From positions 1-64,000 of IMG/VR virus record IMGVR_UViG_3300010885_007382: a stretch of 64,000 nucleotides of DNA; one strand, 5' to 3'. The notes beneath the pieces are model-generated. The model worked only from the letters and a program-made list of their open reading frames with translations, was not told where the DNA came from and did not search any database. Positions 1-64,000 of the stretch are shown piece by piece (the stretch's first letter is position 1; each line of letters starts with the position of its first letter). Origin of the DNA: a virus. The translations under genes and the position numbers were made by a program.

Positions 1-390
1 ATTTGCTGTATTGATAGCAGCACCTGTGCTTTGGAAGATTCTAACATTACCGGTAACATTAGCTGTAAGTGGATTACCAATGTTTACTGTACCGGTTACA
101 CCTACGTTACCACCAATAGGCATGTAAGAAAACTGTAGATTACCACTTGTCCCGATCTCAGTAATATGAACGTGTAGAGGATCACTGGTTGAAGAATTTA
201 CAGAGATAGTATTAGGAACAGTCACATTGACATTATTAGATGTAATCTGTATCGTGGTATTACCTAATGTAACGGGTAGAGGATTAGTATTGCTGACAAC
301 TTGACCATCAGGAGTGGATAGCATATTGACTTCAAATATAGTTTTCTCTTGGTTGAGAAACTGTTGGGTATCTTTTCTAAACTGCGCCAT
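1..390 (-). CDS. Virion/tail-associated protein, 3' end cut by window
   Basis: The frame is open from an ATG at 388-390 to base 1, so only the first 130 residues are seen. The start MAQFRKDTQQFL and the phrase PDGQVVSNTNPLPVTLG are typical of tail or fibre-type proteins of T4-like phages. The rest is rich in Thr, Asn, Val and Gly, as in beta-rich fibre proteins. A GGAG Shine-Dalgarno sequence and a TAAATA late-type motif lie just upstream, which fits a structural gene. The exact virion role cannot be told from the fragment. Confidence 0.7.
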   Translation of the reverse strand, partial: MAQFRKDTQQFLNQEKTIFEVNMLSTPDGQVVSNTNPLPVTLGNTTIQITSNNVNVTVPNTISVNSSTSDPLHVHITEIGTSGNLQFSYMPIGGNVGVTGTVNIGNPLTANVTGNVRIFQSTGAAINTAN

Positions 391-417
391 TACTATCCAC
401 TCCTATGAGATTACTTC

Positions 418-424
418 TATTTAT
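418..424 (-). promoter_or_regulatory. T4-like late promoter motif ATAAATA
   Basis: The minus strand reads ATAAATAG 28 bases before the ATG at 390. With T4 late-promoter geometry the transcript would start near 412, leaving a leader of about 22 bases that contains the ribosome-binding site. Confidence 0.5.
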
Positions 425-439
425 GTAATATGTAATCTA

Positions 440-1159
440 TCATAATCCCATCTCTGTCTTTTGAATGATATACTCTTTGACCACACCGGAGCGAACGATG
501 TCTTCGATGCCAAATTCTACATGGTCAAATGAAGGCATACGATTAGTGATAGCCATCAATTCACGAATACCACTCTTATCGTGGGGTCTTGTTAGATCGG
601 CCTGGCGATAGTCCCCGCAGAATATGATACGAGAGTTATTGCCAATACGTGTCATAACAGTATCAATCTCTTGAAAGTTCATATTATTACACTCATCAAC
701 AATGATAATACTATCATTAAATGTAGTGCCACGTAGAAACGATGTAGTGGTAAACTCTACAAGTCCCTTTAGTTTCAATATACGCCATCCATCACCACGA
801 CCAAATAGATCGTCACAGATTTCTTGATATGGCTGTTCATATACTTCCGCTTTCTGTGCTGGTGAACCAGGCAAGAAGCCCATGTCTCTTGAAGGGACAA
901 CGGAGCGGATGATAACAACCTTTTTATATGTCTCTTCTAATATTACCTCGTTTAGTGCTAGATATGAGGATAGAAAAGTTTTACCGGTACCGGCATAACC
1001 GTGAAGCATTAGATTAGCGCCAGAATGATATGCGTCCCACACTCTTTCTTGGTTTACTGTTAGTGGCTGGATATGACGCAATTCAAAGTGGTGATGCTGT
1101 GCAAAGTTGTCATGTTGAGGCTTCTGTGGGTTATTGGCTCTTCTCTGCTTTCTTGACAT
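440..1159 (-). CDS. phoH: PhoH-like P-loop ATPase
   Basis: The 239-residue protein has a Walker A motif GYAGTGKT at about residues 54-61 and a Walker B/DEC segment (IIIVDECNNM) near 150. A conserved RIIFCGDYRQADL motif follows. These are hallmarks of PhoH-family ATPases, which are common in T4-like phages of marine and soil bacteria. The cellular role in phage is unsettled; RNA helicase or nuclease-associated activity and phosphate-stress links have been proposed. The basic, Gln/Asn-rich first 35 residues are outside the ATPase core. A hairpin terminator upstream separates it from the preceding gene. Confidence 0.93.
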   Translation of the reverse strand: MSRKQRRANNPQKPQHDNFAQHHHFELRHIQPLTVNQERVWDAYHSGANLMLHGYAGTGKTFLSSYLALNEVILEETYKKVVIIRSVVPSRDMGFLPGSPAQKAEVYEQPYQEICDDLFGRGDGWRILKLKGLVEFTTTSFLRGTTFNDSIIIVDECNNMNFQEIDTVMTRIGNNSRIIFCGDYRQADLTRPHDKSGIRELMAITNRMPSFDHVEFGIEDIVRSGVVKEYIIQKTEMGL

Positions 1160-1207
1160 ATACTTACCTTTATTTTTATTGTTGTTCGCTTCGTCATTAC
1201 AAACAGA

Positions 1208-1240
1208 AGAAGCCGCATCCTTTTTACGGGAGCGGCTTCT
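1208..1240 (-). terminator. Intrinsic terminator upstream of phoH
   Basis: On the minus strand AGAAGCCGC pairs perfectly with GCGGCTTCT across a 15-base loop, followed by TCTGTTT. This ends the small-gene transcript before phoH. The T tract is broken, so termination may be partial. Confidence 0.6.
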
Positions 1241-1273
1241 AAACTTGGGATTGAAAGGGTTGTTGGACAGGGG

Positions 1274-1537
1274 TTAAATCTCCTTTGGGATGTCCCAACG
1301 CTTGTTAGCAACTGCGGTAGCGCCGGGCATTTTCTCTTTCACCCTACCTAATACATATTTTTGAAAATCACTTGGGGGTTTGGTTACGCCAATGTTCACT
1401 GGATCTACCATCGTGAAATTGCGTAGAACTTGCTCTAGATGTGGATTGTTCTTTGTGTATTCATCGTGTTCGGCCATAGTCATTGAGTTGGTGTGTTCCT
1501 CACCAGTCTCTTTATTCTTCCATGTATAATTAGGCAT
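1274..1537 (-). CDS. Conserved small phage protein, paralogue of its upstream neighbour
   Basis: From the start MPNYTWKNKETGEEHTNSM the protein has 87 residues. It shares the pattern MPxYxxxNKETGEE...EYTxxNPHxE with the gene just upstream, so the two arose by duplication. A longer reading beginning MIPKENV would start inside the upstream gene and breaks this alignment, so the MPNY start is preferred. The N-terminus resembles the short beta-hairpin proteins found in many T4-like phages. No enzymatic motif is visible. Confidence 0.75.
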   Translation of the reverse strand: MPNYTWKNKETGEEHTNSMTMAEHDEYTKNNPHLEQVLRNFTMVDPVNIGVTKPPSDFQKYVLGRVKEKMPGATAVANKRWDIPKEI

Positions 1538-1730
1538 CACGTTTTCCTTTGGGATCATATGTTCTGTTATTTAGTAAACCACCGTTCATTTGAGCGCCCA
1601 TAAAATGCGGTGCCGACAATAACTTTTCGTAATGTGGATGATCTTCTAGGTACTTATCTAACTCTGATATTGACATAAAAGCGTCAAACTCTTCACCCGT
1701 CTCTTTGTTGCGAAACGAATATGTAGGCAT
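1530..1730 (-). CDS. Conserved small phage protein (MPTYSFRNKETGEE type)
   Basis: This 66-residue protein is the paralogue of the downstream gene and overlaps its start by 8 bases, which suggests coupled translation. The core MPTYSFRNKETGEEFDAF followed by YLEDHPHYEK recurs widely in small proteins of T4-like phages. Function is unknown. A late-type TAAATA motif lies inside its 3' end and could drive the downstream copy separately. Confidence 0.75.
   Translation of the reverse strand: MPTYSFRNKETGEEFDAFMSISELDKYLEDHPHYEKLLSAPHFMGAQMNGGLLNNRTYDPKGKRDA
1568..1574 (-). promoter_or_regulatory. Late promoter motif CTAAATA inside a coding region
   Basis: CTAAATA on the minus strand lies 30 bases before the MPNY start of the next gene, giving a predicted leader of about 25 bases. 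It overlaps the 3' coding part of the upstream paralogue. Confidence 0.4.
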
Positions 1731-1731
1731 A

Positions 1732-2286
1732 TCAATCTCCCATATAATCTTCTAGCCAGTAAGGCATCTCACGTTTCTTCCACTTGTGAAGATGTGACTT
1801 ACCATGTTTGTAGTAGTTGCGATAGTTGATTACCGCATCCTCTGAGATGATGTATTTAGAGTCCATTGCTGGCGTTGGTTGTGTGAAGGGACCAATTGGT
1901 ATATTGTGTGGAGCAGAGATAAGACTATCATGTAAACCAGAGGATTCTACTTTATGAACCTTGCCATAACGATATGTGTATTCTACACAGTGTTCTTCCA
2001 AATAGCACCATAGCCAGTTATAGTTATTGTTAGACTGACGAACCCATACGGCCGACGGATGATTGATATGTGTAGCAGAGTATAGAAGACCATCACGCTG
2101 GTCTGGTAATCGCCAACGCTTTACATTGCGACCAGAAGCAGTCTTGTCAATGTATTCGATACCATCAAGAACACGATGGGCAGTAGAAAGCAATTGAGCA
2201 GCCTCAAGGATCATCTTGATACAGTGGCTATCAACCGCCCACTCGGCACATAGTTTAGGATCTTTGTCAATGTAAAAGATATTCAT
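1732..2286 (-). CDS. Conserved phage protein of the MNIFYxDxDPxxCA family
   Basis: The 184-residue protein starts MNIFYIDKDPKLCAEWAVDSHCIKMI and continues with EAAQLLSTAHRVLDG, a pattern I recognise from many T4-like and other large phages. It also has HPSAVWVRQSNNNYNWLW. Conserved Cys, His and Lys in the first 30 residues could form an active or metal site, but no function is established that I can state. The start overlaps the upstream stop as TAATG, so translation is probably coupled. An alternative upstream start (MLICGDL) adds seven residues. Confidence 0.8.
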   Translation of the reverse strand: MNIFYIDKDPKLCAEWAVDSHCIKMILEAAQLLSTAHRVLDGIEYIDKTASGRNVKRWRLPDQRDGLLYSATHINHPSAVWVRQSNNNYNWLWCYLEEHCVEYTYRYGKVHKVESSGLHDSLISAPHNIPIGPFTQPTPAMDSKYIISEDAVINYRNYYKHGKSHLHKWKKREMPYWLEDYMGD

Positions 2287-2612
2287 TAGATCACCGCATA
2301 TAAGCATTTGTATTTTGGATGTGGACCAATCCAGTCCATGTCACAACCATTTAGATTGCGTCTTACTTTGTTTTTATACCAGGCAAGGGCAGCACTCACG
2401 CCCATCTGTGTAATAAGTATACCACTACCAGTAGCACGAATAGCATCGGGGTCCACCAACTGCCATTGTAATTGAGGATCCAGTTTATCCCAGTTTTTAG
2501 CAACTGCCAAAGATAGTTTATCATATTCACCATCATCTATAACGTTTGTATCACAACGATAATACAAGTATGCTGACATAATCAACAATCTTGCGGCGTG
2601 ATTAGGACTCAT
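2286..2612 (-). CDS. Small protein resembling the Ia region of NAD+-dependent DNA ligase
   Basis: From MSPNHAARLL the protein has 108 residues. The segment LYYRCDTNVIDDGEYDKL resembles the YY-x-x-D-x-x-x-IsDaEYDxL motif of the N-terminal Ia region of bacterial NAD-dependent ligases. That region binds the NMN half of NAD. No adenylation domain is present, so this would be a free-standing domain. Function is unknown. It overlaps its upstream gene by 11 bases. Confidence 0.65.
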   Translation of the reverse strand: MSPNHAARLLIMSAYLYYRCDTNVIDDGEYDKLSLAVAKNWDKLDPQLQWQLVDPDAIRATGSGILITQMGVSAALAWYKNKVRRNLNGCDMDWIGPHPKYKCLYAVI

Positions 2613-2907
2613 TTGGAAGTGCCTCGCTCTTGAAGATAAATCGTTTTTTCTCTTCATCAGTCCATTCAGAAAGATAACTGCTAACCTCATTGAATACTCG
2701 CAGGTATTCTTTCTCATCAATGACACGATGGGACAAGATAGTTTCACCTATATGTTCCTGACCGAACTCCTCAAACTCAGGTTCATCACTACCAATATTC
2801 ATTGTAATATCGTCAAGCGCCCATTCATTAGGAACATTGTCAGGCAACTCAACAGCATACACATGACGAAACGTGGATACAGTTTCGACTAGGACAATCT
2901 TGCTCAT
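2602..2907 (-). CDS. Conserved hypothetical protein
   Basis: The start MSKIVLVETVSTFRHVYAVEL gives 101 residues; the longer reading starts in a region with no ribosome-binding site. The central part (DDITMNIGSDEPEFEEFGQEHIGETILSHRVIDEKEYLRVF) is a pattern seen in small proteins of several large phages. Acidic overall, no known motif. Part of a run of overlapping small genes read toward phoH. Confidence 0.7.
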   Translation of the reverse strand: MSKIVLVETVSTFRHVYAVELPDNVPNEWALDDITMNIGSDEPEFEEFGQEHIGETILSHRVIDEKEYLRVFNEVSSYLSEWTDEEKKRFIFKSEALPNES

Positions 2908-2911
2908 TATA

Positions 2912-3091
2912 TCAGTTCCTTTCGATCCAGTCAAGTATGTCTTCCAGAAACTCAATCTCGTTTCGGAAGTGATGGTCTAAACGATCAACAGGCGCATCGA
3001 TGACGCAAGCTCGGAGAACGTCAAGACGATCATAAAGTTTTTCTTTAATGTTTACCACACTACGTTTTTCTTTCTTAGCAGGTTCGGTCAT
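2912..3091 (-). CDS. Small hypothetical protein, 59 aa
   Basis: An uninterrupted frame from ATG (3089-3091) to TGA encodes a charged helical protein beginning MTEPAKKEKRSVVNIKEKL and ending DILDWIERN. It fills the space between two neighbours and overlaps the upstream stop by 17 bases. No motif recognised. Confidence 0.6.
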   Translation of the reverse strand: MTEPAKKEKRSVVNIKEKLYDRLDVLRACVIDAPVDRLDHHFRNEIEFLEDILDWIERN

Positions 3092-3269
3092 CTTCTACTT
3101 CCTCGTACCAGTGACGACAATAAAAATGATCACCACACAGATCAATCTCATATTGCGGATAACCATTGTCTAATAGCCATTGAATAGTATCTGTAACATT
3201 CTCAGGTAGAACTTTGGGAAAGCCATACTTCCAACCAGCAGGCGGATCAATGTATTCAACCTTTGACAT
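3075..3269 (-). CDS. Conserved small phage protein (DPPAGWKYGFPK type)
   Basis: The 64-residue protein begins MSKVEYIDPPAGWKYGFPK and carries WLLDNGYPQYEIDL and two His/Cys pairs (CGDHFYCRHW). The first half is a recurrent pattern in phage small proteins. Metal binding through the Cys/His cluster is possible. Function unknown. Confidence 0.7.
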   Translation of the reverse strand: MSKVEYIDPPAGWKYGFPKVLPENVTDTIQWLLDNGYPQYEIDLCGDHFYCRHWYEEVEDDRTC

Positions 3270-3381
3270 TTTTCCTCACGTTTCTTAGGAACTCAATATA
3301 CTTGGCGAGAGAGATATAGCCTTGCTGTAAGAGTAATTCCATAGCAGCAATCTTGCTTTCAATTTCTTGCTCGTTTGTCAT
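3256..3381 (-). CDS. Small hypothetical protein, 41 aa
   Basis: ATG at 3379-3381, TGA at 3256-3258. The product starts MTNEQEIESKIAAMELLLQQ and looks like one helical pair. It overlaps both neighbours by about 14-23 bases, as is common in this block. No function can be given. Confidence 0.5.
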   Translation of the reverse strand: MTNEQEIESKIAAMELLLQQGYISLAKYIEFLRNVRKNVKG

Positions 3382-3733
3382 GTTTCACCTCATCAATGTG
3401 GCTGCAACGTTTGCGGAAGTTAAAGGCAGTGCAATCGCAAGAATAGCGGTTAAAATTGCCTCTGGTGACAATGTAGGAACGCTTATCACCAGGAACGAGA
3501 GTAACACCATCGTCAAAGTTTTCATTTCCTGTCCATGCCTCCACTATATCACGTTTATCAAGAATGCGGGCTGGTGCATCTAAATCACCAGTGGTTAACA
3601 TAAACTCATATTCGGATAACCATTTGGGCTTAGGAACAACCACACGACCTTCGTAATAGTTATACATAGGCTGTGGAACGTAGTGAGAACCCGGCTTGTA
3701 GGCCGAGTTCTTATATTTCACTTTAAGACGCAT
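3359..3733 (-). CDS. Protein with SWIM-like zinc finger
   Basis: The 124-residue protein ends with SCDCTAFNFRKRCSHIDEV. The spacing C-x-C-x(9)-C-x-H is that of a SWIM zinc finger, which binds DNA or protein partners. Upstream of it is a beta-rich segment (RSYIVTRGNFNRYSCDC) that is the usual partner of SWIM fingers. A basic, Tyr-rich N-terminus precedes. A regulatory or DNA-binding role is inferred; the target is unknown. Confidence 0.7.
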   Translation of the reverse strand: MRLKVKYKNSAYKPGSHYVPQPMYNYYEGRVVVPKPKWLSEYEFMLTTGDLDAPARILDKRDIVEAWTGNENFDDGVTLVPGDKRSYIVTRGNFNRYSCDCTAFNFRKRCSHIDEVKHDKRARN

Positions 3734-3993
3734 TAGAGAACCTTCATATCTATAGTTGACTCAAAAAACTTTTTCAAGTCACTTTCAAATGTGGAGTCTT
3801 TCATAGAAAAGTCTTTCCAGCAAATGAAAGCCTGATAGAGATTATGGATCTCATCTAATGTGCGATGGAGTGCCTCTACATCTTCATCAGTTTGACCAGG
3901 TAACATAACTTGATAGTCACGTAGTTCAAGTTCCTCGATCAAAGTATCGTCATCAATATCAGTTAGATTGATTTGGATAGTTGCATAAGTCAT
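3733..3993 (-). CDS. Hypothetical acidic protein
   Basis: The 86-residue protein starts MTYATIQINLTDIDDDTLIEEL and has an acidic helical middle. It abuts the SWIM-finger gene by one base, so the two are co-translated. No known motif. Confidence 0.65.
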   Translation of the reverse strand: MTYATIQINLTDIDDDTLIEELELRDYQVMLPGQTDEDVEALHRTLDEIHNLYQAFICWKDFSMKDSTFESDLKKFFESTIDMKVL

Positions 3994-4010
3994 AGAAGCA
4001 CTCCTGTAGA

Positions 4011-4541
4011 TTAGAGAAGTTTCTGAAGATCAAGACCTTCAATGCTATCCCAGTCACGGTCAACATTGAATGAGGTACCAACCTCACCAGTGTTACCAAA
4101 TTGCTCGGTCACATCATCGTATTCACGGACACGCTTTGCAACCTTGGTCTGTTTAGCACCAACAGCCTTTAGCTTGGCAAGATTAGCTGCCTTGATTTCA
4201 GCAATTGACTTGGTTGACTTAGCAGGCTTAGCCACCTTAGCAGCCTTAACCTTAGGAGCCTTAGCAGCACCACGAGAAGCGGAAGCAGTAGCACCACGAA
4301 TAGCCGCAGCATCGGCAGGCTCTTTGATAAGAGTGTAGGAGACAATCTTGCGACCATCTTTGTTATTACTAAACTCAAACCCTAGCTCACGGAGATAGAA
4401 CACAAACTTGGAACTATACTCACCACCGACGATCTGGTCGATAGCTTCGGGAGTAAACGGGACACCTGGCTGAATAGCAGGAAGAACCCGAGCGGCACGC
4501 TTGATATAACGGTCACGATATTTTGTAGCATTGATACCCAT
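4011..4541 (-). CDS. Hypothetical protein with Ala/Lys-rich linker
   Basis: Residues 1-75 look like a small winged-helix or helical domain (FTPEAIDQIVGGEYSSKFVFYL). Residues 80-140 are a low-complexity Ala/Lys/Pro linker of histone-like character. The tail is acidic. The composition suggests nucleic-acid binding, but this is inference. It is the first gene after a strong palindrome-marked sigma70-type promoter, so it should be made early. Confidence 0.7.
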   Translation of the reverse strand: MGINATKYRDRYIKRAARVLPAIQPGVPFTPEAIDQIVGGEYSSKFVFYLRELGFEFSNNKDGRKIVSYTLIKEPADAAAIRGATASASRGAAKAPKVKAAKVAKPAKSTKSIAEIKAANLAKLKAVGAKQTKVAKRVREYDDVTEQFGNTGEVGTSFNVDRDWDSIEGLDLQKLL

Positions 4542-4575
4542 GATTAGTCACCTTTCTTTTCCATTCAATAAACGT

Positions 4576-4603
4576 ATTATAGCAGGTCTGTGGAATATGT
4601 CAA
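4576..4603 (-). promoter_or_regulatory. Sigma70-type promoter TTGACA-N16-TATAAT
   Basis: On the minus strand the -35 box TTGACA (4598-4603) and -10 box TATAAT (4576-4581) are both perfect, with a 16-base spacer. It reads into the gene starting at 4541. A 17-bp palindrome lies 21 bases upstream. Confidence 0.85.
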
Positions 4604-4624
4604 GGAAAATCGTTTGTCAACAGG

Positions 4625-4641
4625 TGCGACATGTTGTCGCA
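4625..4641. promoter_or_regulatory. 17-bp palindromic operator, copy 1
   Basis: TGCGACATGTTGTCGCA: two perfect 7-base arms around a 3-base centre, 21 bp upstream of the -35 box. The same element occurs near 5369, 7030 and 52482, each time just upstream of a strong promoter. A regulator-binding site is the natural reading. Confidence 0.75.
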
Positions 4642-4665
4642 TCCCTGGATGTAAACTGTTTACAG

Positions 4666-4869
4666 TCATTGAATGACAACGCCCTCTGGCCAGAAATCCT
4701 CACCGAAGAAACTATCCAAGATTGCCTCGATAGTTTCAAGATCGACCTCAACCGAACACCGATCATTCACATAATTCAAAACGTCGGTATCCATCACAAT
4801 GCCGGGAGTGCTCACGGCATCAACAACCAACTCCTGAACCTCAAGATACAAGTCAGACATTCTAGACAT
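4666..4869 (-). CDS. Small hypothetical protein, tandem paralogue A
   Basis: The 67-residue acidic protein contains LYLEVQELVVDAVSTPGI followed by DVLNYVNDRCSVEVDLETIEAIL. The upstream 58-aa gene has the same layout (LVYKEIEKLVIEIVSSPGI, VHEYVNKRSSVPVNKETIEFIV), so this is a tandem duplication. A GAGG ribosome-binding site precedes the ATG. The fold looks all-helical; function unknown. Confidence 0.65.
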   Translation of the reverse strand: MSRMSDLYLEVQELVVDAVSTPGIVMDTDVLNYVNDRCSVEVDLETIEAILDSFFGEDFWPEGVVIQ

Positions 4870-4878
4870 TTTATTACC

Positions 4879-5055
4879 TCAATGATGATTGCCAAGAGAA
4901 AACCACTTATCAACTATAAACTCAATTGTCTCCTTATTAACCGGAACAGAAGAACGCTTATTGACATATTCATGAACCTGTTTATCAAAATGGATGCCTG
5001 GCGAGGACACAATCTCAATAACCAGTTTCTCAATTTCTTTATAAACAAGGGACAT
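4879..5055 (-). CDS. Small hypothetical protein, tandem paralogue B, 58 aa
   Basis: ATG at 5053-5055 and TGA at 4879-4881. It starts MSLVYKEIEKLVIEIVSSPG. Its similarity to the next gene supports that both are real. Function unknown. Confidence 0.65.
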   Translation of the reverse strand: MSLVYKEIEKLVIEIVSSPGIHFDKQVHEYVNKRSSVPVNKETIEFIVDKWFSLGNHH

Positions 5056-5056
5056 C

Positions 5057-5290
5057 TTACAACCCCGCTATATTATCGATTACAGACTGATCAACGGAAG
5101 CGACACCAATTGCACCACGAAGCCACTTATTGATATGCTTACTAGTTGTTCTAGACCAATTGTGATTGGTTCTAAAGAAGCCTTCGCCAGGAACATGAGC
5201 GGCGACAGGTGTTTTGTAAGAGAATAAAACTTGGATTCCACTATTGAGTTGGACGAGATTTTGGTTTGAACCAAGAGGGATAAGTTTCAT
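5057..5290 (-). CDS. Conserved small phage protein
   Basis: The 77-residue protein begins MKLIPLGSNQNLVQLNSGIQVLFSY, then TPVAAHVPG, then NWSRTTSKHINKWL. This combination is familiar from small proteins of diverse phages. The second half may form a helix-turn-helix-like segment, but there is no firm assignment. First gene after a palindrome-marked promoter. Confidence 0.7.
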   Translation of the reverse strand: MKLIPLGSNQNLVQLNSGIQVLFSYKTPVAAHVPGEGFFRTNHNWSRTTSKHINKWLRGAIGVASVDQSVIDNIAGL

Positions 5291-5319
5291 ATTAAGATTT
5301 CCTTTCTGATTATATAATC

Positions 5320-5347
5320 ATTATACCACATCTATAGGAAAAGTCAA
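5320..5347 (-). promoter_or_regulatory. Sigma70-type promoter TTGACT-N16-TATAAT
   Basis: Minus strand: -35 at 5342-5347, -10 at 5320-5325, 16-base spacer. It drives the gene starting at 5290. The operator palindrome again sits exactly 21 bases upstream. Confidence 0.85.
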
Positions 5348-5368
5348 TGTAAACCTAATTGTCAACGA

Positions 5369-5385
5369 TGCGACAAGTTGTCGCA
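5369..5385. promoter_or_regulatory. 17-bp palindromic operator, copy 2
   Basis: TGCGACAAGTTGTCGCA, perfect 7-base arms. It lies between the tRNA cluster and the promoter at 5320. Confidence 0.75.
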
Positions 5386-5402
5386 CCCTCTGTATGTAAA
5401 CT

Positions 5403-5476
5403 TGGAGCGGAGGATGGGAGTCGAACCCACGCTTACAGGGTGGAAGCCTATCGTGCTACCGTAACACTTCCTCCGC
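5403..5476 (-). tRNA. tRNA-Gly (UCC)
   Basis: On the minus strand GCGGAGG pairs with CCTCCGC, with discriminator T and encoded CCA. The anticodon loop is CTTCCAC (anticodon UCC) and the T-loop TTCGACT. Last of four tRNAs in transcription order. Confidence 0.93.
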
Positions 5477-5480
5477 ATAT

Positions 5481-5555
5481 TGGTGATCCCAGTCGGACTC
5501 GAACCGGCATTGACGGCGTGAAAGGCCGTTGTCCTAACCATTAGACGATGGGACC
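5481..5555 (-). tRNA. tRNA-Glu (UUC)
   Basis: Acceptor GGTCCCA/TGGGATC, anticodon loop CTTTCAC (UUC), T-loop TTCGAGT, CCA encoded. One C-A mismatch is seen in the T stem. Confidence 0.93.
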
Positions 5556-5559
5556 AAAT

Positions 5560-5636
5560 TGGCGATCTGGACGGGACTCGAACCCGTGGTCTTCGCCGTG
5601 ACAGGGCGATGTTTTCACCAACTAAACTACCAGACC
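5560..5636 (-). tRNA. tRNA-Asp (GUC)
   Basis: Acceptor GGTCTGG/CCAGATC, anticodon loop CTGTCAC (GUC), T arm ACGGG-TTCGAGT-CCCGT, discriminator G and CCA encoded. Confidence 0.93.
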
Positions 5637-5637
5637 A

Positions 5638-5712
5638 TGGAGTTCCGTCCCGGAGTTCAACCGAGTTCTCAAGGATTTGCAGTCCTGCGCCTTAGCATCC
5701 GACCCACGGAAC
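5638..5712 (-). tRNA. tRNA-Cys (GCA), atypical
   Basis: Acceptor GTTCCGT/ACGGAAC, anticodon loop CTGCAAA (GCA), discriminator T as in other tRNA-Cys, CCA encoded. The T-loop reads TTGAACT instead of TTCGANT and the D arm pairs poorly. It may be a degenerate or unusual tRNA. Confidence 0.85.
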
Positions 5713-5713
5713 A

Positions 5714-5884
5714 TCAATAGTTTTCTACAGTTGACCATGTAAGATAATTTGGATCCTTTAGATAGTAATCAATATAACGACAAGCCGCTATTCTTGAGAT
5801 ACCATAAAATGTAATAGTGTGTGCATCAGACTCCTCATCATCATCGGCCCAGATAGTTAGATTAAAAGTCTTTACCTTAGCCAT
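5714..5884 (-). CDS. Small hypothetical protein, 56 aa
   Basis: ATG at 5882-5884, TGA at 5714-5716. It starts MAKVKTFNLTIWADDDEESDAH and has a TFYGISRIAACRYIDYYL helix. A GGAG ribosome-binding site precedes it. It ends just before the tRNA cluster. Function unknown. Confidence 0.65.
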   Translation of the reverse strand: MAKVKTFNLTIWADDDEESDAHTITFYGISRIAACRYIDYYLKDPNYLTWSTVENY

Positions 5885-5895
5885 TTTATATCTCC

Positions 5896-6102
5896 TTAAA
5901 AGTTTGCCGAGTCATCATAGGCAAATGTTTCAATTGCCTGTGTTTCATCTTTATCAGCAAATATAACTATATCGTTTTCCATAACCTCATTAACGGCACG
6001 AAGATCCCATAACCTATGAATAAAGTCAGGAGTTCCAAACACCTTGACGGCTGTGTTATAACGGTTATCTTTGAACCCTACAAAGTGAATGGCATTATTC
6101 AT
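5896..6102 (-). CDS. Small hypothetical protein
   Basis: From MNNAIHFVGFKDNRYNTAVKVFG the protein has 68 residues. The stretch VGFKDNRYNTAVKVFGTPDFIHRLWD recurs in phage small proteins. The longer frame starting 10 codons earlier overlaps the upstream gene and is less likely. Function unknown. Confidence 0.65.
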   Translation of the reverse strand: MNNAIHFVGFKDNRYNTAVKVFGTPDFIHRLWDLRAVNEVMENDIVIFADKDETQAIETFAYDDSANF

Positions 6103-6103
6103 A

Positions 6104-6319
6104 CTAATCCTCCACAATCTTGCCAGCATCAAAAGAAGGAGCAGCGCCTAATAGGATCTCACGGATCTCAGTCCATTCAGGACCATCCACCACCTCAGCA
6201 TTTTCCAGTCCATAGGCGTATTCGGCTTCCTGAGCCTGAGAGAGATATTTGTAAGCGCCCAAAAGATAAGAACCCTCATAAGGCATACAATGAAAGAGAG
6301 CATATACAGACATTTCCAT
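6104..6319 (-). CDS. Small hypothetical protein, VYAxxxxxPYEG paralogue 1
   Basis: The 71-residue protein begins MEMSVYALFHCMPYEGSYLLGAY. Two genes upstream another protein starts MSEVYAVIWSVPYEGENLMGVF, so they are paralogues. Both have an N-terminal beta-hairpin and a charged helical tail. Function unknown. Confidence 0.65.
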   Translation of the reverse strand: MEMSVYALFHCMPYEGSYLLGAYKYLSQAQEAEYAYGLENAEVVDGPEWTEIREILLGAAPSFDAGKIVED

Positions 6320-6322
6320 TTA

Positions 6323-6424
6323 TCATTCTCCAAAGTATGCGATAAGCCCAACGCCAAAAGCGAGGCCGACAAGGATTGCGAACAGCGCAAAGCACTGGAC
6401 CATTTGTTCATCATCTTTGAACAT
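6323..6424 (-). CDS. Small membrane protein, 33 aa
   Basis: ATG at 6422-6424, TGA at 6323-6325. Residues 9-30 form one hydrophobic helix (FALFAILVGLAFGVGLIA). It overlaps the upstream stop codon. Likely an inner-membrane micropeptide; role unknown. Confidence 0.5.
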   Translation of the reverse strand: MFKDDEQMVQCFALFAILVGLAFGVGLIAYFGE

Positions 6425-6609
6425 TACACAGTCTCCCCAACAATAAACATGTCTTCATATACCTTGTTCAACTCTAGCTTACGGATTTCTAAGTTTTCGT
6501 CTTTTTGATCCAGCACGTATCGGCGAGCTTTCACGTAGTCCGAAAACACACCCATAAGGTTTTCACCCTCATATGGCACAGACCATATCACAGCATAAAC
6601 TTCCGACAT
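6424..6609 (-). CDS. Small hypothetical protein, VYAxxxxxPYEG paralogue 2
   Basis: Starting at MSEVYAVIWSVPYEG the protein has 61 residues. The longer open frame runs through the two upstream genes and has no start signal. Paralogous to the gene ending at 6104. Function unknown. Confidence 0.6.
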   Translation of the reverse strand: MSEVYAVIWSVPYEGENLMGVFSDYVKARRYVLDQKDENLEIRKLELNKVYEDMFIVGETV

Positions 6610-6610
6610 G

Positions 6611-6694
6611 TTATTCCTCGTTAGATAAGAGAGCAACAAGGGCGAACGAAACTGGAATAGCCAGCGAGACAGTAAGGACGATAAGTTCAAACAT
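6611..6694 (-). CDS. Small membrane peptide, 27 aa
   Basis: ATG at 6692-6694, TAA at 6611-6613. It is almost wholly one hydrophobic helix (FELIVLTVSLAIPVSFALVA). It fits exactly between two genes, which favours it being real, but it is very short. Confidence 0.4.
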   Translation of the reverse strand: MFELIVLTVSLAIPVSFALVALLSNEE

Positions 6695-6697
6695 GTT

Positions 6698-6955
6698 TTA
6701 GCCTTTCGCTTTGATGCCAGCAGAGGTAAGGTTGACTTGTTTAGCACCACGGTTAGCGACAGTGCCCTTGACTAGAGGAAACGAGGTGTTAGCAGTATTC
6801 CTACGACCAGGCTTACATACCGTAATTGTACCACCATTCTCAATGTAGGTCAATAGCGCATCAACCGTGTTAGTGTTAAGAACTAGGTTCTTTTTAGTGA
6901 ACCGAGCATTGTGGTCGGTCGTTGGGTTGAAGGTGCTTTGAGCGAAGTTTTTCAT
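6698..6955 (-). CDS. Hypothetical protein
   Basis: From MKNFAQSTFNPTTDHNARFTK the protein has 85 residues, basic and without acidic patches. The middle (LLTYIENGGTITVCKPGRR) looks like a short helix-strand unit. It is the first gene after the third palindrome-marked promoter, so an early role is likely. Confidence 0.65.
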   Translation of the reverse strand: MKNFAQSTFNPTTDHNARFTKKNLVLNTNTVDALLTYIENGGTITVCKPGRRNTANTSFPLVKGTVANRGAKQVNLTSAGIKAKG

Positions 6956-6980
6956 GTCTATCTCCATCGTTTATATAATC

Positions 6981-7008
6981 ATTATACCACGTTTTGAGGA
7001 ATAGTCAA
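6981..7008 (-). promoter_or_regulatory. Sigma70-type promoter TTGACT-N16-TATAAT
   Basis: Minus strand: -35 at 7003-7008, -10 at 6981-6986, 16-base spacer. The sequence around the -10 (GGTATAATGATTATATAA) is nearly identical to that of the promoter at 5320, which suggests duplication of a whole promoter unit. Confidence 0.85.
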
Positions 7009-7029
7009 GGACAATCGTTTGGCAACATC

Positions 7030-7046
7030 TGCGACAAGTTGACGCA
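7030..7046. promoter_or_regulatory. 17-bp palindromic operator, copy 3
   Basis: TGCGACAAGTTGACGCA; one arm differs by one base from the perfect palindrome. It is 21 bases upstream of the -35 box, as in copies 1 and 2. Confidence 0.7.
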
Positions 7047-7048
7047 CC

Positions 7049-7372
7049 TTAGCGGACGTCGGTGTTGAGTTTGGGCTTACGGTCACGGATTAGTTCCCTC
7101 TCTCTTATATGGGCCGCAGACTTGCCACGGACGACCTCTAAGACACTAACTGTAAACGAGTCGGCACCGTGTTTACGGATAGCGGTGCATAGCTTCCAGC
7201 CTTTGTCTTCATTCAAGGCACGGTTGACATGCTTATTCCAGCGGCGAGTTAAGGACGCATTAATGCGGCCTTTGTCTACAAACGTCACTCCGATATACTC
7301 TTTGTTGTTTACAGACAACGAGTAAATCAGATGTTTACGGTCAGAGCGGGATTTGCGTTTAATTTTGATCAT
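7049..7372 (-). CDS. GIY-YIG family endonuclease
   Basis: The 107-residue protein has the GIY-YIG core: LIYSLSVNNKEYIGVT at 15-30, then the conserved Arg region LTRRWNKHVNRAL, and the ERELIRDRKPKLNTD segment holding the catalytic Glu. It covers only the nuclease domain. Such proteins in T4-like phages (Seg type) are often mobile homing nucleases. It has its own sigma70-type promoter, placed so close that the mRNA would be leaderless or nearly so. Confidence 0.85.
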   Translation of the reverse strand: MIKIKRKSRSDRKHLIYSLSVNNKEYIGVTFVDKGRINASLTRRWNKHVNRALNEDKGWKLCTAIRKHGADSFTVSVLEVVRGKSAAHIRERELIRDRKPKLNTDVR

Positions 7373-7378
7373 ACCTTT

Positions 7379-7406
7379 ATTATACCAGGTTTCTGGAATA
7401 AGTCAA
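7379..7406 (-). promoter_or_regulatory. Sigma70-type promoter, nearly leaderless
   Basis: TTGACT (7401-7406), 16 bases, TATAAT (7379-7384) on the minus strand. The ATG at 7372 is only 6 bases from the -10, where transcription would normally begin. No palindrome is present. Confidence 0.7.
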
Positions 7407-7456
7407 GGACTATTTTGGTGGTCGAGGTGTATTATTTTGGCACAACTCTTAGTCTA

Positions 7457-8206
7457 TCAGATAGGTAGTGTATTCTCAAAGAAATCTTTGTATCTTTCCA
7501 AGGATTTGTTATAATACTCCTTATCAATTTCACTACCAATAAAAATCCTATCACTTTTTTTGGTAGCAATCATTGTTGATCCTGATCCACTGAAGATATC
7601 TAAAACTATATCACCAGGATTAGTGTAGGCTTTTATAAGTCTTTCTAGTATTTCTATAGGCTTTTGAGTTGGATGCCAATTCACATACTCCTTGCTAGTA
7701 GTGTGATTGTTCTTTTCCCAAACACAAGTTGGGATTGTTCCTTTCTCAAAAGGTTTACCAGTTCTTATGTTGACCTTTTGTTTGCGTTCAATTCTAACAT
7801 CATCACCATTGAACAAAAAGTCACGACCTTTAGAATAGCACCAGGCGTATTCGTGCTTTCGTGCAAAGTTTTCTTTCGTTCTGCCACCCCAATTGTAAGA
7901 CCATATGATCTCATTTTGACCTGACAGTTCTTTTATCTCATTCAAGACATTTAGCTTATACTTTATAAACGTATCTGTCTTTAGAGTTCCAAACACAATC
8001 ATCATTCTGTTTGGTTTGAGTATTCTAGCACACTCTCTAGACCATACGTTACACCAATCAAGATACTCCTTCTCATTCTCCCATTGAGAGTCCCAACCTT
8101 TACCACCATCAAAACCAATGAAATAGGGAGGATCAGTAAGAACTAAATCCACACTATTATCATCAATCGTTTTCAAATATTCAATACAGTCAATGTTTGT
8201 TATCAT
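7457..8206 (-). CDS. DNA adenine-N6 methyltransferase (beta class)
   Basis: Residues 25-28 from the MITNID start are DPPY, the catalytic motif IV of amino-methyltransferases. The SAM-binding motif FSGSGST follows near the C-terminus, giving the IV-before-I order of beta-class enzymes such as M.HinfI. DPPY suggests N6-adenine as target base, with N4-cytosine possible. The ATG overlaps the stop of the upstream nuclease-like gene as ATGA, so the two are translationally coupled. A start 15 bases earlier is possible. Pairing suggests a restriction-modification unit or a protective methylase. Confidence 0.9.
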   Translation of the reverse strand: MITNIDCIEYLKTIDDNSVDLVLTDPPYFIGFDGGKGWDSQWENEKEYLDWCNVWSRECARILKPNRMMIVFGTLKTDTFIKYKLNVLNEIKELSGQNEIIWSYNWGGRTKENFARKHEYAWCYSKGRDFLFNGDDVRIERKQKVNIRTGKPFEKGTIPTCVWEKNNHTTSKEYVNWHPTQKPIEILERLIKAYTNPGDIVLDIFSGSGSTMIATKKSDRIFIGSEIDKEYYNKSLERYKDFFENTLPI

Positions 8207-8739
8207 ACTGGTTTCATCCATGGAAAATCTGAAGGAACGCCATCTAAAAAGAATGTGCCTGAATTGACACGTTTACCACCATGTTGATTGTGTATCCAAT
8301 TACCTTTTTCATCTTGAACCTCGACAACACTACGAACAGTTTCTTTGTCCGCTTCATATATTTCTAGACGATCAGGAAAGAAAGCAAGAAAAACTACATC
8401 ATCATAATCTTGGCCAGGACGGATTTGTTGCCAACGAAATTGCAGCTTTTCACTTCCACTATTCCATAGAAAAGAACCTTTGATTTCTTTTTTACGACCA
8501 TCAACAATACGATCATGATCAGATTTGTGTTGAGAAAGGTTTTTATTAGAAGGTTTTTCTACGACGCAGCCTTTGGACTCCATGTATTCTTGATAAAGAC
8601 GCTCAAACTGAGCACCTTTTACCTTTGAAGAAAGATTTTTCAAAGAGAAAAAAGCGGAATCTTTATATCGATCATTAGCGAGTTGTTTGTTAACTTGCTT
8701 ACAAACTTTGGTTGAAAGATAATCTTTGGCGGTCAACAT
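8203..8739 (-). CDS. Putative type II restriction endonuclease
   Basis: The 178-residue protein has a compact core with an acidic residue followed by KKEIKGSFLW at 83-92, then FRWQQIRPGQDYDDVVFLAFFPD. The EIK with a preceding Asp (D80) and following beta strands fits a PD-(D/E)xK nuclease. The partner phrase QIRPGQDYDDVVFLA is typical of type II restriction enzymes that sense their DNA through a small fold. It is translated just before an adenine methyltransferase and has its own strong promoter. I infer a restriction role from motif plus context; no named enzyme is recognised. Confidence 0.65.
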   Translation of the reverse strand: MLTAKDYLSTKVCKQVNKQLANDRYKDSAFFSLKNLSSKVKGAQFERLYQEYMESKGCVVEKPSNKNLSQHKSDHDRIVDGRKKEIKGSFLWNSGSEKLQFRWQQIRPGQDYDDVVFLAFFPDRLEIYEADKETVRSVVEVQDEKGNWIHNQHGGKRVNSGTFFLDGVPSDFPWMKPV

Positions 8740-8774
8740 GATGTATTCCTATCATCAACGTTTCAGTATGTATC

Positions 8775-8802
8775 ATTATAATGTTTTTGATGAAGATGTC
8801 AA
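8775..8802 (-). promoter_or_regulatory. Sigma70-type promoter TTGACA-N16-TATAAT
   Basis: Perfect -35 (8797-8802) and -10 (8775-8780) boxes with 16-base spacing on the minus strand. It drives the nuclease-methyltransferase pair. Confidence 0.85.
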
Positions 8803-8821
8803 GGGCTAGATTTGTTGACAA

Positions 8822-9022
8822 TCAATGTTCAAAGAAATCATCCACTTCGTCAAAGTCCTCAAGATGTTCCATCCATGCCTTCTTGAGGTTCTTCAGAGGG
8901 CGCTTGTTATGCATCTCGGAAGGAATACGTTCGAGACGCTTGCCGCCGTATCTCTTTTCCTCTTCATACAGGTCGGCATACATTGGATCAATTTTCTGAG
9001 TTGATACTTTACGCTGTTTCAT
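8822..9022 (-). CDS. Small basic hypothetical protein
   Basis: The 66-residue protein starts MKQRKVSTQKIDPMYADLYEEEKRYGGKRLERIP and ends in an acidic EDFDEVDDFF tail. Charged and helical. Function unknown. Confidence 0.65.
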   Translation of the reverse strand: MKQRKVSTQKIDPMYADLYEEEKRYGGKRLERIPSEMHNKRPLKNLKKAWMEHLEDFDEVDDFFEH

Positions 9023-9033
9023 TTCATTATCAC

Positions 9034-9468
9034 CTATTCTGGTAACAGTCCTTTAAAGGCTTCATTCACTAGCTTTGATGTTAGATAGGGAACTTTCAAG
9101 TCCTTCAACATCATAGCAATATAGATATCAGCCTCTCGAGGTTCAAGAGACTCCAACAACTGAAGAAGCAATTCTTCCCTTCGTTTGTCCGTGAGTGCTG
9201 GAGGTGTTCGTGGATTGTTTTCCATGAACAAATAGATTTTACTCAAAGCATCAGTCATATGATTATATCCCAGTCCTTCTGGGACTGCTTCTTTCTTATA
9301 GTTGGGCGCCTTCTTGATAGCAAACTTGATATCAGGATGCATAGCACCCATTAGAACATTTCTCAATGCCCAGCTATCGTTGCTCTGTAATACGCTGATA
9401 CGTGTATCACGGGAAGGAGCCATCTTAAACTCATTAAAGACTTCGTATATATTCTTCTTACTACTCAT
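9034..9468 (-). CDS. DUF6433 family protein
   Basis: From MSSKKNIYEVFNEF the protein has 144 residues. The features I recognise from the DUF6433 family of T4-like phages are SWALRNVLMGAMHPDI, GLGYNHMTDALSKIYLF and MMLKDLKVPYLTSKLVNEAF. The family lies next to replication genes in many phages; its biochemical role is not known. Here it sits downstream of RNase H, as in relatives. Confidence 0.85.
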   Translation of the reverse strand: MSSKKNIYEVFNEFKMAPSRDTRISVLQSNDSWALRNVLMGAMHPDIKFAIKKAPNYKKEAVPEGLGYNHMTDALSKIYLFMENNPRTPPALTDKRREELLLQLLESLEPREADIYIAMMLKDLKVPYLTSKLVNEAFKGLLPE

Positions 9469-9476
9469 TGTGTTCC

Positions 9477-10337
9477 TCAAAAGTCGGAGATCGACTCAAT
9501 CATTGCCTTAAGGTTTTTTTGGATAAAGTAGTCCAACATCTTCTGTTTTGTAGCAGGCTTTGTTTCATCAAAGGCCGTTACAATCTTTTGCTGAACCTCA
9601 TTAGGTATATAATCAAAATCAACCAAAGTTTGATTGCGCTTAAAACCACGAAGCATAGTATCGTTTGTGCAGAAAGTCTCCGCATCTAGAGATAGCCACT
9701 CCTGTAGTCGTTTACTATTTATAACCTTCTGTCTTTCGCCAGCAGCAAAGGTATTGTCGGCTGATAGAAAGTTAGGAATGCCATCACCACGGTCACCACG
9801 AATGATGTGTTCTTTGATAAACAACTTTGGATTATCAATCTTAATGAAACGCTTTAGAATAGGTGAATACTGCGTAACATTAGGATACTTCTGTAACTGC
9901 CCAAAGTCTTTGTCTGACGATAGAATGAGCACTCCGCCATGTGGAGCCAACCGAGCAGTTAGCACGGCAATAACGTCATCGGCTTCAGCGCCGGCGACAT
10001 CAATTACCTTATATGGAAAGAACTCTTTTAGATCGTCACGAATACGATTGAGTGTATCAAAGATCATTCCCCAATCAAGACCTGATGCTTCACGGTCATG
10101 CTTGCGCTGTGACTTGTAGAATGGAAAGACGTCCCGACGCCAGTATTTCTTGTTATCGCAACAAAGGATAACATTAGGATACTTTGACTTGAACTGCTTT
10201 ACATTTGATCGGATTGTATTGATAGACATATGACGAACCAGGTCTTCACTGATTTCATTTGCTTTAGCCACATGCTTTAGGTGCTGCATAAGATTAGAGA
10301 TAAGCACCTGGTTTAGATCAACCAACATATAAGACAT
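9477..10337 (-). CDS. rnh: RNase H / 5'-3' flap exonuclease (T4 Rnh type)
   Basis: The 286-residue protein removes RNA primers and flaps from lagging-strand fragments. It follows the PIN-like 5'-nuclease plan: MLVDLNQVLISN with the first metal-binding Asp, the helical arch region YWRRDVFPFYKSQRK, the metal motif VAGAEADDVIAVL near 115-127, then ILSSDKDFGQL. A helix-hairpin region (IRGDRGDGIPNFL) follows. Length is close to T4 Rnh (305 aa). Confidence 0.92.
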   Translation of the reverse strand: MSYMLVDLNQVLISNLMQHLKHVAKANEISEDLVRHMSINTIRSNVKQFKSKYPNVILCCDNKKYWRRDVFPFYKSQRKHDREASGLDWGMIFDTLNRIRDDLKEFFPYKVIDVAGAEADDVIAVLTARLAPHGGVLILSSDKDFGQLQKYPNVTQYSPILKRFIKIDNPKLFIKEHIIRGDRGDGIPNFLSADNTFAAGERQKVINSKRLQEWLSLDAETFCTNDTMLRGFKRNQTLVDFDYIPNEVQQKIVTAFDETKPATKQKMLDYFIQKNLKAMIESISDF

Positions 10338-10361
10338 AATATATTCCTTTATTGATATCCT

Positions 10362-10390
10362 ATGATATCATTCTTCGTCATCATTGTCAA
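10362..10390 (-). promoter_or_regulatory. Sigma70-type promoter inside 3' end of upstream gene
   Basis: TTGACA (10385-10390), 17 bases, TATCAT (10362-10367) on the minus strand, overlapping the last codons of the 131-aa gene and reading into rnh. Confidence 0.55.
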
Positions 10391-10763
10391 GTTTAGATTT
10401 CATCATATCTTCAATGACCTTCTTTATCTGCTCCTCGGTCATGTCTTCCATTGCTTCCGCATCCTTCTTGGAAATGATTTTGATGTTCTTTTCGATGTAA
10501 GGATGTAGGTGATGTTCAAACCCAAACTGGCGATACACTGTGGCTCTTAGAGTATCAACCATCAGAACAACATCTTTGGCAAAAGATTCCTCCTCAATAT
10601 TAACATCGTAGTTATCTAACTCTGTTAATATAATAGCTGTGAGATCGGATACAATAGCATCAGCCATCTTTTGATCAGCCCGTCTTGCTCTTTCTTCTAA
10701 GACATTACCGGGTATATCACGAACAACTTTGTGCTTTGGGAACTCGATTACCTTGTCGGTCAT
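10368..10763 (-). CDS. Conserved hypothetical phage protein
   Basis: The 131-residue, mostly helical protein starts MTDKVIEFPKHKVVRD. It has VVLMVDTLRATVYRQFGFEHHLHPYIE and an acidic C-terminal tail with DNDDEE. Proteins with this layout (EFP near the start, DTLRATVYRQ later) occur in other T4-like phages. Function unknown. Confidence 0.7.
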   Translation of the reverse strand: MTDKVIEFPKHKVVRDIPGNVLEERARRADQKMADAIVSDLTAIILTELDNYDVNIEEESFAKDVVLMVDTLRATVYRQFGFEHHLHPYIEKNIKIISKKDAEAMEDMTEEQIKKVIEDMMKSKLDNDDEE

Positions 10764-10766
10764 TTG

Positions 10767-10889
10767 TTATTCCTTATTTTTTAAATCGTGATACATAGCC
10801 CACAGCAAAAGTCCAATTGTAAAGACACCAACAAACATTCCTGTGTAGATAAAAGTCCAGATTACATCAATCTCAGTTGTCTTCCACAT
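10767..10889 (-). CDS. Small membrane protein, 40 aa
   Basis: ATG at 10887-10889, TAA at 10767-10769. One transmembrane helix (IWTFIYTGMFVGVFTIGLLLWAM is cut here to its core TGMFVGVFTIGLLLW) then a charged tail. It shares one base with the stop of the upstream gene. Function unknown. Confidence 0.55.
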   Translation of the reverse strand: MWKTTEIDVIWTFIYTGMFVGVFTIGLLLWAMYHDLKNKE

Positions 10890-12016
10890 TATTTGATCAC
10901 TCTCAAAAGTATCGTATCTTTGTTGATACGACCGTTGGCTTTGCTTTCAGTTGTAGATAGGTTCTTCATTATATTGCGTAAATCAACCTTACCAGCATTC
11001 ATTACTTGAGGTATGACTTGCTCTGGCTTACGGACTTTCTTAGTGAGGGAAGCATCCGTATCATATCCTGTAATCGTAGTCCCTCTGACAGAAAGGCCCG
11101 AACGACCCACGGCATGATAAACAGAAAGATTGCGAGTTTTAGGATTGAAAACCCAAAGTTGCGAAGCATTGATAATTCCTTTCGGATCGACACTGGTGAT
11201 ATTTAGTTCTTTGAACTCAGGTAGAAACTGTAGCTTGGATACAAGAACACTGGCAGGCTTGATCTTCTTGGCACGAGGCTTACGAATAGCCTGACCAGCA
11301 GCATCAACCTCTGTCATGTGATCAATGATCTTCTTTAGAAAGAGACCCATGATTTTAAGAACTGGCTTACGCCATCCTTTATACGCTTCAACAAGGTCGG
11401 CGTCTTTGCCTTCTTGGGCTTCAACGATCTCTTCGTATTGAGGACGGAAGTGTTCTGCAATCCTCTTCGCAATTTGCGGTTTAATTCCCTTCTCAATGGA
11501 CCACTTCTTAATGTCAAACTGAATTACTCCTTCTTGAAAGAACACATCGGTTTCTTCTTCAAGTTCACCAATTAGATCCGATGCTTTCGCATTGATACGA
11601 TCCTGTATTGATACAACTTTTTGTGTAGGTTGTTCTTCTTCACTCTCCGAAACATCCAACACCTTTGAGGATAAGAGTATAAGTCTTTCTTCAATACGAT
11701 CCCACTCACCGTCTGGCAAGGTATTTCCGGTGTGTAGTAGTCGGCAGTTCCATCCGATATTGTGTAGATCGACGGACTTGACTGCTCCCAGCTTTGAGAT
11801 AACATGTTTGTCATATTTGATACTCTTTAGGTAGGATATAGTGAATGCCTTGGCATCGTCACTTGTATAGAAATAGTTGAACCAGTTGTATGCCCTGGCC
11901 AACTCTGATTGTGTGGAATTATCTGTGATCTCGGGTTCTGGTCCAAGATACTTTTCATCAGCAAATTTAGGTCGTCTAACCACAGCCGACTTTTTCACTT
12001 TCTTCTCCTCTGTCAT
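10889..12016 (-). CDS. Conserved hypothetical phage protein, 375 aa
   Basis: N-terminus basic (MTEEKKVKKSAVVRRPKFADEKYLGPEP). The middle has ARAYNWFNYFYTSDDAKAF, and the C-terminal domain has LWVFNPKTRNLSVYHA and GLSVRGTTITGYD followed by a beta-rich end. I recognise this arrangement from large T4-like phages, where it is uncharacterised. No catalytic motif. It overlaps the SprT-like gene by 4 bases, so it belongs to the same replication-region operon. Confidence 0.75.
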   Translation of the reverse strand: MTEEKKVKKSAVVRRPKFADEKYLGPEPEITDNSTQSELARAYNWFNYFYTSDDAKAFTISYLKSIKYDKHVISKLGAVKSVDLHNIGWNCRLLHTGNTLPDGEWDRIEERLILLSSKVLDVSESEEEQPTQKVVSIQDRINAKASDLIGELEEETDVFFQEGVIQFDIKKWSIEKGIKPQIAKRIAEHFRPQYEEIVEAQEGKDADLVEAYKGWRKPVLKIMGLFLKKIIDHMTEVDAAGQAIRKPRAKKIKPASVLVSKLQFLPEFKELNITSVDPKGIINASQLWVFNPKTRNLSVYHAVGRSGLSVRGTTITGYDTDASLTKKVRKPEQVIPQVMNAGKVDLRNIMKNLSTTESKANGRINKDTILLRVIK

Positions 12017-12477
12017 GATTTAGCTTGATGTTCTCGCCAAAGATGGTATAACACTTTCTCTCTTTCAGAGGCTTCTTTCTCCCATGGTAGGTTTCTATAT
12101 CCTACGATGTTCTCGTTATACATTACTCGGTTCCACATCTGATAGTTACCCGAACACATATCAACCAGTTCCTTACGGGCATATTGCTTAACGTGAACCA
12201 GTTCGTGTGCTAGTGTTCTCAGTAGATATACATGGCCTAAATCAGCCTCTATATCTATCTCAAATTCTCTGTGATTATGGTTCTTGACATCGATATCCGT
12301 CCACGTGGCCATACCGAAACATTTGGTATTCTTGAAAAAGTTCTTTCTCAATCGGACTTTAACAAGAATGGTCTTGCTGAGGCGCTTCATAAGATGATCA
12401 CAAAAAAATGAAGCAGCCTCTTTTATCTCACGCTTTTCCATCTTCTTTGCGGTTCCGTATATTTTAATCTGCGCCAT
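12013..12477 (-). CDS. SprT-like zinc metalloprotease-type protein
   Basis: LRTLAHELVHVKQYARKEL near residues 80-98 contains the HExxH zinc motif. The length (154 aa), basic N-terminal helix and downstream conserved Trp and His fit phage SprT-like proteins. Cellular SprT/Spartan proteases act on DNA-protein crosslinks, but activity here is only inferred from the motif. Confidence 0.75.
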   Translation of the reverse strand: MAQIKIYGTAKKMEKREIKEAASFFCDHLMKRLSKTILVKVRLRKNFFKNTKCFGMATWTDIDVKNHNHREFEIDIEADLGHVYLLRTLAHELVHVKQYARKELVDMCSGNYQMWNRVMYNENIVGYRNLPWEKEASEREKVLYHLWREHQAKS

Positions 12478-12484
12478 GTTCTCC

Positions 12485-12778
12485 TCAACTGAAGATGTGA
12501 CTATAATCCTTGAAATCGCTGATCACACATATTCCGTCTTCGGTATATCCAATATCATTCTCTATTTCCTCTGCTTTGTCAAGAGCCTCATTTAGAGTAT
12601 GATAGACCTCTGACTCGGAAAAGGTAGACGCTATCGCAGATAGGTCTCCCTCATATTTAGCTCTTTCAGCATTCCAGACGCCGTAGATGTTATCTATAGC
12701 GGACGAGTATGATACCCGATACTCTGGGCCTTTTTCTGTCTCAGTTAATAGAACGTAAATACCGTTATCCATCGACAT
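12485..12778 (-). CDS. Hypothetical acidic protein
   Basis: The 97-residue protein (or 95 from the second Met) starts MSMDNGIYVLLTETEKGPEYRV and has an ALDKAEEIENDIGYTEDGICVI segment. It is seen as a small conserved protein in other phages. Function unknown. Confidence 0.65.
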   Translation of the reverse strand: MSMDNGIYVLLTETEKGPEYRVSYSSAIDNIYGVWNAERAKYEGDLSAIASTFSESEVYHTLNEALDKAEEIENDIGYTEDGICVISDFKDYSHIFS

Positions 12779-13032
12779 TACTCTTCATCCTCGCCAGTAA
12801 AGAAAGTCTGAACCACTAGCTTTACGAACCAGTGAAACATGAAAGGCGCCCATAGAGGTGCTAGAACCTCTACCCACGACCAGCTTTCTAGATGATCTGT
12901 TAGCTTTAGACCGATGAACAAAAGAGCCAGTCCGTCCATAAAGTTAATAGGTGTTTGTGAAGCACCTACATTGATAACTCTAACATTCTGCATAGCTTGT
13001 TCCTTTGTTGCTGTCGGCAATTCAGTAGGCAT
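12778..13032 (-). CDS. Membrane protein, 84 aa
   Basis: A short soluble N-terminus is followed by two hydrophobic segments: MDGLALLFIGLKLTDHL and VLAPLWAPFMFHWFVKLVV. The tail is acidic. Could be a small inner-membrane protein with holin-like topology, but it is far from the lysis genes. Function unknown. Confidence 0.65.
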   Translation of the reverse strand: MPTELPTATKEQAMQNVRVINVGASQTPINFMDGLALLFIGLKLTDHLESWSWVEVLAPLWAPFMFHWFVKLVVQTFFTGEDEE

Positions 13033-13130
13033 TACTTCCTCTTCTTTCCTTTTAAACGACGGGCTTTGCGTTTACCTGAACCAATCTTTCGCCGACCCTT
13101 GCGAGGTCGGTTCTTATGCGGATGTGGCAT
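13032..13130 (-). CDS. Very basic 32-aa peptide
   Basis: ATG at 13128-13130, TAA at 13032-13034, overlapping the next start as TAATG. More than half of the residues are Lys or Arg (MPHPHKNRPRKGRRKIGSGK...). Nucleic-acid binding is likely from composition alone. Confidence 0.5.
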   Translation of the reverse strand: MPHPHKNRPRKGRRKIGSGKRKARRLKGKKRK

Positions 13131-13141
13131 AATTCACTCCT

Positions 13142-13402
13142 TCATTCTACTATAAGTTTCTTCACACTGTCAAGTCTAAAAGAGCGCCACCCGCCGGAAT
13201 CAATATCCCAGACCGCTTGAACACTATCATTCAACTGTTTAGCTGGCTTCGCTTCCTGGCCATCGTATTCCGATAAGACTTGCGGAACATATAGATCGGA
13301 AAGAGTAGCCCGCATTGAGCGTTCCGTTCCATCTTTCTTCTCAAATACCACAGTAACTACACCATTCTGTAACTGTTCCTTGAGGGCATACTTATCAATC
13401 AT
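13142..13402 (-). CDS. Conserved small protein, possible WYL-like domain
   Basis: The 86-residue protein has VVTVVFEKKDGTERSMRATLSDLYVPQ in the middle and ends WDIDSGGWRSFRLDSVKKLIV. The last part resembles the WD...WRsFRlDrI pattern of phage small proteins. It begins with MIDKYALKEQL. Function unknown. Confidence 0.7.
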   Translation of the reverse strand: MIDKYALKEQLQNGVVTVVFEKKDGTERSMRATLSDLYVPQVLSEYDGQEAKPAKQLNDSVQAVWDIDSGGWRSFRLDSVKKLIVE

Positions 13403-13411
13403 TCCTATTCC

Positions 13412-13639
13412 TCAGTAAGTTAGAAGTAAATCGTATAGCTCATTATAACCGCCAATGAACTCTTTGTCAACCGTTATTACCGGAAAGGATCGAGCTTGTG
13501 GAAACATTTCCAGGAGTGTATCTCGCTCGAAATCTTTACCGAGTTTATACTCAACGTGTTCCACTGCTTTTGTCTTGAGCAAGTTTCTTGCCTTGTCACA
13601 ATAAACACATTGATCTTTAGAATAGACTACTACCTGCAT
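13412..13639 (-). CDS. grx: Glutaredoxin
   Basis: From MQVVVYSKDQCVYCDKARNLL the protein has 75 residues, the usual glutaredoxin size. CVYC is the active-site pair at 11-14. The cis-Pro segment SFPVITVDKEFIGGYNEL provides the thiol-binding site. It is placed a few genes from the class II ribonucleotide reductase and probably re-reduces it. The longer reading starting 14 codons earlier runs into the upstream gene. Confidence 0.9.
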   Translation of the reverse strand: MQVVVYSKDQCVYCDKARNLLKTKAVEHVEYKLGKDFERDTLLEMFPQARSFPVITVDKEFIGGYNELYDLLLTY

Positions 13640-13647
13640 ATTACACC

Positions 13648-14043
13648 TCACTTCTTTATATGGTTCTTTCTCACACGACACATCACCCAGTCATTGTAAT
13701 ACTTTTCTGATAACACAGCATCAACGGCAAAGATGTGTTTGGTTTCATAATAGGTCATCTCACCTTTAGTCTTACAAAGATGAACGATCTCTCGGACAAA
13801 CTTGTCTTCACCAAATAGCGAAACGTGTTCAACGAGAGATTTGTTTGATCCATAGTATTCACGCCAATCGGACTCAACCTTTATTCTTTTCTTCTTACCT
13901 TTGACTTGCTTGGTTTTAGAAAAGTAAAAGTTCTTCTTACCGATATACTTCATACCATTTGCTTGATTGGTTATCTGGTAGACAAAGCCAATAATGCCTT
14001 CGGGGATTTCTGTGAGGGGTTCTTTTTCATATATCCATGTCAT
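13648..14043 (-). CDS. SegE-like GIY-YIG endonuclease
   Basis: The segment GIIGFVYQITNQANGMKYIGKKNF at 17-40 is the GIY-YIG core. The conserved Arg/Trp region DWREYYGSNKSL and the YYETKHIF segment with catalytic Glu follow. Length 131 fits the putative SegE-like family. The inserted basic loop KQVKGKKKRIKVE is typical of that group. Possibly a homing nuclease or a host-DNA nicking enzyme. Confidence 0.85.
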   Translation of the reverse strand: MTWIYEKEPLTEIPEGIIGFVYQITNQANGMKYIGKKNFYFSKTKQVKGKKKRIKVESDWREYYGSNKSLVEHVSLFGEDKFVREIVHLCKTKGEMTYYETKHIFAVDAVLSEKYYNDWVMCRVRKNHIKK

Positions 14044-14060
14044 ATGAATATATATGAGAC

Positions 14061-14729
14061 TTATAGTTCTATGATCTTACCTTGCTTTGGCGGCTCTCTG
14101 TAGAATAGATCAAACGCCATAGTTATTCTTTCGCTATCATCATCGTGCTCGGTTGTATAATGATAGATGTAAGAGTTGAAGATACTGATACGACCAGGAC
14201 TATTAGTGAAAGAGTAATACTCAGGCCAGTTGATAACGTCACTGAATGGATTCTCATATACCGTTTTTGTGCCTTGACACCTAATCGTAAAGTGTCCTGA
14301 TAGAAAACTTCCGTCTGTGTTATCGCTGTGTCGGTGAGTATTCATCTTCTCACCTTTCCTTAGCACATTAGCCCAACACTGGACATACACCTTCTCATTC
14401 TTGTCAATCTTGAAATGGTCACATGACATATTGTAGATGTATCTTATCTCTTGTCTTAGTTTGTGTATCTCAGAATGATCCCATGATAGAGCATTGAACA
14501 CTTTAAATCTAGATGTAAGTGCCTTAGGACCTAATCCTGTATAACCGTGACTAATCAAGTTCTCAGGAAGATCGAGAGATGTTATCTCTGCTTCCTTTTC
14601 TAGTATTAAATTTGATAATGCTTCTAAGTCTAAAGTGTATATGTAACTGCCGAAGATAGAACATTTGTATGAAGGAGCGGTAGGTGTTTGTAGTCTACCG
14701 TTCTCAAAATTCACAATCTCGGTTATCAT
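14061..14729 (-). CDS. 2OG-Fe(II) oxygenase-like protein 1
   Basis: The 222-residue protein carries an HxD iron motif (HRHSDNTDGSFLSGHF), a distal His in YIYHYTTEHDD and the Arg of SERITMAFDL, the full facial triad plus 2-oxoglutarate Arg of non-haem oxygenases. The substrate is unknown. Such proteins are frequent in T4-like cyanophages and alphaproteobacterial phages. It is one of five in this window. Confidence 0.8.
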   Translation of the reverse strand: MITEIVNFENGRLQTPTAPSYKCSIFGSYIYTLDLEALSNLILEKEAEITSLDLPENLISHGYTGLGPKALTSRFKVFNALSWDHSEIHKLRQEIRYIYNMSCDHFKIDKNEKVYVQCWANVLRKGEKMNTHRHSDNTDGSFLSGHFTIRCQGTKTVYENPFSDVINWPEYYSFTNSPGRISIFNSYIYHYTTEHDDDSERITMAFDLFYREPPKQGKIIEL

Positions 14730-14948
14730 TCATTCCTCAAAATCTTCAATCTCTGGTGGATACTTTTCATTCCATACTTCATCAAAAGCAGGATCAATGT
14801 CTAGATATCCTTCCATACCTTTAATGTCAAATTCTTCAAGAACTTCTAAAAGTATTCTATAGGTCTCTTCTCTTTCAGAAACGCCTAGCTCACTTTCTGA
14901 TAGTCCTTCAATAAACCTTCCAAATATAGCTGCTCTTTCTCCAGCCAT
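14730..14948 (-). CDS. Small acidic hypothetical protein
   Basis: The 72-residue protein is strongly acidic, with helices (LSESELGVSEREETYRILLEVL) and the C-terminal PPEIEDFEE. It is translationally linked to both neighbours. Function unknown. Confidence 0.6.
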   Translation of the reverse strand: MAGERAAIFGRFIEGLSESELGVSEREETYRILLEVLEEFDIKGMEGYLDIDPAFDEVWNEKYPPEIEDFEE

Positions 14949-15325
14949 TAGTCTTTACCTTTCTTGAAATAAGACATATAATGTGATACTGAATCCGTAA
15001 ACATCTTATAACCAAAAACGGTAACGTATAGAACTTGTCTATACATTTCATAGGCAGGATTCCTTGCTAATATGTCTGGGTCTCTGTTCCTCTTTTTCTT
15101 CTTCTGTTTCTTACTTAGTAAGGATTTGTTTTGTATCATTGTCTCAAAGAAGGCGATCCTACCATCAATATACTCTTCACCTTTATCAATGGCAGGATCA
15201 TTCTTCAAGAGCTTTCTCACTCTCTTGATTGTTTTCTTATTTCTTCTTGATTGGTGTAGTTGTTCAAGTAGAATAAGATCAAGTTCATCAGTTTGTGATC
15301 CGAATGGTAGTTTCTTCCATATCAT
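14948..15325 (-). CDS. Basic hypothetical protein
   Basis: The 125-residue protein is rich in Lys and Arg, with KKTIKRVRKLLKNDPAIDKGEEYIDG and KKQKKKKRNRD. It overlaps the L,D-transpeptidase gene by 38 bases. Function unknown. Confidence 0.65.
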   Translation of the reverse strand: MIWKKLPFGSQTDELDLILLEQLHQSRRNKKTIKRVRKLLKNDPAIDKGEEYIDGRIAFFETMIQNKSLLSKKQKKKKRNRDPDILARNPAYEMYRQVLYVTVFGYKMFTDSVSHYMSYFKKGKD

Positions 15326-15689
15326 TCCTTACAATCCCGTAAAGAGTTGCTGCATTACCGGGACTAAGCCGAACACAACCATGAGATGCAGGACGCCCCA
15401 AATTGCCAGTATGTGGAGTAGCATGGATAGCATAACCGCCACTAAAAAAGATGGAGTGAGGCATCGGCGCATTATCATATTTCCTTGAGTAGTGCATTGG
15501 TTGTAATGAGTAAGGGTGAAAGCTGCCCGTAGGAGTATAGTAACCCCTACGGGCGGTGCTCACTGGCCATGAGTAGCTGCCCTCCGAACTATGAACAATC
15601 ATGCGCTGTCTTGACTTTGAAATTGTAATATCAGTTTGTGCCATTGCTGGTGTAGCAAGTAGCATCATAGCAATAAGTAGTTTTCTCAT
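15288..15689 (-). CDS. Exported L,D-transpeptidase (YkuD family)
   Basis: Residues 1-17 are a signal peptide (MRKLLIAMMLLATPAMA). The mature part contains the YkuD catalytic signature: HATPHTGNLGRP with His89, and SHGCVRL with Cys105. Such enzymes make 3-3 crosslinks in peptidoglycan or attach lipoproteins to it; they are abundant in polar-growing Rhizobiales. A phage copy would act in the host periplasm. At 133 aa it is a bare catalytic domain with no LysM or binding domain. Confidence 0.88.
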   Translation of the reverse strand: MRKLLIAMMLLATPAMAQTDITISKSRQRMIVHSSEGSYSWPVSTARRGYYTPTGSFHPYSLQPMHYSRKYDNAPMPHSIFFSGGYAIHATPHTGNLGRPASHGCVRLSPGNAATLYGIVRNDMEETTIRITN

Positions 15690-17578
15690 ATTTCACAGCC
15701 TCCAGCGGTACATGCGAGTGTTTGTGTACCTTCTACATTATCTTCGATTTCTACTAAACTATCCCAATCAAGACTTGTTGGAATTGTTGGTAGCATTGCT
15801 TCATACAAGTCCTTAGAGATTTCCTCATAAGGCGCCTGACGATATGAACCACCATCATGTGGTAAGAATGATACACCAGACATTTCATCAAAGTGATCAT
15901 ACACCCATGCACCAACTTTCATCCATTCATCTTCTTTGACGTTGATTGTAACAGATGGCTTATGTTCACACCATGCGTCCTGATACACAGCCCATAGTTC
16001 AAGATGTTTGATTGCGTCAATGTCATCTCTTACAACTGCGCCTTTAGGTGCTTTCATTGGGAAAGAAAATACGGTTGTGGAGTCAGGCTTCATAACGTCT
16101 GCTTCCCATGGCACACCTTTGTCCTTCATGAACTTTGTCAAAGGATCTTTGTTGTCACCACGGACACGGCGAATATAATATTCACTATGACGAGGATGGA
16201 TACCAGACGCACTATCACAGAGTTGCGAAACAGTACCAGAAGGCTTAACGCAAGTAATAGCTGCGGCAGGATTAATCCCAAGAGTATTGGCCAATTCATC
16301 ATTCACCTTTACAGCAAAGTCACGAAGAGAAGCAAGACGCTCCTTGATACCTTTGTCATCAGGATTGTTAAACAACTTGGAGTCATAGATGCCTGTAAGA
16401 GAAACACCAAGTAGTCTTTCTTCTTCTGCGTTCTTAACCCAAATCTTTCTTAGGTAGGGAAAATCCGTAAGAGTAGATTGAAAAGTACCAAGAATAGTCG
16501 CAACCTCAATTTTCTCACGAACAGTTTCCATGGTGTCATCGGCTCTAATAACAACTTCCGTGAGATTGCAGAAACCATAAGGTCTAAGGATGATTTCGCT
16601 GCAAGGGTTGGTGCCAAATAATTGATCAGCATTTCTGCGGCCATTTCGTTTTGCGATTGTTTGACATGCTTCACGACTGAATAATCCTCTCTCACCTGAT
16701 TTACTTTCATACAATGAAATCCATTCTGCCATAAATGTACCGATCTCTGGCTTCTCGTTATATACGGCAGAGTTATTTGATAATGCTCGTTGTGGATTTG
16801 CTTCCCACCATGCACCAGCCTTAGCATGACGCATACGATCATCAGAAAGATTAGAAAGTGAAATCATAGCAGAACGACGAACGCCGCCAACTACAACCAC
16901 TTCACCAATCTTACACATAATGTCATGGCATTCTAATGATGTTAGACGACGACCATGAGCATTACGGAACAACTTAACAACAAACTTAAACAACTCGGAA
17001 AGAGGACCGGGACCTGATGATCGCCCACCAAACGTCTTCAAGGGTGCGCCGGCAGGTCTTACTTTCGTCAGGTCCCACTTTGGTATTTCACCAGTGTAAA
17101 GCAAAGCGATAAGCATACGCAATGCTTTAGCCCATCCTTCCTTACTATCACGGACAGATATGATAGTTTCGGAATCAAACATCTTCTCTGGGATTTCTGG
17201 TAGCTGATTGATGAACTGACGTTCAACAGAAAAGCCAACACCAGTGCCACAAAGAAGAATAAACATTGCTTCGTCAAATGCCTTTGGATCATCAATAGGC
17301 AAGAATGAACAATTGTATCCGCATGTGTTATCACGCTCTAATGCTTTGCCAGATGTCATCAAGGCACGCATAGATGGCATAACTTTTAGATCAATGATTG
17401 ACTTCTTTATCTTCTCACGAATAGGAGCCATATCATAGCTATAATTACTGGCGAGATGATTATGCATAAAGGTAAGATAACGTTCAACTGTTTCCTCCCA
17501 ATTCTCTCTACGATTTTGTTCTGGTAGATATCTTGAATATCTTGATTTGTAAATAAACTCTTGATATAAACTGTCCAT
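15686..17578 (-). CDS. nrdJ: Class II (B12-dependent) ribonucleoside-triphosphate reductase
   Basis: The 630-residue monomeric-type reductase converts ribonucleotides to deoxyribonucleotides using adenosylcobalamin. Visible: NTCGYNCSFLP with the first redox Cys near 84-94, FGGRSSGPGPL, VGGVRRSAMISL, the radical-site motif GTNPCSEIIL near 340, CVKPSGTVSQLCDSASG near 455 and the C-terminal swinging Cys pair ACTAGGCEI. A B12 enzyme needs no NrdB or iron and works without oxygen. It forms a nucleotide cluster with glutaredoxin and thyX. It is shorter than the Lactobacillus enzyme (739 aa) but all key parts are present. Confidence 0.93.
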   Translation of the reverse strand: MDSLYQEFIYKSRYSRYLPEQNRRENWEETVERYLTFMHNHLASNYSYDMAPIREKIKKSIIDLKVMPSMRALMTSGKALERDNTCGYNCSFLPIDDPKAFDEAMFILLCGTGVGFSVERQFINQLPEIPEKMFDSETIISVRDSKEGWAKALRMLIALLYTGEIPKWDLTKVRPAGAPLKTFGGRSSGPGPLSELFKFVVKLFRNAHGRRLTSLECHDIMCKIGEVVVVGGVRRSAMISLSNLSDDRMRHAKAGAWWEANPQRALSNNSAVYNEKPEIGTFMAEWISLYESKSGERGLFSREACQTIAKRNGRRNADQLFGTNPCSEIILRPYGFCNLTEVVIRADDTMETVREKIEVATILGTFQSTLTDFPYLRKIWVKNAEEERLLGVSLTGIYDSKLFNNPDDKGIKERLASLRDFAVKVNDELANTLGINPAAAITCVKPSGTVSQLCDSASGIHPRHSEYYIRRVRGDNKDPLTKFMKDKGVPWEADVMKPDSTTVFSFPMKAPKGAVVRDDIDAIKHLELWAVYQDAWCEHKPSVTINVKEDEWMKVGAWVYDHFDEMSGVSFLPHDGGSYRQAPYEEISKDLYEAMLPTIPTSLDWDSLVEIEDNVEGTQTLACTAGGCEI

Positions 17579-17588
17579 GTTTTTCCTC

Positions 17589-18272
17589 TTATTCTTGCCA
17601 ATAGTCCCTAAGTGATGGGAAATGTTGTAGTATTTCTTTCTGTGCTGCTAGAGCAACTTGACGATGTTCTTTCTGTGTGCCTGCTTCCGCACGAACATCA
17701 ATATAATGAATCCAACTTCTCAACGTCCCCGACATATATAGACGGGTTGTAGTTAGACCTTCTGGCAGAACTGCTCTTGCTTGTTCTTTGGCGATGCCAT
17801 TTTTTATCGCACTTTCATAGTATTCTTTAGTAAGATCCGAAACATATTTTTGTGCATAATACCATGTATCAGCCAAGTCTTTGTCATCTGTCTCAATACT
17901 ATTCTGTCTATTCTTTGCATCCTGTAGTCTTGCTTCTCTTGTTACAAACTCCATGTCCTTGGTTGGATCAGCATAACGTTGACTAAACTCTTGGAATGAA
18001 AATGACCGATGACGGATAATCTGGTGTGCAATGTCACGGGTTGTATTGATTTCCATTGTGATAGAAACCATTTCAAACGGCGACCAGTGTTTGTTCTTGA
18101 TTAGATATGATAGAAGTTTAGGTGCTGTTAGTGTATTATGTTGGTTAGATGGATTTGATACTCTGGCGGTGTAAGCAATGAATGCCTCTGCGCCAATCGG
18201 ACTTTCTGTGTTAGTTTCCCAAGCAGAAAGAATAGGATTAGTTAAAGCAATGATCTTGGCGTCGTTCATCAT
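17589..18272 (-). CDS. thyX: Flavin-dependent thymidylate synthase ThyX
   Basis: The signature RHRSFSFQEFSQRYAD at about 93-108 is the ThyX motif RHRxxSxxxxSxR. ThyX methylates dUMP with FAD, NADPH and methylenetetrahydrofolate. The C-terminal part (LPEGLTTTRLYMSGTLRSWIHYI) holds the conserved Arg and Ser of the active site. Length 227 aa is normal. It lies next to nrdJ, giving a dNTP supply cluster. Confidence 0.93.
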   Translation of the reverse strand: MMNDAKIIALTNPILSAWETNTESPIGAEAFIAYTARVSNPSNQHNTLTAPKLLSYLIKNKHWSPFEMVSITMEINTTRDIAHQIIRHRSFSFQEFSQRYADPTKDMEFVTREARLQDAKNRQNSIETDDKDLADTWYYAQKYVSDLTKEYYESAIKNGIAKEQARAVLPEGLTTTRLYMSGTLRSWIHYIDVRAEAGTQKEHRQVALAAQKEILQHFPSLRDYWQE

Positions 18273-18420
18273 GATCTTCCTCTATCAGTTTCTTACAACG
18301 CTTCTTCCAATCATCACGTTGCCATTGTGCTTTTTCGTATGAAAGTTCATGATAATCATTAGCAATGAACTGAACTAACTTTTCATATTTACGGAGCCGT
18401 TCAATCTCTGCGTCGTTCAT
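18238..18420 (-). CDS. Small charged hypothetical protein
   Basis: The 60-residue helical protein begins MNDAEIERLRKYEKLV. Its first codons (ATGAACGACGC) match the start of thyX, which it overlaps by 35 bases. This may be a local duplication of a start region. Function unknown. Confidence 0.55.
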   Translation of the reverse strand: MNDAEIERLRKYEKLVQFIANDYHELSYEKAQWQRDDWKKRCKKLIEEDHDERRQDHCFN

Positions 18421-19103
18421 AGTAGGCTCTTTGCATATTTACAACGGTTAGCAAAGCCATCACCAGTCTGTGGTGTGGCAGGTGTGTATCCACGAGGACG
18501 TTCATAGCCAATAGCAATCAGCAATGCTTCATCGATATCTTTTGTTGCTTTTAGTTTCTTACCAAGACCCTTTTCAGATCCTTCAGTAAGTTCCCAATGA
18601 ACAAATCGTGCCTGTGTATCAAGATCAGTAATTGACTTACCAAGTTTAGTAGCAAAGTTAGCAAGATCAGTTAGACGACCTGGTGAATGCTCACCAGTTG
18701 CTTTGTTATAGTTATCACGCCACTGTGCTAGACCAAGCGCCGTCTTGTTATCACCCCATACATTTGTGCGAAGATCAGGATATGACTCCTGCATAAACTG
18801 TCCAACCATAGCAGCGGCTTGATAATCTTTCCAGCCTAAGTCTTGTAGAACTGTCTTGACATACAAAGGACGATCACGACCTTTGAGTGTATTAGAATCA
18901 ATTTGTGAAACTGGCATTGGCGGAGCAACTTTCTCAACTACTGCTTTTGCCACATCTTTTGACTTTTCAACTACAGGAATAACACTTGCTGAAATATAAG
19001 ACTTGATTGCTGTTAGTGTCTTAGGACCTAGGTCACCATCAATCGGACCCGGATCGTATCCTCTGTTCTTTAGTTGTGTTTGAATTTCCTTTACAATGCT
19101 CAT
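18417..19103 (-). CDS. Endolysin-like protein: peptidoglycan-binding plus phage lysozyme2 domain
   Basis: Residues 1-40 (IQTQLKNRGYDPGPIDGDLGPKTLTAI) form a PG_binding_1 domain. After a linker of about 40 residues, residues 75-228 match tail-associated lysozyme 2: MVGQFMQESYPDLRTNVWGD with the presumed catalytic Glu, and LGLAQW. The domain cleaves glycan strands. It is in a replication operon rather than a tail cluster, so it may be a soluble lysis enzyme. No signal peptide. Confidence 0.82.
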   Translation of the reverse strand: MSIVKEIQTQLKNRGYDPGPIDGDLGPKTLTAIKSYISASVIPVVEKSKDVAKAVVEKVAPPMPVSQIDSNTLKGRDRPLYVKTVLQDLGWKDYQAAAMVGQFMQESYPDLRTNVWGDNKTALGLAQWRDNYNKATGEHSPGRLTDLANFATKLGKSITDLDTQARFVHWELTEGSEKGLGKKLKATKDIDEALLIAIGYERPRGYTPATPQTGDGFANRCKYAKSLL

Positions 19104-20101
19104 ACTTTACTCCACTGGTTCATTTTCATCGTAGCGATTAATCCTTCAAATGTATTACTATCTATGATGTGTTGGATTTCACTTGGATGCATTCCTGCTA
19201 TCACCATATCATTGATATCTTTTTGTTGAATAGTATCAGGCCACACACAAATCTTCTTTCCCATCTCAATCGTCTTCCGCATATTGGAAACTATCTGTTT
19301 GTTTCTAGGTTCATTATCATAGACGAAAACATAATCATAGTCAAGTCCTATTGTATTAGCAGCAGTATATAATGCTGCATCCATAGTAGCCACGCTATTG
19401 ACAAGGAAAAGAGAATCGATGGGTCCCTCAACAACATACACAGTTTTAGATGTATCCAATCCATGCCAGCCGAAAATCTTAGGAGTATCTTCGTTAGCCT
19501 TAATCGTGATATACTTGATTTTGGATTGCCCGATGGCTCGTCCTTGAACACCTAATAGTTTTCCTTCTTTGTCTTTGAATGGTATTACTATTCGTTGCTC
19601 TTTATATAGTTGCTTCGTATTGTCTGGAAATACTGTGGTTATATAATCAGCAAAATCTTCCGCATAGTAAAGACCATCGAGTGGAACTTTTCTTTCATCC
19701 ATATACTTTCTAGCAGGATGTTCTTTACTTAAAGATGCTAGTTCAGGAAGATTGCTCTCAATGACCTGATGTTTAAATACCGGCTTTGTTATAAACTGAT
19801 TGATATCAACCTTAACCGTTGTGTTAGATTGAACAAACGATTCCAGTTGATACTCATTATATAGAGAAGGGTCAACATAGCGAATGAACTTTCCAAGACC
19901 CATTGTAGAGTGGCAGTTGTGGCACATAAAGCCAAAGTGTTCCTTTCGCTTATAGATGTAGCCACGTGTCTTTGTCTTGTCTTTCTGTGAATCTCCGCAT
20001 ACAGGACAACGGAAGTTCCATAAAAACTCTCCCCGCTGCTTGAACTGTGAAAGTTTAGGAGCGAGGAGAGAAATAAACTTCTTATCAATATATACCGACA
20101 T
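19100..20101 (-). CDS. gp61: DNA primase (T4 gp61 / DnaG type)
   Basis: The 333-residue protein has an N-terminal zinc motif, CPVCGDS near 33 and CHNCHSTMGLGKF near 55, then a TOPRIM domain with VYVVEGPIDSLFLVNS near 222-238 and FVYDNEPRN with the acidic metal-binding residues near 260. It makes RNA primers for the lagging strand together with the gp41-like helicase encoded at 39.9-41.2 kb. Confidence 0.9.
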   Translation of the reverse strand: MSVYIDKKFISLLAPKLSQFKQRGEFLWNFRCPVCGDSQKDKTKTRGYIYKRKEHFGFMCHNCHSTMGLGKFIRYVDPSLYNEYQLESFVQSNTTVKVDINQFITKPVFKHQVIESNLPELASLSKEHPARKYMDERKVPLDGLYYAEDFADYITTVFPDNTKQLYKEQRIVIPFKDKEGKLLGVQGRAIGQSKIKYITIKANEDTPKIFGWHGLDTSKTVYVVEGPIDSLFLVNSVATMDAALYTAANTIGLDYDYVFVYDNEPRNKQIVSNMRKTIEMGKKICVWPDTIQQKDINDMVIAGMHPSEIQHIIDSNTFEGLIATMKMNQWSKV

Positions 20102-20127
20102 ACATCACCTGAGCATAATGAAATAGT

Positions 20128-20156
20128 ATCATAAACAAAACTTAACGCTATGTCAA
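20128..20156 (-). promoter_or_regulatory. Sigma70-type promoter TTGACA-N17-TATGAT
   Basis: -35 at 20151-20156 and -10 at 20128-20133 on the minus strand, reading into the primase gene and the operon behind it. Confidence 0.75.
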
Positions 20157-20157
20157 G

Positions 20158-20490
20158 TTATTTCTTTAATAAAGGTTTCATTTCCTGAATGACTTGCTTG
20201 AGGCTATCAATCTCCTTACGAAGATCCTGTCGGTCGCCATCGACGACAGGAATACGTGTCTCAAGTTTGTTTTTGATAGTATCCATAGTTTCTTCTATGT
20301 GATCCACCTTTTGCTCAAGGTACATTACCTTTTGCTGTAATTCCATGTCTTTTACTTTGAACTCACCGATTGTCATAAAGTAAGCAGCCACCAGCCCACC
20401 GACCGCAAGAATAGCGGTGATGATAGGTGGTACTCTTGTAACAGCAGCACCAACAGCATTTTCGAAATCGTTGGTGTCGTTATCGGACAT
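20158..20490 (-). CDS. Single-span membrane protein with coiled coil, holin candidate
   Basis: From MSDNDTNDFENAV the protein has 110 residues. One transmembrane helix (IITAILAVGGLVAAYFM) is followed by a long charged coiled coil (about 45-108). It is next but one to the M15 endolysin, so a lysis function such as pinholin or scaffold is possible. No direct motif supports that. Confidence 0.6.
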   Translation of the reverse strand: MSDNDTNDFENAVGAAVTRVPPIITAILAVGGLVAAYFMTIGEFKVKDMELQQKVMYLEQKVDHIEETMDTIKNKLETRIPVVDGDRQDLRKEIDSLKQVIQEMKPLLKK

Positions 20491-20508
20491 TGTTAGTTCC
20501 AATCCTTT

Positions 20509-20661
20509 CTAGCCTCCCTCTGATACAGGGTTATTGGGAGGTTTTAACCCTTGGACATTGACGCCCTCAATCCAAAGGGGCGTCAATATCTGATTGAACA
20601 CATCTACTTGCCTGAACAATCTCGTTCTTATGTTTTCCTGCCCTGAAAGCAAAATAGACAT
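20509..20661 (-). CDS. Small hypothetical protein, 50 aa, uncertain
   Basis: ATG at 20659-20661, TAG at 20509-20511. It starts MSILLSGQENIRTRLFRQ. The ribosome-binding site is weak and the coding region contains a perfect hairpin, so this space may instead be an untranslated control region. Confidence 0.35.
   Translation of the reverse strand: MSILLSGQENIRTRLFRQVDVFNQILTPLWIEGVNVQGLKPPNNPVSEGG
20558..20586. repeat. Perfect 9-bp inverted repeat
   Basis: TTGACGCCC and GGGCGTCAA flank an 11-base loop. There is no T tract on either side, so it is not a simple intrinsic terminator. It could be a processing or protein-binding hairpin between the endolysin and membrane-protein genes. Confidence 0.5.
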
Positions 20662-20670
20662 GTCTTATTC

Positions 20671-21186
20671 TCAATATCTCCATGCAGCTTGAAAGTGCAT
20701 GGCATCGGTATCACCATTGATACCTCTCCACCAAATACCATGTTTCATTAGGATATTACAAAACTCTCGGTTGATCATACCTTCTGCCCACTTCTTAGGA
20801 AATGGATTTCTAGCAGGATCCATATCAATAGCTATACCGTATGCGTGAACTGACAATCTTGAACCACCACGCATCAAACGATAATTGAATGTACCACCAG
20901 AGATGTCGAGATGTAGCTCTTTGATCTCTTGTGGTGTAAAGTGTTCTTTAACCTCTGTGTAAGCTGCGGTATAAACATCTACAACTTTCTTGTGTAGCTG
21001 TAATGTTCTTAGTGGTGTTCGCTTACCATCTGAATAGAAGATTGGATAAGGCGGCGTCCACTTAACAATGTTTGCTGCATACCACTTACGGCTTACTTGA
21101 CCGTTACTGCCACGAGGATCACCAAAGAACTTGTTTAAGTTCACCGTGTCTTCGTGAGGAAATAGTTTCTTACATACCTCTGACAT
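20671..21186 (-). CDS. M15-family peptidoglycan peptidase (endolysin)
   Basis: The 171-residue protein has the zinc-peptidase signature LSVHAYGIAIDMDPARNPF near 120-138 (SxHxxGxAxDxD) and TDAMHFQ near the C-terminus, as in M15 L-alanyl-D-glutamate endopeptidases of phages. It cleaves the peptide stem of peptidoglycan. No signal peptide, so it needs a holin. Nearby membrane-protein genes may serve this. Confidence 0.87.
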   Translation of the reverse strand: MSEVCKKLFPHEDTVNLNKFFGDPRGSNGQVSRKWYAANIVKWTPPYPIFYSDGKRTPLRTLQLHKKVVDVYTAAYTEVKEHFTPQEIKELHLDISGGTFNYRLMRGGSRLSVHAYGIAIDMDPARNPFPKKWAEGMINREFCNILMKHGIWWRGINGDTDAMHFQAAWRY

Positions 21187-21196
21187 AATTTGCTCC

Positions 21197-21595
21197 TCAG
21201 TATTTTATATATCTCATCTCGCCGGTAGACTCGTTTCTTACAACGATTTTACCTTTTGGATTCTTTGCTGCCCACTCTCTAATCTCAGCGTAGCAGTCAT
21301 CTTCTTCTAAGTATGTGCGCCAGTGTTTGCCCTTGCGCTTTTGCATAGTTAGATTATGAAATATCTTTGAGTTGACCTCGAACACCGCAGCACCAGCAAA
21401 CTGTCCATTGCGTCTTGATGTTACGATATTGTTTGGTTCTGATCTTTTCATCATCTTAGGAAACAGAATTGGTGACTTGTTCTTAGCTTGATGTTTAGGT
21501 GAAACGCCAGGCTCACCAGAACCAGGTTTGCCAGGTGCGTCTATACCAATGCCAGCAACTCCACCACCACCAACACCGACTTCTTCTTTTATCAT
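21197..21595 (-). CDS. Conserved phage protein with Gly/Pro-rich N-terminus
   Basis: Residues 1-40 are Gly/Pro rich (GIGIDAPGKPGSGEPGVSPKHQAK), a pattern shared by several virion-region proteins. The C-terminal half ends EIREWAAKNPKGKIVVRNESTGEMRYIKY. Its place at the head of the virion block suggests a structural or assembly role. Not characterised. Confidence 0.65.
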   Translation of the reverse strand: MIKEEVGVGGGGVAGIGIDAPGKPGSGEPGVSPKHQAKNKSPILFPKMMKRSEPNNIVTSRRNGQFAGAAVFEVNSKIFHNLTMQKRKGKHWRTYLEEDDCYAEIREWAAKNPKGKIVVRNESTGEMRYIKY

Positions 21596-21978
21596 ATCGT
21601 CCTCAATATATTTGCTATCTTCAGATCCACGGGAATCTCTTCCTGTCTGACGTAGTATTTATCAAACGTAGCATTCAAACGGGAAGGCATATAATTAAGA
21701 TATATTAAGATTGTTTTAAGTAGGGGATAATCTTCTTGATCGACTTTGAAGAATAGCATGTTGGTTGTCGCTTCTACACCAAACACATTAGCTAGAATGA
21801 TAACGTGATTAAGAACTAATCGTTCCTTGAACTCACCAGTTTGTTTATACTTGCGTAGTAACCTCTTGACATACTTTAGACGCTTGAGATCATCCTCAAA
21901 TTCTGATTGTAGAATGTGTGGACGGTCGTAACATTTAGCAGCATAGATCAAAAAGTTACCATCATTCAAGTCAAACAT
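21592..21978 (-). CDS. Conserved phage protein, 128 aa
   Basis: The sequence begins MFDLNDGNFLIYAAKCYDRPHILQSEFEDDLKRLKYVKRLLRKY when read in two steps, and later has HVIILANVFGVEATTNMLFF. This layout is conserved in T4-like phages next to head genes. Helical. Function unknown. It overlaps its neighbours by one to four bases. Confidence 0.75.
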   Translation of the reverse strand: MFDLNDGNFLIYAAKCYDRPHILQSEFEDDLKRLKYVKRLLRKYKQTGEFKERLVLNHVIILANVFGVEATTNMLFFKVDQEDYPLLKTILIYLNYMPSRLNATFDKYYVRQEEIPVDLKIANILRTI

Positions 21979-22220
21979 TAGTTCTTAGCTTTTTTCATTT
22001 CCTTCATAATCTTATATTGATAGTCAGGATTTGGATGATTATACAATCGTCTGTAGAACATATTGATGATTGTATTAGAAGTTGTGCCTTCAAATAAGAA
22101 CGGAAAGAATCCATGTATGATAGAAGCAATACCAATGAGAATTAGAAAGAAGCCAGCATACACAGCCCACAATAAGTGGGCCATGTATGTTGTTCTACTC
22201 TTCTTTAGGTGATCACTCAC
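21978..22220 (-). CDS. DUF6356-type membrane protein, GTG start
   Basis: A GTG at 22218-22220 overlapping the upstream stop gives VSDHLKKSRTTYMAHLLWA..., which matches the DHxxxxxxTYxxHxxxA plan of DUF6356 proteins (80 aa). One membrane helix follows (FFLILIGIASIIHGFFPFLF). Longer TTG-started readings cut into the virion gene. Function of the family is unknown. Confidence 0.75.
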   Translation of the reverse strand: MSDHLKKSRTTYMAHLLWAVYAGFFLILIGIASIIHGFFPFLFEGTTSNTIINMFYRRLYNHPNPDYQYKIMKEMKKAKN

Positions 22221-23946
22221 CCTTTTCACGGTTCTTGGCTTTCCAAGCAGTAGCAAAGGCAATGCCCTTTTCCTTCTTGGTTAGTTCGCCGTCTTTAGCA
22301 TAACCTTTTTTGATATGCTTTACCATACGCTCAAACTTAGCGCCTGGAGGAGCTTTCTCATCAAGACTTTCTTCTTTTGTTAGAACTTTTGGTTTGAGAT
22401 GACCAACTGTAACATTACCATGGTTCTTATCAACCTTCTCATAGGATTGACCTGTCATTTTACCAATTGCTCTAAAAACACCTTGTGCTCTACCACCTTT
22501 ACCGTCTTCCTTTGCCTTTGCAACATAGGATCTAGCTAGTTTAGTAGAAATCTCATCAATCTGTGTTTCTTCTAACTTATCCCAATGCTTTTTGATATAC
22601 TTTGGTTTACCAGCTTTTACAGTTGTTTTACCTTCTGCGTCTTTTGTGGTAACAGTATGGTATTCAGTGGAATGACCAGGATTGCGTCTGTGTAATGTAT
22701 GTGTTTTACCATCTTTAGTTTTTACACCAGCTTCCTGTTTTTCATATGCTTCATTAGCAGAAACACGGGCACTGCCTGTCATTTTATTTACGGCACGTTC
22801 AATGCCTTGTTCTCTCTTTTCACCAGTCTTGTTGGCTCTATGAAGACCTTCTTTGTCCTTGCTAGAATATGCTTGCTCACCTTCGGCGGCCGCACCAAGT
22901 CCACTAACATGAGCTTTCTTGATGTAACGACCGAGAAGTCTTTTTGATACTTCATCAATCTGTTCTTCTTTAACTGGCACACAATTAGGAACAGGCTTGC
23001 CGCCTTTCTTCTTCATGCCAATCATCTCATAGCCCTTCCAACATGGATCTTTATCTTCTTCCATGTAGGCATTCTTAGGCGCAGAAGCATTTACTTTTGC
23101 TTTGCCTTTCATCTTCTTGTCAGCAAGAGTAAGACCTTTTTCACGACCTTCGCCCGCTTTGTTTTTATAACGAACAAGTTTGCCTAGAGAAACCTCATCA
23201 AGAGTATCTTCATTTATATCCTTGTTATGGCGTGCCTTGTGATAGGCGTCAAGTTTTTTACGCTGTTGTTCTATTTCTTCTTTATTTCCTCCAACAACTT
23301 TTACTTTACGTTTTGGAGGAGTAGGAACAAAGCGTTTGACTTCACCTTCATCTAAACTTTTTTTTTCAGATGCTCCTACTGCTTCTTTGTTACCCTTCTT
23401 CTTTTCATCAGAAGTGATATCATGCATAGGATCTCTAGGAGCATTAGCTTTAGCAATAGCCTGATTGACTTCGGCTTCCTCAGCCATAGTAATTTCAGCC
23501 ATGTCAATAAGTTTGTCTAGTTCTTCCTTATCAACAATTCTAGCCATAACCTTGAACATACCACCAACTACTGGTTTAGCATATGTGATACCAAATGGTG
23601 ATAGAATACCATACTGCAAGAATAGGTAATGAGTTGATGGAACTTCATTGACAAACTCACCAGAGTCGGTCATGCCCATCTTGTGTCCAAATTGACGTAG
23701 CTCAAATACCTCTACACCTTTATCGCCTTCTAAGAAACGCTTAGGAAGAACGATGTGATACTGTGCGAGTAGCTTTGATAGTCTATTGAATACAACGTAA
23801 GGTGTTACCGCTGGCTGTGATACAACACCAGCGATAGCAGCATTGATAGCAGCACGAACGGCTGGCTTACTGATATCGAGGCCGCCATCAGCCACTTGGA
23901 CTGTTGGCAGAACCTCTTCTTTTAGATGATCAAGGAATGATTTCAT
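22213..23946 (-). CDS. Virion-region protein with repeated [I/L]DE sites, candidate head polyprotein
   Basis: Residues 1-160 form an ordered domain typical of T4-like head-region proteins (ATPYVVFNRLSKLL, then FELRQFGHKMGM). Residues 165-577 are Lys-rich with a repeat unit of about 60-80 residues: xIDEVSKRLLGRYIKKA ... REQGIERAVNKMTGSARVSANE. LDE or IDE occurs at 198-200, 249-251, 330-332, 463-465 and 528-530, always just before a repeat or domain. T4 prohead protease gp21 cuts after [L/I]xE, so the protein may be cut into internal-head peptides. The N-terminus MKSFLDHLKE also fits a capsid-targeting peptide. Confidence 0.7.
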   Translation of the reverse strand: MKSFLDHLKEEVLPTVQVADGGLDISKPAVRAAINAAIAGVVSQPAVTPYVVFNRLSKLLAQYHIVLPKRFLEGDKGVEVFELRQFGHKMGMTDSGEFVNEVPSTHYLFLQYGILSPFGITYAKPVVGGMFKVMARIVDKEELDKLIDMAEITMAEEAEVNQAIAKANAPRDPMHDITSDEKKKGNKEAVGASEKKSLDEGEVKRFVPTPPKRKVKVVGGNKEEIEQQRKKLDAYHKARHNKDINEDTLDEVSLGKLVRYKNKAGEGREKGLTLADKKMKGKAKVNASAPKNAYMEEDKDPCWKGYEMIGMKKKGGKPVPNCVPVKEEQIDEVSKRLLGRYIKKAHVSGLGAAAEGEQAYSSKDKEGLHRANKTGEKREQGIERAVNKMTGSARVSANEAYEKQEAGVKTKDGKTHTLHRRNPGHSTEYHTVTTKDAEGKTTVKAGKPKYIKKHWDKLEETQIDEISTKLARSYVAKAKEDGKGGRAQGVFRAIGKMTGQSYEKVDKNHGNVTVGHLKPKVLTKEESLDEKAPPGAKFERMVKHIKKGYAKDGELTKKEKGIAFATAWKAKNREKGE

Positions 23947-23958
23947 TTATATCACTCC

Positions 23959-24612
23959 TTAAACTTTTGCGATTGTAGCGTTGCTTGAATAGACTGTATT
24001 TGCGCCTGTTGTAGAAACTGCTACACGGAACACATTGCCGTTTGCTGTAATGTTGTTTGCTGTAAGTGTAAGAGTTGTTGGATTAAAATACTGGCCAGCA
24101 GCATATGAAAGATTAACCCAACCGCCGTTATTAACCTGCCACTGATAGCTGAGTGTAGCACCAGTTGGAACAGATGAAGCAGCAACGGTGAATGTCAAGT
24201 TACCGGCTGTAGCAGATGAATTGCTTGATGGCTGTGTGCCAATAAGCAATGCATAATCTGGGAAGTATGTGTCATCGGAAGCATCGCTTCTTGATGAACC
24301 CATAGCAACAAGTGTTTCGTACCATACACGACCAGCTTTGAGACCACGTCCTTCGTGACGAAGAACCCAGCCAGCATGTTGTGGATGTGAACCACCAGGT
24401 GAAGCCTGTGCGGCTCTCATTTCAGCGGTGTTAGCAAAGAACTGACCAACTACTACGTTGCCAGCGCCCTTAGCACTCTTTACAACTGTGTTAGCAGTTG
24501 TGTTATTGAATAGCAAAGTTCTTGCTGTTGTGTTAGCAGGACTTTGATTGACCTGCATTAGTGCTGCAATGTCTGAATTAGCAGCGTTATCGAAATTACC
24601 CCATAATGGCAT
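23959..24612 (-). CDS. Virion surface protein with Ig-like domain
   Basis: Residues 1-110 include RAAQASPGGSHPQHAGWVLRHEG, a motif found in T4-like structural proteins. Residues 130-217 are an Ig-like beta-sandwich (LTFTVAASSVPTGATLSYQWQVNNGG cut here; ending FRVAVSTTGANTVYSSNATI), as in Hoc-type decoration proteins that bind host or surface glycans. No signal peptide. It lies between two predicted head proteins. Confidence 0.78.
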   Translation of the reverse strand: MPLWGNFDNAANSDIAALMQVNQSPANTTARTLLFNNTTANTVVKSAKGAGNVVVGQFFANTAEMRAAQASPGGSHPQHAGWVLRHEGRGLKAGRVWYETLVAMGSSRSDASDDTYFPDYALLIGTQPSSNSSATAGNLTFTVAASSVPTGATLSYQWQVNNGGWVNLSYAAGQYFNPTTLTLTANNITANGNVFRVAVSTTGANTVYSSNATIAKV

Positions 24613-24626
24613 TTTAGTTTTCCTTT

Positions 24627-24884
24627 TTAGTTATAAGTTTTGCCGATGGCGTCGGGCTTATCAGGATTGATAATAACTGGTGTCTCTGTGCCACCAGTTT
24701 CAGCCTTGCCAGCTTTAATCTTAGAAAGGACCTTCTGTGATCCTTTCTTTGCTTCTTCATTAACATCATATCTACCTGGAGTTAGATTCTGGTTACCAAC
24801 TGCCTTACGAGGTGCCTCTCTGTCAGTTAGATCACCAGTTTTTCTACTTCCAAATACCGAACTTCTTTTTGGTGAATGCACCAT
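24627..24884 (-). CDS. Small basic virion-region protein
   Basis: The 85-residue basic protein starts MVHSPKRSSVFGSRKTG and contains APRKAVGNQNLTPGRYDVNEEAKKGSQKVL. Its start overlaps the upstream stop as TAATG. Probably a virion or assembly protein by context. Confidence 0.6.
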   Translation of the reverse strand: MVHSPKRSSVFGSRKTGDLTDREAPRKAVGNQNLTPGRYDVNEEAKKGSQKVLSKIKAGKAETGGTETPVIINPDKPDAIGKTYN

Positions 24885-26350
24885 TATACAATCCTGTATT
24901 TATTGACACCAACTTGAACTGACTCTTTCATTACTTTTGTAATGTTCTGATCTGGATTCTGCATTGGTTTAGCAGGAGCAGATGAACCGCCCAAATTAGC
25001 AGGACGTGAAGGTGGTGTTGGAGCAACCTTAGGTGCTGCCATAGGAGCTTCGCCACCAGATGCACCAATTGTTTTTGCTTGATCAACAGGAGCAGGTGAT
25101 TTCCAACCTGGTGTTGGAGCAGGACGTGCTGGCTCTGGCTTGTTGTCCGCTGCCATAGCTGAACCTGTATCACCAATTGGTTTCAATGAAACTGTTTGAC
25201 CTGACTTGTAACCAGCGTCACCGATTGGTTTATCAGCAGTTTTAGGAAATCCTTTAGCGGATGCTAGACCAGGATTGTTCTGCGGACCAGAAGATGAAGA
25301 TGGTTTTGGTGTAGATATATCGTTTTTACCACCTTTGATAGCTGTCTTGCCTTGAAGTCTATTCATTGCCTGACCTAGTGTTTCACCTGACTTTATTTGT
25401 GAAGGTTGAACAACGATCTCATCTATCTGTCTATCTTCTTTCATGTGTTTAGCAAGAAGTTTAGCCTTGATGGATTCCTTCATAACTTCTTCATTAGCAG
25501 AAACTTTAGCACGACCTGTTAGTTTATTAACCGCCATGTTGATGCCTTTTTCACGCTTGAAGGAATCACGATTGTGTTTACGTGAATCTTCAACGTCTTG
25601 CTTTGTTCTTCTCTTTGTGGCAAGTTCTTTACCGTAAACTTTACCAGAACGGAAAGAAGATTCGGAACGCTTATAGTCAGCCTGCTTAACGTAACGACCA
25701 GCTAGTTCTTTTGAGATTTCATCAATCTGTGCTTCATTCATACCAGCAGCACCACGGGCGCTAGAGAATGTTGAGCTAAGGTCTTTACTCTTTGTAGGAG
25801 CAGGTGTTGATGATGGTGTCTGTGACTGTTGAGCAGCGCCAGCTTTCTTAGCAACTTCCATACCTGGATCTTCACCAGATACGGCTGAGCCTTCTTCCAT
25901 CTTACCAGCAGCTTTAGCAGCACGGAAACGTGAACCCCATACTTCATCTTTTGGGGACTCAATCTTGCCGTCCTTGTCATAGTCTTTGTCGGCAAGTTTC
26001 TTGCCTTCTTTGACTGTTGGAATATCTTTAATGCCATGCTTTTCCCAATCAGGATGACCCTTTGATGTTACATGCTTTACGTTCGGAAAAGTCTTTTTTG
26101 TCTTTTCAGCATTTATTTCTTTTTCACTTTTCTTCTGTTTTTCTTCTTCCTTCATACATTTATAGGCTTCCTCGATAGCAGCGTCATAAGCAGCTAGATC
26201 CTCACGAACAACTGCGTTACGTGAGAAAACGCCAAATTGCTCATTGACGGCAGCAACAGCCTGACGACGAAGATCGCCTTCAGCCTGAGCTTGTTTTACG
26301 GCCTCTACAAGAGGATCGTTCTTAGAACTATTAAATCTGTTATTAAACAT
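24884..26350 (-). CDS. Virion-region protein with [I/L]DE sites, second candidate head polyprotein
   Basis: The 488-residue protein has an ordered N-terminus (to about 70), an EF-hand-like DYDKDGKIES loop near 122-132 and a KDEVWGSRFRAAKAAGK segment. IDE sites occur at 209-211 and 309-311. Residues 209-288 repeat the unit seen in the 577-aa protein: IDEISKELAGRYVKQA ... REKGINMAVNKLTGRAKVSANE. Residues 330-470 are a Pro/Ala/Gly-rich disordered tail. Cleavage by a prohead protease is inferred. Confidence 0.7.
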   Translation of the reverse strand: MFNNRFNSSKNDPLVEAVKQAQAEGDLRRQAVAAVNEQFGVFSRNAVVREDLAAYDAAIEEAYKCMKEEEKQKKSEKEINAEKTKKTFPNVKHVTSKGHPDWEKHGIKDIPTVKEGKKLADKDYDKDGKIESPKDEVWGSRFRAAKAAGKMEEGSAVSGEDPGMEVAKKAGAAQQSQTPSSTPAPTKSKDLSSTFSSARGAAGMNEAQIDEISKELAGRYVKQADYKRSESSFRSGKVYGKELATKRRTKQDVEDSRKHNRDSFKREKGINMAVNKLTGRAKVSANEEVMKESIKAKLLAKHMKEDRQIDEIVVQPSQIKSGETLGQAMNRLQGKTAIKGGKNDISTPKPSSSSGPQNNPGLASAKGFPKTADKPIGDAGYKSGQTVSLKPIGDTGSAMAADNKPEPARPAPTPGWKSPAPVDQAKTIGASGGEAPMAAPKVAPTPPSRPANLGGSSAPAKPMQNPDQNITKVMKESVQVGVNKYRIV

Positions 26351-26380
26351 TGTTGGTTCCTTTTTGATTGATTTCTAAAA

Positions 26381-28402
26381 TCATTTCTTCTTATTTAGTT
26401 TTCTTCTAGGCTTCATTATAGCCATTTTCTCAAACTCTGCGTTGATATCAGGTCTTGTGCCATCGTCACCAGCATTACCAGCATTAGGTGTAGCACCAAT
26501 AAAGCCAGATGATGATGAGATATCAAAATTAGCCTCACGGCGTAATTTATCTGCGATCTCTTTAATCTTCTGTTCAGCCAAATAACCATACTTTGCCTTG
26601 AAGCGATTTCTGGTCTCTTCTCTCATAGCCCAACGATCAATAGCAGACCAGTTTGTCAAAGGCTCACCGATTGAGAAAGCATTCTGGTCGCTTGTGATAT
26701 CACCGACGAATGATGGATTCTTAGCTGAGGTGAATGTCTGTCCAACTCTATCAGCCTGCTTTGGTAGATTGCCAAAGACTTTGACTTTTGGTTGATAGTA
26801 ACCCATCTCTAAATTCTTACCAGGAATCTGACCTGGTGTATCTGACTTATATCTGTCAGCGAGTTTTGATGTGCCCCAATTGCCAGCACCACCAGTTGGA
26901 TTCTTTCTGTTATTGACAGAGAAATCTGTATAGCCCTCTAACATATTCTCAAACTTCTTATCGGCTGGTGCTAGAGCAAACTGACGAATATCCTCTGATA
27001 CCATTTCAATTAGCTTATGATGTGTCTCTTGAATAACCTCTTGTGACTGATTAAGGTCTAAATCATTCTGGACAACAAATACTCTTTCAAATAGATCGTC
27101 ATAGCGGTCTAGAGTATCCTGAGCATTCTTCCACTTTGTATATCTTACAGCCTCATTGATTACTCTTCCGCCCTTGTCGGCTCTTGCTTCATTGCGTTGT
27201 CTTGAAACATCGTTGCTGGTATTGACGAATACCATGATTGTCTCATAACCAGCTTTTTCTAGGTCTTCTTTGATGAAACGGATACGCTCATAGTTGGATG
27301 TACCATTGACGACAATCAACCGGTCTGACGGCGTTGTATATGTCTCTGAGGATATCTCTGTGAAGCCAAATGGTAGAATGGTCTCTTTGAGTATCTTATC
27401 TTTTCCACTACCAGGTACGCCAGCTAAGACTATAGCTTTATTCTCTGTAACATAACTCATACTGAAGGCTGATGGATTAGCTTTGCCATACCAGCGCATA
27501 AGTTCGCCGGCTCTTGAATTAGCTTCGTTCTCAATATCAGATCCAGTAGCACCTTCTTTGGCTATGTCTTTGCCAATGCGTCCTTCTTCATTCTGTTTAT
27601 GATGAACTAACTCATGGGCAACTGATCTAAAGATATCCATTGGATGTCTATTCTTGCTCATAACATAAACCTCACGGGCACCAGGAGCATAAGCAGCAAA
27701 TGATGGTTGCTCACCCTGGTCCGCAGGTTCTTTGAACTTTAGTTTTGGCTTGTCGGATATGTTTAGTTTATCACAGCAAAAATCAAGGAATGAATTGAGA
27801 TGATTACTAAAGTCCTTGCGGCTCATTTCTTCGTATAACATTTGTTCTTTCAATTGGGCTCTAGTCGCAGTAAATATCTTGCGAGCTAGTGTCTTATCTC
27901 TAGCCGCTGAGGCTTTAGCGAATGTAGCAAAGTCACCCTTGCGAACTGCCGCACGTAAGTCTGTACCAGAGATGCCTTGCTTTCTAGCACCTGATGATAC
28001 AACCTGAAATTTTTTGAATGGATAATGGATCTTGGGATTATAATCTTTAGCAGTCTTTGGCTTGACATATCTGCTAAATGATGTTTTGAAATCTGATAGA
28101 CGGTCATCACCAACCACAAATGTTACATCTTCGTAACCTTCGTCAGCCAGCTTGCGGCAAATAGCAAAGGCGGTCTTCATTGCTGGATCATCAACGAAAT
28201 TAACGCCAGGAAATATCTGGCGCAGAAACATCATCTTCTGTCTTGGTGCTAGGGGATTCTTAGATGGATCATGTGACTGGGAAGTATAGATACGATGATC
28301 AGCGCCGTTCTTTTGTGCTAGTCTGACGGCATATGTGATTAGTTCTGCGTGACCTGTTGTAGGTGGATTATAACGGCCAAATGTGAATACGATTTTCTTC
28401 AT
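26381..28402 (-). CDS. Fusion: nucleotidyltransferase + HExxH metalloprotease + P-loop kinase
   Basis: The 673-residue protein joins several domains. 1-180: cytidylyltransferase-like fold with GRYNPPTTGH (9-18) and GISGTDLR (143-150). 190-305: zinc protease with HELVH at 263-267 and a downstream Glu. 320-470: P-loop kinase or zeta-toxin-like domain with GVPGSGKDK (328-336) and Arg-rich lid. 470-673: tail domain without known motif, acidic to basic. The order is unusual. The first and third domains recall bifunctional NadR/NadM-like proteins, but substrate residues cannot be checked here. A late-type promoter precedes it. Confidence 0.75.
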   Translation of the reverse strand: MKKIVFTFGRYNPPTTGHAELITYAVRLAQKNGADHRIYTSQSHDPSKNPLAPRQKMMFLRQIFPGVNFVDDPAMKTAFAICRKLADEGYEDVTFVVGDDRLSDFKTSFSRYVKPKTAKDYNPKIHYPFKKFQVVSSGARKQGISGTDLRAAVRKGDFATFAKASAARDKTLARKIFTATRAQLKEQMLYEEMSRKDFSNHLNSFLDFCCDKLNISDKPKLKFKEPADQGEQPSFAAYAPGAREVYVMSKNRHPMDIFRSVAHELVHHKQNEEGRIGKDIAKEGATGSDIENEANSRAGELMRWYGKANPSAFSMSYVTENKAIVLAGVPGSGKDKILKETILPFGFTEISSETYTTPSDRLIVVNGTSNYERIRFIKEDLEKAGYETIMVFVNTSNDVSRQRNEARADKGGRVINEAVRYTKWKNAQDTLDRYDDLFERVFVVQNDLDLNQSQEVIQETHHKLIEMVSEDIRQFALAPADKKFENMLEGYTDFSVNNRKNPTGGAGNWGTSKLADRYKSDTPGQIPGKNLEMGYYQPKVKVFGNLPKQADRVGQTFTSAKNPSFVGDITSDQNAFSIGEPLTNWSAIDRWAMREETRNRFKAKYGYLAEQKIKEIADKLRREANFDISSSSGFIGATPNAGNAGDDGTRPDINAEFEKMAIMKPRRKLNKKK
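26392..26398 (-). promoter_or_regulatory. Late promoter motif CTAAATA
   Basis: Minus-strand CTAAATA 41 bases before the ATG at 26350, inside the end of the upstream gene. Predicted leader about 36 bases. It drives the second candidate head polyprotein. Confidence 0.5.
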
Positions 28403-28428
28403 TCTCTCCCTCTGCGGGTTTATATTGT

Positions 28429-28521
28429 TTATTTAGTCTTTTTCTTATCTTGAGCCTGTTTGACGATCTTTTTGATAGTCTTGATGACAGGAACAGGCTT
28501 TGTCTCTGGCTTATCGGTCAT
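28429..28521 (-). CDS. Lys-rich peptide, 30 aa
   Basis: ATG at 28519-28521, TAA at 28429-28431. The peptide is Lys/Pro/Val rich (MTDKPETKPVPVIKTIKKIV...). Its start shares a base with the upstream stop (TAATG). Short, uncertain, but well positioned. Confidence 0.45.
   Translation of the reverse strand: MTDKPETKPVPVIKTIKKIVKQAQDKKKTK
28430..28436 (-). promoter_or_regulatory. Late promoter motif CTAAATA
   Basis: Minus-strand CTAAATA 28 bases before the fusion-gene ATG at 28402; predicted leader about 22 bases with a GGGAGAG ribosome-binding site. Confidence 0.5.
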
Positions 28522-29762
28522 TACTTGCCCCAATTCTTGACGGCCAAAAAGTTTGCTCTACTAAACTCCAGGCGATCTACTAGCTTGACAGCATCTCCGC
28601 CAGTTGACCAGGCAGCAACATAACCTTCTGGGGTTGTTACTTTGTAGCCACCATCAGCGGTGTGTAAGAATGTACCAAGATCGTTGACCTGATTGAACTT
28701 AGCAATCAATAACATCTTAGCGTCAATCAATAAATTCTGTAGCTGAAATATCTTCTTTAGATCGGCAGCATTCTGGCGATACCATCTAAGAACCATATCC
28801 CTCTCTGCCTTACGCTTTGCTTTAGTAGCAGGCATCTTGGCATCATCAATGTTCTTTTGATATTTATCTCCAACCCACTTGATTAGCTGGGCTGTATGTC
28901 CAGCGGTCATATGCTCACCGGCACGAACCTTCTGATTGTAGAAAGTCATAATGTGTATCTTATACGTGTCGCTAGTGGCAATCTGATTTAGTAATGAAGC
29001 TGGAATAGTTCTAAAGACTGTGCCGCATTGTGAGAGTATGCTTGTTAGTTTAGCATTCTCTGACTTAGTAAGTGTGGCTCTGCCAGTAACGTCCATAAAT
29101 CTATTGCTACGATACCATACATTCTTTGATGCTCTTAGACGCCCGATGTCAACATCGAAATTAGTTTGGAGAGAAGACATAGTGGGACCACTATAAGAAG
29201 TGTGAAAAACAATTCCCATTCGAGAAGAAAGTACCTGCTTAGAGAGCGTCGTACCTTGCGGAACAGCATACGTGATCGTGTTCGGACGAAACGTAATATA
29301 CTTTTTACCATCGATAGTTTCCGATTTTAGCTCATCTCTCGAATACATAAAATCGCCATGGATGATACCAGTAATCCCCAATTCAGGTAGATATTTCAAA
29401 GCAAGTGAAAGTTTAGCTGCTAGACCACCAGAGTGATTTGCTCTAATGTCTGCTTCAGTATAATTGAGTTTAGCATTCTTAGCAAAGATAGATTTAGACC
29501 CAACGAAGAAACGACCGTTCTCTGGATTGATACCAGCATACAAAGCTGGTGCTCCATCAAACTTAGTTCTTAGAATAAGAGAGCCACGTGCCTCTGATAA
29601 TGTCTGTCCATCATCAGCAAACATATCTCTCAATGAGATAAGAAACTGAATAGCGTTACGAGTACCGACGACACCGCCTTCTAATACAGCATCTTCAATG
29701 TGTGTCAAGTGCCGATCTTTTTCTGCCGCGGCTTCAGTGAGAAAGTCTGATAATCTGATCAT
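28521..29762 (-). CDS. DUF6267-like protein, candidate ATP-dependent nucleic-acid ligase
   Basis: The 413-residue protein has ligase-superfamily landmarks in order: KFDG at 67-70 (motif I Lys), GRFFVGSKS at 83-91, HGDFMYS at 135-141 (motif III-like), EGYV at 379-382 (motif IV-like) and KLV at 393-395 (motif V-like). A helical insertion of about 100 residues lies between motifs III and IV. Nucleotidyl transfer is thus likely; DNA or RNA specificity is open. The N-terminus MIRLSDFLTEAAAE resembles T4 capsid-targeting peptides with an LTE|A cleavage site, so it may be packaged in the head. Confidence 0.68.
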   Translation of the reverse strand: MIRLSDFLTEAAAEKDRHLTHIEDAVLEGGVVGTRNAIQFLISLRDMFADDGQTLSEARGSLILRTKFDGAPALYAGINPENGRFFVGSKSIFAKNAKLNYTEADIRANHSGGLAAKLSLALKYLPELGITGIIHGDFMYSRDELKSETIDGKKYITFRPNTITYAVPQGTTLSKQVLSSRMGIVFHTSYSGPTMSSLQTNFDVDIGRLRASKNVWYRSNRFMDVTGRATLTKSENAKLTSILSQCGTVFRTIPASLLNQIATSDTYKIHIMTFYNQKVRAGEHMTAGHTAQLIKWVGDKYQKNIDDAKMPATKAKRKAERDMVLRWYRQNAADLKKIFQLQNLLIDAKMLLIAKFNQVNDLGTFLHTADGGYKVTTPEGYVAAWSTGGDAVKLVDRLEFSRANFLAVKNWGK

Positions 29763-30533
29763 TTACAATCCATCAAAAGGGTTTTTCTTTTTTGAATCTA
29801 TTAGTGAGTAGCGACTATCGCCCATCGTTTTGATTTTTATCTCTGGTTGAACTTCATAGTATTTTGTTCTGAAACCTATTCTCATTCTAAACATTCCTTT
29901 TCCTTTAATGAAAGGAATGTCAGAATGTTTACTTTTGATACTGAGATCATCTAGACTACCAACCAAAAAGAAATCATTACCAGCTTGCATATAAGCCACT
30001 GGCTCAGCTTTACCTTCGTTGTAATGCTTTGTTACTAGTTTACCTAGATCAACATTATCAACATCAACAAAGTATTGAGATGATCGGGTTTTTAGAAAGG
30101 CAGCCATTTGCTTATGTGTCACAGCTTTGGGATCTTTAAGGCCGCCTTCAGTTGTTGGCACTTTTATTTGATTTTTGTTTTTAGCACCGACAAACTTGGC
30201 AAGATCATTGAGAAATTTATCTGCTTGTGTTTTGCCTCTACCACTATTCAATAGTTGTGCCATAAATGCTTTAAGAGGAGTGATACCACCTTTTTCAGAA
30301 GCAGACCAGCGGTTTCCATCCCAAGCTACTCTGATATTTCCCAAGTTGTCCGAGTGGTTCATTTTAACTTCCACCCAGGCTGTCTTTTGCGCTTTGCCTT
30401 TTTTTGTTAAAGTAACTTTGATATCAGAATACTTAACATCAGCCTTAGGTCTTTCAGCCTTAAGACCAGATATCTTCATTTGATTGATTTTATCTCTAAC
30501 CGCAAGCTCGTGGTCGTCTGATGCTTTAGACAA
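29763..30533 (-). CDS. Putative PD-(D/E)xK nuclease-like protein
   Basis: The 256-residue protein contains YSDIKVTL followed about 20 residues later by WVEVKMNHSDNLGNIRV. The D...ExK spacing fits the PD-(D/E)xK nuclease core. Most of the rest is Lys-rich. It directly precedes the ligase-like gene in transcription and shares its late promoter region, so the two may act on the same DNA or RNA. The nuclease call rests only on the motif. Confidence 0.5.
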   Translation of the reverse strand: MSKASDDHELAVRDKINQMKISGLKAERPKADVKYSDIKVTLTKKGKAQKTAWVEVKMNHSDNLGNIRVAWDGNRWSASEKGGITPLKAFMAQLLNSGRGKTQADKFLNDLAKFVGAKNKNQIKVPTTEGGLKDPKAVTHKQMAAFLKTRSSQYFVDVDNVDLGKLVTKHYNEGKAEPVAYMQAGNDFFLVGSLDDLSIKSKHSDIPFIKGKGMFRMRIGFRTKYYEVQPEIKIKTMGDSRYSLIDSKKKNPFDGL

Positions 30534-30562
30534 AGTATCCTCCTAAGGACTATTCCTAAGAG

Positions 30563-30569
30563 TATTTAT
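30563..30569 (-). promoter_or_regulatory. Late promoter motif ATAAATA
   Basis: Minus-strand ATAAATACTC 30 bases before the ATG at 30533, predicted leader about 24 bases containing AGGAGG. It starts the transcript carrying the nuclease-, ligase- and fusion-protein genes. Confidence 0.5.
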
Positions 30570-30575
30570 GAACCT

Positions 30576-30869
30576 TTAGTCATGAACCTCGAAAACGTAT
30601 AGTTCAGGAACGACACCGACCCTGCCGATATACTCAAACGTTTTCTTTTCATAATCTTCCATCGGCATATCTTCTTCAAAGGTAGCAAACCATCGCTCTT
30701 TCTTTCTATGAAGAGGATTGCAGATAACGTGTAGATATGTGGTATAAGCAGAATACGACACATCAATGATCTTGCCACCTTTGGGTATATCTACTCTTGA
30801 AAAAGAAGCATATCCAGTTTTGTCTGCTAAATTTTCAAGTTCAAATTTAATGATCTTCTTCTCACTCAT
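30576..30869 (-). CDS. Conserved hypothetical protein
   Basis: The 97-residue protein begins MSEKKIIKFELENLADKTGY and has DIPKGGKIIDVSYSAYTTYLHVIC. The strand-rich layout and ATFEEDMPMEDYEKKTFEYIG tail are known from small proteins in other phages. Function unknown. Confidence 0.65.
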   Translation of the reverse strand: MSEKKIIKFELENLADKTGYASFSRVDIPKGGKIIDVSYSAYTTYLHVICNPLHRKKERWFATFEEDMPMEDYEKKTFEYIGRVGVVPELYVFEVHD

Positions 30870-31282
30870 TATAACACCTCATATTTTCCAGTTTCATCAG
30901 TTGTATAAACGGTACGCTTGATACCAAACTCTGCGATTGCTCTTTCGCAACCACAACACGGTTTAGCCAGACCCCAAACAAAATGCTTGTCGCCTGCTTT
31001 AGGTTTCTTTACTCTGGTAATGTATAACTCTGTGTCTTTCAGTTCTTCCACAGATAGTTCACGCAAGGCATTCTTGATAGCATGAACTTCCGCATGTAAA
31101 AAGATAGCCTCGGGATTCTTGGAAAACTTTGCTTGGAATGGATGGGATTTCTTACGATTGTATCCGACAGAAACAATCTTGTTACGATACACGACCGCTG
31201 CGGCAAAACGGATATTGCTATCATCGTTTGCCTCAGCAATCTTAGCGAGAGTATTGAGTATTCCTACATTCACTTTTTTCAT
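30869..31282 (-). CDS. Cytidine/deoxycytidylate deaminase family protein
   Basis: The 137-residue protein has HAEVHAIKNAL (the HAE catalytic motif near 68) and KPCCGCERAIAEFGI (PCxxC near 110), the zinc site of the deaminase fold. In phages this usually converts dCMP to dUMP, feeding ThyX. The signature does not exclude a nucleoside deaminase. It has its own sigma70-type promoter close to the start codon. Confidence 0.85.
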   Translation of the reverse strand: MKKVNVGILNTLAKIAEANDDSNIRFAAAVVYRNKIVSVGYNRKKSHPFQAKFSKNPEAIFLHAEVHAIKNALRELSVEELKDTELYITRVKKPKAGDKHFVWGLAKPCCGCERAIAEFGIKRTVYTTDETGKYEVL

Positions 31283-31287
31283 AATGT

Positions 31288-31316
31288 ATTATATCACAAG
31301 ATCAGTATTAGGTCAA
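31288..31316 (-). promoter_or_regulatory. Sigma70-type promoter TTGACC-N17-TATAAT
   Basis: -35 at 31311-31316, -10 at 31288-31293 on the minus strand. The ATG is at 31282, about where transcription would begin, so the deaminase mRNA may have almost no leader. Confidence 0.7.
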
Positions 31317-31940
31317 TACAGGATACTTATTGACAATCTTTCCTTTGACAACGGAAACAGTTCCTGGTACAACACCACCAACGTCTTTTCCGTCATAACG
31401 CCACTGTATCTGGATGATACCAACTTCACGGGCGTGCCATGCTCTCCAGCCAGTTGCTTTCTTAGAACCAAATGATTGATCGTATTCTAATTCAATAACG
31501 TCAGTGTATCCGTTGAAATAGTTATACTGATTAACATACTTTACTCTTTGATTGCCAGGAGTTGGTGCTTCAAACTTTGTAGAAGCAATTGGATCAATCT
31601 GAATTGGCGCATTGAACTCATCACCGATATTCTGAACACCACCCCAAAGAATTTCTTTACCTTTTGTAAAAGCAGTTGTTCTATACTGTGTCCAGAATTG
31701 GTATGATCTTCTTGGATAGATGTCGGCTGTTTCTGTTACGCCTTTGTCACCAAGATAGTCCATAACCCATGTTGCTTGCCACTTGTTATCGTGATAATCT
31801 TCTTGATAGAAATTTCTGTTATCTCCCGAGTTCCATACCATGAATGAGTATGGTTTACCATCTACGCCGTTATTAAAGTTATGTATTGAAATATAACCTG
31901 CTAGTGGCTGTGGCCAGTAATTACGGAAGATAAAAGCCAT
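31308..31940 (-). CDS. Conserved phage protein, likely virion-associated
   Basis: From MAFIFRNYWPQPLAGYISIHNF the protein has 210 residues. It is Tyr/Trp/Asn rich with many strands (WNSGDNRNFYQEDYHDNK, FWTQYRTTAFTKG). The composition fits a structural or carbohydrate-binding protein. Its start overlaps the stop of the dps-like gene by one base. No family recognised. Confidence 0.65.
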   Translation of the reverse strand: MAFIFRNYWPQPLAGYISIHNFNNGVDGKPYSFMVWNSGDNRNFYQEDYHDNKWQATWVMDYLGDKGVTETADIYPRRSYQFWTQYRTTAFTKGKEILWGGVQNIGDEFNAPIQIDPIASTKFEAPTPGNQRVKYVNQYNYFNGYTDVIELEYDQSFGSKKATGWRAWHAREVGIIQIQWRYDGKDVGGVVPGTVSVVKGKIVNKYPVLT

Positions 31941-32380
31941 TACTTTTCTCCTAGAGTTGCCCTCAACATCCAACGCTGTTTACGATGTGCGGTGATCAGA
32001 TCCTGAACATAGTTCTGCCAACCAAATGCTTTCTCTTTGCCTGAAAGTTCATAGCATTCGTTTAGACAAGTAAGAACTTGTTCATTAGCATCATATAGGT
32101 TCTGTATCATCTTTTCTGGTTTAACAATCTGTGCGTCTTCTTTAATCTCGGATAGCTCAATTATACGAGCGAGAGAAGCTGGAGCAAAATTATCCATTGC
32201 TCTAATGTGCTCGGCTACGACATCAATCTCGCCGTGAACACTCTCATAGAACTCACCAAAGAAAGCATGATACTGTGGAAAGTTGTCACCAATGTAGTTC
32301 CAGTGATATGCGTGGGCTTTCATATAGAGCACAAACATATTGCCTAATAGAACTTTAGCTTTCTCTACTACCTCGTCCAT
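31940..32380 (-). CDS. dps: Dps-like ferritin (DNA-protection protein)
   Basis: The 146-residue protein follows the Dps plan: HWNYIGDNFPQYHAFFGEFYESV near 26-48, then EIDVVAEHIRAM. Of the five E. coli Dps ferroxidase residues, His51, His63, Asp78 and Glu82 are matched by His26, His38, Asp53 and Glu57; Asp67 is replaced by Gly42. Dps cages oxidise and store iron and bind DNA. The lost ligand may reduce ferroxidase activity. The last helix (AFGWQNYVQDLITAHRKQRWMLRATL) is conserved. Confidence 0.87.
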   Translation of the reverse strand: MDEVVEKAKVLLGNMFVLYMKAHAYHWNYIGDNFPQYHAFFGEFYESVHGEIDVVAEHIRAMDNFAPASLARIIELSEIKEDAQIVKPEKMIQNLYDANEQVLTCLNECYELSGKEKAFGWQNYVQDLITAHRKQRWMLRATLGEK

Positions 32381-32576
32381 TCTTTTCTTCCTTATATGAT
32401 TGCCATTTGTTTAGCGGACAATCGGCAAATGGCCATAATGTCTTAACACTCATAAAACAAAAGCATTCGAGACATTGAGTGGTTGTGTGATTATAGCTAT
32501 CACATTTCTCACATATCTCTAGACGCTCTTTTGCCTTTTCTCTACGTTTAGCAAATACAGTTTCAATTTTTAGCAT
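32355..32576 (-). CDS. Small zinc-ribbon-like phage protein, possibly leaderless
   Basis: The 73-residue protein has ICEKCDSYNHTTTQCLECFCFM, a C-x2-C...C-x2-C pattern with an extra Cys, followed by KTLWPFADCPLNKW. This layout is a recurrent phage zinc ribbon. It overlaps dps by 26 bases. A late-type motif puts the predicted transcript start on its ATG, and no ribosome-binding site is visible. Confidence 0.7.
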   Translation of the reverse strand: MLKIETVFAKRREKAKERLEICEKCDSYNHTTTQCLECFCFMSVKTLWPFADCPLNKWQSYKEEKNGRGSRES

Positions 32577-32581
32577 ACGAG

Positions 32582-32588
32582 TATTTAG
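32582..32588 (-). promoter_or_regulatory. Late promoter motif CTAAATA with +1 on the ATG
   Basis: CTAAATACTCGT is followed directly by the ATG at 32576. With T4 late spacing (+1 is the sixth base after the motif) transcription would start at the A of ATG. It follows a strong terminator. Confidence 0.4.
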
Positions 32589-32596
32589 TAAAGAAA

Positions 32597-32620
32597 AAGG
32601 GCGACATTTCTGCCGCCCTT
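32597..32620 (-). terminator. Strong intrinsic terminator
   Basis: Minus strand: AAGGGCG pairs with CGCCCTT, followed by TTTCTTT. It lies directly behind the exported M15-like gene and separates it from the zinc-ribbon/dps operon. Confidence 0.85.
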
Positions 32621-32623
32621 CTG

Positions 32624-33121
32624 TTAATGCTGAATATGTATGTGATTATAGTGACCCGGCACTCGCCAGAGGACGGTGTACCCTGCTGCTCTTGCGTCGG
32701 CAGCCAGCTGGTCAAACTTATTAGCATATCCAGAACGTGCTTCTACCACGCCTCGCCCGACATTCACATCAATGGCTCGGCCAGCGTAGTGGGCCCATCC
32801 GTGATGAACATGATGGACTCCACCAAATGACGGATGTTCCGAAACACGAAACCCCTGACGCTGCAATTGGTGGCCGTAGGCTACCAGGGAAGTAGAAGCG
32901 GAACCAAAACCCCAATTCTCTTCCTGTGTATCCTGATAGTTTCTAGCCTGTCTCTTATTCTTAAAACGTGGCTGAGGTGAGACTGCCCAATCATCACCAC
33001 CCAATAGAGAGGAGATAGGATCGGATTCCTCAGCAACGTGATTGCCTGAATAACGGCTTCTTGCTTCTACGGAACCGCATAGAGCAAGTACCGCAATGAA
33101 AGCAAATAAGACCTTCTTCAT
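32624..33121 (-). CDS. Exported protein with M15-like zinc-binding domain
   Basis: Residues 1-20 are a signal peptide (MKKVLFAFIAVLALCGSVEA). Residues 75-165 contain GWAHYAGRAIDVNVG and PGHYNHIHIQH, the HxxxxAxD and HxH metal sites of LAS/M15-type peptidoglycan peptidases. It would act in the periplasm. The central region (QARNYQDTQEENW) is a disordered linker. Substrate is unproven. Confidence 0.75.
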   Translation of the reverse strand: MKKVLFAFIAVLALCGSVEARSRYSGNHVAEESDPISSLLGGDDWAVSPQPRFKNKRQARNYQDTQEENWGFGSASTSLVAYGHQLQRQGFRVSEHPSFGGVHHVHHGWAHYAGRAIDVNVGRGVVEARSGYANKFDQLAADARAAGYTVLWRVPGHYNHIHIQH

Positions 33122-33298
33122 AGTAGTACCTTTCTGTTATGCCTCCACGGACAATACTCCACAGTAAACGAAAGATTAATGAAATGTGGGATTGTTTTAG
33201 GCATTGCCTGCCGAGAAGGGGATGGGTGCCAACGCTGGTACATTCGCAGTCGTTGGCTATTTACAGACCGCAAAGTCGCAAGCCTGTAATCTATTTAG
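33122..33298 (-). other. Long untranslated leader with hairpins
   Basis: No open frame covers this stretch. Two late-type motifs sit at its far end (33292-33298 and 33258-33264). Between them and the ATG at 33121 are about 165 bases rich in inverted repeats, for example CCAACGACTG with CAGCGTTGG across 9 bases. It may be a structured 5' leader or a small RNA. Confidence 0.45.
33292..33298 (-). promoter_or_regulatory. Late promoter motif CTAAATA
   Basis: CTAAATAG on the minus strand upstream of the structured leader; transcription would start near 33286. Confidence 0.4.
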
Positions 33299-33319
33299 TG
33301 GTTTCTGATATTCAAGAAA

Positions 33320-33943
33320 TCACTTTAAGTCCAATAATGTGTATTCTTCTTCCATACCGATTTGACCTCTTATAAACGTATTGAACGCTATACTGATCCT
33401 TTCATATGAATTATTCACAAGATTCACTTGATGCGGCACATTAGAAGGAAAGATCAAAAGTCTTCCCGTCCAGACTGGCATTGACCATCTATTGCTATTG
33501 AACACATTGAAATCCTCAGTTGGTAGACTGAAAAACTTTGGACATGCTGCTGCCTCGCCTATAAATGTGACACTGTCATTATCTTGATTGGCTTGAACAT
33601 AGAGAACGCCTGACAAGTAACTGTTAGGGTGTGTATGAACATGATGACCCTGACCATTACTAATCAGATTAACAAAAGATTGAGTTAGGTATACTTCAAA
33701 CTTATCTTTTGGTTTCTGTATATTGCCAACATACCATTCAAGACTTTCATCTACAAATTTTCTAATGTCAGAAAGCTCTGGATCGTCTAGAACATTTCTA
33801 CCTACAGTTGTTCTATTACCCATAAGTCCTGGTCGTGCGTTTTCAGAATGTGATAATATCGAGTCCAGTTCTTCTTCGGTAAAATCTCTATTCATCTCAA
33901 ACGAAACAACAGGAGTTGAAAACAATCCAAATGTTTCGGGCAT
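33320..33943 (-). CDS. 2OG-Fe(II) oxygenase-like protein 2
   Basis: The 207-residue protein fits the 2OG-FeII_Oxy_5 family: a long N-terminal helix pair, then HVHTHPNSYLSGVLYVQ with the HxH iron site near 112, and the distal FPSNVPHQVN and ISIAFNTF. Substrate unknown. It precedes the SpeD-like gene's end, in a block of envelope- and metabolism-related genes. Confidence 0.8.
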   Translation of the reverse strand: MPETFGLFSTPVVSFEMNRDFTEEELDSILSHSENARPGLMGNRTTVGRNVLDDPELSDIRKFVDESLEWYVGNIQKPKDKFEVYLTQSFVNLISNGQGHHVHTHPNSYLSGVLYVQANQDNDSVTFIGEAAACPKFFSLPTEDFNVFNSNRWSMPVWTGRLLIFPSNVPHQVNLVNNSYERISIAFNTFIRGQIGMEEEYTLLDLK

Positions 33944-33944
33944 A

Positions 33945-34292
33945 CTATTCTCTTTCTATGTAATGCTCTACTATACGATCAGGAGAGAAAAACTCTTCTA
34001 CCGCTCTGTGTACCTGTTGTGTATCATATGGCTTACATGAGAAAACATCAAGATAAAAGTTGCCTGTATCGTCACAGAAATGACCACAGATGTTTGATGT
34101 TTCAATAAGCTGGACAAGTGTATAACCTTGCTTATTGCCTTCACCAAAGTGAATGACCTGGGGCTCACCATATGCTTTCATGTCAATACGCTTCACTAAC
34201 TCTTTAGCAAACGAAGCGATATTGTTTTTGTTTGTAATGAACTCTTTAACTCCACCATAACAATCAAGACTTAGGTGATAACCCCATGCCAT
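33945..34292 (-). CDS. speD: S-adenosylmethionine decarboxylase-like protein
   Basis: The 115-residue protein contains KQGYTLVQLIETSNICGHF near 54-72 and LDVFSCKPYD near 81-90. Ser66 matches the pyruvoyl-forming Ser of prokaryotic SpeD, and Cys86 the catalytic Cys of FxC. The usual SH pair is SN here, so processing may differ. The enzyme supplies decarboxylated SAM for spermidine. SpeD occurs in cyanophages; here polyamines may help DNA packaging or host fitness. Confidence 0.78.
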   Translation of the reverse strand: MAWGYHLSLDCYGGVKEFITNKNNIASFAKELVKRIDMKAYGEPQVIHFGEGNKQGYTLVQLIETSNICGHFCDDTGNFYLDVFSCKPYDTQQVHRAVEEFFSPDRIVEHYIERE

Positions 34293-34293
34293 A

Positions 34294-34641
34294 TCAGATA
34301 TCCTTCTGCTTAGTTTGTTTCTTATAAATTTCGTAAATCTGTTCTATTGCATTTGGATTGTAAGTCACATTTTTCATTGCGGCTAAAAGGCAGCTTGTGT
34401 CCTGCTTCTCAACAGCGGCAGTAATCATAATAGACTGACCACCAATCCATACAGTTTCAACAACACCATTATCGTTTGTCATATTCAAAAGGATACCATA
34501 TCCCTTTTCTTTCATTGTCTTATCTAATTCAGCATTACTAACACAAACTAACTTTTCTTCCGCCGCTTTGCCGTCCATCCGTTCTTTAGCATATGCCGAT
34601 GTTAGAAACAAACCTGCTAACAAGATGATTACATATTTCAT
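34294..34641 (-). CDS. Small exported hypothetical protein
   Basis: From MKYVIILLAGLFLTSAYA the first 18 residues are a signal peptide. The mature protein of about 97 residues has two Cys and a conserved-looking VVETVWIGGQSIMITAAV. Function unknown; periplasmic. Confidence 0.65.
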   Translation of the reverse strand: MKYVIILLAGLFLTSAYAKERMDGKAAEEKLVCVSNAELDKTMKEKGYGILLNMTNDNGVVETVWIGGQSIMITAAVEKQDTSCLLAAMKNVTYNPNAIEQIYEIYKKQTKQKDI

Positions 34642-34802
34642 TTCTTTTTCCACTTCAAAGTAACTTGTTTAAAGATATCATATACAACCGTTGTTATAAA
34701 CACGGTAGCGACCAACATTAGCCATGCCATTGAGGTCCAGATAATCATTGCTACAGTAGCGAACCAGTAGATGAACCAGTCATTCACAAAAACATATTCC
34801 AT
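34638..34802 (-). CDS. Membrane protein, 54 aa
   Basis: ATG at 34800-34802, TGA at 34638-34640. One long hydrophobic stretch (WFATVAMIIWTSMAWLMLVA then FITTVV), likely two helices, and a basic tail. Co-translated with the exported protein behind it. Confidence 0.6.
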   Translation of the reverse strand: MEYVFVNDWFIYWFATVAMIIWTSMAWLMLVATVFITTVVYDIFKQVTLKWKKK

Positions 34803-34820
34803 ATTCACCTCATTATGTTG

Positions 34821-34848
34821 ATTGTAGCATATTCTGTCAATATGTCAA
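34821..34848 (-). promoter_or_regulatory. Sigma70-type promoter TTGACA-N16-TACAAT
   Basis: -35 at 34843-34848 and -10 at 34821-34826 on the minus strand, upstream of the 54-aa membrane protein gene and inside the end of the preceding gene. Confidence 0.65.
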
Positions 34849-35127
34849 ATGTAGCATATTCTGATATGACATAAGCGGAGGAGCATCCTCTGCCTTTGTC
34901 TTTACTTTCATAATATACTTTCTTGCCTGATCTGTCAATAGACGATCAAAGCCTTGTGGTATATGTATGCCTTTCACTAAGTCTATATCATTATGATATT
35001 GTGGACCGAAGGTGTTAAGAAACTTAGCAGAGGCTTCGGTCTCATCTTTAGCATCGAGGATCATAATCGCACGTTTATGACCCTCAGTTGGAACCATGTG
35101 ATCCAGTGTGACAGTGTAATAGCACAT
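34837..35127 (-). CDS. Hypothetical protein, 96 aa
   Basis: Begins MCYYTVTLDHMVPTEGHKRAIMILDAKDE; mixed helix-strand. No motif. Function unknown. Confidence 0.6.
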   Translation of the reverse strand: MCYYTVTLDHMVPTEGHKRAIMILDAKDETEASAKFLNTFGPQYHNDIDLVKGIHIPQGFDRLLTDQARKYIMKVKTKAEDAPPLMSYQNMLHLTY

Positions 35128-35134
35128 TATTCAA

Positions 35135-35473
35135 TCACCAATCAAAGATGTCCTGTTCAATAACTCTTGCACCCGGACTGTTACGGATGATAATCTGTTT
35201 CTTCTGGACTACACGTGGAGCAGCATAACCATCATAATAGTATCCGCCATAGTAAGGCTGATTACTAGCAGCAATAGCACCAGCGATAGCACCAACAGCT
35301 AGACCAGCACCAAGAGCGGCAGCACCGTAACCATATCCACCGTAACCCCAACCACCATAACCAAAGCCAGGATAGTATCCACCGTAGCCGCCCCAAAACT
35401 GAGCATTAGCAGGTGTAGCAACCGCAAAGGAAATACCAATTGCGGCAATAAGAGCGATAACCTTGTTTCTCAT
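35135..35473 (-). CDS. Exported Gly/Tyr-rich protein (BA14K-like layout)
   Basis: Residues 1-24 form a signal peptide (MRNKVIALIAAIGISFAVATPANA). The mature protein starts with an eight-fold Gly-Tyr-rich segment, then a Gly/Ala membrane helix (AAALGAGLAVGAIAGAIAA), then PYYGGYYYDG. Small exported proteins of this type are common in Rhizobiales. Both a sigma70-type and a late-type promoter precede it. It could coat or alter the host envelope. Confidence 0.7.
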   Translation of the reverse strand: MRNKVIALIAAIGISFAVATPANAQFWGGYGGYYPGFGYGGWGYGGYGYGAAALGAGLAVGAIAGAIAASNQPYYGGYYYDGYAAPRVVQKKQIIIRNSPGARVIEQDIFDW

Positions 35474-35508
35474 CTAAGTCTTCCTTCAAGTGTGCTATCA
35501 GTATGCTT

Positions 35509-35537
35509 ATAATAGCATCCTAAGAGCGGAATGTCAA
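35509..35537 (-). promoter_or_regulatory. Sigma70-type promoter TTGACA-N17-TATTAT
   Basis: -35 at 35532-35537 and -10 at 35509-35514 on the minus strand, giving a leader of about 30 bases for the Gly/Tyr-rich exported protein. Confidence 0.8.
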
Positions 35538-35544
35538 GTAGTGT

Positions 35545-35552
35545 TATTTATA
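35545..35552 (-). promoter_or_regulatory. Late promoter TATAAATA, exact T4 consensus
   Basis: The minus strand reads TATAAATA, the T4 late consensus, eight bases upstream of the sigma70-type -35 box. The gene would be transcribed both early and late. Confidence 0.6.
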
Positions 35553-36161
35553 CTAGAAAACCTCACCAAAAACAAAATTCAATGTGACACGAGGACCACC
35601 ACTTCTCGGAATAGATGATGTGTGGCACTGAGTTAGTGGAATTAGAACAGATTTACCTTTCTCTGGTGGAACTCTTAGCTGATTTGTAAATCTTCCGTCA
35701 AAGTTTTCCGGGCCGTATCTTTTATGAACATAATCATAATGCTCATTAAAGAAAAATGTGTCACCATCAGCATCATTCACAAAGTATAGAAAAGTTTCGC
35801 CACGAAAGTTATCGTCGGAGTTATCTACATGTGGTGGATGATGAAAGTCTTCTGGATAAGAACCGTCTTTTGTATATAGGTTAGCTTTGACACGCCAGAT
35901 ACGATTTTGGTATCTCTTACCTTTGTATCGTTCAAGCGCCTCAACGATTGGTTGAATGACCAAAGGATAATAATGTTCCGACATTATCTTGCCATTCACA
36001 TAGAAGATGTGACCAAAGAAAGATGTGTTTAGTGTTCGGTAATCTTTGAATTGGTCATAGGTTGCTTCGGCTGTATAGTACCAAGGAAAGTTGCCATTAA
36101 GCAACTCTCTCTCGATTTCGTTTTGTTTCTCTCTTGATAGAAGGTCTTTAATGATTTCCAT
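35553..36161 (-). CDS. 2OG-Fe(II) oxygenase-like protein 3
   Basis: From MEIIKDLLSREKQNEIERE the protein has 202 residues. It has HHPPHVDNSDDNFRGETFLYFV (HxD iron site near 115) and TQCHTSSIPRSGGPRVTLNFVF (distal His and Arg). It is paralogous to the protein at 49.1-49.7 kb, with which it shares YTxKxxYxxFHxPHVD, KGKxVLxxLxTxHxSSxP and RxTLNFVF. It overlaps the sulfotransferase gene, which suggests a shared pathway. Confidence 0.82.
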   Translation of the reverse strand: MEIIKDLLSREKQNEIERELLNGNFPWYYTAEATYDQFKDYRTLNTSFFGHIFYVNGKIMSEHYYPLVIQPIVEALERYKGKRYQNRIWRVKANLYTKDGSYPEDFHHPPHVDNSDDNFRGETFLYFVNDADGDTFFFNEHYDYVHKRYGPENFDGRFTNQLRVPPEKGKSVLIPLTQCHTSSIPRSGGPRVTLNFVFGEVF

Positions 36162-36924
36162 GATGTAACTCGCTTTTATATTTTTCATCAAGATTTTTGA
36201 AATGCTCAAACAGAGTTGGGCCAAGTTCTTCTTCTGCAGGCACAGATATTTTTTCAATCTTTGATCTTATATAGTGCATATTCTTTGGACCAAATGGCAC
36301 GATGTTCTTTTCTTGAAAGTCGCCTTTGATATTCTCTAGATCGTATGTATGTTTAGGTAAGTCAAGAAACGTTTCTATTCTACTAAGTTGTTCAATTGTG
36401 TGATTGATAAAGTCATCATAGTTAATCAACAAAACGTCGGAGTGCTTTACTAGATCGATTATGGACTTAGTAGATGGTTCAACAAAGTTCTTCCACATCT
36501 CCTTTACATATCTTTCAACATCTGATTGATTGGCGTTGGGATTCTCTTTCTTGTATAGAGTTGCCCAACTAGTCATAGCACTAGGTAAGTCTCTTGTTGT
36601 GATGAACACCTTTATATCTTTTTCAAAGACCTTTTGAGCAAAAGACATATTAGATCCCCATGCTCTATTTCTATCAATGATGATTGGTTCGCTTCTATGT
36701 TTCCACATACTATCTACAACTGCTTTAGTTATATTCTTTAGTTGTTCTGGTATGGGATGTGCGATCATCGTTGGCGTCTTGTGCCACGTCTCATCAACTG
36801 CTTTTAGAACCTCAAACATTGCTGTGGTTGATGCCACATGAACATCTGGATTTTGATTTAGTATGCTGGATAATACTGTGCCGCCTGATCTAGGCAGTCC
36901 CACAAAGAAGTGAAATGTTTTCAT
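36148..36924 (-). CDS. Sulfotransferase family protein
   Basis: From MKTFHFFVGLPRSGGTVLSSIL the 258-residue protein shows the 5'-phosphosulfate binding loop GLPRSGGT (9-16) and a 3'-phosphate site around VFITTRDLPSAMTSW near 108-122. It would transfer sulfate from PAPS to a hydroxyl or amine of an unknown acceptor. Its start overlaps the end of the APS kinase gene by 35 bases, so donor synthesis and transfer are co-expressed. Confidence 0.82.
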   Translation of the reverse strand: MKTFHFFVGLPRSGGTVLSSILNQNPDVHVASTTAMFEVLKAVDETWHKTPTMIAHPIPEQLKNITKAVVDSMWKHRSEPIIIDRNRAWGSNMSFAQKVFEKDIKVFITTRDLPSAMTSWATLYKKENPNANQSDVERYVKEMWKNFVEPSTKSIIDLVKHSDVLLINYDDFINHTIEQLSRIETFLDLPKHTYDLENIKGDFQEKNIVPFGPKNMHYIRSKIEKISVPAEEELGPTLFEHFKNLDEKYKSELHHGNH

Positions 36925-37306
36925 CAAACTCACTAAAGTCCGTTATTCGAATAGTATAATCTGGTGGTTCAAATAATCTATCAGTATCTTTATACTGACT
37001 TTCTTTGATTGTGTCCATCCACACAATCTTATCAGCATTGAAAACTTTTCTCAATTGTTGTGTCGGACATATGAAATCACATACAACAACTAATCCTAAC
37101 TCATTACATGTCTTGGCTTTTTCTGACATTCTCTTTGCTTGTCTCAATCGACCAGCATCAGAAAAGTCCCAGTCATCATACATCTTTCTTATGTTATCAC
37201 CATTGAACCATATGAAAGATTTTTTACTTTCCATCAATCCGTCTATGAGGCTACAGGCAAATGTTGTTTTGCCTGAGCCAGATAGTCCAGTTATAAGTAT
37301 TATCAA
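36890..37306 (-). CDS. cysC: Adenylylsulfate kinase (APS kinase)
   Basis: The protein has GLSGSGKTTFA at 7-17, FNGDNIRKMYDDWDFSDAGR at 34-53 (the DGDxxR...DLGFS...DR motif of CysC) and LFEPPDYTIRI near the end. It makes PAPS from APS and ATP. At 138 residues it is shorter than cellular CysC (about 200), lacking part of the lid. The start codon is TTG, overlapping the rlpA-like stop. It is paired with a sulfotransferase. Confidence 0.82.
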   Translation of the reverse strand: MIILITGLSGSGKTTFACSLIDGLMESKKSFIWFNGDNIRKMYDDWDFSDAGRLRQAKRMSEKAKTCNELGLVVVCDFICPTQQLRKVFNADKIVWMDTIKESQYKDTDRLFEPPDYTIRITDFSEFDENISLLCGTA

Positions 37307-37785
37307 TTCAATCTTTCTACACTGACGGAAGATGTGCTATTCATTCCAATAGCATGAGCAGCACCGTAACTAAGATCAAGATGCCGACCTCTAACAAAGG
37401 GACCTCGATCATTGACAACTACCGTGACGCAGCCGTGGTGACATACTCGTAGATGTGTACCAAACGGCATTGTTCTATGTGCGGCTGAATATCCGTGCGG
37501 GTTGAAAACCGCTCCTGATGCCGTGTGTCTTGATAAACGTTCACCATGCCCGTAGAATGAAGCAACCATATGGCTCCCTGCATTACCATGATTACCCCAA
37601 CTAGCAGTCCAATCATTAGTATCGTCGCTTTGAATGCTGCGGCCATGTTTACCTCTTGTCACTTTCTGCTGTTGCTGTGGTTGTTGCCCGCCAAAGGCAC
37701 CATCGAAAAAATCAGATAACGGATCGGCAGCGGCCGAAGTTGTCAGTGTAATGAAAATGGCCGCAGCCGATAGAAACTTATTCAA
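37303..37785 (-). CDS. rlpA: Exported RlpA-like protein (double-psi beta-barrel)
   Basis: Residues 1-20 are a signal peptide (MNKFLSAAAIFITLTTSAAA). After a Gln-rich linker, residues 72-160 match RlpA: ASFYGHGERLSRHTASGAVFNP cut at 20, AAHRTMPFGTHLRV, VNDRGPFVRGRHLDLS, GAAHAIGM. Bacterial RlpA is a septal lytic transglycosylase for naked glycan; the Asp of NDRGPF (126) and Glu of GERL (82) match catalytic positions. No SPOR domain or lipobox. It would act in the host periplasm. Confidence 0.85.
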   Translation of the reverse strand: MNKFLSAAAIFITLTTSAAADPLSDFFDGAFGGQQPQQQQKVTRGKHGRSIQSDDTNDWTASWGNHGNAGSHMVASFYGHGERLSRHTASGAVFNPHGYSAAHRTMPFGTHLRVCHHGCVTVVVNDRGPFVRGRHLDLSYGAAHAIGMNSTSSVSVERLN

Positions 37786-37787
37786 GA

Positions 37788-38249
37788 TTAAAACTCCTTG
37801 CGTGTTTGATTACACTCGAAAGTGTACCAACCTTCATTGCGGAAGGCATCAATGATACGGTGACGATCATCAAAGATTGCGCCAACCGTATAGTTAGGAT
37901 GACGCTGTAACCAAGTCTTGATGATATCAACTTTCATCTTATCATCATCACCACGAAAACCTCGAGGGCGCATATACATGTGATCATGTGAGATCCAAGG
38001 TATATGACGATTAAGCCACTCTAAGGTATCTTCACGGAAACGCTCATCTCGGGCTGTAACGATAATGACAGCATCACCAGGACGATCATTAGCCAGCGCA
38101 TGTAGAACATCAATCACTGGCTGATATGGTTCATCCAAATGTTGCTTGGCAAAGAATGCGTCCCATTCTTTTTTACCATCAAGATGGTGCATCCGATGTT
38201 CATTATCGGCCAGCGTTCCGTCAATATCAAATACCCATACTTTATTCAT
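37788..38249 (-). CDS. HAD phosphatase, T4 PNK 3'-phosphatase-like
   Basis: The 153-residue protein has the HAD motif FDIDGTLADNEHR at 7-19, VTARDERFREDTLEWL near 68-83, and YMRPRGFRGDDDKMKVDII near 96-114, ending GAIFDDRHRIIDAFR. This is the C-terminal phosphatase domain of T4 polynucleotide kinase without the kinase. It would remove 3' phosphates or cyclic phosphates from nucleic acid ends, possibly together with the ligase-like protein at 28.5 kb. Confidence 0.8.
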   Translation of the reverse strand: MNKVWVFDIDGTLADNEHRMHHLDGKKEWDAFFAKQHLDEPYQPVIDVLHALANDRPGDAVIIVTARDERFREDTLEWLNRHIPWISHDHMYMRPRGFRGDDDKMKVDIIKTWLQRHPNYTVGAIFDDRHRIIDAFRNEGWYTFECNQTRKEF

Positions 38250-38278
38250 CTATTCCATTTCCTTTCTCATTATGCTTT

Positions 38279-38307
38279 ATAATAGCATAAAAAGCCCGGA
38301 ATGTCAA
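38279..38307 (-). promoter_or_regulatory. Sigma70-type promoter TTGACA-N17-TATTAT
   Basis: -35 at 38302-38307 and -10 at 38279-38284 on the minus strand. It drives the phosphatase, rlpA, cysC and sulfotransferase operon. Its sequence from TTGACATTCCG to the -10 closely resembles the promoter at 35509. Confidence 0.8.
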
Positions 38308-38915
38308 GTCCATATTGTATACCAATGCTCAAACACTCTTTTTAAGAGGGATTTTAGTTGCCTTTCAGTAAATGTTCCGTAATAGATATCATATCCGATC
38401 ATGATTCTATCTTCATCGTTTTCGTTAGGACTTGTCCAGTGTTCTATTTCAGAGGGAAAGAAACATACTTCACCTTCGTTTAACAGATAAGGTTTCGGAT
38501 GATCTTTCAAGAATAGTTTGCCAGAGTTGTCATAACTCTTTAGATAGAATACTGCACTACGGACTTCAGGAAGAAAAGTATGATAATGTGGTTTGATATA
38601 TGATCCTTTAGGATACACATTAACCCAAGCCATGGCAATCTGCAATTTGTCTTTAGGCAATCCTTCTACATCAAAGTATCTGTTAGCTGCCTCAATAACA
38701 AAATCTGTGATCTCTTTGAACTCAGGATTTTTGTGTATATTATTACCACTACCATCAGCAATGAATGCTGTAGATGTTCCTTTCAACACATTAAGATTAG
38801 GAGTATCTGGTTTACCAGCAAGTTCATCTTTAGCAACTTTAACCATATCATAGATGATAGGATAAAGATGTTTCTGTAACTTTTCTAGATCACCAGAATA
38901 CTTTTCAATATACAT
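38304..38915 (-). CDS. 2OG-Fe(II) oxygenase-like protein 4
   Basis: The 203-residue protein has YIKPHYHTFLPEVRSAVFYL (HxH iron site near 119-121) and EIEHWTSPNENDEDRIMIGYDI with the distal His and Arg. The spacing resembles prolyl-4-hydroxylase-like phage proteins. It belongs to a run of small genes read from about 39.6 kb. Substrate unknown. Confidence 0.8.
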   Translation of the reverse strand: MYIEKYSGDLEKLQKHLYPIIYDMVKVAKDELAGKPDTPNLNVLKGTSTAFIADGSGNNIHKNPEFKEITDFVIEAANRYFDVEGLPKDKLQIAMAWVNVYPKGSYIKPHYHTFLPEVRSAVFYLKSYDNSGKLFLKDHPKPYLLNEGEVCFFPSEIEHWTSPNENDEDRIMIGYDIYYGTFTERQLKSLLKRVFEHWYTIWT

Positions 38916-39085
38916 TAAAACGGAGGTGCTGTGCTTTGTAGAAACTGCCTAACAATCTGCAAATTGATTGTCATAATATCTCGAATAACATCGTCAGAAA
39001 CCTCAGCAGGCAGCTTTGATCTCATTGTGTTAAAAAGTTGATCCAGAACTTCTTGTGGAATTTCTTGTGGAGGATTTGTTGCCAT
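38915..39085 (-). CDS. Small hypothetical protein, 56 aa
   Basis: ATG at 39083-39085, TAA at 38915-38917 overlapping the oxygenase start. It begins MATNPPQEIPQEVLDQLFNTM. Helical; function unknown. A GGAG ribosome-binding site precedes it. Confidence 0.6.
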   Translation of the reverse strand: MATNPPQEIPQEVLDQLFNTMRSKLPAEVSDDVIRDIMTINLQIVRQFLQSTAPPF

Positions 39086-39097
39086 TGTTTTTTCTCC

Positions 39098-39238
39098 TTA
39101 CATTCCAAACTGACGTTTTACTGTGTCAACGATTTCATCAATGACCGTATTGATTTCATCGTCTGTCTGTGTAACACCAAACTTATCTCTAAGAATGGCG
39201 ATAATGGCTGTTCTTGTTTCATCTGATAAGTTGAACAT
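39098..39238 (-). CDS. Small hypothetical protein, 46 aa
   Basis: ATG at 39236-39238, TAA at 39098-39100. It starts MFNLSDETRTAIIAILRDKF; helical, acidic. A GGAG ribosome-binding site precedes it. Function unknown. Confidence 0.6.
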   Translation of the reverse strand: MFNLSDETRTAIIAILRDKFGVTQTDDEINTVIDEIVDTVKRQFGM

Positions 39239-39247
39239 GGTTATCTC

Positions 39248-39361
39248 CTATTGACTTGATAGTATGTTAATGTCGCTGGCAATAAAGCCAATAACAATTG
39301 TAATAGCAAAGAACATGATCATTCTAAAGATGGCTTGTCTCTTTAGTTCATCTTTATTCAT
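39248..39361 (-). CDS. Small membrane protein, 37 aa
   Basis: ATG at 39359-39361, TAG at 39248-39250. One hydrophobic helix (MIMFFAITIVIGFIA). It overlaps the upstream stop codon. Function unknown. Confidence 0.5.
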   Translation of the reverse strand: MNKDELKRQAIFRMIMFFAITIVIGFIASDINILSSQ

Positions 39362-39537
39362 GCTACATTCCTTTGATGCCATTTGCGTTGAATTGAAACA
39401 GTTCCACTTGACTTCAAAGAATTGTAAGCACGAAACGCTTTACCTTCTTTATCGTGATACTCTTTACGAAAGATCACTTTACCATTGTCTGTTGCTTCAA
39501 CTACCCAATAGTATGTATGCTTTGTATCTTCACGCAT
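39358..39537 (-). CDS. Small hypothetical protein
   Basis: From MREDTKHTYYWVVEATDNG the protein has 59 residues. The preferred ATG has GGAG in front; earlier starts run into the tRNA gene. The pattern YYWVVEATDNGKVIFRKEYHDKEGK resembles other phage small proteins. Function unknown. Confidence 0.6.
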   Translation of the reverse strand: MREDTKHTYYWVVEATDNGKVIFRKEYHDKEGKAFRAYNSLKSSGTVSIQRKWHQRNVA

Positions 39538-39556
39538 TTTCATCTCCATAATGTAA

Positions 39557-39633
39557 TGGCGATCCCAGGATGACTCGAACATCCAACCTACTGCTTAGAA
39601 GGCAGTTACTCTATCCTGTTGAGCTATGGGACC
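39557..39633 (-). tRNA. tRNA-Arg (UCU)
   Basis: Minus strand: acceptor GGTCCCA/TGGGATC with one G-U pair, anticodon loop CTTCTAA (UCU), T-loop TTCGAGT, discriminator G and encoded CCA. It reads AGA codons, common in this AT-rich genome. Confidence 0.93.
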
Positions 39634-39634
39634 A

Positions 39635-39868
39635 TTAAGCAAACTCAGCCTGAAAGGTTTGATTGATATCTTGAACAGGAACTCTTTGAAGAATGAAAGA
39701 TGGTGTGAAGCCAGCGAAGCCACCACCTTTACCCAGAAAGTCACAAAGAGCCTGTGCGTCTTCCTCAAAGAAAAACTGAGCAACAATCTGGTCACTCGCT
39801 TCCTCATGAACAAGCCAAAGCAATTCATCGTCATCATTGAACTCAGGATAGTATTTGTATTTGGTCAT
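39635..39868 (-). CDS. Hypothetical protein between helicase and tRNA-Arg
   Basis: The 77-residue acidic protein starts MTKYKYYPEFNDDDELLWLVHEE and ends right before the tRNA. It overlaps the helicase stop by 4 bases. No motif. Confidence 0.65.
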   Translation of the reverse strand: MTKYKYYPEFNDDDELLWLVHEEASDQIVAQFFFEEDAQALCDFLGKGGGFAGFTPSFILQRVPVQDINQTFQAEFA

Positions 39869-41238
39869 ACTTTTAATCCTTTGAACTTGTTCTTGTTCTC
39901 AAACTTTGGTTTAGGTTGAGGAATATCTTCCCCAGTATCCACTATATCTTTGGCAGACTGTTCAACATCATACAACTTCATACGTGTCTTGTCAACTCCT
40001 ATTACATCTCTTTTATACCTGGATGGATCAGCATACCTATTTTTCAATTGCTTTACCATGATTTGATTTAACTGTTCCAACTGTTCCGTTACAATCAAAG
40101 CAACGAAGAAATCCGCAGTAGCTGGAAGACCAAATGATTCGGAAGTATCAGTAAGGTCAGGATCAGTTGAACCATACCCACCTCTTGTCAACTGTGTGGC
40201 AGACCAGATCGGAACATTATACTCTACCGCAAGACCTCGCAACTCTTCAGCAATGGCTTTAATGTATGTGTAAGAATTTACACCATTGCCTGGTTTAATA
40301 CGAGCCGAGGCACAAATGTTGAGATAGTCAATCATGATAACGTCTGGCACAAATCCTTTCTTCAAGTTAAGTTCATTCAACAATGATCTAAAATGAACAG
40401 TTGAGGCTGAAGCAGTTGGATACTCTTTAACAATCAACTTACCGTTAGTCTTTTGTTTCAGTGTTTCAATCTTCTTGTCATAGATATCTCTTGGTAGAAC
40501 CATAAGATCATCCATTGATACATTTAGAACATTAGCATCAATACGTTTAGCAACTTCCTCTTCAGCAAGTTCCATAGAGATATATAAAACATTCTTGCCC
40601 TGGTTTATATAACCAGAAGCAAAGTGACATAGAGTAAGTGACTTACCAACGCCGACGCCAGCCATAACGATATTAAGAGTTTTCTTTGGAATGCCATTCT
40701 TCGTAATCTTGTTAAAGTAATCTAGGTCAAAAGGTATTCTTTCTTCTACACGATGATAGTAATCATAACGATCATTTGCTTGTTCTATATAATCATGGCC
40801 GACATTAGGATCAAAAGAGATAGCAAGAGCATCAGACAAAAGAGAAGGAATAGCGCCTTTGGTAAGTTTGCCCTTGCCATTCATAATCTCCAATGAAGAT
40901 GTGATAGCATTATAGATTGCCTTTTCCTGGCAAAACTTTTCAGTATTGTCTAAAAGCCAATCTGGGTTTGTCTTTTCTGTGTCACCATTAAGAGTTTTTA
41001 GTGTCTCCCGCATTGACTTAACAGTATCATCCGTTGTGCCACGAATGTTGTTAATCTCAATATCAAGAGCATCAAACGTAGGTTGCTCACCATACTTCAA
41101 TAAGAAGTCGGCCACTTCTTTGAAAAGCAGCCGATCTTCCATATTACCAAAGTATTCTTCTTTCAGAAATGGTAGAACCTTACGAGTGTAATTCTGATCC
41201 TTGATCAGATTCTTCAGTATCGTTTGTTCTAGTCTCAC
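39865..41238 (-). CDS. gp41: Replicative DNA helicase (T4 gp41 / DnaB type)
   Basis: The 457-residue protein has an N-terminal primase-interaction domain (1-150) and a RecA-like motor with Walker A GVGVGKSLTL near 193, then LYISMELAEEEVAKRI, and Walker B VIMIDYLNICASA near 300. The QLTRGGYGSTDPDL segment matches DnaB/gp41 motif H3. It unwinds DNA ahead of the fork with the gp61-like primase. Confidence 0.92.
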   Translation of the reverse strand: MRLEQTILKNLIKDQNYTRKVLPFLKEEYFGNMEDRLLFKEVADFLLKYGEQPTFDALDIEINNIRGTTDDTVKSMRETLKTLNGDTEKTNPDWLLDNTEKFCQEKAIYNAITSSLEIMNGKGKLTKGAIPSLLSDALAISFDPNVGHDYIEQANDRYDYYHRVEERIPFDLDYFNKITKNGIPKKTLNIVMAGVGVGKSLTLCHFASGYINQGKNVLYISMELAEEEVAKRIDANVLNVSMDDLMVLPRDIYDKKIETLKQKTNGKLIVKEYPTASASTVHFRSLLNELNLKKGFVPDVIMIDYLNICASARIKPGNGVNSYTYIKAIAEELRGLAVEYNVPIWSATQLTRGGYGSTDPDLTDTSESFGLPATADFFVALIVTEQLEQLNQIMVKQLKNRYADPSRYKRDVIGVDKTRMKLYDVEQSAKDIVDTGEDIPQPKPKFENKNKFKGLKV

Positions 41239-41533
41239 TCACACCCTCCACTTCTGACGATTCCAACAATACAGTATTAAGAATTAATCCTAATGCCGCA
41301 TTGAACTTTTCATTCTTTCTCAAGGTCGTCATTGACAAATCATTTGTCTTGATGATCTCATAATCATAGAGTAGGCGAGGAATGTTATCCTCACCCATCT
41401 TGAATGTAACAGTTGTATAACGATACACTACTCCAGCAAAAGGGTCAAGGGTTAATTCAATAGGAACCGTAGATCCTGCTTCTTTTGCGTTAAATAAATC
41501 ATCTCTAAACTTATAATCAGTTCCCAGTTCCAT
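41180..41533 (-). CDS. Conserved protein between uvsX and helicase
   Basis: The 117-residue protein begins [20 protein letters not shown], is beta-rich in the middle ([20 protein letters not shown]) and acidic at the end. It overlaps both the helicase and uvsX. Its place between two recombination-replication genes is conserved in T4-like phages. Function unknown; possibly a loader or regulator. Confidence 0.7.
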
Positions 41534-42569
41534 CTTCTACCTCTTCATTGTATTTGCCATAAAGAAAGTCTGCCTGGCATCCTTCATTGATAGCATCCAA
41601 GATTTCCTTTGTAAAGAACTTTTCAGGATTCTTTTTGATTTCCTTTTCAAATGCTTTGGCACCATTTGGGAACTCAAAACGAGTAGAAACTTTCTTTATA
41701 ATACCATACTTTTCAGCAAGATCAAGCAAACCATAATACTTGTCAAGACCTGAAGAATAGTTTAGCCAAGTTTCAACTTTCTTATCTTCTACAGTCATAC
41801 GAGACTTTTTGAGATGTGCGGTAATCACAGCACCAGTTCTACCATTGTCATCATCTAGTGTCTTATCTTTCTTCTTTGAAAGAAACACAATAGTAGAAGC
41901 AGCATACTCTAGACCAGAGCCGCCGCCCATCTTTTTCATTGGCACATACGAACCAACAACATCATAGACATGGTTAGTAACAATCAACGGAACCTGAGCC
42001 TTGCCAAGTTTCAATGTAAGAACACGAAAAGCACCACGAACCAATTGGGCTCTTGTCATGTCTCTTGTGTCTTTACCATCAGCGATATCTTGCATCTCTT
42101 TGTCGGTTGATAGATTGCCAAGACTATCAAGAACAAAGATCATTGGTGGCTTCTCTTTGCCTTCAAGATACTTGTCAAGGATCTTTACTGCCTGTGTTCT
42201 AAACTCTTGAACAGTAGCCACAGGAATAATGCCAACACGCTTTGCGTCAATGCCACGATCAGTAATGAACTGCTTGGAGATAGCGGACTCTGACTCAAAG
42301 TAAAATACAAATCCACTTGCGTTGTCCTCTAGAAACTGCTTTACCACATTCAATGCATAGAACGTCTTACCAACAGAAGGTTCACCAGCAAATGCTGTAA
42401 CCTTATTCTGTGGTAGTCCACCATAGATTGTTCCTGATAGTAATGCATTCATTACATAGCTGCCTGTGCCAATGAAACCTGACACATCACCAGCAGCAAC
42501 ACCGTCATCAACGATGCCTGCGTATTCATTATCAATTTCTGATATTAGTTGTTTGAATATATCTGACAT
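41517..42569 (-). CDS. uvsX: UvsX recombinase (RecA family)
   Basis: The 350-residue protein has Walker [11 protein letters not shown] near 60-69, Walker [13 protein letters not shown] near 140, the L1/L2-type loops ([13 protein letters not shown]) and a C-terminal acidic tail. It catalyses strand exchange in recombination-dependent replication and repair. The size is close to T4 UvsX (391). Confidence 0.92.
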
Positions 42570-42608
42570 AAGTTTCTCCTTCTTGTCAATTAGTTGCTAA
42601 CAATCTCG

Positions 42609-42797
42609 TTACGCAACTTCCTTGAAATGTTTTTGTAGTTCTGGTGACAGTTTCTTTAATAGGTCGCCACTCACACCTACACGAACAATATTTGCTAGTT
42701 CAACAATGTTGTTTGGAGTTATATTTTGTCCTGGCGCAAACTCATATAAACGAGCAGGTGAATTTTTATGATGCTCGTCTTTCTTACTCTTCGCCAT
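42609..42797 (-). CDS. Small hypothetical protein
   Basis: From MAKSKKDEHHKNSPARLYEF the protein has 62 residues. It has a helical LANIVRVGVSGDLLKKLSPEL segment. The start overlaps the end of the halogenase gene by 14 bases. Function unknown. Confidence 0.6.
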   Translation of the reverse strand: MAKSKKDEHHKNSPARLYEFAPGQNITPNNIVELANIVRVGVSGDLLKKLSPELQKHFKEVA

Positions 42798-44367
42798 GAT
42801 AGATCCTTTCCTTTGTGAAGTCATATACAGTTGGACATTTAGATGCTTTGTAGTCCCAAATATCTTTCTTTTCGTTTAGATGTTTTGTTATCTGTTCGAA
42901 CTCCTGTGCTAGATTAAAGCCACTATCATTCATCCAATGAATATAATGCATGTCAGTAGGAAAGTAGTTTAGTCCTGTTGCCACAGCATTGATACCATCG
43001 TTATTAAATCTTGTTGTAACATACTTTGACTCATAAGCTCCTATGAAGGATTCATTTCTAGAGACACCTCTCTTCAGAGATTTCTCAACATCACAATAAC
43101 TACGGTTGCCAACATCTCTCCAATACTCTGTATCATTTCTAAGTGATAGAGAATAGTGCATGGCAACGAACTGTGAAAAGTTATCAAACATTACACGGCA
43201 TGACCAGTTGTAACCATCCTTATCAAACTGTGTTACAAGATGTTCTTCCTTGTCTCTATCAAGAGCACGAAGCAAACGAACAAGGAACATGTGAACACTA
43301 TACAGTCCGTTGCTTTCTAGTGGTTCAATGAAACCAGCAGATAGACCAATAGCCGTAACATTCTTAACCCATACTCTTTCTGATACGCCTGCTCTGAATT
43401 TGATCTTGCGAAACTTTTGTTCTTCTCGCAACTTACCTTTAGACTTTAGATGTGCCTTAAATTCATCTAAGGCGCCTTCATCAGAGATATACTTATCAGA
43501 GTAAACATAGCCAGTTCCCAAACGACTCCACAATGGTGTGTTCCATACCCAACCATTGCCAAGAGCATGACAGTCGGTGTAAGGAACAATCTCTTTGCGT
43601 TTATCATCAAAAGGAATCTGTGCTGCCCATGCTGAGTTGTTTGGTAGAATATCATTGAATGAGATAAAAGGTTCATTCATTGCTTTACCAAGAAGAATGG
43701 AAGCAAAGCCTGTGCAGTCAATGAATAGATCAGCCGTAATCTCTCGTCCATCATCAAGAACTAGTTTCTCAATACCATCTTCATTGACGATAGTATCTTT
43801 GACCAATGCTTGTATGTGTTTGACACCTCTTGGTTTCACAAACTTGTCACGCAACCAAATGGCAAACTTGATAGCATCAAAGTGATAAGCAGCATCTCTA
43901 TTGAACTTATATCCTGGTAACACACCATCTTCCGTGGTTATACGATTAGCATTAACCAATGACATAATGGGATACATGTTATCAGCATAATCAGATAGCG
44001 GTGTCTCTGGATATAGAAACTTCTTTAGATACCAATCGTTCTTCGCATACTTGTTTCCTACAGTATCAATTTCACCAAACGGATAGTGAAACGTGCCTGA
44101 ACCAATCTTATAAAAGTCTGTGAAACTAATTGACATCTTATAAGTGGCGTCACATGCTTTCATAAAGTCTGTGTCTTTAATCTGGAGCAGACGCAACCAA
44201 TCATTGATAAAGCCTAACGTGGATTCACCAACACCGACTGTAGGTGTGTTTGGATCTTCGATAAGAATGATCTCTCTATTGTCCAATCTTTGTATAAGAG
44301 TTGCGGCAGTCATCCAGCCAGCAGATCCACCACCGACAATAACAATCTTATTGATTGGTTTACTCAT
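42784..44367 (-). CDS. Flavin-dependent (tryptophan) halogenase-like protein
   Basis: The 527-residue protein has the FAD motif GGGSAGW at 12-18, VGVGEST at 44-50, the catalytic Lys in ATYKMSISF (Lys77) and the conserved Glu in FIEPLES (Glu348). The WxWxIP motif reads WVWNTP. These fit PrnA/RebH-type halogenases, which chlorinate tryptophan or related indoles. The substrate is unknown. Its start overlaps the polymerase stop as ATGA, so it is a fixed part of the replication operon. Similar genes exist in T4-like cyanophages. Confidence 0.82.
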   Translation of the reverse strand: MSKPINKIVIVGGGSAGWMTAATLIQRLDNREIILIEDPNTPTVGVGESTLGFINDWLRLLQIKDTDFMKACDATYKMSISFTDFYKIGSGTFHYPFGEIDTVGNKYAKNDWYLKKFLYPETPLSDYADNMYPIMSLVNANRITTEDGVLPGYKFNRDAAYHFDAIKFAIWLRDKFVKPRGVKHIQALVKDTIVNEDGIEKLVLDDGREITADLFIDCTGFASILLGKAMNEPFISFNDILPNNSAWAAQIPFDDKRKEIVPYTDCHALGNGWVWNTPLWSRLGTGYVYSDKYISDEGALDEFKAHLKSKGKLREEQKFRKIKFRAGVSERVWVKNVTAIGLSAGFIEPLESNGLYSVHMFLVRLLRALDRDKEEHLVTQFDKDGYNWSCRVMFDNFSQFVAMHYSLSLRNDTEYWRDVGNRSYCDVEKSLKRGVSRNESFIGAYESKYVTTRFNNDGINAVATGLNYFPTDMHYIHWMNDSGFNLAQEFEQITKHLNEKKDIWDYKASKCPTVYDFTKERIYHGEE

Positions 44368-46904
44368 GAGAAGAAATCCTCTAGACTTGATACACGTTCT
44401 GATTTCCATCCGATAGCATCAAGAATGATCTTCAGTGGTTCCAGAAACGATTTGTCGAATTGTGTATTATAGTCTATATATTGGTGTAAGTCAAACTCTT
44501 CCGGTATACCTCCAGCAGGAAAACTTATGATGTTAGATTGAATGTTGTTTGGTTCCTGTAAGTAGATATACTTTAGCTTCTCACCTGTTTGTATCATTTG
44601 ATACTTAGTATCAATGCCATGCTTAGATAGAAGGTGATTATATAAGATAGCACCACGAACATGAATAGGTGTGCCTGATGCGAACAAAGTTTTCTTATCA
44701 TGCCACTTGACCAATGCATTGAGACCCCGAGGAAAAGCAATGTCCGCCAAAGGAAGAGTTTTAAATTCGTCACGGAAAGTTTCAATGAAAGATATGACAG
44801 CTTCCTCATCTGCGCCAAAGATAACATCAATTGCCTCTCTAAGTTTCTCTCTACATGCTGTTGGTGTTGAACTCTTTACCATTTCTAAGCCCATAACTTT
44901 TTTCTTAGGTTGAGCATACTGCACACCTTCGTTGTTATAGACATTTAGGATATAACGCTTCTTGGCAGTCCAGATTGCTTTGTCTGCCAATGCTTCACGC
45001 TTCATGATAATCTTTTGTTGAAAGACGTTAGTGTAATCACCAAGTTCTCCACAAGTCTTATCAATAACAGGTTGCAATTTACTTTCACAAACTCTGTCCA
45101 AGAAATTGATGGCTTTCTCAATATCTTTAACATCGTCACGCAACGTCTTAGATACCAGTTCTCCAAGGTTGAGATAAACCGAATCAGTGTCAACCGCAAT
45201 AACGAAGTCATCATTGGACTTTAGTACCTTCCTGAGATAGTCGTTAAGTGATCTTTCGATCCAGCGTATGGATAGTTGACCAGTAGTCGTGATCGCAATC
45301 GCATTGCGTAGATCGAAGAACCTAAAATATTTCGAGCCCATTGCGCCGTATAGTGAATTAAGTGAGACTTTCTTGCTGAGTTGCAGGTTCTTAAACTTAG
45401 CAATTTCCTTTTTAAGTTCTGCCTTCTTTGCTTTGTTCGTCTCATTCTCGTATTGTGTCTCTGCATCTAACATCGCCTTCTTATATACTTTACGGTCATT
45501 GAACATCTTCTCGACCATTTCAGGCATGAAGCCTTGCTTGTCACGACGATAGAACTGACCGTTAGCAGTTAAACAAACATTGTCATCGTTAAGGCTAGAT
45601 GTATCGACGCCCTTAGCAAGAAGTGTATCAACGGATACCCCATCGGCGATAATACGACGCATACCATCAGTATAATCGTCAACCTCAACAATGGTTTCGG
45701 GAGAGATGTTGCTTCCCATAATAACAGACGGATACTCGCTATTAACATCGAAAGAAGCCACCCAATCGTGAAAACCGATAAGAGGATCTTTAACGTAAGC
45801 ACCAACATATGCTGTATCCTTTTTATGCTTCTCTATAGGCGGAACAACAACGTTCTTTGACTTTAGATGATTGAAGCAAATCACATCCCACATACGAACC
45901 TGTGCGAACACATCTTCATAATTACACTTGTTATCATAGGATAGTGTCAAAGCAAGTTCAATGAACTTTCCTTTATCATCAATCTTGTCAACGAGGTCAA
46001 CGTCTTTGATGTTATAGTCGATGAACTTTTGGAAGTCATCCTTATATAGATTATGAAGTGAACCATATTCATCGTATGACAGTTTACGCTCACCAAGTTC
46101 AACATGAGCAATATTGTCTAGACGATAGGACTCTTGTGACTGTCCAGTTGGTGAATACTTTTTGTATAGTGACAATAGATCGAGTGTAGCAATACCGAGA
46201 ATGGTATAGCCTTGACCACGACGACCCATACCTAAGTCTAACACTTTGGTGTTGATAACATTCCAAGGCGATAGCTTCTTTGCTTCGTTACCATATAGTT
46301 TTGTGATACGATTTACAAGATATGGTATATCAAACTGTTCAACGTTCCAGCCAGTAATGATATCTGGATGATCTTGCTGCCACCAACCAAGAAACTTAGT
46401 GATAAGTTCATATTCACTAGCACATTTATGATAAGTAACATCCTTGCGGCTGTTTCTATAATCACCAACACCAAACGTATTGAAATGACCATTCATCTTA
46501 ACTGTGATGGCAGTCAATGGCTCTTTAGCTTGATCTGGCTCTGGAAAGCCATTCTCTGATCCAACCTCAATATCGATGTTAGCAATCTTGATGTCGTTTA
46601 TGTTCCAGTCAATAACATTTGGAAACTCATCAGCAATGAAACAATACTGATAACGAGTGTTACCATATATTCTGAAACTTTCTACATCTTCGTATTGATC
46701 AACAAAGTCACGACATTCACGAATCGATCCAGGTTTAACTGGACCGACATACTCGCCGTGAATGGTCGTGTATTTGGTTGGCTTCTTAGAATACACGAAG
46801 AGAGTCGGGCTGTAGTCAACTTTTGCTTTGACTGCCCGACCATCTTCGATACCACGATAGAGTATTCTACCGCCCCATATTTCAACGTTTGTGTAATATC
46901 TCAT
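44364..46904 (-). CDS. gp43: DNA polymerase, family B (T4 gp43)
   Basis: The 846-residue polymerase has exonuclease motif I IANIDIEVGS near 107 with catalytic Asp and Glu, polymerase motif A FDVNSEYPSVIM near 385, motif B VSLNSLYGAMGSKYF near 520 and motif C VAVDTDSVYL near 570. Length is close to T4 gp43 (898). No intein or split is visible. It is the replicative polymerase. Confidence 0.95.
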   Translation of the reverse strand: MRYYTNVEIWGGRILYRGIEDGRAVKAKVDYSPTLFVYSKKPTKYTTIHGEYVGPVKPGSIRECRDFVDQYEDVESFRIYGNTRYQYCFIADEFPNVIDWNINDIKIANIDIEVGSENGFPEPDQAKEPLTAITVKMNGHFNTFGVGDYRNSRKDVTYHKCASEYELITKFLGWWQQDHPDIITGWNVEQFDIPYLVNRITKLYGNEAKKLSPWNVINTKVLDLGMGRRGQGYTILGIATLDLLSLYKKYSPTGQSQESYRLDNIAHVELGERKLSYDEYGSLHNLYKDDFQKFIDYNIKDVDLVDKIDDKGKFIELALTLSYDNKCNYEDVFAQVRMWDVICFNHLKSKNVVVPPIEKHKKDTAYVGAYVKDPLIGFHDWVASFDVNSEYPSVIMGSNISPETIVEVDDYTDGMRRIIADGVSVDTLLAKGVDTSSLNDDNVCLTANGQFYRRDKQGFMPEMVEKMFNDRKVYKKAMLDAETQYENETNKAKKAELKKEIAKFKNLQLSKKVSLNSLYGAMGSKYFRFFDLRNAIAITTTGQLSIRWIERSLNDYLRKVLKSNDDFVIAVDTDSVYLNLGELVSKTLRDDVKDIEKAINFLDRVCESKLQPVIDKTCGELGDYTNVFQQKIIMKREALADKAIWTAKKRYILNVYNNEGVQYAQPKKKVMGLEMVKSSTPTACREKLREAIDVIFGADEEAVISFIETFRDEFKTLPLADIAFPRGLNALVKWHDKKTLFASGTPIHVRGAILYNHLLSKHGIDTKYQMIQTGEKLKYIYLQEPNNIQSNIISFPAGGIPEEFDLHQYIDYNTQFDKSFLEPLKIILDAIGWKSERVSSLEDFFS

Positions 46905-47215
46905 TAAGGTGTGATGATGCTAGATGTTGGAATCTGAATGCCACCGAAGAGGCTGTTATACTGATTAACAAACTCTGGTAGCGGCTTTGCTGTAGTAACA
47001 ACTAGACTTCTATTGATTGAAAACTCCTTGTCGTCACTAAACTGTAGATACGGCGCAAGTCCAACCTGCGGCGTCTTTGGATTTAGTTGATCTGGAATAA
47101 CAACAATGCGAACAGGATTCTTCACATTGATTACTAGTCCGACGTTCTCCGATACAACCTCAGCAATGATTTCTTCACCGCCGAGGAACTTGATTAGTGT
47201 TAGATTTGCTGCCAT
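46904..47215 (-). CDS. Conserved small protein next to DNA polymerase (SmD-like beta fold)
   Basis: From MAANLTLIKFLGGEEIIAEV the protein has 103 residues. The pattern LTLIKFLGGEEIIAEV, NPVRIVVIPDQ, GLAPYLQFSDD, then a C-terminal EFVNQYNSLFGG...ITP is conserved beside gp43 in T4-like phages. It looks like a small barrel of Sm type; function is not established. Confidence 0.78.
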   Translation of the reverse strand: MAANLTLIKFLGGEEIIAEVVSENVGLVINVKNPVRIVVIPDQLNPKTPQVGLAPYLQFSDDKEFSINRSLVVTTAKPLPEFVNQYNSLFGGIQIPTSSIITP

Positions 47216-47216
47216 A

Positions 47217-47420
47217 TTATACAATCTCCATTAGGTAGTCATAAACTCCAAGTGTGATCCACTTGAAAGGCACAGTAGTCATACGGCTACCATGTTCGTT
47301 GACAAAGGTATAAGCATTGTCCTCATCAGCAACCTTGCCGATGCGTTCCCACTTGCCATCATAGGCACGCTGCTTAAAATCTTCTTCGTAAATCTTCATT
47401 GTCTTTTCGCTGAAATTCAT
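47217..47420 (-). CDS. Small hypothetical protein
   Basis: From MNFSEKTMKIYEEDFKQRAY the protein has 67 residues and has EDNAYTFVNEHGSRMTTVPFKW. The longer reading starts in the upstream gene. Function unknown. Confidence 0.6.
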   Translation of the reverse strand: MNFSEKTMKIYEEDFKQRAYDGKWERIGKVADEDNAYTFVNEHGSRMTTVPFKWITLGVYDYLMEIV

Positions 47421-47430
47421 ATCAGTCTCC

Positions 47431-48057
47431 TTAGTCCCATAGGTTACGATAATACTTACCGAACAATCTGAATCCATTATCTATTCTGTTATTATACTCT
47501 TTAATCTTATCATAGTCAACCCAATAATCAGGATTTGTTTGTGTTATTTGTGGTTGCTGATAATCATTACCATCATCATCAAACAATGTATCTGAATAGA
47601 CTGGTTCACCATGACGAAACTGGTCTTCCCAGTCATCATCAAGTTCTTTCTCAAAGGCCCAAATCATTTCATTAAGAACCCATTCCCACTTGTAATGAAT
47701 CCAACGGTCATCTGTCTCATAGTCATCAGGACCTTTGCTAAAGGTATGACGCATATGTGATGGCAAGTCCTCATCATCAACTAATGGTGAACCGTGTTTA
47801 GTTTCTTTGAGTTGTTTAAGCATAGGAAGAATGATATGTGCGAGTGTGTTATCCATATTCCAAGTATCATACTTGTCAATACGAACTTCAATCTTGCGTT
47901 TGGTTTTGCTGTTTAACCATTCGCAAACATCATCAACCCAAGTTCTAGATAGCCAAGAACCAATCTTGTCTTGCGTATCTTCACTGACGAATGGAATTAG
48001 TTCGGCGAGTTGATATGGACCCCACCACTTAACATACGGTCGGATTTTGACTTTCAT
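47431..48057 (-). CDS. Conserved phage protein, 208 aa
   Basis: The first part (MKVKIRPYVKWWGPYQLAELIPF) and WIHYKWEWVLNEMIWAFE recur in large phages. It is acidic and Trp-rich with a strongly acidic hinge (DDDWEDQF, DDDGNDY). Not characterised. It overlaps the Bfd-like gene by 29 bases. Confidence 0.75.
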   Translation of the reverse strand: MKVKIRPYVKWWGPYQLAELIPFVSEDTQDKIGSWLSRTWVDDVCEWLNSKTKRKIEVRIDKYDTWNMDNTLAHIILPMLKQLKETKHGSPLVDDEDLPSHMRHTFSKGPDDYETDDRWIHYKWEWVLNEMIWAFEKELDDDWEDQFRHGEPVYSDTLFDDDGNDYQQPQITQTNPDYWVDYDKIKEYNNRIDNGFRLFGKYYRNLWD

Positions 48058-48223
48058 AATGTTTCCTTATCTCAATTTTGATACTCTGAACACAGGTAGC
48101 ACAAACTACCGAGCATCCATGCTTTTCCATAATTTCTTGAACGGATGGAACATCACCAGAATGGTGTTCAAGGATTTGTTTTACATTACTGGAAGATATA
48201 GTATTACAGGAACATAAGATCAT
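48029..48223 (-). CDS. bfd: Bfd-like [2Fe-2S] ferredoxin
   Basis: The 64-residue protein has C4 and C6 (MILCSCNTIS) and C41 and C44 (VVCATCVQSIK), the Bfd cluster pattern CxC...CxxC, plus Cys37. Bfd-type ferredoxins reduce iron inside ferritin cages and release it. A dps-like ferritin is encoded in the same window. It has its own sigma70-type promoter, divergent from the spanin genes. Confidence 0.85.
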   Translation of the reverse strand: MILCSCNTISSSNVKQILEHHSGDVPSVQEIMEKHGCSVVCATCVQSIKIEIRKHYESQNPTVC

Positions 48224-48247
48224 TGTTCTTTCCCCACATACATATAT

Positions 48248-48275
48248 ATTATATCAGGATGTGTGGAGGAGTCAA
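48248..48275 (-). promoter_or_regulatory. Sigma70-type promoter for the Bfd-like gene
   Basis: TTGACT (48270-48275), 16 bases, TATAAT (48248-48253) on the minus strand. The -35 box overlaps the ribosome-binding region of the plus-strand spanin gene, so the two transcripts may compete. A weak TTGTTC-N18-TATTAT could serve the plus strand. Confidence 0.65.
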
Positions 48276-48276
48276 G

Positions 48277-48615
48277 ATGCCCGTTAATAGTTGGACAATC
48301 AATTTGATTTTAGGAATAGTTATGGCTATCATTGCCGGCGGCGGAATATACATTTGGAAAAATTCCATAGAAGAGGCTACACTAGCACAAGCCAGAGTGG
48401 AAGCCTTAGAGAAAGAGTTAGCATTACAAGAAACCGTCATTAATGACCTAACAGAGTTGAGTAAAGAAAGTAACAGGATCATTGCCGATCTAAAAAACAA
48501 AGAATCCTATTTGAACGATAAGCTAAAAGGACTTGATGTATATCTAGACACACACAAAGATGAAAAGGAATCATCAGAGGTTCTCAAAAGAACTATAAGG
48601 GAACTATCACAATGA
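48277..48615 (+). CDS. Inner-membrane spanin (Rz-like)
   Basis: From ATG at 48277, with GGAGG in front, the protein has 112 residues. One N-terminal membrane anchor (INLILGIVMAIIAGGGIYIW) is followed by a periplasmic coiled coil (about 28-112), the layout of i-spanins. It links the inner membrane to the outer spanin and disrupts the outer membrane in lysis. It is one of the only two plus-strand genes in the window. Confidence 0.82.
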   Translation: MPVNSWTINLILGIVMAIIAGGGIYIWKNSIEEATLAQARVEALEKELALQETVINDLTELSKESNRIIADLKNKESYLNDKLKGLDVYLDTHKDEKESSEVLKRTIRELSQ

Positions 48616-48872
48616 AGAAACTACTAATCCTTTCACTATTACTAGCTGGCTGCCAATCAACAGCACCAACAACAAGATTACAAGTCATCACACCTCCAGA
48701 TGAAATGTATGACTGTCCGATCAAGACAAAGTGGCCGAACTGGAAAACGCTAAATGACACCGACGTAGCCAAAACGATTGTTGAACTTTATAAGAATAAC
48801 TCTCGTTGTAAGAACTCCGTCGATGCCATCAAGCAATATCTAACGGACGCTAAAGCCCGTATAGAAGATTAG
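48612..48872 (+). CDS. Outer-membrane spanin lipoprotein (Rz1-like)
   Basis: MKKLLILSLLLAGCQS has a lipobox LAGC, so signal peptidase II would lipidate Cys15. The mature part is a short helical linker of 71 residues with two further Cys. It overlaps the i-spanin stop by 4 bases (ATGA), the usual order of a two-gene spanin pair. Confidence 0.82.
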   Translation: MKKLLILSLLLAGCQSTAPTTRLQVITPPDEMYDCPIKTKWPNWKTLNDTDVAKTIVELYKNNSRCKNSVDAIKQYLTDAKARIED

Positions 48873-49093
48873 AGAGTTGTTGGATCTGTTGGCTTCGAAG
48901 CGTTGGTAACGTTCTGATCCTTTGCGACAGCGCCGAGACCAACGATTGAAAGTAGGAAGGGCCATACTTCATCCAATGGTGGAAGAGGCATGGACTCTGG
49001 CCATACACCAGCATACTTTAATCCATATGCTACTAACGGAATAAGACCAATAATAGTCGTTCTCCAGTTAGCGAGAAAATTCTTTAACATCAT
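48869..49093 (-). CDS. Putative holin / small membrane protein
   Basis: The 74-residue protein has two hydrophobic segments, TIIGLIPLVAYGLKYA and VWPFLLSIVGLGAV, and ends AKDQNVTNASKPTD, a C-terminus seen in small phage holins. It runs against the end of the spanin genes, forming a lysis locus. A late-type promoter lies 36-39 bases upstream. Confidence 0.72.
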   Translation of the reverse strand: MMLKNFLANWRTTIIGLIPLVAYGLKYAGVWPESMPLPPLDEVWPFLLSIVGLGAVAKDQNVTNASKPTDPTTL

Positions 49094-49111
49094 TATCTCC
49101 TTTATAAAGAA

Positions 49112-49123
49112 GCCCGAGCGGGC
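49112..49123 (-). terminator. Intrinsic terminator
   Basis: GCCCG-CT-CGGGC followed by TTCTTT on the minus strand, behind the oxygenase gene ending at 49128. The stem is short. Confidence 0.6.
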
Positions 49124-49127
49124 ACTC

Positions 49128-49715
49128 TTATTTAGTGAAAACGAAGTTCAAGGTCATTCTTCTCTCGTGGAATCGAGGTGGTGAACTGGCGTGGAGCGTC
49201 TGTAAATCAAACAAAACACCCTTGCCTTTCTCAGGAGCGACGAAGCCACTCTTTGTCACATTGTCAGTAGGAAACCGCTCATTGAACATATATGTCGGTC
49301 CATCACTATCATCCACATAATATAGAAAAATCTCACCATCACCTATTGTATCTGTCTTTTCGTCATACACATCAACATGCGGTGTATGAAAATGAAAGTC
49401 TGGATAGTCAGGCTGCTTCAGGTACATGTTAGCCTTCATACGAAACAACCGCTTCATATATGGTCGTTTCATATGTCGCTCTAATGCTCCAACGATAGGA
49501 GCAAAGTATTTGAAGTATTCCGATTGAGATTGAAAGTCATCGTATAACATATTCACAAAGAATGGCGTTTCTTTTACACCGTCTATCTGTTTAGGATAGT
49601 TTGATATGTAAGAAAAGTCACAAGTGTTATCTTGAAAGAACCACGGAATCCGAAGAGCCGACGTTTCAATCAAGTCTTGATGTTCTTTAGCGAACAGGTT
49701 ATCGATGACTTTCAT
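49128..49715 (-). CDS. 2OG-Fe(II) oxygenase-like protein 5
   Basis: The 195-residue protein has FHFHTPHVDVYDEKTD (HxD iron site), an IFLYYVDDSDGPTYMFNE strand and LQTLHASSPPRFHERRMTLNFVF (distal His and Arg). It is a paralogue of the protein at 35.6-36.2 kb. A late-type motif precedes it. Substrate unknown; a virion or host-surface protein is possible. Confidence 0.8.
   Translation of the reverse strand: MKVIDNLFAKEHQDLIETSALRIPWFFQDNTCDFSYISNYPKQIDGVKETPFFVNMLYDDFQSQSEYFKYFAPIVGALERHMKRPYMKRLFRMKANMYLKQPDYPDFHFHTPHVDVYDEKTDTIGDGEIFLYYVDDSDGPTYMFNERFPTDNVTKSGFVAPEKGKGVLFDLQTLHASSPPRFHERRMTLNFVFTK
49129..49135 (-). promoter_or_regulatory. Late promoter motif CTAAATA
   Basis: Minus-strand CTAAATAAGAG 39 bases before the holin-like ATG at 49090; it overlaps the oxygenase stop. 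Confidence 0.5.
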
Positions 49716-49742
49716 AGTGTAGCACTTGTCTGGGAGACGTTC

Positions 49743-49749
49743 TATTTAG
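49743..49749 (-). promoter_or_regulatory. Late promoter motif CTAAATA
   Basis: Minus-strand CTAAATAGAACG 28 bases before the ATG at 49715, predicted leader 22 bases. Confidence 0.5.
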
Positions 49750-50033
49750 AGGCCGAGAAATCCAACACCGAGAAGACCACGCTTGCCCTTAGGTGAGATA
49801 TCAATAGAGATATCAGAACCATCGTTGTCAACATCAACATCAGCACCAGGAGGCGCAGTAACAACTAGACCGTGTGGGGTATACTGTGCGGCAGGAGCAT
49901 AAACACCATTGCTCTTTGTAGCACCAGGAACAGCAACAGTCTTGCCGTTGTGTGTCTCATCTAGTGTGGTTAAAGCAAGTGCCGAACCAGTTAGACCAAG
50001 AACAAACGCTGCTGCTAGAATTACCTTATTCAT
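49746..50033 (-). CDS. Exported hypothetical protein
   Basis: Residues 1-20 are a signal peptide (MNKVILAAAFVLGLTGSALA). The mature part has YTPHGLVVTAPPGADVDVDNDGSDISID, an acidic possibly calcium-binding stretch, and ends KGKRGLLGVGFLGL. Function unknown; periplasmic. Confidence 0.65.
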   Translation of the reverse strand: MNKVILAAAFVLGLTGSALALTTLDETHNGKTVAVPGATKSNGVYAPAAQYTPHGLVVTAPPGADVDVDNDGSDISIDISPKGKRGLLGVGFLGL

Positions 50034-50048
50034 TATTTCACCTTTTAG

Positions 50049-50402
50049 TTAGAGTAAATGACTGGACAGAACCATTAGACTAATCCATGCCCACAATGTA
50101 TTGAAGCCAACAAGGGTAGGCAATAGTTTCTTATTGCTTGCCCATATCAGCGCCAATGAGGTAGCTAACGTTAGAAAGTATAGCCACCAAATCTGTATAC
50201 CGAATATCAGTCCGGGAACAATGATGATTGCTTTAGCTAACCAAGAAATGAACTCAACAGTATTGAAATCTGTCCAGTATTCTCTAGTAAACCACATGCC
50301 ATAACAATCACGAATTTTAGCATAACCTGAATGCCCATATGTAACTGCTATAGCAATAGCCCAAACGCCAGTCGCTATAGCAGCCTGTTCAACTGTAATC
50401 AT
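50049..50402 (-). CDS. Membrane protein, 117 aa
   Basis: About four hydrophobic segments, including VEQAAIATGVWAIAIAVTYG and AIIIVPGLIFGIQIWWLYFL. Probably an inner-membrane protein. No family recognised. Confidence 0.7.
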   Translation of the reverse strand: MITVEQAAIATGVWAIAIAVTYGHSGYAKIRDCYGMWFTREYWTDFNTVEFISWLAKAIIIVPGLIFGIQIWWLYFLTLATSLALIWASNKKLLPTLVGFNTLWAWISLMVLSSHLL

Positions 50403-50403
50403 A

Positions 50404-50568
50404 TTAGCACTTGAATGTTACTGTGGCGTCTTTCCATTCGCCCATGACAGGAACTTGTGCCTGTGCTGATTTCAAATGACAAACTTTAGGTTCAATCTTA
50501 ACCTGATGTTTTTCACATTCACCTGAGTGAAGGCAAATGCTGATAACAGCAAATACTAACTCTTTCAT
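50404..50568 (-). CDS. Small Cys-containing protein, 54 aa
   Basis: ATG at 50566-50568, TAA at 50404-50406. It starts MKELVFAVISICLHSGEC; four Cys in a short chain suggest disulfides or metal. A weak signal peptide is possible. Function unknown. Confidence 0.55.
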   Translation of the reverse strand: MKELVFAVISICLHSGECEKHQVKIEPKVCHLKSAQAQVPVMGEWKDATVTFKC

Positions 50569-50744
50569 TTTCTATTCTCCTCTAACACACGGTAGGCAAT
50601 GACAAGCATCTGCGCTGCCGTGTTAGCATTAGTAATATCTACCAATGCTTTCTTATATGCTTCACATTCTTTATCAACGTTGAAGCGGTGCCATCTGTTT
50701 TGTTCTCGCATCTTCTGGATGCCAATAATGCTTTCTTCATCCAT
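50565..50744 (-). CDS. Small hypothetical protein, 59 aa
   Basis: ATG at 50742-50744, TGA at 50565-50567. It starts MDEESIIGIQKMREQNRWHRF and is helical. Overlaps both neighbours. Function unknown. Confidence 0.6.
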   Translation of the reverse strand: MDEESIIGIQKMREQNRWHRFNVDKECEAYKKALVDITNANTAAQMLVIAYRVLEENRK

Positions 50745-50943
50745 AAATTGATAATCCTACTAAAGTAAATAGTCCATACATTAGTGATCCACCAATGACG
50801 GCACCTAATAGTTTCAACTCTAAATTGTTATTCGCCTTGCGATTGCGAAACGGCTCTGTGATAGTACCGCTCGAATATTGACAAACGATCTTCTTCCGAG
50901 TAGCAGTCGGGAATTGGATAACCTTTGACTTTTTGCCAGACAT
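50737..50943 (-). CDS. Small membrane protein, start uncertain
   Basis: The frame from MSGKKSKVIQFPTATRKK has 68 residues and ends in one membrane helix (LLGAVIGGSLMYGLFTLVGL). It overlaps the upstream gene by 116 bases, which is long for this genome; a later TTG start just before the membrane helix is possible. Confidence 0.45.
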   Translation of the reverse strand: MSGKKSKVIQFPTATRKKIVCQYSSGTITEPFRNRKANNNLELKLLGAVIGGSLMYGLFTLVGLSIYG

Positions 50944-51034
50944 GTTCAGCCATCTCCAATGTAAATTCACGATCTAGTTGTTCAGCGGTTTTGTTTAAAG
51001 GTACCCATATCGGTACACCAGGTATCTCATCCAT
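50828..51034 (-). CDS. Small hypothetical protein, 68 aa
   Basis: It starts MDEIPGVPIWVPLNKTAEQLD and has EMAEHVWQKVKGYPIPDCYSEEDRL. Helical and acidic. Function unknown. Confidence 0.6.
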   Translation of the reverse strand: MDEIPGVPIWVPLNKTAEQLDREFTLEMAEHVWQKVKGYPIPDCYSEEDRLSIFERYYHRAVSQSQGE

Positions 51035-51215
51035 GTTTAGTCCTATTATGATAATACACCATCATCTCACAAAGTTCAATAGTTTTTTTAATGTCGGACT
51101 CATCTATTCTCTGTTCCGCCAAAATCATTAATTGCTCGTTCTTGCTCTCGCACATACTGATCTGACGGAGTATTTCTAAACAATCTTCCAGGTCTTCGTT
51201 TAACATCTCGAACAT
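51027..51215 (-). CDS. Small acidic hypothetical protein
   Basis: From MFEMLNEDLEDCLEILRQISM the protein has 62 residues. It overlaps the frame of the next gene by 115 bases, so one of the two may be wrong or this is a true nested pair. Confidence 0.5.
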   Translation of the reverse strand: MFEMLNEDLEDCLEILRQISMCESKNEQLMILAEQRIDESDIKKTIELCEMMVYYHNRTKHG

Positions 51216-51402
51216 GACTTGTCCCCTTTTTGCGGATCCAATCGGTACATGCTCTAATTTGTTGATCCGTGATTTCTCCATTACAAACTGGTCTCATCTT
51301 CGGATACATAAAAATTTGATCGAATATAGGTATAGTCATATAAAGAAAAATGAAGACCGCCCCAAAGGTAAACGGTCTAGTTTCATACCATCTCTTGAAC
51401 AT
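51100..51402 (-). CDS. Membrane-anchored hypothetical protein, possibly leaderless
   Basis: MFKRWYETRPFTFGAVFIFLY has a signal anchor; residues 35-100 are basic and soluble (RDVKRRPGRLFRN). A late-type motif places the predicted transcript start on its ATG. The 3' part overlaps the gene starting at 51215. Confidence 0.5.
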   Translation of the reverse strand: MFKRWYETRPFTFGAVFIFLYMTIPIFDQIFMYPKMRPVCNGEITDQQIRACTDWIRKKGTSHVRDVKRRPGRLFRNTPSDQYVREQERAINDFGGTENR

Positions 51403-51406
51403 AGTA

Positions 51407-51595
51407 TTATTTAGTATAGTTCAATTTCTCTTCAACCCATTTCTGGTAATCATCATGGTTGGAGAAATATGATAACACAAGGTCAATAGCATCACGCATT
51501 TCATCATCTTCCGCATGATGATAAGCAGACTTTAGATTTTGTCTTGTGATTTCATCCATAATGTCATAGTCGATTTCAAGTGTAAATTTATTCAT
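51407..51595 (-). CDS. Small acidic protein, tandem paralogue 1
   Basis: The 62-residue protein has FTLEIDYDIMDEITRQNLK and IDLVLSYFSNHDDYQKWVE. The next upstream gene has IELDDAMLSGIVVQDLQ and IEIVLSHYLNRQDYITWYK, so the pair is a duplication. Function unknown. Confidence 0.65.
   Translation of the reverse strand: MNKFTLEIDYDIMDEITRQNLKSAYHHAEDDEMRDAIDLVLSYFSNHDDYQKWVEEKLNYTK
51408..51414 (-). promoter_or_regulatory. Late promoter motif CTAAATA with +1 on the ATG
   Basis: CTAAATAATACT then ATG at 51402. T4 late geometry would place +1 on the A of ATG, as at 32582. No ribosome-binding site is seen. Confidence 0.4.
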
Positions 51596-51827
51596 CTATA
51601 ACCTCCAATCCAACATCTTCGCCAAAGTCAACCTCTTTACCCTTTGGCCCATATACGCCTTTATACCATGTTATATAATCTTGTCTATTCAGATAGTGTG
51701 ATAATACAATCTCAATAGCATTACAGACACCATCCTCTTCTGGATTGTTTAGCATAATCTCATGGTATCTTTGTAGGTCTTGAACGACTATTCCAGATAG
51801 CATAGCATCATCTAATTCAATTTTCAT
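51588..51827 (-). CDS. Small acidic protein, tandem paralogue 2
   Basis: From MKIELDDAMLSGIVVQDLQ the protein has 79 residues. It shares the IE/DxVLSxYxNxxDYxxW core with the following gene and has an extra acidic tail. Function unknown. Confidence 0.65.
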   Translation of the reverse strand: MKIELDDAMLSGIVVQDLQRYHEIMLNNPEEDGVCNAIEIVLSHYLNRQDYITWYKGVYGPKGKEVDFGEDVGLEVIDE

Positions 51828-52023
51828 CTTTATTCTCCAATACACGGTTTATTTCAGCATCTATTTCCTCATGCGACATATTGGAAAAAGCACGGAGCAT
51901 ATTGACACGAAAGGCACCCCGTAACTTCTCATTCTCAGCACGAAGACGTAGGATTTCTTGTTGCATAGCACGCCAACCATCCAACATGTATTCGAAGTCC
52001 TGTTGTGAATAATCATCACTCAT
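51817..52023 (-). CDS. Small hypothetical protein with coiled coil
   Basis: The 68-residue protein has YMLDGWRAMQQEILRLRAENEKLRGAF in its first half, a leucine-zipper-like coiled coil. Possible DNA or protein binding by dimerisation. Function unknown. Confidence 0.6.
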   Translation of the reverse strand: MSDDYSQQDFEYMLDGWRAMQQEILRLRAENEKLRGAFRVNMLRAFSNMSHEEIDAEINRVLENKDEN

Positions 52024-52427
52024 CGTGCCACCTTATTCAATGCTTTGAGATCATCGGACTCGGACAATACCTGAAGCCCACCTTTGTTATACAACGGCAT
52101 AACACGTTTAGCCTTCGCTAGAATTTCATTGCGAGTTTCTTCGGACTCTTTGTGTATGTTAGCCATAACGGAACGATTGGCTGTAGCATTAGGACCACCG
52201 TTACAAACCTCACGTAAGGAACGCTCATGTTCTTTTGTTGATCGTTCTACCTGTAGTGAAGCAGAATAGTCGGAACGCCATTTAGTGTCTTTAGTTTTCT
52301 TTGCTTTGATTTGTTTTGGGGATACACCCATCTTGATTAGCCAAGCATCGTGTTCGGAACGGTCATGCTTGGTCTGTTTGCGTTTGCGTAGATTGGTAGT
52401 GGTGTAATAGACGGGAAGCAATGGCAT
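52020..52427 (-). CDS. Basic hypothetical protein
   Basis: From MPLLPVYYTTTNLRKRKQTK the protein has 135 residues. GGAGG lies in front of this ATG and a strong promoter ends just upstream, so the longer readings are excluded. The protein is basic, with SPKQIKAKKTKDTKWRSDYSA and NGGPNATANRSVM. I do not recognise the family. First gene of the fourth palindrome-marked unit. Confidence 0.7.
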   Translation of the reverse strand: MPLLPVYYTTTNLRKRKQTKHDRSEHDAWLIKMGVSPKQIKAKKTKDTKWRSDYSASLQVERSTKEHERSLREVCNGGPNATANRSVMANIHKESEETRNEILAKAKRVMPLYNKGGLQVLSESDDLKALNKVAR

Positions 52428-52452
52428 ACAAACCTCCATGATAAGAACTCTC

Positions 52453-52481
52453 ATTATAGAGGATCTAGGTGGGTTTGTCAA
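52453..52481 (-). promoter_or_regulatory. Sigma70-type promoter TTGACA-N17-TATAAT
   Basis: -35 at 52476-52481 and -10 at 52453-52458 on the minus strand, perfect boxes. The operator palindrome abuts the -35 box. Confidence 0.85.
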
Positions 52482-52498
52482 TGCGACATATTGTCGCA
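52482..52498. promoter_or_regulatory. 17-bp palindromic operator, copy 4
   Basis: TGCGACATATTGTCGCA, perfect 7-base arms, directly next to the -35 box. In copies 1-3 the gap is 21 bp, two DNA turns longer, which keeps the site on the same face of the helix. Confidence 0.75.
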
Positions 52499-52510
52499 CC
52501 TTGTTTACAT

Positions 52511-52795
52511 TCAATCCATGTTTCCAAAGTCATTATTCAATCGTGAAGGTGGAATAGATCCACCACCAACAGAACCACCACGACTATCAGGAGCAAATGA
52601 TTGAACCATTGTGGGTGCTGACGCTGTAGGTAGCTGGTGCGGACTAGCATTGAATGCGGTTGATCCCTGACTCCATCCAGGGTTCTCCCATGAATACGCA
52701 GGAATATCTGTTACAGGACCACCACTCAAGGAATGATACTGAGCACTAGCAACCGTGGGGAATACCACCATTGAGATTATCGTCAAATATTTCAT
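52511..52795 (-). CDS. Exported hypothetical protein
   Basis: From MKYLTIISMVVFPTVASAQ the protein has a signal peptide and a Ser/Pro/Gly-rich mature part (ARGGSVGGGSIPPSRLNNDF) of about 75 residues. Disordered. Function unknown. Confidence 0.6.
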   Translation of the reverse strand: MKYLTIISMVVFPTVASAQYHSLSGGPVTDIPAYSWENPGWSQGSTAFNASPHQLPTASAPTMVQSFAPDSRGGSVGGGSIPPSRLNNDFGNMD

Positions 52796-53055
52796 CATAC
52801 ATTCTTTTTCCTTTTCTTCTTAAACTTGTACCACACAAGATATACAGAACCTATGGCCATCATTATTCGTTCTTTGATAGTGTATCCACCTTTCATAAGT
52901 TGGACTCTCATTATGTTATTATCTTCTTGTAAAACAGTAATCAGATAAGCAGCCTTACGAGGAACAGAGTGACATTGAACATGGTTGTCTTTCTCAACCC
53001 AATCAGCCAGCTTGTGTAAGGAATCTATAATTTCGTTATAGTCTGTTTCAGTCAT
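52795..53055 (-). CDS. Hypothetical protein with C-terminal membrane-like helix
   Basis: From MTETDYNEIIDSLHKLADWVEK the protein has 86 residues and ends in a hydrophobic-basic segment (MMAIGSVYLVWYKFKKKRKK). It overlaps the glycosyltransferase gene by 4 bases. Function unknown. Confidence 0.55.
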   Translation of the reverse strand: MTETDYNEIIDSLHKLADWVEKDNHVQCHSVPRKAAYLITVLQEDNNIMRVQLMKGGYTIKERIMMAIGSVYLVWYKFKKKRKKNV

Positions 53056-54041
53056 ACTATGTTCTCTATAAACTGATCGGTTGCTGCTTCCCATGAGAAT
53101 TGTTTTGCTCTGGCCACAGCATGATCTCTATTGAGTTTAGACGCTTTCACAATTGCCTCTTCAAAGTGATAACTATCTGTTAGAATACCTGACTTACCAT
53201 CTTCAATAATGTAACGATTAACTTCGTTATCGAGTGCAGCAACAGGTAATCCACAAGCCATTCCTTCTAATACAACAAGTCCAAATGTATCTGTCATTGA
53301 TGGCCAAGCAAACACATCATATGCCTGTAATAGTTTAGCAATCTCTTCTCGGTTCTTACGACCAAGAAAATAAGCATCAGTATATCTCACTTTATATTCC
53401 TCTAACTGAGGTCCATCGCCGATTACATACTTAACAATGTTTGGATTGCTCACCTCTAGATATTCGATTAGGTTCTTTTCGGCTGATACACGACCGACAT
53501 AGACCGCACGAATAACACCAGTGTTCTTCCAATCAGATGGTTTGAAGATATTTGTATCAACTCCACGGGACCATATCTTTACATTCTTTATACCGAGTTT
53601 AGAACAGTAATCAACCATGGCGGGGGTTGGTACCATAACACAATTGCTGTTTCTATGGAACCAACGAAAATACCCACCAGTAATTCTTGGTGGTATATAA
53701 GCGTGTTCATAAAGGTACTCTGGATACTTAGTGTGAAAGGATGTAGTGTAACGTCTCTTATACTTTTTACAATAATATCTTGCGGCAAGACCGATTGATC
53801 CTTCTGTTGCGATATGAATATGTTCAGCTTCTTTCACTTCATCATCAGCTATACCCATAGGCAAAAGCGGCATGTAGATGCCAGTTGAAGGTTGTAAAGG
53901 TATTGTCATCTTGAATAGACCAGGGTGGACAACTCTTACAGAATGTCCACGCTTTTCTAAGTGTTCAATAGTTGTCTTTAATGTTGTAACAACACCATTG
54001 ATTTGTGGATCCCACGCATCAGTAAAGATAGTCAAACGCAT
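53052..54041 (-). CDS. GT4-type glycosyltransferase
   Basis: The 329-residue protein follows the GT-B plan: TDAWDPQINGVVTTL near 7-21, SFHTKYPEYLYEHAY near 100, VGRVSAEKNLIEYLE near 178, then the donor-site segment AYDVFAWPSMTDTFGLVVLEGMACGLPV near 245-270 with the Glu of the EX7E motif. It resembles bacterial mannosyl- or hexosyltransferases acting on lipids. Paired directly with the LpxH-like gene, as in alphaproteobacterial genomes. Confidence 0.85.
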   Translation of the reverse strand: MRLTIFTDAWDPQINGVVTTLKTTIEHLEKRGHSVRVVHPGLFKMTIPLQPSTGIYMPLLPMGIADDEVKEAEHIHIATEGSIGLAARYYCKKYKRRYTTSFHTKYPEYLYEHAYIPPRITGGYFRWFHRNSNCVMVPTPAMVDYCSKLGIKNVKIWSRGVDTNIFKPSDWKNTGVIRAVYVGRVSAEKNLIEYLEVSNPNIVKYVIGDGPQLEEYKVRYTDAYFLGRKNREEIAKLLQAYDVFAWPSMTDTFGLVVLEGMACGLPVAALDNEVNRYIIEDGKSGILTDSYHFEEAIVKASKLNRDHAVARAKQFSWEAATDQFIENIV

Positions 54042-54784
54042 TATAGTTTCCTTATAATCTCAAACTTTCCACTGTGGTGTTCAACAATAGCGGTGCAGGA
54101 TTCTACCCAGTCACCACAGTTCATATATTTAACACCATCAATAGTAGATATATTAACAGAATGTATATGGCCACATATAACCCCATCGACGCATCTCCTT
54201 TTGGCTGCATCTGCAACCACAGACTCATAGTCACCGATAAAGTTTACTGCCTCTTTGACATTATGCTTTGCCCACGCAGATAATGAGAAGCCTCGAATGT
54301 TAAGAGTTCTATATACCCATTGTAATTTAGTATTCAAGTCAATCATACAATCATAAGCCCAACCACCAACATAAGCAAGCCACTTAGCATTGGTTGTGAC
54401 CAGGTCAAACTGGTCACCATGAATAACAAGATACCTATTGTTATCTTCTCCCACATGAATACACTCATTTACTAACTCAATATTACCCAATACAGTTCCA
54501 CCATACTCACGGAGAAACTCATCATGGTTACCAGTTATATAAACAACTTTGTGCCCGTTCTTTGATAGTTTGAGAAGGTATTGTAGAACATTAGAATGAG
54601 ACTGTGGCCAATGTATTTTTTTCTTCATACTCCAACCATCAATAATATCACCTATTAGATAGTATGTTTCGGCCTCAGTAGATTTTAGAAACTCTAGCAA
54701 GAGTTCCGCATTTGAATGTTTAGTGCCAAGATGAACATCAGATATAAAGATAGAGCGATACTTTCTGCGATCTTTATTTTTCAA
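54041..54784 (-). CDS. UDP-2,3-diacylglucosamine diphosphatase-like phosphoesterase (LpxH-type)
   Basis: The 247-residue protein has metallophosphoesterase motifs ISDVHLG near 14-20, IGDIIDG near 45-51, GNHDE near 87-91, HGDQF near 122 and CGHIHS near 203. The set matches LpxH-like UDP-2,3-diacylglucosamine hydrolases in lipid A synthesis or related lipid-sugar hydrolysis. Start codon is TTG with a strong AGGAGG four bases before. A late-type motif lies upstream. Confidence 0.85.
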   Translation of the reverse strand: MKNKDRRKYRSIFISDVHLGTKHSNAELLLEFLKSTEAETYYLIGDIIDGWSMKKKIHWPQSHSNVLQYLLKLSKNGHKVVYITGNHDEFLREYGGTVLGNIELVNECIHVGEDNNRYLVIHGDQFDLVTTNAKWLAYVGGWAYDCMIDLNTKLQWVYRTLNIRGFSLSAWAKHNVKEAVNFIGDYESVVADAAKRRCVDGVICGHIHSVNISTIDGVKYMNCGDWVESCTAIVEHHSGKFEIIRKL

Positions 54785-54812
54785 AGGGCCTCCTTTTAGG
54801 CTGGTCCACGTC

Positions 54813-54819
54813 TATTTAT
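54813..54819 (-). promoter_or_regulatory. Late promoter motif ATAAATA
   Basis: Minus-strand ATAAATAGACG 29 bases before the TTG start at 54784; predicted leader about 23 bases. Confidence 0.5.
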
Positions 54820-54962
54820 CCAGCACGAACCGTCAGCCCTTTTTCTTTCAGTATCTTCATATACTCTATCTTCAGTTCCAATAGATTATCTTTATTCACC
54901 TCTTTGTCTTTTACATACTCAGCGAATTGTTTATCAAATTCTGCCTGAGTAATAGAGTCCAT
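54816..54962 (-). CDS. Small acidic-basic hypothetical protein, 48 aa
   Basis: ATG at 54960-54962, overlapping the upstream stop, TAA at 54816-54818. It starts MDSITQAEFDKQFAEYVKDK. Helical. It lies between the acyl-CoA dehydrogenase and the late motif. Function unknown. Confidence 0.55.
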   Translation of the reverse strand: MDSITQAEFDKQFAEYVKDKEVNKDNLLELKIEYMKILKEKGLTVRAG

Positions 54963-56620
54963 CAGAGGTCGGCATTCATCATTGTATCGCTACCTTTACG
55001 AATACGGTTCAAAAGAAACTGTGTCTTGGGTGCGATCCGATCCATGAAATACTGGGCTGTATTGTGTCTGTCTTTATCGTCAGTAGCAAGACAAATCTTC
55101 ACATGAGCAAGACCAAGCAATACAATACCAAAAATCTCCATGTAATCATATGCGGCAGAACCAGCATTGTTTGGATTCTTCATAGCATGACCAACTAGCC
55201 ATTCTGTCGCCTGCTTCAAATGATCAACGGATGTAGTCATTGGCTGAACAATAGGATTGATACCATTCTCATAAGCGCCGGTTAAGAAATGAGCACTATC
55301 AGCCAAGAATGTTTTTATACCCCGCCCAAAGTTCTTAGGGAGTTTACGACCAACAAGATCCATTGCCTGTATGCCGTTGGCACCTTCGTAAATCTGAGAT
55401 ATGCGAACATCCCGAACAATCTGCTCCATACCCCACTCTTTAATATAACCATGTCCTCCAAAGACTTGCTGTGCCTTGACAGCATTCTCAAAACCATAAT
55501 CAGTAAACATACCTTTCAATACTGGTGTAATAAGTCCTAATCGTTCCTGTGCGTCATCTGATTTATCATCAACGAGCAAGGCTGCTTCATATAAACACAA
55601 TCTTGATGCTTCGTTGAAAGATCGTATATCGAGAAGCATACGACGGACATCAGGATGGTTAATAATAGCCACAGCGGGGCCTTTAGGATCAGTGATTCTA
55701 GAACTTTGTATCCGTTCTCTAGCATATTCCAAAGCATTTTGATAAGCCAACTCCGATTGTCCAAGTGCCTGTAGAGCACAGTTAATACGCTCCTCATTCA
55801 TCATGTGGAACATAACATTTAAACCCTTACCTCTTTCGCCAAGTAGATAACCAACAGCACCATCATAGTTCATAACACAAGCAGGTGAACCTTTGATACC
55901 CATCTTGTGTTCAATAGAACCAACTGATAGTTTGTTGTATTCACCATCACCATGTATCTTAGGAACAATAAACAAACTGATACCTTTTGTTCCTGGTGGA
56001 TCACCTTCAACTCTTGCTAATACAAGATGAATAATGTTTTCTGTTAGGTCATGTTCACCACATGAAATGAATATCTTTTGACCTGTAATTAAAAATTCTG
56101 TATCTCTACCAGTAGAAATGGCTTTTGTTTTGAGCAAACCTAGATCAGTACCACAATGTGGTTCTGTCAAGTTCATGGTACCAGTCCATTCACCAGAGGC
56201 CATCTTAGGAACATAATTATCTTTTTGCTCTTGTGTACCTTCTGCTAGAATAGCTGTAATCGCACCCTTAGTAATACCAGGGAACAAACTGAAGGCCATG
56301 TTACTAGAACAAACAAACTCATTGACGGCTGAGAATAGAACATTAGGCAATCCCTGACCACCATATTGTTCTGACACATCTAATGCGCCCCAGCCACCTT
56401 TACTAAACTCTTCATATACTTTGTGAAATGTACCTGGCACAGTAACATCATTAAACACGCCTCTTTCACAACCATTGTCACCATCAGCATTAGTAGGAAA
56501 GATAATCTCTTCACATAGCTTTGCTGCTTCATTGATAATAGGTTCAGATAGATCGTTGTCAAACTTTAAAACATCACGAAGAAGAAATAATGCGGATTCA
56601 GTCGGTGCTTTGTATTTCAT
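54962..56620 (-). CDS. Acyl-CoA dehydrogenase, DmdC/FadE-like, full length
   Basis: The 552-residue flavoenzyme has GGWGALDVSEQYGGQG near 75-90, GEWTGTMNLTEPHCGTDLG near 143-161 (FAD/substrate site), MNEERINCALQALG near 274, VFGGHGYIKEWGMEQIVRD near 386-404 and the catalytic Glu412 in IYEGANGIQ. A C-terminal helical domain follows as in acetyl-CoA dehydrogenase-like and DmdC proteins. It oxidises an acyl-CoA thioester and passes electrons to ETF, which is not encoded here. All active-site parts look intact. Such an enzyme is rare in phages. Confidence 0.9.
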   Translation of the reverse strand: MKYKAPTESALFLLRDVLKFDNDLSEPIINEAAKLCEEIIFPTNADGDNGCERGVFNDVTVPGTFHKVYEEFSKGGWGALDVSEQYGGQGLPNVLFSAVNEFVCSSNMAFSLFPGITKGAITAILAEGTQEQKDNYVPKMASGEWTGTMNLTEPHCGTDLGLLKTKAISTGRDTEFLITGQKIFISCGEHDLTENIIHLVLARVEGDPPGTKGISLFIVPKIHGDGEYNKLSVGSIEHKMGIKGSPACVMNYDGAVGYLLGERGKGLNVMFHMMNEERINCALQALGQSELAYQNALEYARERIQSSRITDPKGPAVAIINHPDVRRMLLDIRSFNEASRLCLYEAALLVDDKSDDAQERLGLITPVLKGMFTDYGFENAVKAQQVFGGHGYIKEWGMEQIVRDVRISQIYEGANGIQAMDLVGRKLPKNFGRGIKTFLADSAHFLTGAYENGINPIVQPMTTSVDHLKQATEWLVGHAMKNPNNAGSAAYDYMEIFGIVLLGLAHVKICLATDDKDRHNTAQYFMDRIAPKTQFLLNRIRKGSDTMMNADL

Positions 56621-56765
56621 TCTTCTTTTCCTTCTCTTCTAGATATTCCATCCATTCTTTAACACGCTTCAGTTCACCTTTTTCAAACTCTCTTGAGTGG
56701 CTGTAGATTACAGGCCATGCCATATGTCCATCAATAAGAAGTTTCAGTTCTTCCCACTTATCCAT
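56598..56765 (-). CDS. Small charged protein, 55 aa
   Basis: ATG at 56763-56765, TGA at 56598-56600. It starts MDKWEELKLLIDGHMAWPVIY and has a Glu/Lys-rich helix; overlaps both neighbours. Function unknown. Confidence 0.55.
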   Translation of the reverse strand: MDKWEELKLLIDGHMAWPVIYSHSREFEKGELKRVKEWMEYLEEKEKKNEIQSTD

Positions 56766-57699
56766 TCTTCATACTTTCTATGATATCGTCTAGTGTATGC
56801 TCTGGTTTAAATTTTAATACTGTTTCTGCGGTTGTTGTATCAGCAACAAGATAAGGAACGTCACCATTGCGACGATCCTCATAAACTATTTCCATCTCAC
56901 CATTATGAATGATTTCGTTTACTTTGTCAATCACTTCCTTGACAGTATATCCAGTGCCTGTTCCAATGTTACAAGCAATATTAGAACCTTCATTGTTACT
57001 TATATACTCATAGGCACAGATATGAGCCCGGCAGATATCAATCACATGAACATAATCACGAACACACGTTCCATCTTTCGTTGCCCATGTGTCTCCGTAA
57101 ATAGCTGCTTTCTTGTTTCTGACTAGAAGAGGAATGAGATGTGTTTCTGGATTATGTTCTTCATGTAGATTTGCTTTAGCGTTTCTACCACAGGCATTGA
57201 AATAGCGTAGGCGGGCTACATTGATACCATCAAGAGTAGATAATATATCTTCACATATTGCTTTTGTTTTACCATAGACAGAAACAGGATTTATTGGTCG
57301 TGTTTCCATTATGTGTCCAGCTAGTGGATTGATGGAGTCACCATACACAGCGGCAGTAGAAGAAAAGATAAAGTTCTTTATTCCGTAGTATTTTGCTGCG
57401 TCGATGGCTCCGAATGTGGCACCAATGTTGTTCCTGTAGTATGCCCATGGATCTCGTTCACCCTCTTCCACTGAAATGTATGCGGCAAAGTGGAATAAGC
57501 AGTCGATACTCTTTGATCCGAAATAAAGGGAATTGACAGACATATCAATACGGCTATAAACATCATACAGATGCCTAAGATGCGGTTTATCAACTTTATC
57601 TACTCCTATGATGTGACAGTCTGGATATGACTGCCGCAACTCGTAGCACATATGGCTGCCGATAAAACCGTTACAACCCGTGACTACGAATGTTTTCAT
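56758..57699 (-). CDS. galE: UDP-glucose 4-epimerase
   Basis: From MKTFVVTGCNGFIGSHM (Rossmann GxxGxxG at 8-14) the protein has 313 residues. SSTAAVYGDS near 115 and SVYGKTKAICE near 140 give the Ser and Tyr-x3-Lys catalytic residues. RYFNACGRN is the GalE substrate region. It interconverts UDP-Glc/UDP-Gal or related sugars. Overlaps the next gene by 4 bases. Confidence 0.88.
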   Translation of the reverse strand: MKTFVVTGCNGFIGSHMCYELRQSYPDCHIIGVDKVDKPHLRHLYDVYSRIDMSVNSLYFGSKSIDCLFHFAAYISVEEGERDPWAYYRNNIGATFGAIDAAKYYGIKNFIFSSTAAVYGDSINPLAGHIMETRPINPVSVYGKTKAICEDILSTLDGINVARLRYFNACGRNAKANLHEEHNPETHLIPLLVRNKKAAIYGDTWATKDGTCVRDYVHVIDICRAHICAYEYISNNEGSNIACNIGTGTGYTVKEVIDKVNEIIHNGEMEIVYEDRRNGDVPYLVADTTTAETVLKFKPEHTLDDIIESMKNG

Positions 57700-58688
57700 T
57701 TTTTCTCCACAACATGTTTGAGGCACATACGAATTGAGTCATCAACTTTCATCTTGGCTTCCCAACCAAGTTCATTCTTTGCTTTATCACAATCAGGAAT
57801 ACGCACAAGAACATCGTTCTCATAATTACCAACTGTTTCGTAAAGCAAGAAGTAATCATCAAACAATCTAAACTCTTTTGAAGCAATGTCCTTGATCTTC
57901 TCTGCTAGAACTCGCATAGAGATAGGTTCAGGATTACCTAGATTGTATATCTGGTTATCTGTCTTGTTAGAGAATGAATGATCAGCAATAGCAGCAGCCA
58001 CTTCATCAATCCACGTGAAGCAACGTACCTGACTACCATTACCGATGATAGGTAGTGGATGCTTTCTCTCGATTACAATGTTTTTGATGTAATCAGCAAA
58101 CACATGGGAGATACCAACTTCAGCATCTTCACTCTTTTCATATGGTGTAATGATATTGAACGGACGCCAGATTGTATATTTCAATCCATGCTGCTTTAGG
58201 TATGCCTTAGAAACACGTTCACCAACAAACTTTGATAGTCCGTAATCTGTATATGGTGCTGGATTTGTATCAATGATATCTTCCGCTACAGGATAACCAA
58301 TCTTCTGTGGACAGTTCTCATAGACCATAGATGATGAAATGTAGATTACCTTTAGCACACCATTCTTAACAGCAGCCCTAAGAACATTATCATGTAGAGA
58401 GATATCTTTATACATCTCACCACAATATTTATTGAAGCCACCGACGCCGTAGATTGTAGCAGCAGCCTGAATGATACAGTCTGGTCTAGTCTGTTCAATC
58501 AATCTATCAACGCTGATACGGTCTGTAAGATCACACTTGATAAACTGATAATCATTACCGGCGATACCAAGACGTTCGCCATATCGTGCTAAGTTATCAA
58601 CACCGACAACAACATAACCCTTTTTCAATAGCAGCGGAATAACTGCCTGCATCAATGAACCTTCACTACCTGTCACTAAAACCTTCAT
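57696..58688 (-). CDS. NAD-dependent sugar epimerase/dehydratase
   Basis: The 330-residue SDR protein has VTGSEGSLMQAVIPLL at 4-19, ISSSMVYENCP near 117 and YGLSKFVGERV near 145 (Tyr-x3-Lys). The Rossmann loop is GSEGSL rather than the usual GxxGxI. It resembles bacterial nucleotide-sugar epimerases; exact substrate not assignable. Part of the sugar cluster. Confidence 0.85.
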   Translation of the reverse strand: MKVLVTGSEGSLMQAVIPLLLKKGYVVVGVDNLARYGERLGIAGNDYQFIKCDLTDRISVDRLIEQTRPDCIIQAAATIYGVGGFNKYCGEMYKDISLHDNVLRAAVKNGVLKVIYISSSMVYENCPQKIGYPVAEDIIDTNPAPYTDYGLSKFVGERVSKAYLKQHGLKYTIWRPFNIITPYEKSEDAEVGISHVFADYIKNIVIERKHPLPIIGNGSQVRCFTWIDEVAAAIADHSFSNKTDNQIYNLGNPEPISMRVLAEKIKDIASKEFRLFDDYFLLYETVGNYENDVLVRIPDCDKAKNELGWEAKMKVDDSIRMCLKHVVEKK

Positions 58689-59932
58689 AGAACTTCTCCT
58701 GCTTTATATATGCCGGTATTACTTAGCTTACTTTTTGGAAACATCTTCCATAGATCAGCAATAACACAATCGTAGCTAAAATCTGTTGTCTTGTATCCGA
58801 ATGTCTCTGGATTGAGAAAATCATCATGTGGTGTCATGACAATCACAGCATCGAATGTTTTGTTGTTTGGTATATTCATATCTTCAATATGCATCGGGTC
58901 AACCATATAAGCAGTCACACCATGCTTCTTACATACCTTCTTCATCTTGAATGAAAGACTGTTTCGTGTATCGTCACAGTTCTTCTTGAATGTAGCACCG
59001 AGAATTAGAACGTTCTCAATGTTAGGATTTATTTCTCTGATACGGTTGAAGATATAATCAGGCATGCCCTCATTGATAAGGAAGCTAGTTTGAATAAGAT
59101 CGCCGAAAGGAATATCAGAAAGAAGAAAACGACCATCTTTAAATAGACAAGGCCCTCCGACATTAGGTCCAGGGTGAGGTACATCCATTCTTGGATAGTC
59201 GTAATTACATGCGTCAATAACTTTATCAATGTTTACTCCATGCTTTTCACCAATCATCCAGAACTCATTGGCAAACGCAAAAGTAACATAACGATACATA
59301 TTTGTCATCAACTTGCCAATCTCTGCCTCTTTGGGAGACAGATGAAAGATTTGATTTGTGATAAAGGTACTAAAGAAATCTCTAGCAACCTCAAAAGAAC
59401 GAGTTGTAAAAGCACCAACAAGCTGTGGTAGCTTGCCAGTTTCAATAATAGACTTACCTTGAACAACTCTCTCAGGACAGAATACAAGATGATAATCAGC
59501 ACCTTCTGCCCAGCCATGTTTCTTGGCAATATGTTTACGAAGAACCTCTGTTGTTCCTGGTGATACTGTAGAACGAAGAACAATCAATTGTCCTACATTC
59601 ATACGAGGAATAAGAGTATCATCAACAAAATTAAAAAGATCATCAAGTCTGGCATTACCTTCTCCATCAACTGGCGTGCCAATCATAATGGCGATAACAT
59701 CAACGTTTTTGATAAAGTCAAAGTCTGTCGTAAATATCAAACGATTGTTGTCAAGATTGCGGCGAAGAATAACACCAGCACCTTCTTCAACATATGGCAC
59801 AATACCTTTGGTTAGACAATCAACATTATACTGATTGATATCTATACCATAAACTGTATGACCTGCTTCAGCAATCACACAAGCAAATGGAAAGCCAACA
59901 TGACCACCTGCACCAATAACTGCTACTTTCAT
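58685..59932 (-). CDS. UDP-sugar dehydrogenase (WecC/Ugd family)
   Basis: The 415-residue protein has the NAD motif IGAGGHVGFPFACVIAEAGH at 6-25, IGTPVDGEGNARLDDL near 94, LRSTVSPGTTEVL near 128 and GPNVGGPCLFKDG near 255 with the catalytic Cys. It oxidises UDP-hexose C6 to the uronate (UDP-ManNAc or UDP-Glc type). It gives an acidic sugar for a surface glycan. Confidence 0.87.
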   Translation of the reverse strand: MKVAVIGAGGHVGFPFACVIAEAGHTVYGIDINQYNVDCLTKGIVPYVEEGAGVILRRNLDNNRLIFTTDFDFIKNVDVIAIMIGTPVDGEGNARLDDLFNFVDDTLIPRMNVGQLIVLRSTVSPGTTEVLRKHIAKKHGWAEGADYHLVFCPERVVQGKSIIETGKLPQLVGAFTTRSFEVARDFFSTFITNQIFHLSPKEAEIGKLMTNMYRYVTFAFANEFWMIGEKHGVNIDKVIDACNYDYPRMDVPHPGPNVGGPCLFKDGRFLLSDIPFGDLIQTSFLINEGMPDYIFNRIREINPNIENVLILGATFKKNCDDTRNSLSFKMKKVCKKHGVTAYMVDPMHIEDMNIPNNKTFDAVIVMTPHDDFLNPETFGYKTTDFSYDCVIADLWKMFPKSKLSNTGIYKAGEVL

Positions 59933-60711
59933 TTTCTAAACCTTTCGCAATCTATCTTAGTCAAGCATCCGTTGACCGCACTTCTATCACCAAGTTCGAC
60001 AACATCATATGCCTTGACGCCCTCTCTAGCACCGATCCACATTTCATCATACATTCTTACAGGTGCTTGTTTGATCCAAGCATCTGTAGTTATCTCTTGT
60101 AATTTATGCCACCATGTCTTATCAATCGGGTCGGGCAGTTGTCTTATATGACTTGAGTTTGCCCACCAAAAGTTACCACAGAAATGTGGCGAAGGTTCTT
60201 CATGATAATCACCACCAGCAATGTCATAACTGTTTAGAGCATTCTCACAAAACTGCCAGTTTCGTAACACAGACCAATTCATGAAAGAACGCCAGTAAAA
60301 GTATTCCTTATGTTTGACAATGTTATTGACATTGACGTTAGTGGAATATGAAGTTGAGCCTTTGGAATGAAAGTATAGAACCTTCATGTCTTCAGTCTTA
60401 CAATCCTCATAGATACGCTTTAGTGTAATATCTTCCGTGCATGACTTGTTAGTGTTTCTATTATAGAGCATGTCACGGTCGTTGTCAAATGGATTCTTGA
60501 CAGCGGTTAATTCCATAGGAATGTTATAGGACTCACATAGTCGGACAAACATAGCAATACGATCATCGTCCTGAGCAATACAGGTGACTTTCATCTTATC
60601 AATTTGTGTATTGAGACCTGAATCCTCTATCACCTTCATTTGCTCAAGAAAGATAGATGACCAGATTAGAGGATCATCTGTTAGATGAATATGATAATAT
60701 GCTCTAATCAT
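59929..60711 (-). CDS. Putative glycosyltransferase
   Basis: From MIRAYYHIHLTDDPLIWSSIF the protein has 260 residues. It has LYFHSKGSTSYS and GDYHEEPSPHFCGNFWWANSSHIRQLPDP (cut here), patterns shared with small glycosyltransferases of phages and bacteria that contain an HSKG and a WWANSxxIRxLP motif. The catalytic DxD is not clear. Context in a sugar cluster supports the call. Confidence 0.6.
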   Translation of the reverse strand: MIRAYYHIHLTDDPLIWSSIFLEQMKVIEDSGLNTQIDKMKVTCIAQDDDRIAMFVRLCESYNIPMELTAVKNPFDNDRDMLYNRNTNKSCTEDITLKRIYEDCKTEDMKVLYFHSKGSTSYSTNVNVNNIVKHKEYFYWRSFMNWSVLRNWQFCENALNSYDIAGGDYHEEPSPHFCGNFWWANSSHIRQLPDPIDKTWWHKLQEITTDAWIKQAPVRMYDEMWIGAREGVKAYDVVELGDRSAVNGCLTKIDCERFRK

Positions 60712-61924
60712 TGATCTCAAACTTTGGGAAGTAACGCACAAAAATATCCTTATGTGTATGTGGTGGTCTAATCTCTTTGATCTTCTTTACAATCTCATCA
60801 TAAAAGTTCCATGCTAGTGGAACGAAGCATACTTTTGGTTTCTCAAAATGATTTAGTGTTAGATAAGATTGAGAGTAAATCGGAACAGACATACCTGGTG
60901 TAAAGTGTAATTGCTTGAGAGGATTATCATCAACGATAAAGTCTGGACCTTCATTAGCAAAGTTCATTAGAGTGTTACCTTTAGCAGGAGCACCATAACC
61001 AACTACTGTATATCCTAATCCACGATAGCCTCTGATTGTCTCAGCAAACTTATCAGCAATAAAGTAACACTTTTCAGCATAGTGAGTATATGTGTCAGGA
61101 TCATACAAACCATAGTTTTCTTCTTCCACAATCTTCTTTTCAATATTCAACTTTGCTTCTTTGACTTTTGATATAACAAAGATAAGACTTCCACCATGAA
61201 TTGGATGTTCTATAACATCGATAAGGTGTAGTCCGGCACGATTACACAAAGCTCTAGCTGACTTGATGTTATAAAATGATAGATGCTCGTGGTAGATTGT
61301 ATCAAACTCACCATTGATAATCATATCAGCCTGTGATACGGAACAGAACAATAGACTATCCTCATGCATACGTGGAGCAATGTTCTTTAGCAAAGATAAC
61401 TGATCCGCATTATGAGCAAAGGCATTCAAGCAAGTGATAACATCAAACTGCTTAGAACCAAACTCTTTGCCTGTAAAGAATCCACAGTGAACCGTATGAT
61501 TGAGAGAAGATATTGGATGCAAGTTTTCAGCAGGATCAACGCCATATCTGGAGGCTCCCGTGCCACCCCATGCGTTTAGAAAACTACCGTCATTGCATCC
61601 AATATCTAACACTGACTCTGGTGTAGAGCCATATTTCTTTACGATCTGGTCAACTAGCCAATTGAAATACTCTAACGATGTTTTAGCTGTACCTGACACA
61701 TAAGCATAATCCTTGAACATCAATTCAGGATTTACTTGATGTGTTAGTTGAACATGAAAGCAATGTTCACAGCGATTAATTGCTAGAGGAAATGTTTGCT
61801 CAGGTTCATTCTGTATCTTCTTATAAGAGTTAGCTAATGGTTGGGAATTGAGATCCAACACAGGAACTAAATCGGTAGAACCACATGCGATACATTCTGT
61901 AATAGGACGACATTCCCAATCCAT
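60704..61924 (-). CDS. Sugar C-methyltransferase
   Basis: The 406-residue protein has an N-terminal zinc-binding domain (CIACGSTDL at 10-18, CEHCFHVQL near 52), a SAM domain with VLDIGCNDGSFLNAWG near 105, and a C-terminal Rossmann-like domain with GYGAPAKGNTLMNF near 300. This is the three-part layout of NDP-hexose C-methyltransferases that build branched sugars. It suggests that a methylated deoxysugar is made. Confidence 0.88.
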   Translation of the reverse strand: MDWECRPITECIACGSTDLVPVLDLNSQPLANSYKKIQNEPEQTFPLAINRCEHCFHVQLTHQVNPELMFKDYAYVSGTAKTSLEYFNWLVDQIVKKYGSTPESVLDIGCNDGSFLNAWGGTGASRYGVDPAENLHPISSLNHTVHCGFFTGKEFGSKQFDVITCLNAFAHNADQLSLLKNIAPRMHEDSLLFCSVSQADMIINGEFDTIYHEHLSFYNIKSARALCNRAGLHLIDVIEHPIHGGSLIFVISKVKEAKLNIEKKIVEEENYGLYDPDTYTHYAEKCYFIADKFAETIRGYRGLGYTVVGYGAPAKGNTLMNFANEGPDFIVDDNPLKQLHFTPGMSVPIYSQSYLTLNHFEKPKVCFVPLAWNFYDEIVKKIKEIRPPHTHKDIFVRYFPKFEIND

Positions 61925-61927
61925 AGT

Positions 61928-62500
61928 TTACTCCTTAATCCAATACCATGCGTCTTGCTCAGGAAGATGAATTGGTGTTGCTCCCATCTCTTTAGCAAAT
62001 TCATCAACCGCACGACCAACGCCTTCAATTACACGATAGTCATGGCCAGCAAATACTCCGCCCTTCTTAATCTTAGGCCAGTAGTTGCGACAGTCTGTTA
62101 GAACCTGAGCATACTCATGTAGACCGTCAATGAAGATAAAGTCAAACGCATTGTCTTGAAACAACGGAACAGCATCGTCGGATGTTAGACGATAATGCTT
62201 CCATCTATCACCAAACTCTGCGGTACGACGACGCATATTTTCATACTTCTCGTCCTGTTGACGCTGACTGATATAACCTTCTGGATACCAATCTTGATAT
62301 GCCTGATAAGGATCCACACCATATAGCTTCAAGTCTGGTCTATTCTTGAGAAAGAACCAACTCGTTGGTGCTTCATCAACACCGATTTCAATACCAACAG
62401 GATTAACAAAGTCCTTTAGTAATGGAAGAACATCTTTACCAGATACCCATTGTGGGTCTGGCATAGGATCAATAATTGTATATGTTACACCGTTACTCAT
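61928..62500 (-). CDS. Class I SAM methyltransferase
   Basis: The 190-residue protein has NPVGIEIGVDEAPTSWFFL near 32 (motif I), DFIFIDGLHEYAQVLTDCRNYW near 118-139 and KKGGVFAGHDY near 144. The HEYxxVxxD layout is that of Methyltransf_24 proteins, often O-methyltransferases in sugar clusters. Substrate unknown. Confidence 0.82.
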   Translation of the reverse strand: MSNGVTYTIIDPMPDPQWVSGKDVLPLLKDFVNPVGIEIGVDEAPTSWFFLKNRPDLKLYGVDPYQAYQDWYPEGYISQRQQDEKYENMRRRTAEFGDRWKHYRLTSDDAVPLFQDNAFDFIFIDGLHEYAQVLTDCRNYWPKIKKGGVFAGHDYRVIEGVGRAVDEFAKEMGATPIHLPEQDAWYWIKE

Positions 62501-63543
62501 TCTGTCACCTCAATCCATTCTGGGTTAGCAAGTGACCAGTCGACCACTTCTTTGATACGCTCACGCAATGTATATTTCGGTTCCCAACCAAGTGATTTCA
62601 TATACTCACCTGATAGACCATAACGCAAGTCATGACCTGGACGTGAAGAATGGAAGTCAACCATTTCATAGTTTAGTTCTTTGCCTTCTGCGCCAGCAAC
62701 ATACTTAGCTAGTTCTAGATTGTTGATTTCTTCTTTACCAACAACATTGAACTTAGGACACTTAGCTCCACCATAATCAGGCTCATGAACTTTAGCAACC
62801 TGCTCTGGTGATAGATGTAGTAGGAAATACATAGCATCAGCAACATCAGCCGCATGAATATAGAAACGTGAACCAGGAACAGTCTTTGATGGATCTGAAT
62901 GGATCGTAACAGTTTCTTCATTGCGAACCTTACGAATACACATTGGTAAGAACTTCTCTGGATGCTGACGCTGACCAAAGACATTCATTGTATGTGTAAT
63001 GAAGATAGGCAACTTGTATGTGTTCTCGAACGAAACACACATCTCTTCACCAGCAGCCTTAGACGCCGAATAAGGATTAGTTGAGTTGTAACGATCACGT
63101 TCTCCATATGTAATTGTACCAGGAGCAGGACCGAATACTTCGTCGGTGCTGAAATAGACGAACCTCTTTAGATTGGAACATTTGCGGGCAAAGTTTAGAA
63201 TATTTACTGTGCCGACAACATTGTCCATAACGAATGACATTGGATCTTCAATAGAGCGGTCAACGTGTGACGACGCTGCCATGTGTAAGATGTAATCAAC
63301 ATCACCAATAAAGTTTTGCTGTAATGATGTAACTTCGGCACGAAGATCACCATACACAACTTTTACTCTCTTGCGTGTTGCCACATCATAACGACGAACA
63401 ACATCATCAAGACGATTTAGATTGCCAGAGTAATCTAGGCGATCTAACGATACAATGTTCCAATCAGTTTTCTGAAGGAACAAGTCAATAACGTGGTGAC
63501 CGATAAACCCGGCACCACCTGTAACCAATAGTGTTTTACTCAT
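62497..63543 (-). CDS. rmlB: dTDP-glucose 4,6-dehydratase-like protein
   Basis: From MSKTLLVTGGAGFIGHHV (GxxGxxG at 9-15) the protein has 348 residues. FVYFSTDEVFGPAPG near 125 has the Thr-Asp-Glu triad and NPYSASKAAGEEMC near 154 the Tyr-x3-Lys. This makes 4-keto-6-deoxyhexose, the start of rhamnose-type or branched sugars, fitting the C-methyltransferase nearby. Confidence 0.87.
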   Translation of the reverse strand: MSKTLLVTGGAGFIGHHVIDLFLQKTDWNIVSLDRLDYSGNLNRLDDVVRRYDVATRKRVKVVYGDLRAEVTSLQQNFIGDVDYILHMAASSHVDRSIEDPMSFVMDNVVGTVNILNFARKCSNLKRFVYFSTDEVFGPAPGTITYGERDRYNSTNPYSASKAAGEEMCVSFENTYKLPIFITHTMNVFGQRQHPEKFLPMCIRKVRNEETVTIHSDPSKTVPGSRFYIHAADVADAMYFLLHLSPEQVAKVHEPDYGGAKCPKFNVVGKEEINNLELAKYVAGAEGKELNYEMVDFHSSRPGHDLRYGLSGEYMKSLGWEPKYTLRERIKEVVDWSLANPEWIEVTE

Positions 63544-64000
63544 TTTCATAGACTCCCACGGGTGAGACATAACCTTCTACGCCAATCTTTTCCACTTCAT
63601 AAAGTAAATCTTTAGGAATGTTTTTGTAATAAGAGTTTTCAGCATCGATACCGAGACTGGCGCAATCGGCAGCAATGTTTCTGATAACCTCTCTGTAGTT
63701 ATCTAGTAGAGCATAATCCATGTGCCAGCAACGCACAACAAACAAACCTGTAAGACCGATTTGATCTTTCACAGGACTATTTGATGGGTGATGCTTCACA
63801 AAGACATACTTGTTTTCATAAGCAGGATCACTCCACTTAAAGTTTTCATTAATCTTATACCTACCAGATAACTTACAGATACGCTTTGCCTTGATGTTCT
63901 TATACTCTGTCTCTAGAAAAGTAGAAACAAACAGAAACATAGAACGAGTTTCGGCAATACTATTACCAATACCATACTGAGCGATGTTCTGTGATATCTC
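63536..64000 (-). CDS. 3' part of an uncharacterised, possibly glycan-related protein
   Basis: The frame is open to the window edge, so only the C-terminal 154 residues are seen. It has ICKLSGRYKINENFKWSD, a phrase like the K-x-SGRY motif of some glycan-modifying proteins, and VRCWHMDYALLDNYREVI. It overlaps the rmlB-like start by 8 bases. Function unclear without the N-terminus. Confidence 0.55.
   Translation of the reverse strand, partial: EISQNIAQYGIGNSIAETRSMFLFVSTFLETEYKNIKAKRICKLSGRYKINENFKWSDPAYENKYVFVKHHPSNSPVKDQIGLTGLFVVRCWHMDYALLDNYREVIRNIAADCASLGIDAENSYYKNIPKDLLYEVEKIGVEGYVSPVGVYENE

Follow-up and report, generated by a model that had tools for sequence, protein, structure and literature searches.

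Does a virus that carries an APS-kinase-like gene overlapping a sulfotransferase (ST) gene make its own PAPS and use it to place sulfate on a target? Two genes in a 64,000-nucleotide stretch of viral DNA (the window), from a virus record that spans 93.8 kb and is possibly incomplete, raise this question. An earlier note on this DNA had described a short CysC-like gene with the motifs GLSGSGKT, GDNIR, and DFSDAGR, an ST gene overlapping it, and an oxygenase gene overlapping the ST in turn. This description holds: the CysC-like ORF is present and reads GLSGSGKTT, FNGDNIR, and DWDFSDAGR, and the three minus-strand ORFs lie and overlap as described.

All genes of the locus run on the minus strand. 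The left flank is a gene for a DPBB (RlpA-like) protein with a signal-peptide-like start (37303..37785), whose stop overlaps the TTG start of a gene for a lid-less, APS-kinase-like P-loop kinase of 138 amino acids, here called a mini-kinase (36890..37306; Pfam APS_kinase, PHROG_10255). The PAPS-type ST gene (36148..36924; Sulfotransfer_3 by Pfam profile) comes next. Comparison with relatives places its conserved start at the ATG at 36924 (MKTFHFFVGLPRSGG; 258 amino acids) and not at the alternative GTG at 36933 (261 amino acids), so the kinase and ST genes overlap by 35 nt. The conserved start of the flanking 2OG-Fe(II)-oxygenase-like gene (35553..36161; 202 amino acids), the ATG at 36161, lies within the final ST codons, and the two-gene cassette of kinase and ST extends from the DPBB stop to this ATG (36162..37302). 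A nucleotide search of phage records returned no match. Given that homologues in related viruses are 48-57% identical and that dN/dS between two relatives is ~0.3 for the kinase and ~0.1 for the ST, these are real genes.

The window DNA polymerase is T4-like and closest to those of cyanophages, at best 49%, and lends no support to the rhizobial setting that had been considered earlier. Beside it lies a tryptophan-halogenase-like gene (42784-44409; PHROG_2928, E 1e-147). Elsewhere, the window contains a glycan cluster (53052-63570) with a glycosyltransferase, three epimerase/dehydratases, a UDP-glucose dehydrogenase, and a C-methyltransferase; an acyl-CoA dehydrogenase gene inside this cluster (54962-56620) is unusual in a phage.

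The window kinase scores 63.7 bits against Pfam APS_kinase (cut-off, 21.1), with only profile positions 4-91 of 152 matching; a sequence profile search of the PDB likewise pointed to APS kinases, with the match confined to residues 4-85, and the PHROGs label for PHROG_10255 is "kinase." Its AF2 model has a pLDDT of 96, and the best 37 matches of this model in a Foldseek search of the PDB were all APS kinases, at a query TM of about 0.7-0.85. Pfam, AF2, and Foldseek therefore agree on an APS-kinase fold with a P-loop. We also considered a split polynucleotide kinase formed with the HAD_PNKP gene at 37788-38249 and rejected it, as the PHROG_505 match reaches only E 8e-4 and the kinase carries the FSxxxR motif of APS kinases.

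In Mycobacterium tuberculosis CysC, Asp480, Arg483, Phe492, and Arg497 make contact with APS at its ribose, adenine, and phosphosulfate, Asp478 of the LDGD motif is a Mg2+ water ligand, and disturbing the lid, which holds Arg559, Lys562, and Phe576, abolishes CysC activity (PMC4373884). Residues N35, D37, R40, F48, and R53 of the window kinase correspond to CysC positions 478, 480, 483, 492, and 497; the last four, at the acceptor site, are identical, and Asp478 is replaced by N35. Kinase relatives in IMG/VR were taken as the best 80 of 276 candidate stretches, and residues and lid motifs were counted in 91 mini-kinases. Equivalents of Asp480 (90/91), Arg483 (91/91), Phe492 (91/91), and Arg497 (89/91) are kept, the P-loop Lys and the first two of these being essentially invariant across diverse members, and the Asp478 equivalent is Asn in 90 of the 91, the window kinase included. 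The KG(L/H)Y lid motif occurs in none of the 91 mini-kinases versus 38 of 40 canonical relatives, and in the alignment the lid, with its Arg559, Lys562, and Phe576 equivalents, is missing from every one of them. The missing lid, already raised as a concern in the earlier note, is thus real and common to the whole family (0/91 with the lid motif), which forms one clade versus canonical APS kinases (SH-aLRT, 99) in a tree built on few columns and with many open forks. Judged from the alignment, the mini-kinases have kept a predicted phosphosulfate-reading acceptor site and lost the lid that would close it. Since the lid is gone, we have not filed the window kinase as a CysC; it may still work like one, and the catalytic step that we infer for it is that of an APS-kinase-like enzyme.

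The ST scores 50.1 bits against Pfam Sulfotransfer_3 (cut-off, 27), and PHROGs annotates its family as function unknown. It carries a GLPRSGGT 5'-phosphosulfate loop and an R112...S120 3'-phosphate motif (alignment numbering), and G10, L11, R13, G15, T17, R112, and S120 are invariant across eight divergent STs. In known sulfotransferases, an Arg/Ser pair eight residues apart contacts the PAPS 3'-phosphate (SULT structures). The nearest solved structures in a PDB profile search were the protein-tyrosine sulfotransferases TPST1/2 (TPST1 match, E 1e-17). The Glu of the GEET motif is catalytic in TPST, and at this position the window ST aligns with sss/STT. Given that the TPST Glu region is missing, tyrosine sulfation as the specific target is not adopted here. 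A single-sequence ST query of IMG/VR returned no match; an ST profile query did yield loci.

An oxygenase-seeded search gave nine relatives at this locus. Five of them, some near-identical, keep the order DPBB-kinase-ST-oxygenase (L083, L084, L085, L086, and L089), and the remaining four (L082, L087, L088, and L090) retain the DPBB and oxygenase genes but have neither kinase nor ST. The kinase was found nowhere in the records of these four, and the ST was absent from the three records searched for it (L082, L087, and L088), the record that contains L087 being 172 kb long. The DPBB stop of L082 passes directly into the oxygenase ATG (GATTGAATTGATGGAAATC), and this empty allele, which reads GATTGAATTG up to the junction and ATGGAAATC after it, makes the empty site almost base-exact. 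The slot is occupied by two tRNA-like sequences in L087 (a tRNA reading made by eye) and by a small secreted-type ORF in L088, and it therefore takes variable cargo. Kinase and ST form a two-gene cassette, present or missing together.

Both cassette genes are under purifying selection between L085 and L086 (kinase, dN 0.06/dS 0.21; ST, dN 0.09/dS 0.90), while the oxygenase has hardly changed between them (dN 0.002). The kinase evolves faster than the flanking genes, and the oxygenase, which is 79-88% identical across relatives with and without the kinase-ST pair, evolves far slower than either cassette gene. Because it is retained in relatives without kinase and ST, we do not count the oxygenase as part of the unit. 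The three-gene order that the earlier note had expected in related phages is accordingly borne out for kinase and ST, which are neighbors in five loci and both missing in four, but not for the oxygenase, which stays without them; the note's worry that the genes might not be neighbors in relatives is answered by the five loci in which the kinase adjoins the ST. The oxygenase reaches 21.8 bits against Pfam 2OG-FeII_Oxy_3 (PF13640), below the cut-off of 27, with an HVD...CH...R motif visible. PHROG_274 calls this family (window 35553-36161) "DNA endonuclease V," a name that is probably wrong given that Pfam indicates 2OG-FeII_Oxy, and the window carries a second oxygenase copy, 38% identical to the first, at 49128-49715.

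Other viruses pair kinase and ST in differing gene orders. Every ST ORF in the kinase-seeded viral loci touches the kinase (ST upstream in L004, L005, and L020; an ST fragment upstream in L006). In the reciprocal scan, the ST profile gave 80 viral ST loci, 16 of which have a mini-kinase within 4 kb, in 15 cases within two ORFs; the 16 include near-copies (L187-L190 and L196) and reduce to 12 distinct loci. Among these ST-seeded loci, a mini-kinase is present in 13 of the 14 closest to the window ST, and none has a canonical APS kinase. A similar ST lies beside a canonical APS kinase in a betaproteobacterial locus (L157). The tree requires at least two separate ST associations, and the ST-neighbor kinases need three gains or losses. 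Among 50 mini-kinase virus records, 8 have an ST (PF13469) match and most have no detectable ST; that the kinase implies sulfation was rejected as a general rule, as the neighbors in 80 kinase-seeded loci are mostly not STs. In two loci (L195:2892-3809 and L191:4779-5672), a divergent mini-kinase beside an ST is fused to an N-terminal domain that has no Pfam match and by eye is possibly oxygenase- or cupin-like.

Larger versions of the arrangement include an HxGH nucleotidylyltransferase (NTase) and DUF2061. The order in L186 is ST, NTase, and a kinase fused to DUF2061; kinase::NTase fusions lie close to an ST in L191, L192, L246, and L259, with DUF2061 next in the first two, and further fusions occur in L022 and L023. 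The nearest matches to the NTase are NMN adenylyltransferases of the NadM type. A NadM-like nucleotidylyltransferase is present in 28 of the 50 mini-kinase virus records, and in kinase-seeded marine viruses the NTase stands beside the kinase in most loci, usually without an ST. A profile search of the window and the remainder of its 93.8-kb record, which may be incomplete, found no NTase, and DUF2061 was not found in the window. DUF2061, a small membrane protein, is fused to or beside the mini-kinase or ST at L186:3595-4206, L191:6354-6662, L192:5614-5826, L194:4767-4958, L032:6444-6677, and L046:6419-6643; because it is present in 6 of the 43 genomes that carry canonical APS kinases, we rejected it as an indicator of sulfate activation in general. 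Cultured Casjensviridae phages carry the mini-kinase in a protein of ~246 amino acids (L181:3489-4229, Stenotrophomonas phage Bhz60; L272:2989-3735; L273:2989-3726) that is convenient for bench tests, and in Bhz60 a NADAR-domain gene precedes the kinase::NTase gene.

Mini-kinases also occur in cells. Our cellular set (L101-L132) comprises 32 loci or genomes from marine Alphaproteobacteria, SAR11 among them. In 9 of the 32 loci, aprM, aprB, and aprA (aprA and aprB by NCBIfam) are no more than 6 kb away from the mini-kinase, in co-directional, convergent, and divergent arrangements, and in 27 the NTase accompanies the mini-kinase. At the genome level, aprA is above cut-off in 25 of 32, plus one partial match, CysD was found in none of the 32, and Pfam ATP-sulfurylase (PF01747) was found in 2. 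In one SAR11 genome (L127), the mini-kinase overlaps a Sulfotransfer_3 gene. Of seven SAR11 strains in a published table, the five listed with cysC are also the five listed with aprA, and sat is reported absent in the text (PMC5069961). Because the genomes are incomplete and mostly of one lineage, the genome-level co-occurrence is weak, and adjacency is the stronger indication. These loci suggest an APS context for the cellular mini-kinases and make the HxGH NTase a candidate for the missing ATP sulfurylase.

We consider it reasonably probable that the window pair is a mobile sulfation cassette, a reading that builds on the observed gene order, cassette behavior, residue conservation, and recurrent ST-kinase linkage. 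The mini-kinase would phosphorylate the 3'-OH of APS made and supplied by the host, and the ST that overlaps it, with its conserved PAPS-binding residues, would move sulfate from the resulting PAPS to an acceptor. This acceptor would most likely be a small molecule or glycan belonging to the infected cell or the virion; a glycan is plausible given the window sugar cluster at 53-64 kb. With a PAPS maker of its own beside the ST, sulfation would not depend on a host PAPS supply that is low or fluctuates. Use by the ST of PAPS from the kinase is the most economical reading, because the APS-binding residues are kept and the pair is conserved. PAPS would, however, have to form without the canonical lid, whose disturbance inactivates CysC (PMC4373884), and this is the strongest objection; the Asn in place of Asp478, the many mini-kinase viruses without an ST, and the greater frequency of the NadM-like NTase also count against it. 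The original proposal that the two genes make PAPS and place sulfate therefore stands as to the conserved pair and its APS-site residues, while the kinase step is one that we infer.

The main rival for the wider mini-kinase family is NadR-like NAD salvage, in which the mini-kinase would be the nicotinamide riboside kinase half of a pair with an NMN adenylyltransferase, and its ST adjacency would be incidental or a re-use. The NadM-type affinity of an NTase that sits next to the kinase or is fused to it in many viruses and in SAR11 supports this, as does the NADAR-domain gene in phage Bhz60, which fits NAD chemistry, and a HIGH nucleotidyltransferase and a P-loop kinase are joined in phage NadR (PMC9503650). 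However, the profile search of the possibly incomplete window record gave no NTase, the kinase profile and fold match APS kinases and the best matches listed include no NadR, the arginines that bind phosphosulfate vary little or not at all, and NAD salvage explains poorly the STs that adjoin the kinase or kinase::NTase in many viruses and the cellular copies beside aprMBA. Moreover, the fusions found here run kinase-NTase. The domain order of NadR is the reverse. We regard this explanation as unlikely.

A catalytically dead mini-kinase that senses nucleotides or binds the ST as a subunit, while the ST uses host PAPS, would accommodate the loss of the lid and Asp478 and the faster evolution relative to flanking genes, and inactive APS-kinase-like domains do exist, e.g., in Penicillium ATP sulfurylase (PMC13213808). 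Yet a dead domain would usually lose the P-loop Lys and the Asp480 and Arg483 equivalents, which are essentially invariant here, and stand-alone kinases are common; we find this account quite improbable. We give very little credence to a single pathway of kinase, ST, and oxygenase, as proposed earlier, in which the oxygenase would hydroxylate the acceptor and the ST would sulfate the new hydroxyl. The three genes overlap in the window, and DUF6445 or other oxygenase-like proteins adjoin ST or kinase in L185, L194, and L246, but these loci use different protein families, no oxygenase-like gene lies between ST and kinase in L004, L020, L187, or L193, and the window oxygenase persists, little changed and slowly evolving, where the other two genes are missing. 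Given the DUF6445 and similar proteins in other viruses, hydroxylation ahead of sulfation is still a possibility.

Beyond the proposed mobile sulfation cassette itself, we tentatively raise a broader proposal, which we hold to be possible but doubtful: the lid-less APS kinase and a 120-140-amino-acid HxGH NTase, as an unrecognized ATP sulfurylase, would constitute a miniature sulfate-activation system shared by viruses and SAR11-type bacteria, sometimes fused as a ~260-amino-acid PAPS synthetase and accompanied by DUF2061. It would feed STs in viruses and be the missing AprBA partner in Pelagibacterales (sulfite to APS to sulfate plus ATP), and the window would hold its kinase-ST part. The aprMBA-linked mini-kinases of cells, whose genomes yielded no CysD and almost no Pfam ATP-sulfurylase, offer a testable candidate for APS handling in abundant ocean bacteria. 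A lid-less kinase that makes PAPS would change the view of what APS kinases need.

Viral cysC genes (PMC10914622) and viral sulfotransferases are already known. The literature searched, with most subscription papers outside its scope, contained no description of the lid-less family, the ST cassette, or the kinase::NTase/DUF2061 versions, and the recurrent kinase-ST pairing across many viruses suggests an undescribed viral route of sulfation. With APS kinases (M. tuberculosis CysC, 4BZP; the human PAPSS kinase domain; A. pernix, 2YVU), the mini-kinase shares the P-loop kinase fold and topology, the DxxR and FSxxxR acceptor-site residues, and an association with STs and sulfate activation. It differs in the deletion of a ~22-residue lid (RDPKGLYKKARAGEIxxFTG), in place of which it has W(M/V)DT...DT(N/D)xxF, in the change of LDGD to xN(A/G)D, and, in the window, in a total length of only 138 amino acids. 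The window ST shares the GLPRSG(G/S)T loop and the R...S eight residues apart with other Sulfotransfer_3 STs (TPST1/2; the cyanophage S-SRM01 ST), but identity falls to 20-30% outside its own clade, GEET is not conserved, and the STs of phages have a mini-kinase as partner. The viral fusions L022, L023, L191, and L192 run kinase then nucleotidylyltransferase, as does the bifunctional human PAPSS, and an ST is close by in four loci; however, PAPSS has ~620 amino acids versus ~260, the viral NTase is NadM-like and not a Pfam ATP-sulfurylase, and the window has none. Virome surveys count phage cysC as sulfur-assimilation genes, and 62 such auxiliary metabolic genes in freshwater phages were read as assimilatory sulfate reduction (PMC10914622). 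The window shares with these a virus-borne APS-kinase-like gene, but its cassette points to sulfation; if many phage cysC genes prove lid-less and travel with an ST or HxGH NTase, a viral sulfation route can be tested with small stand-alone proteins and the assimilation reading will need revision.
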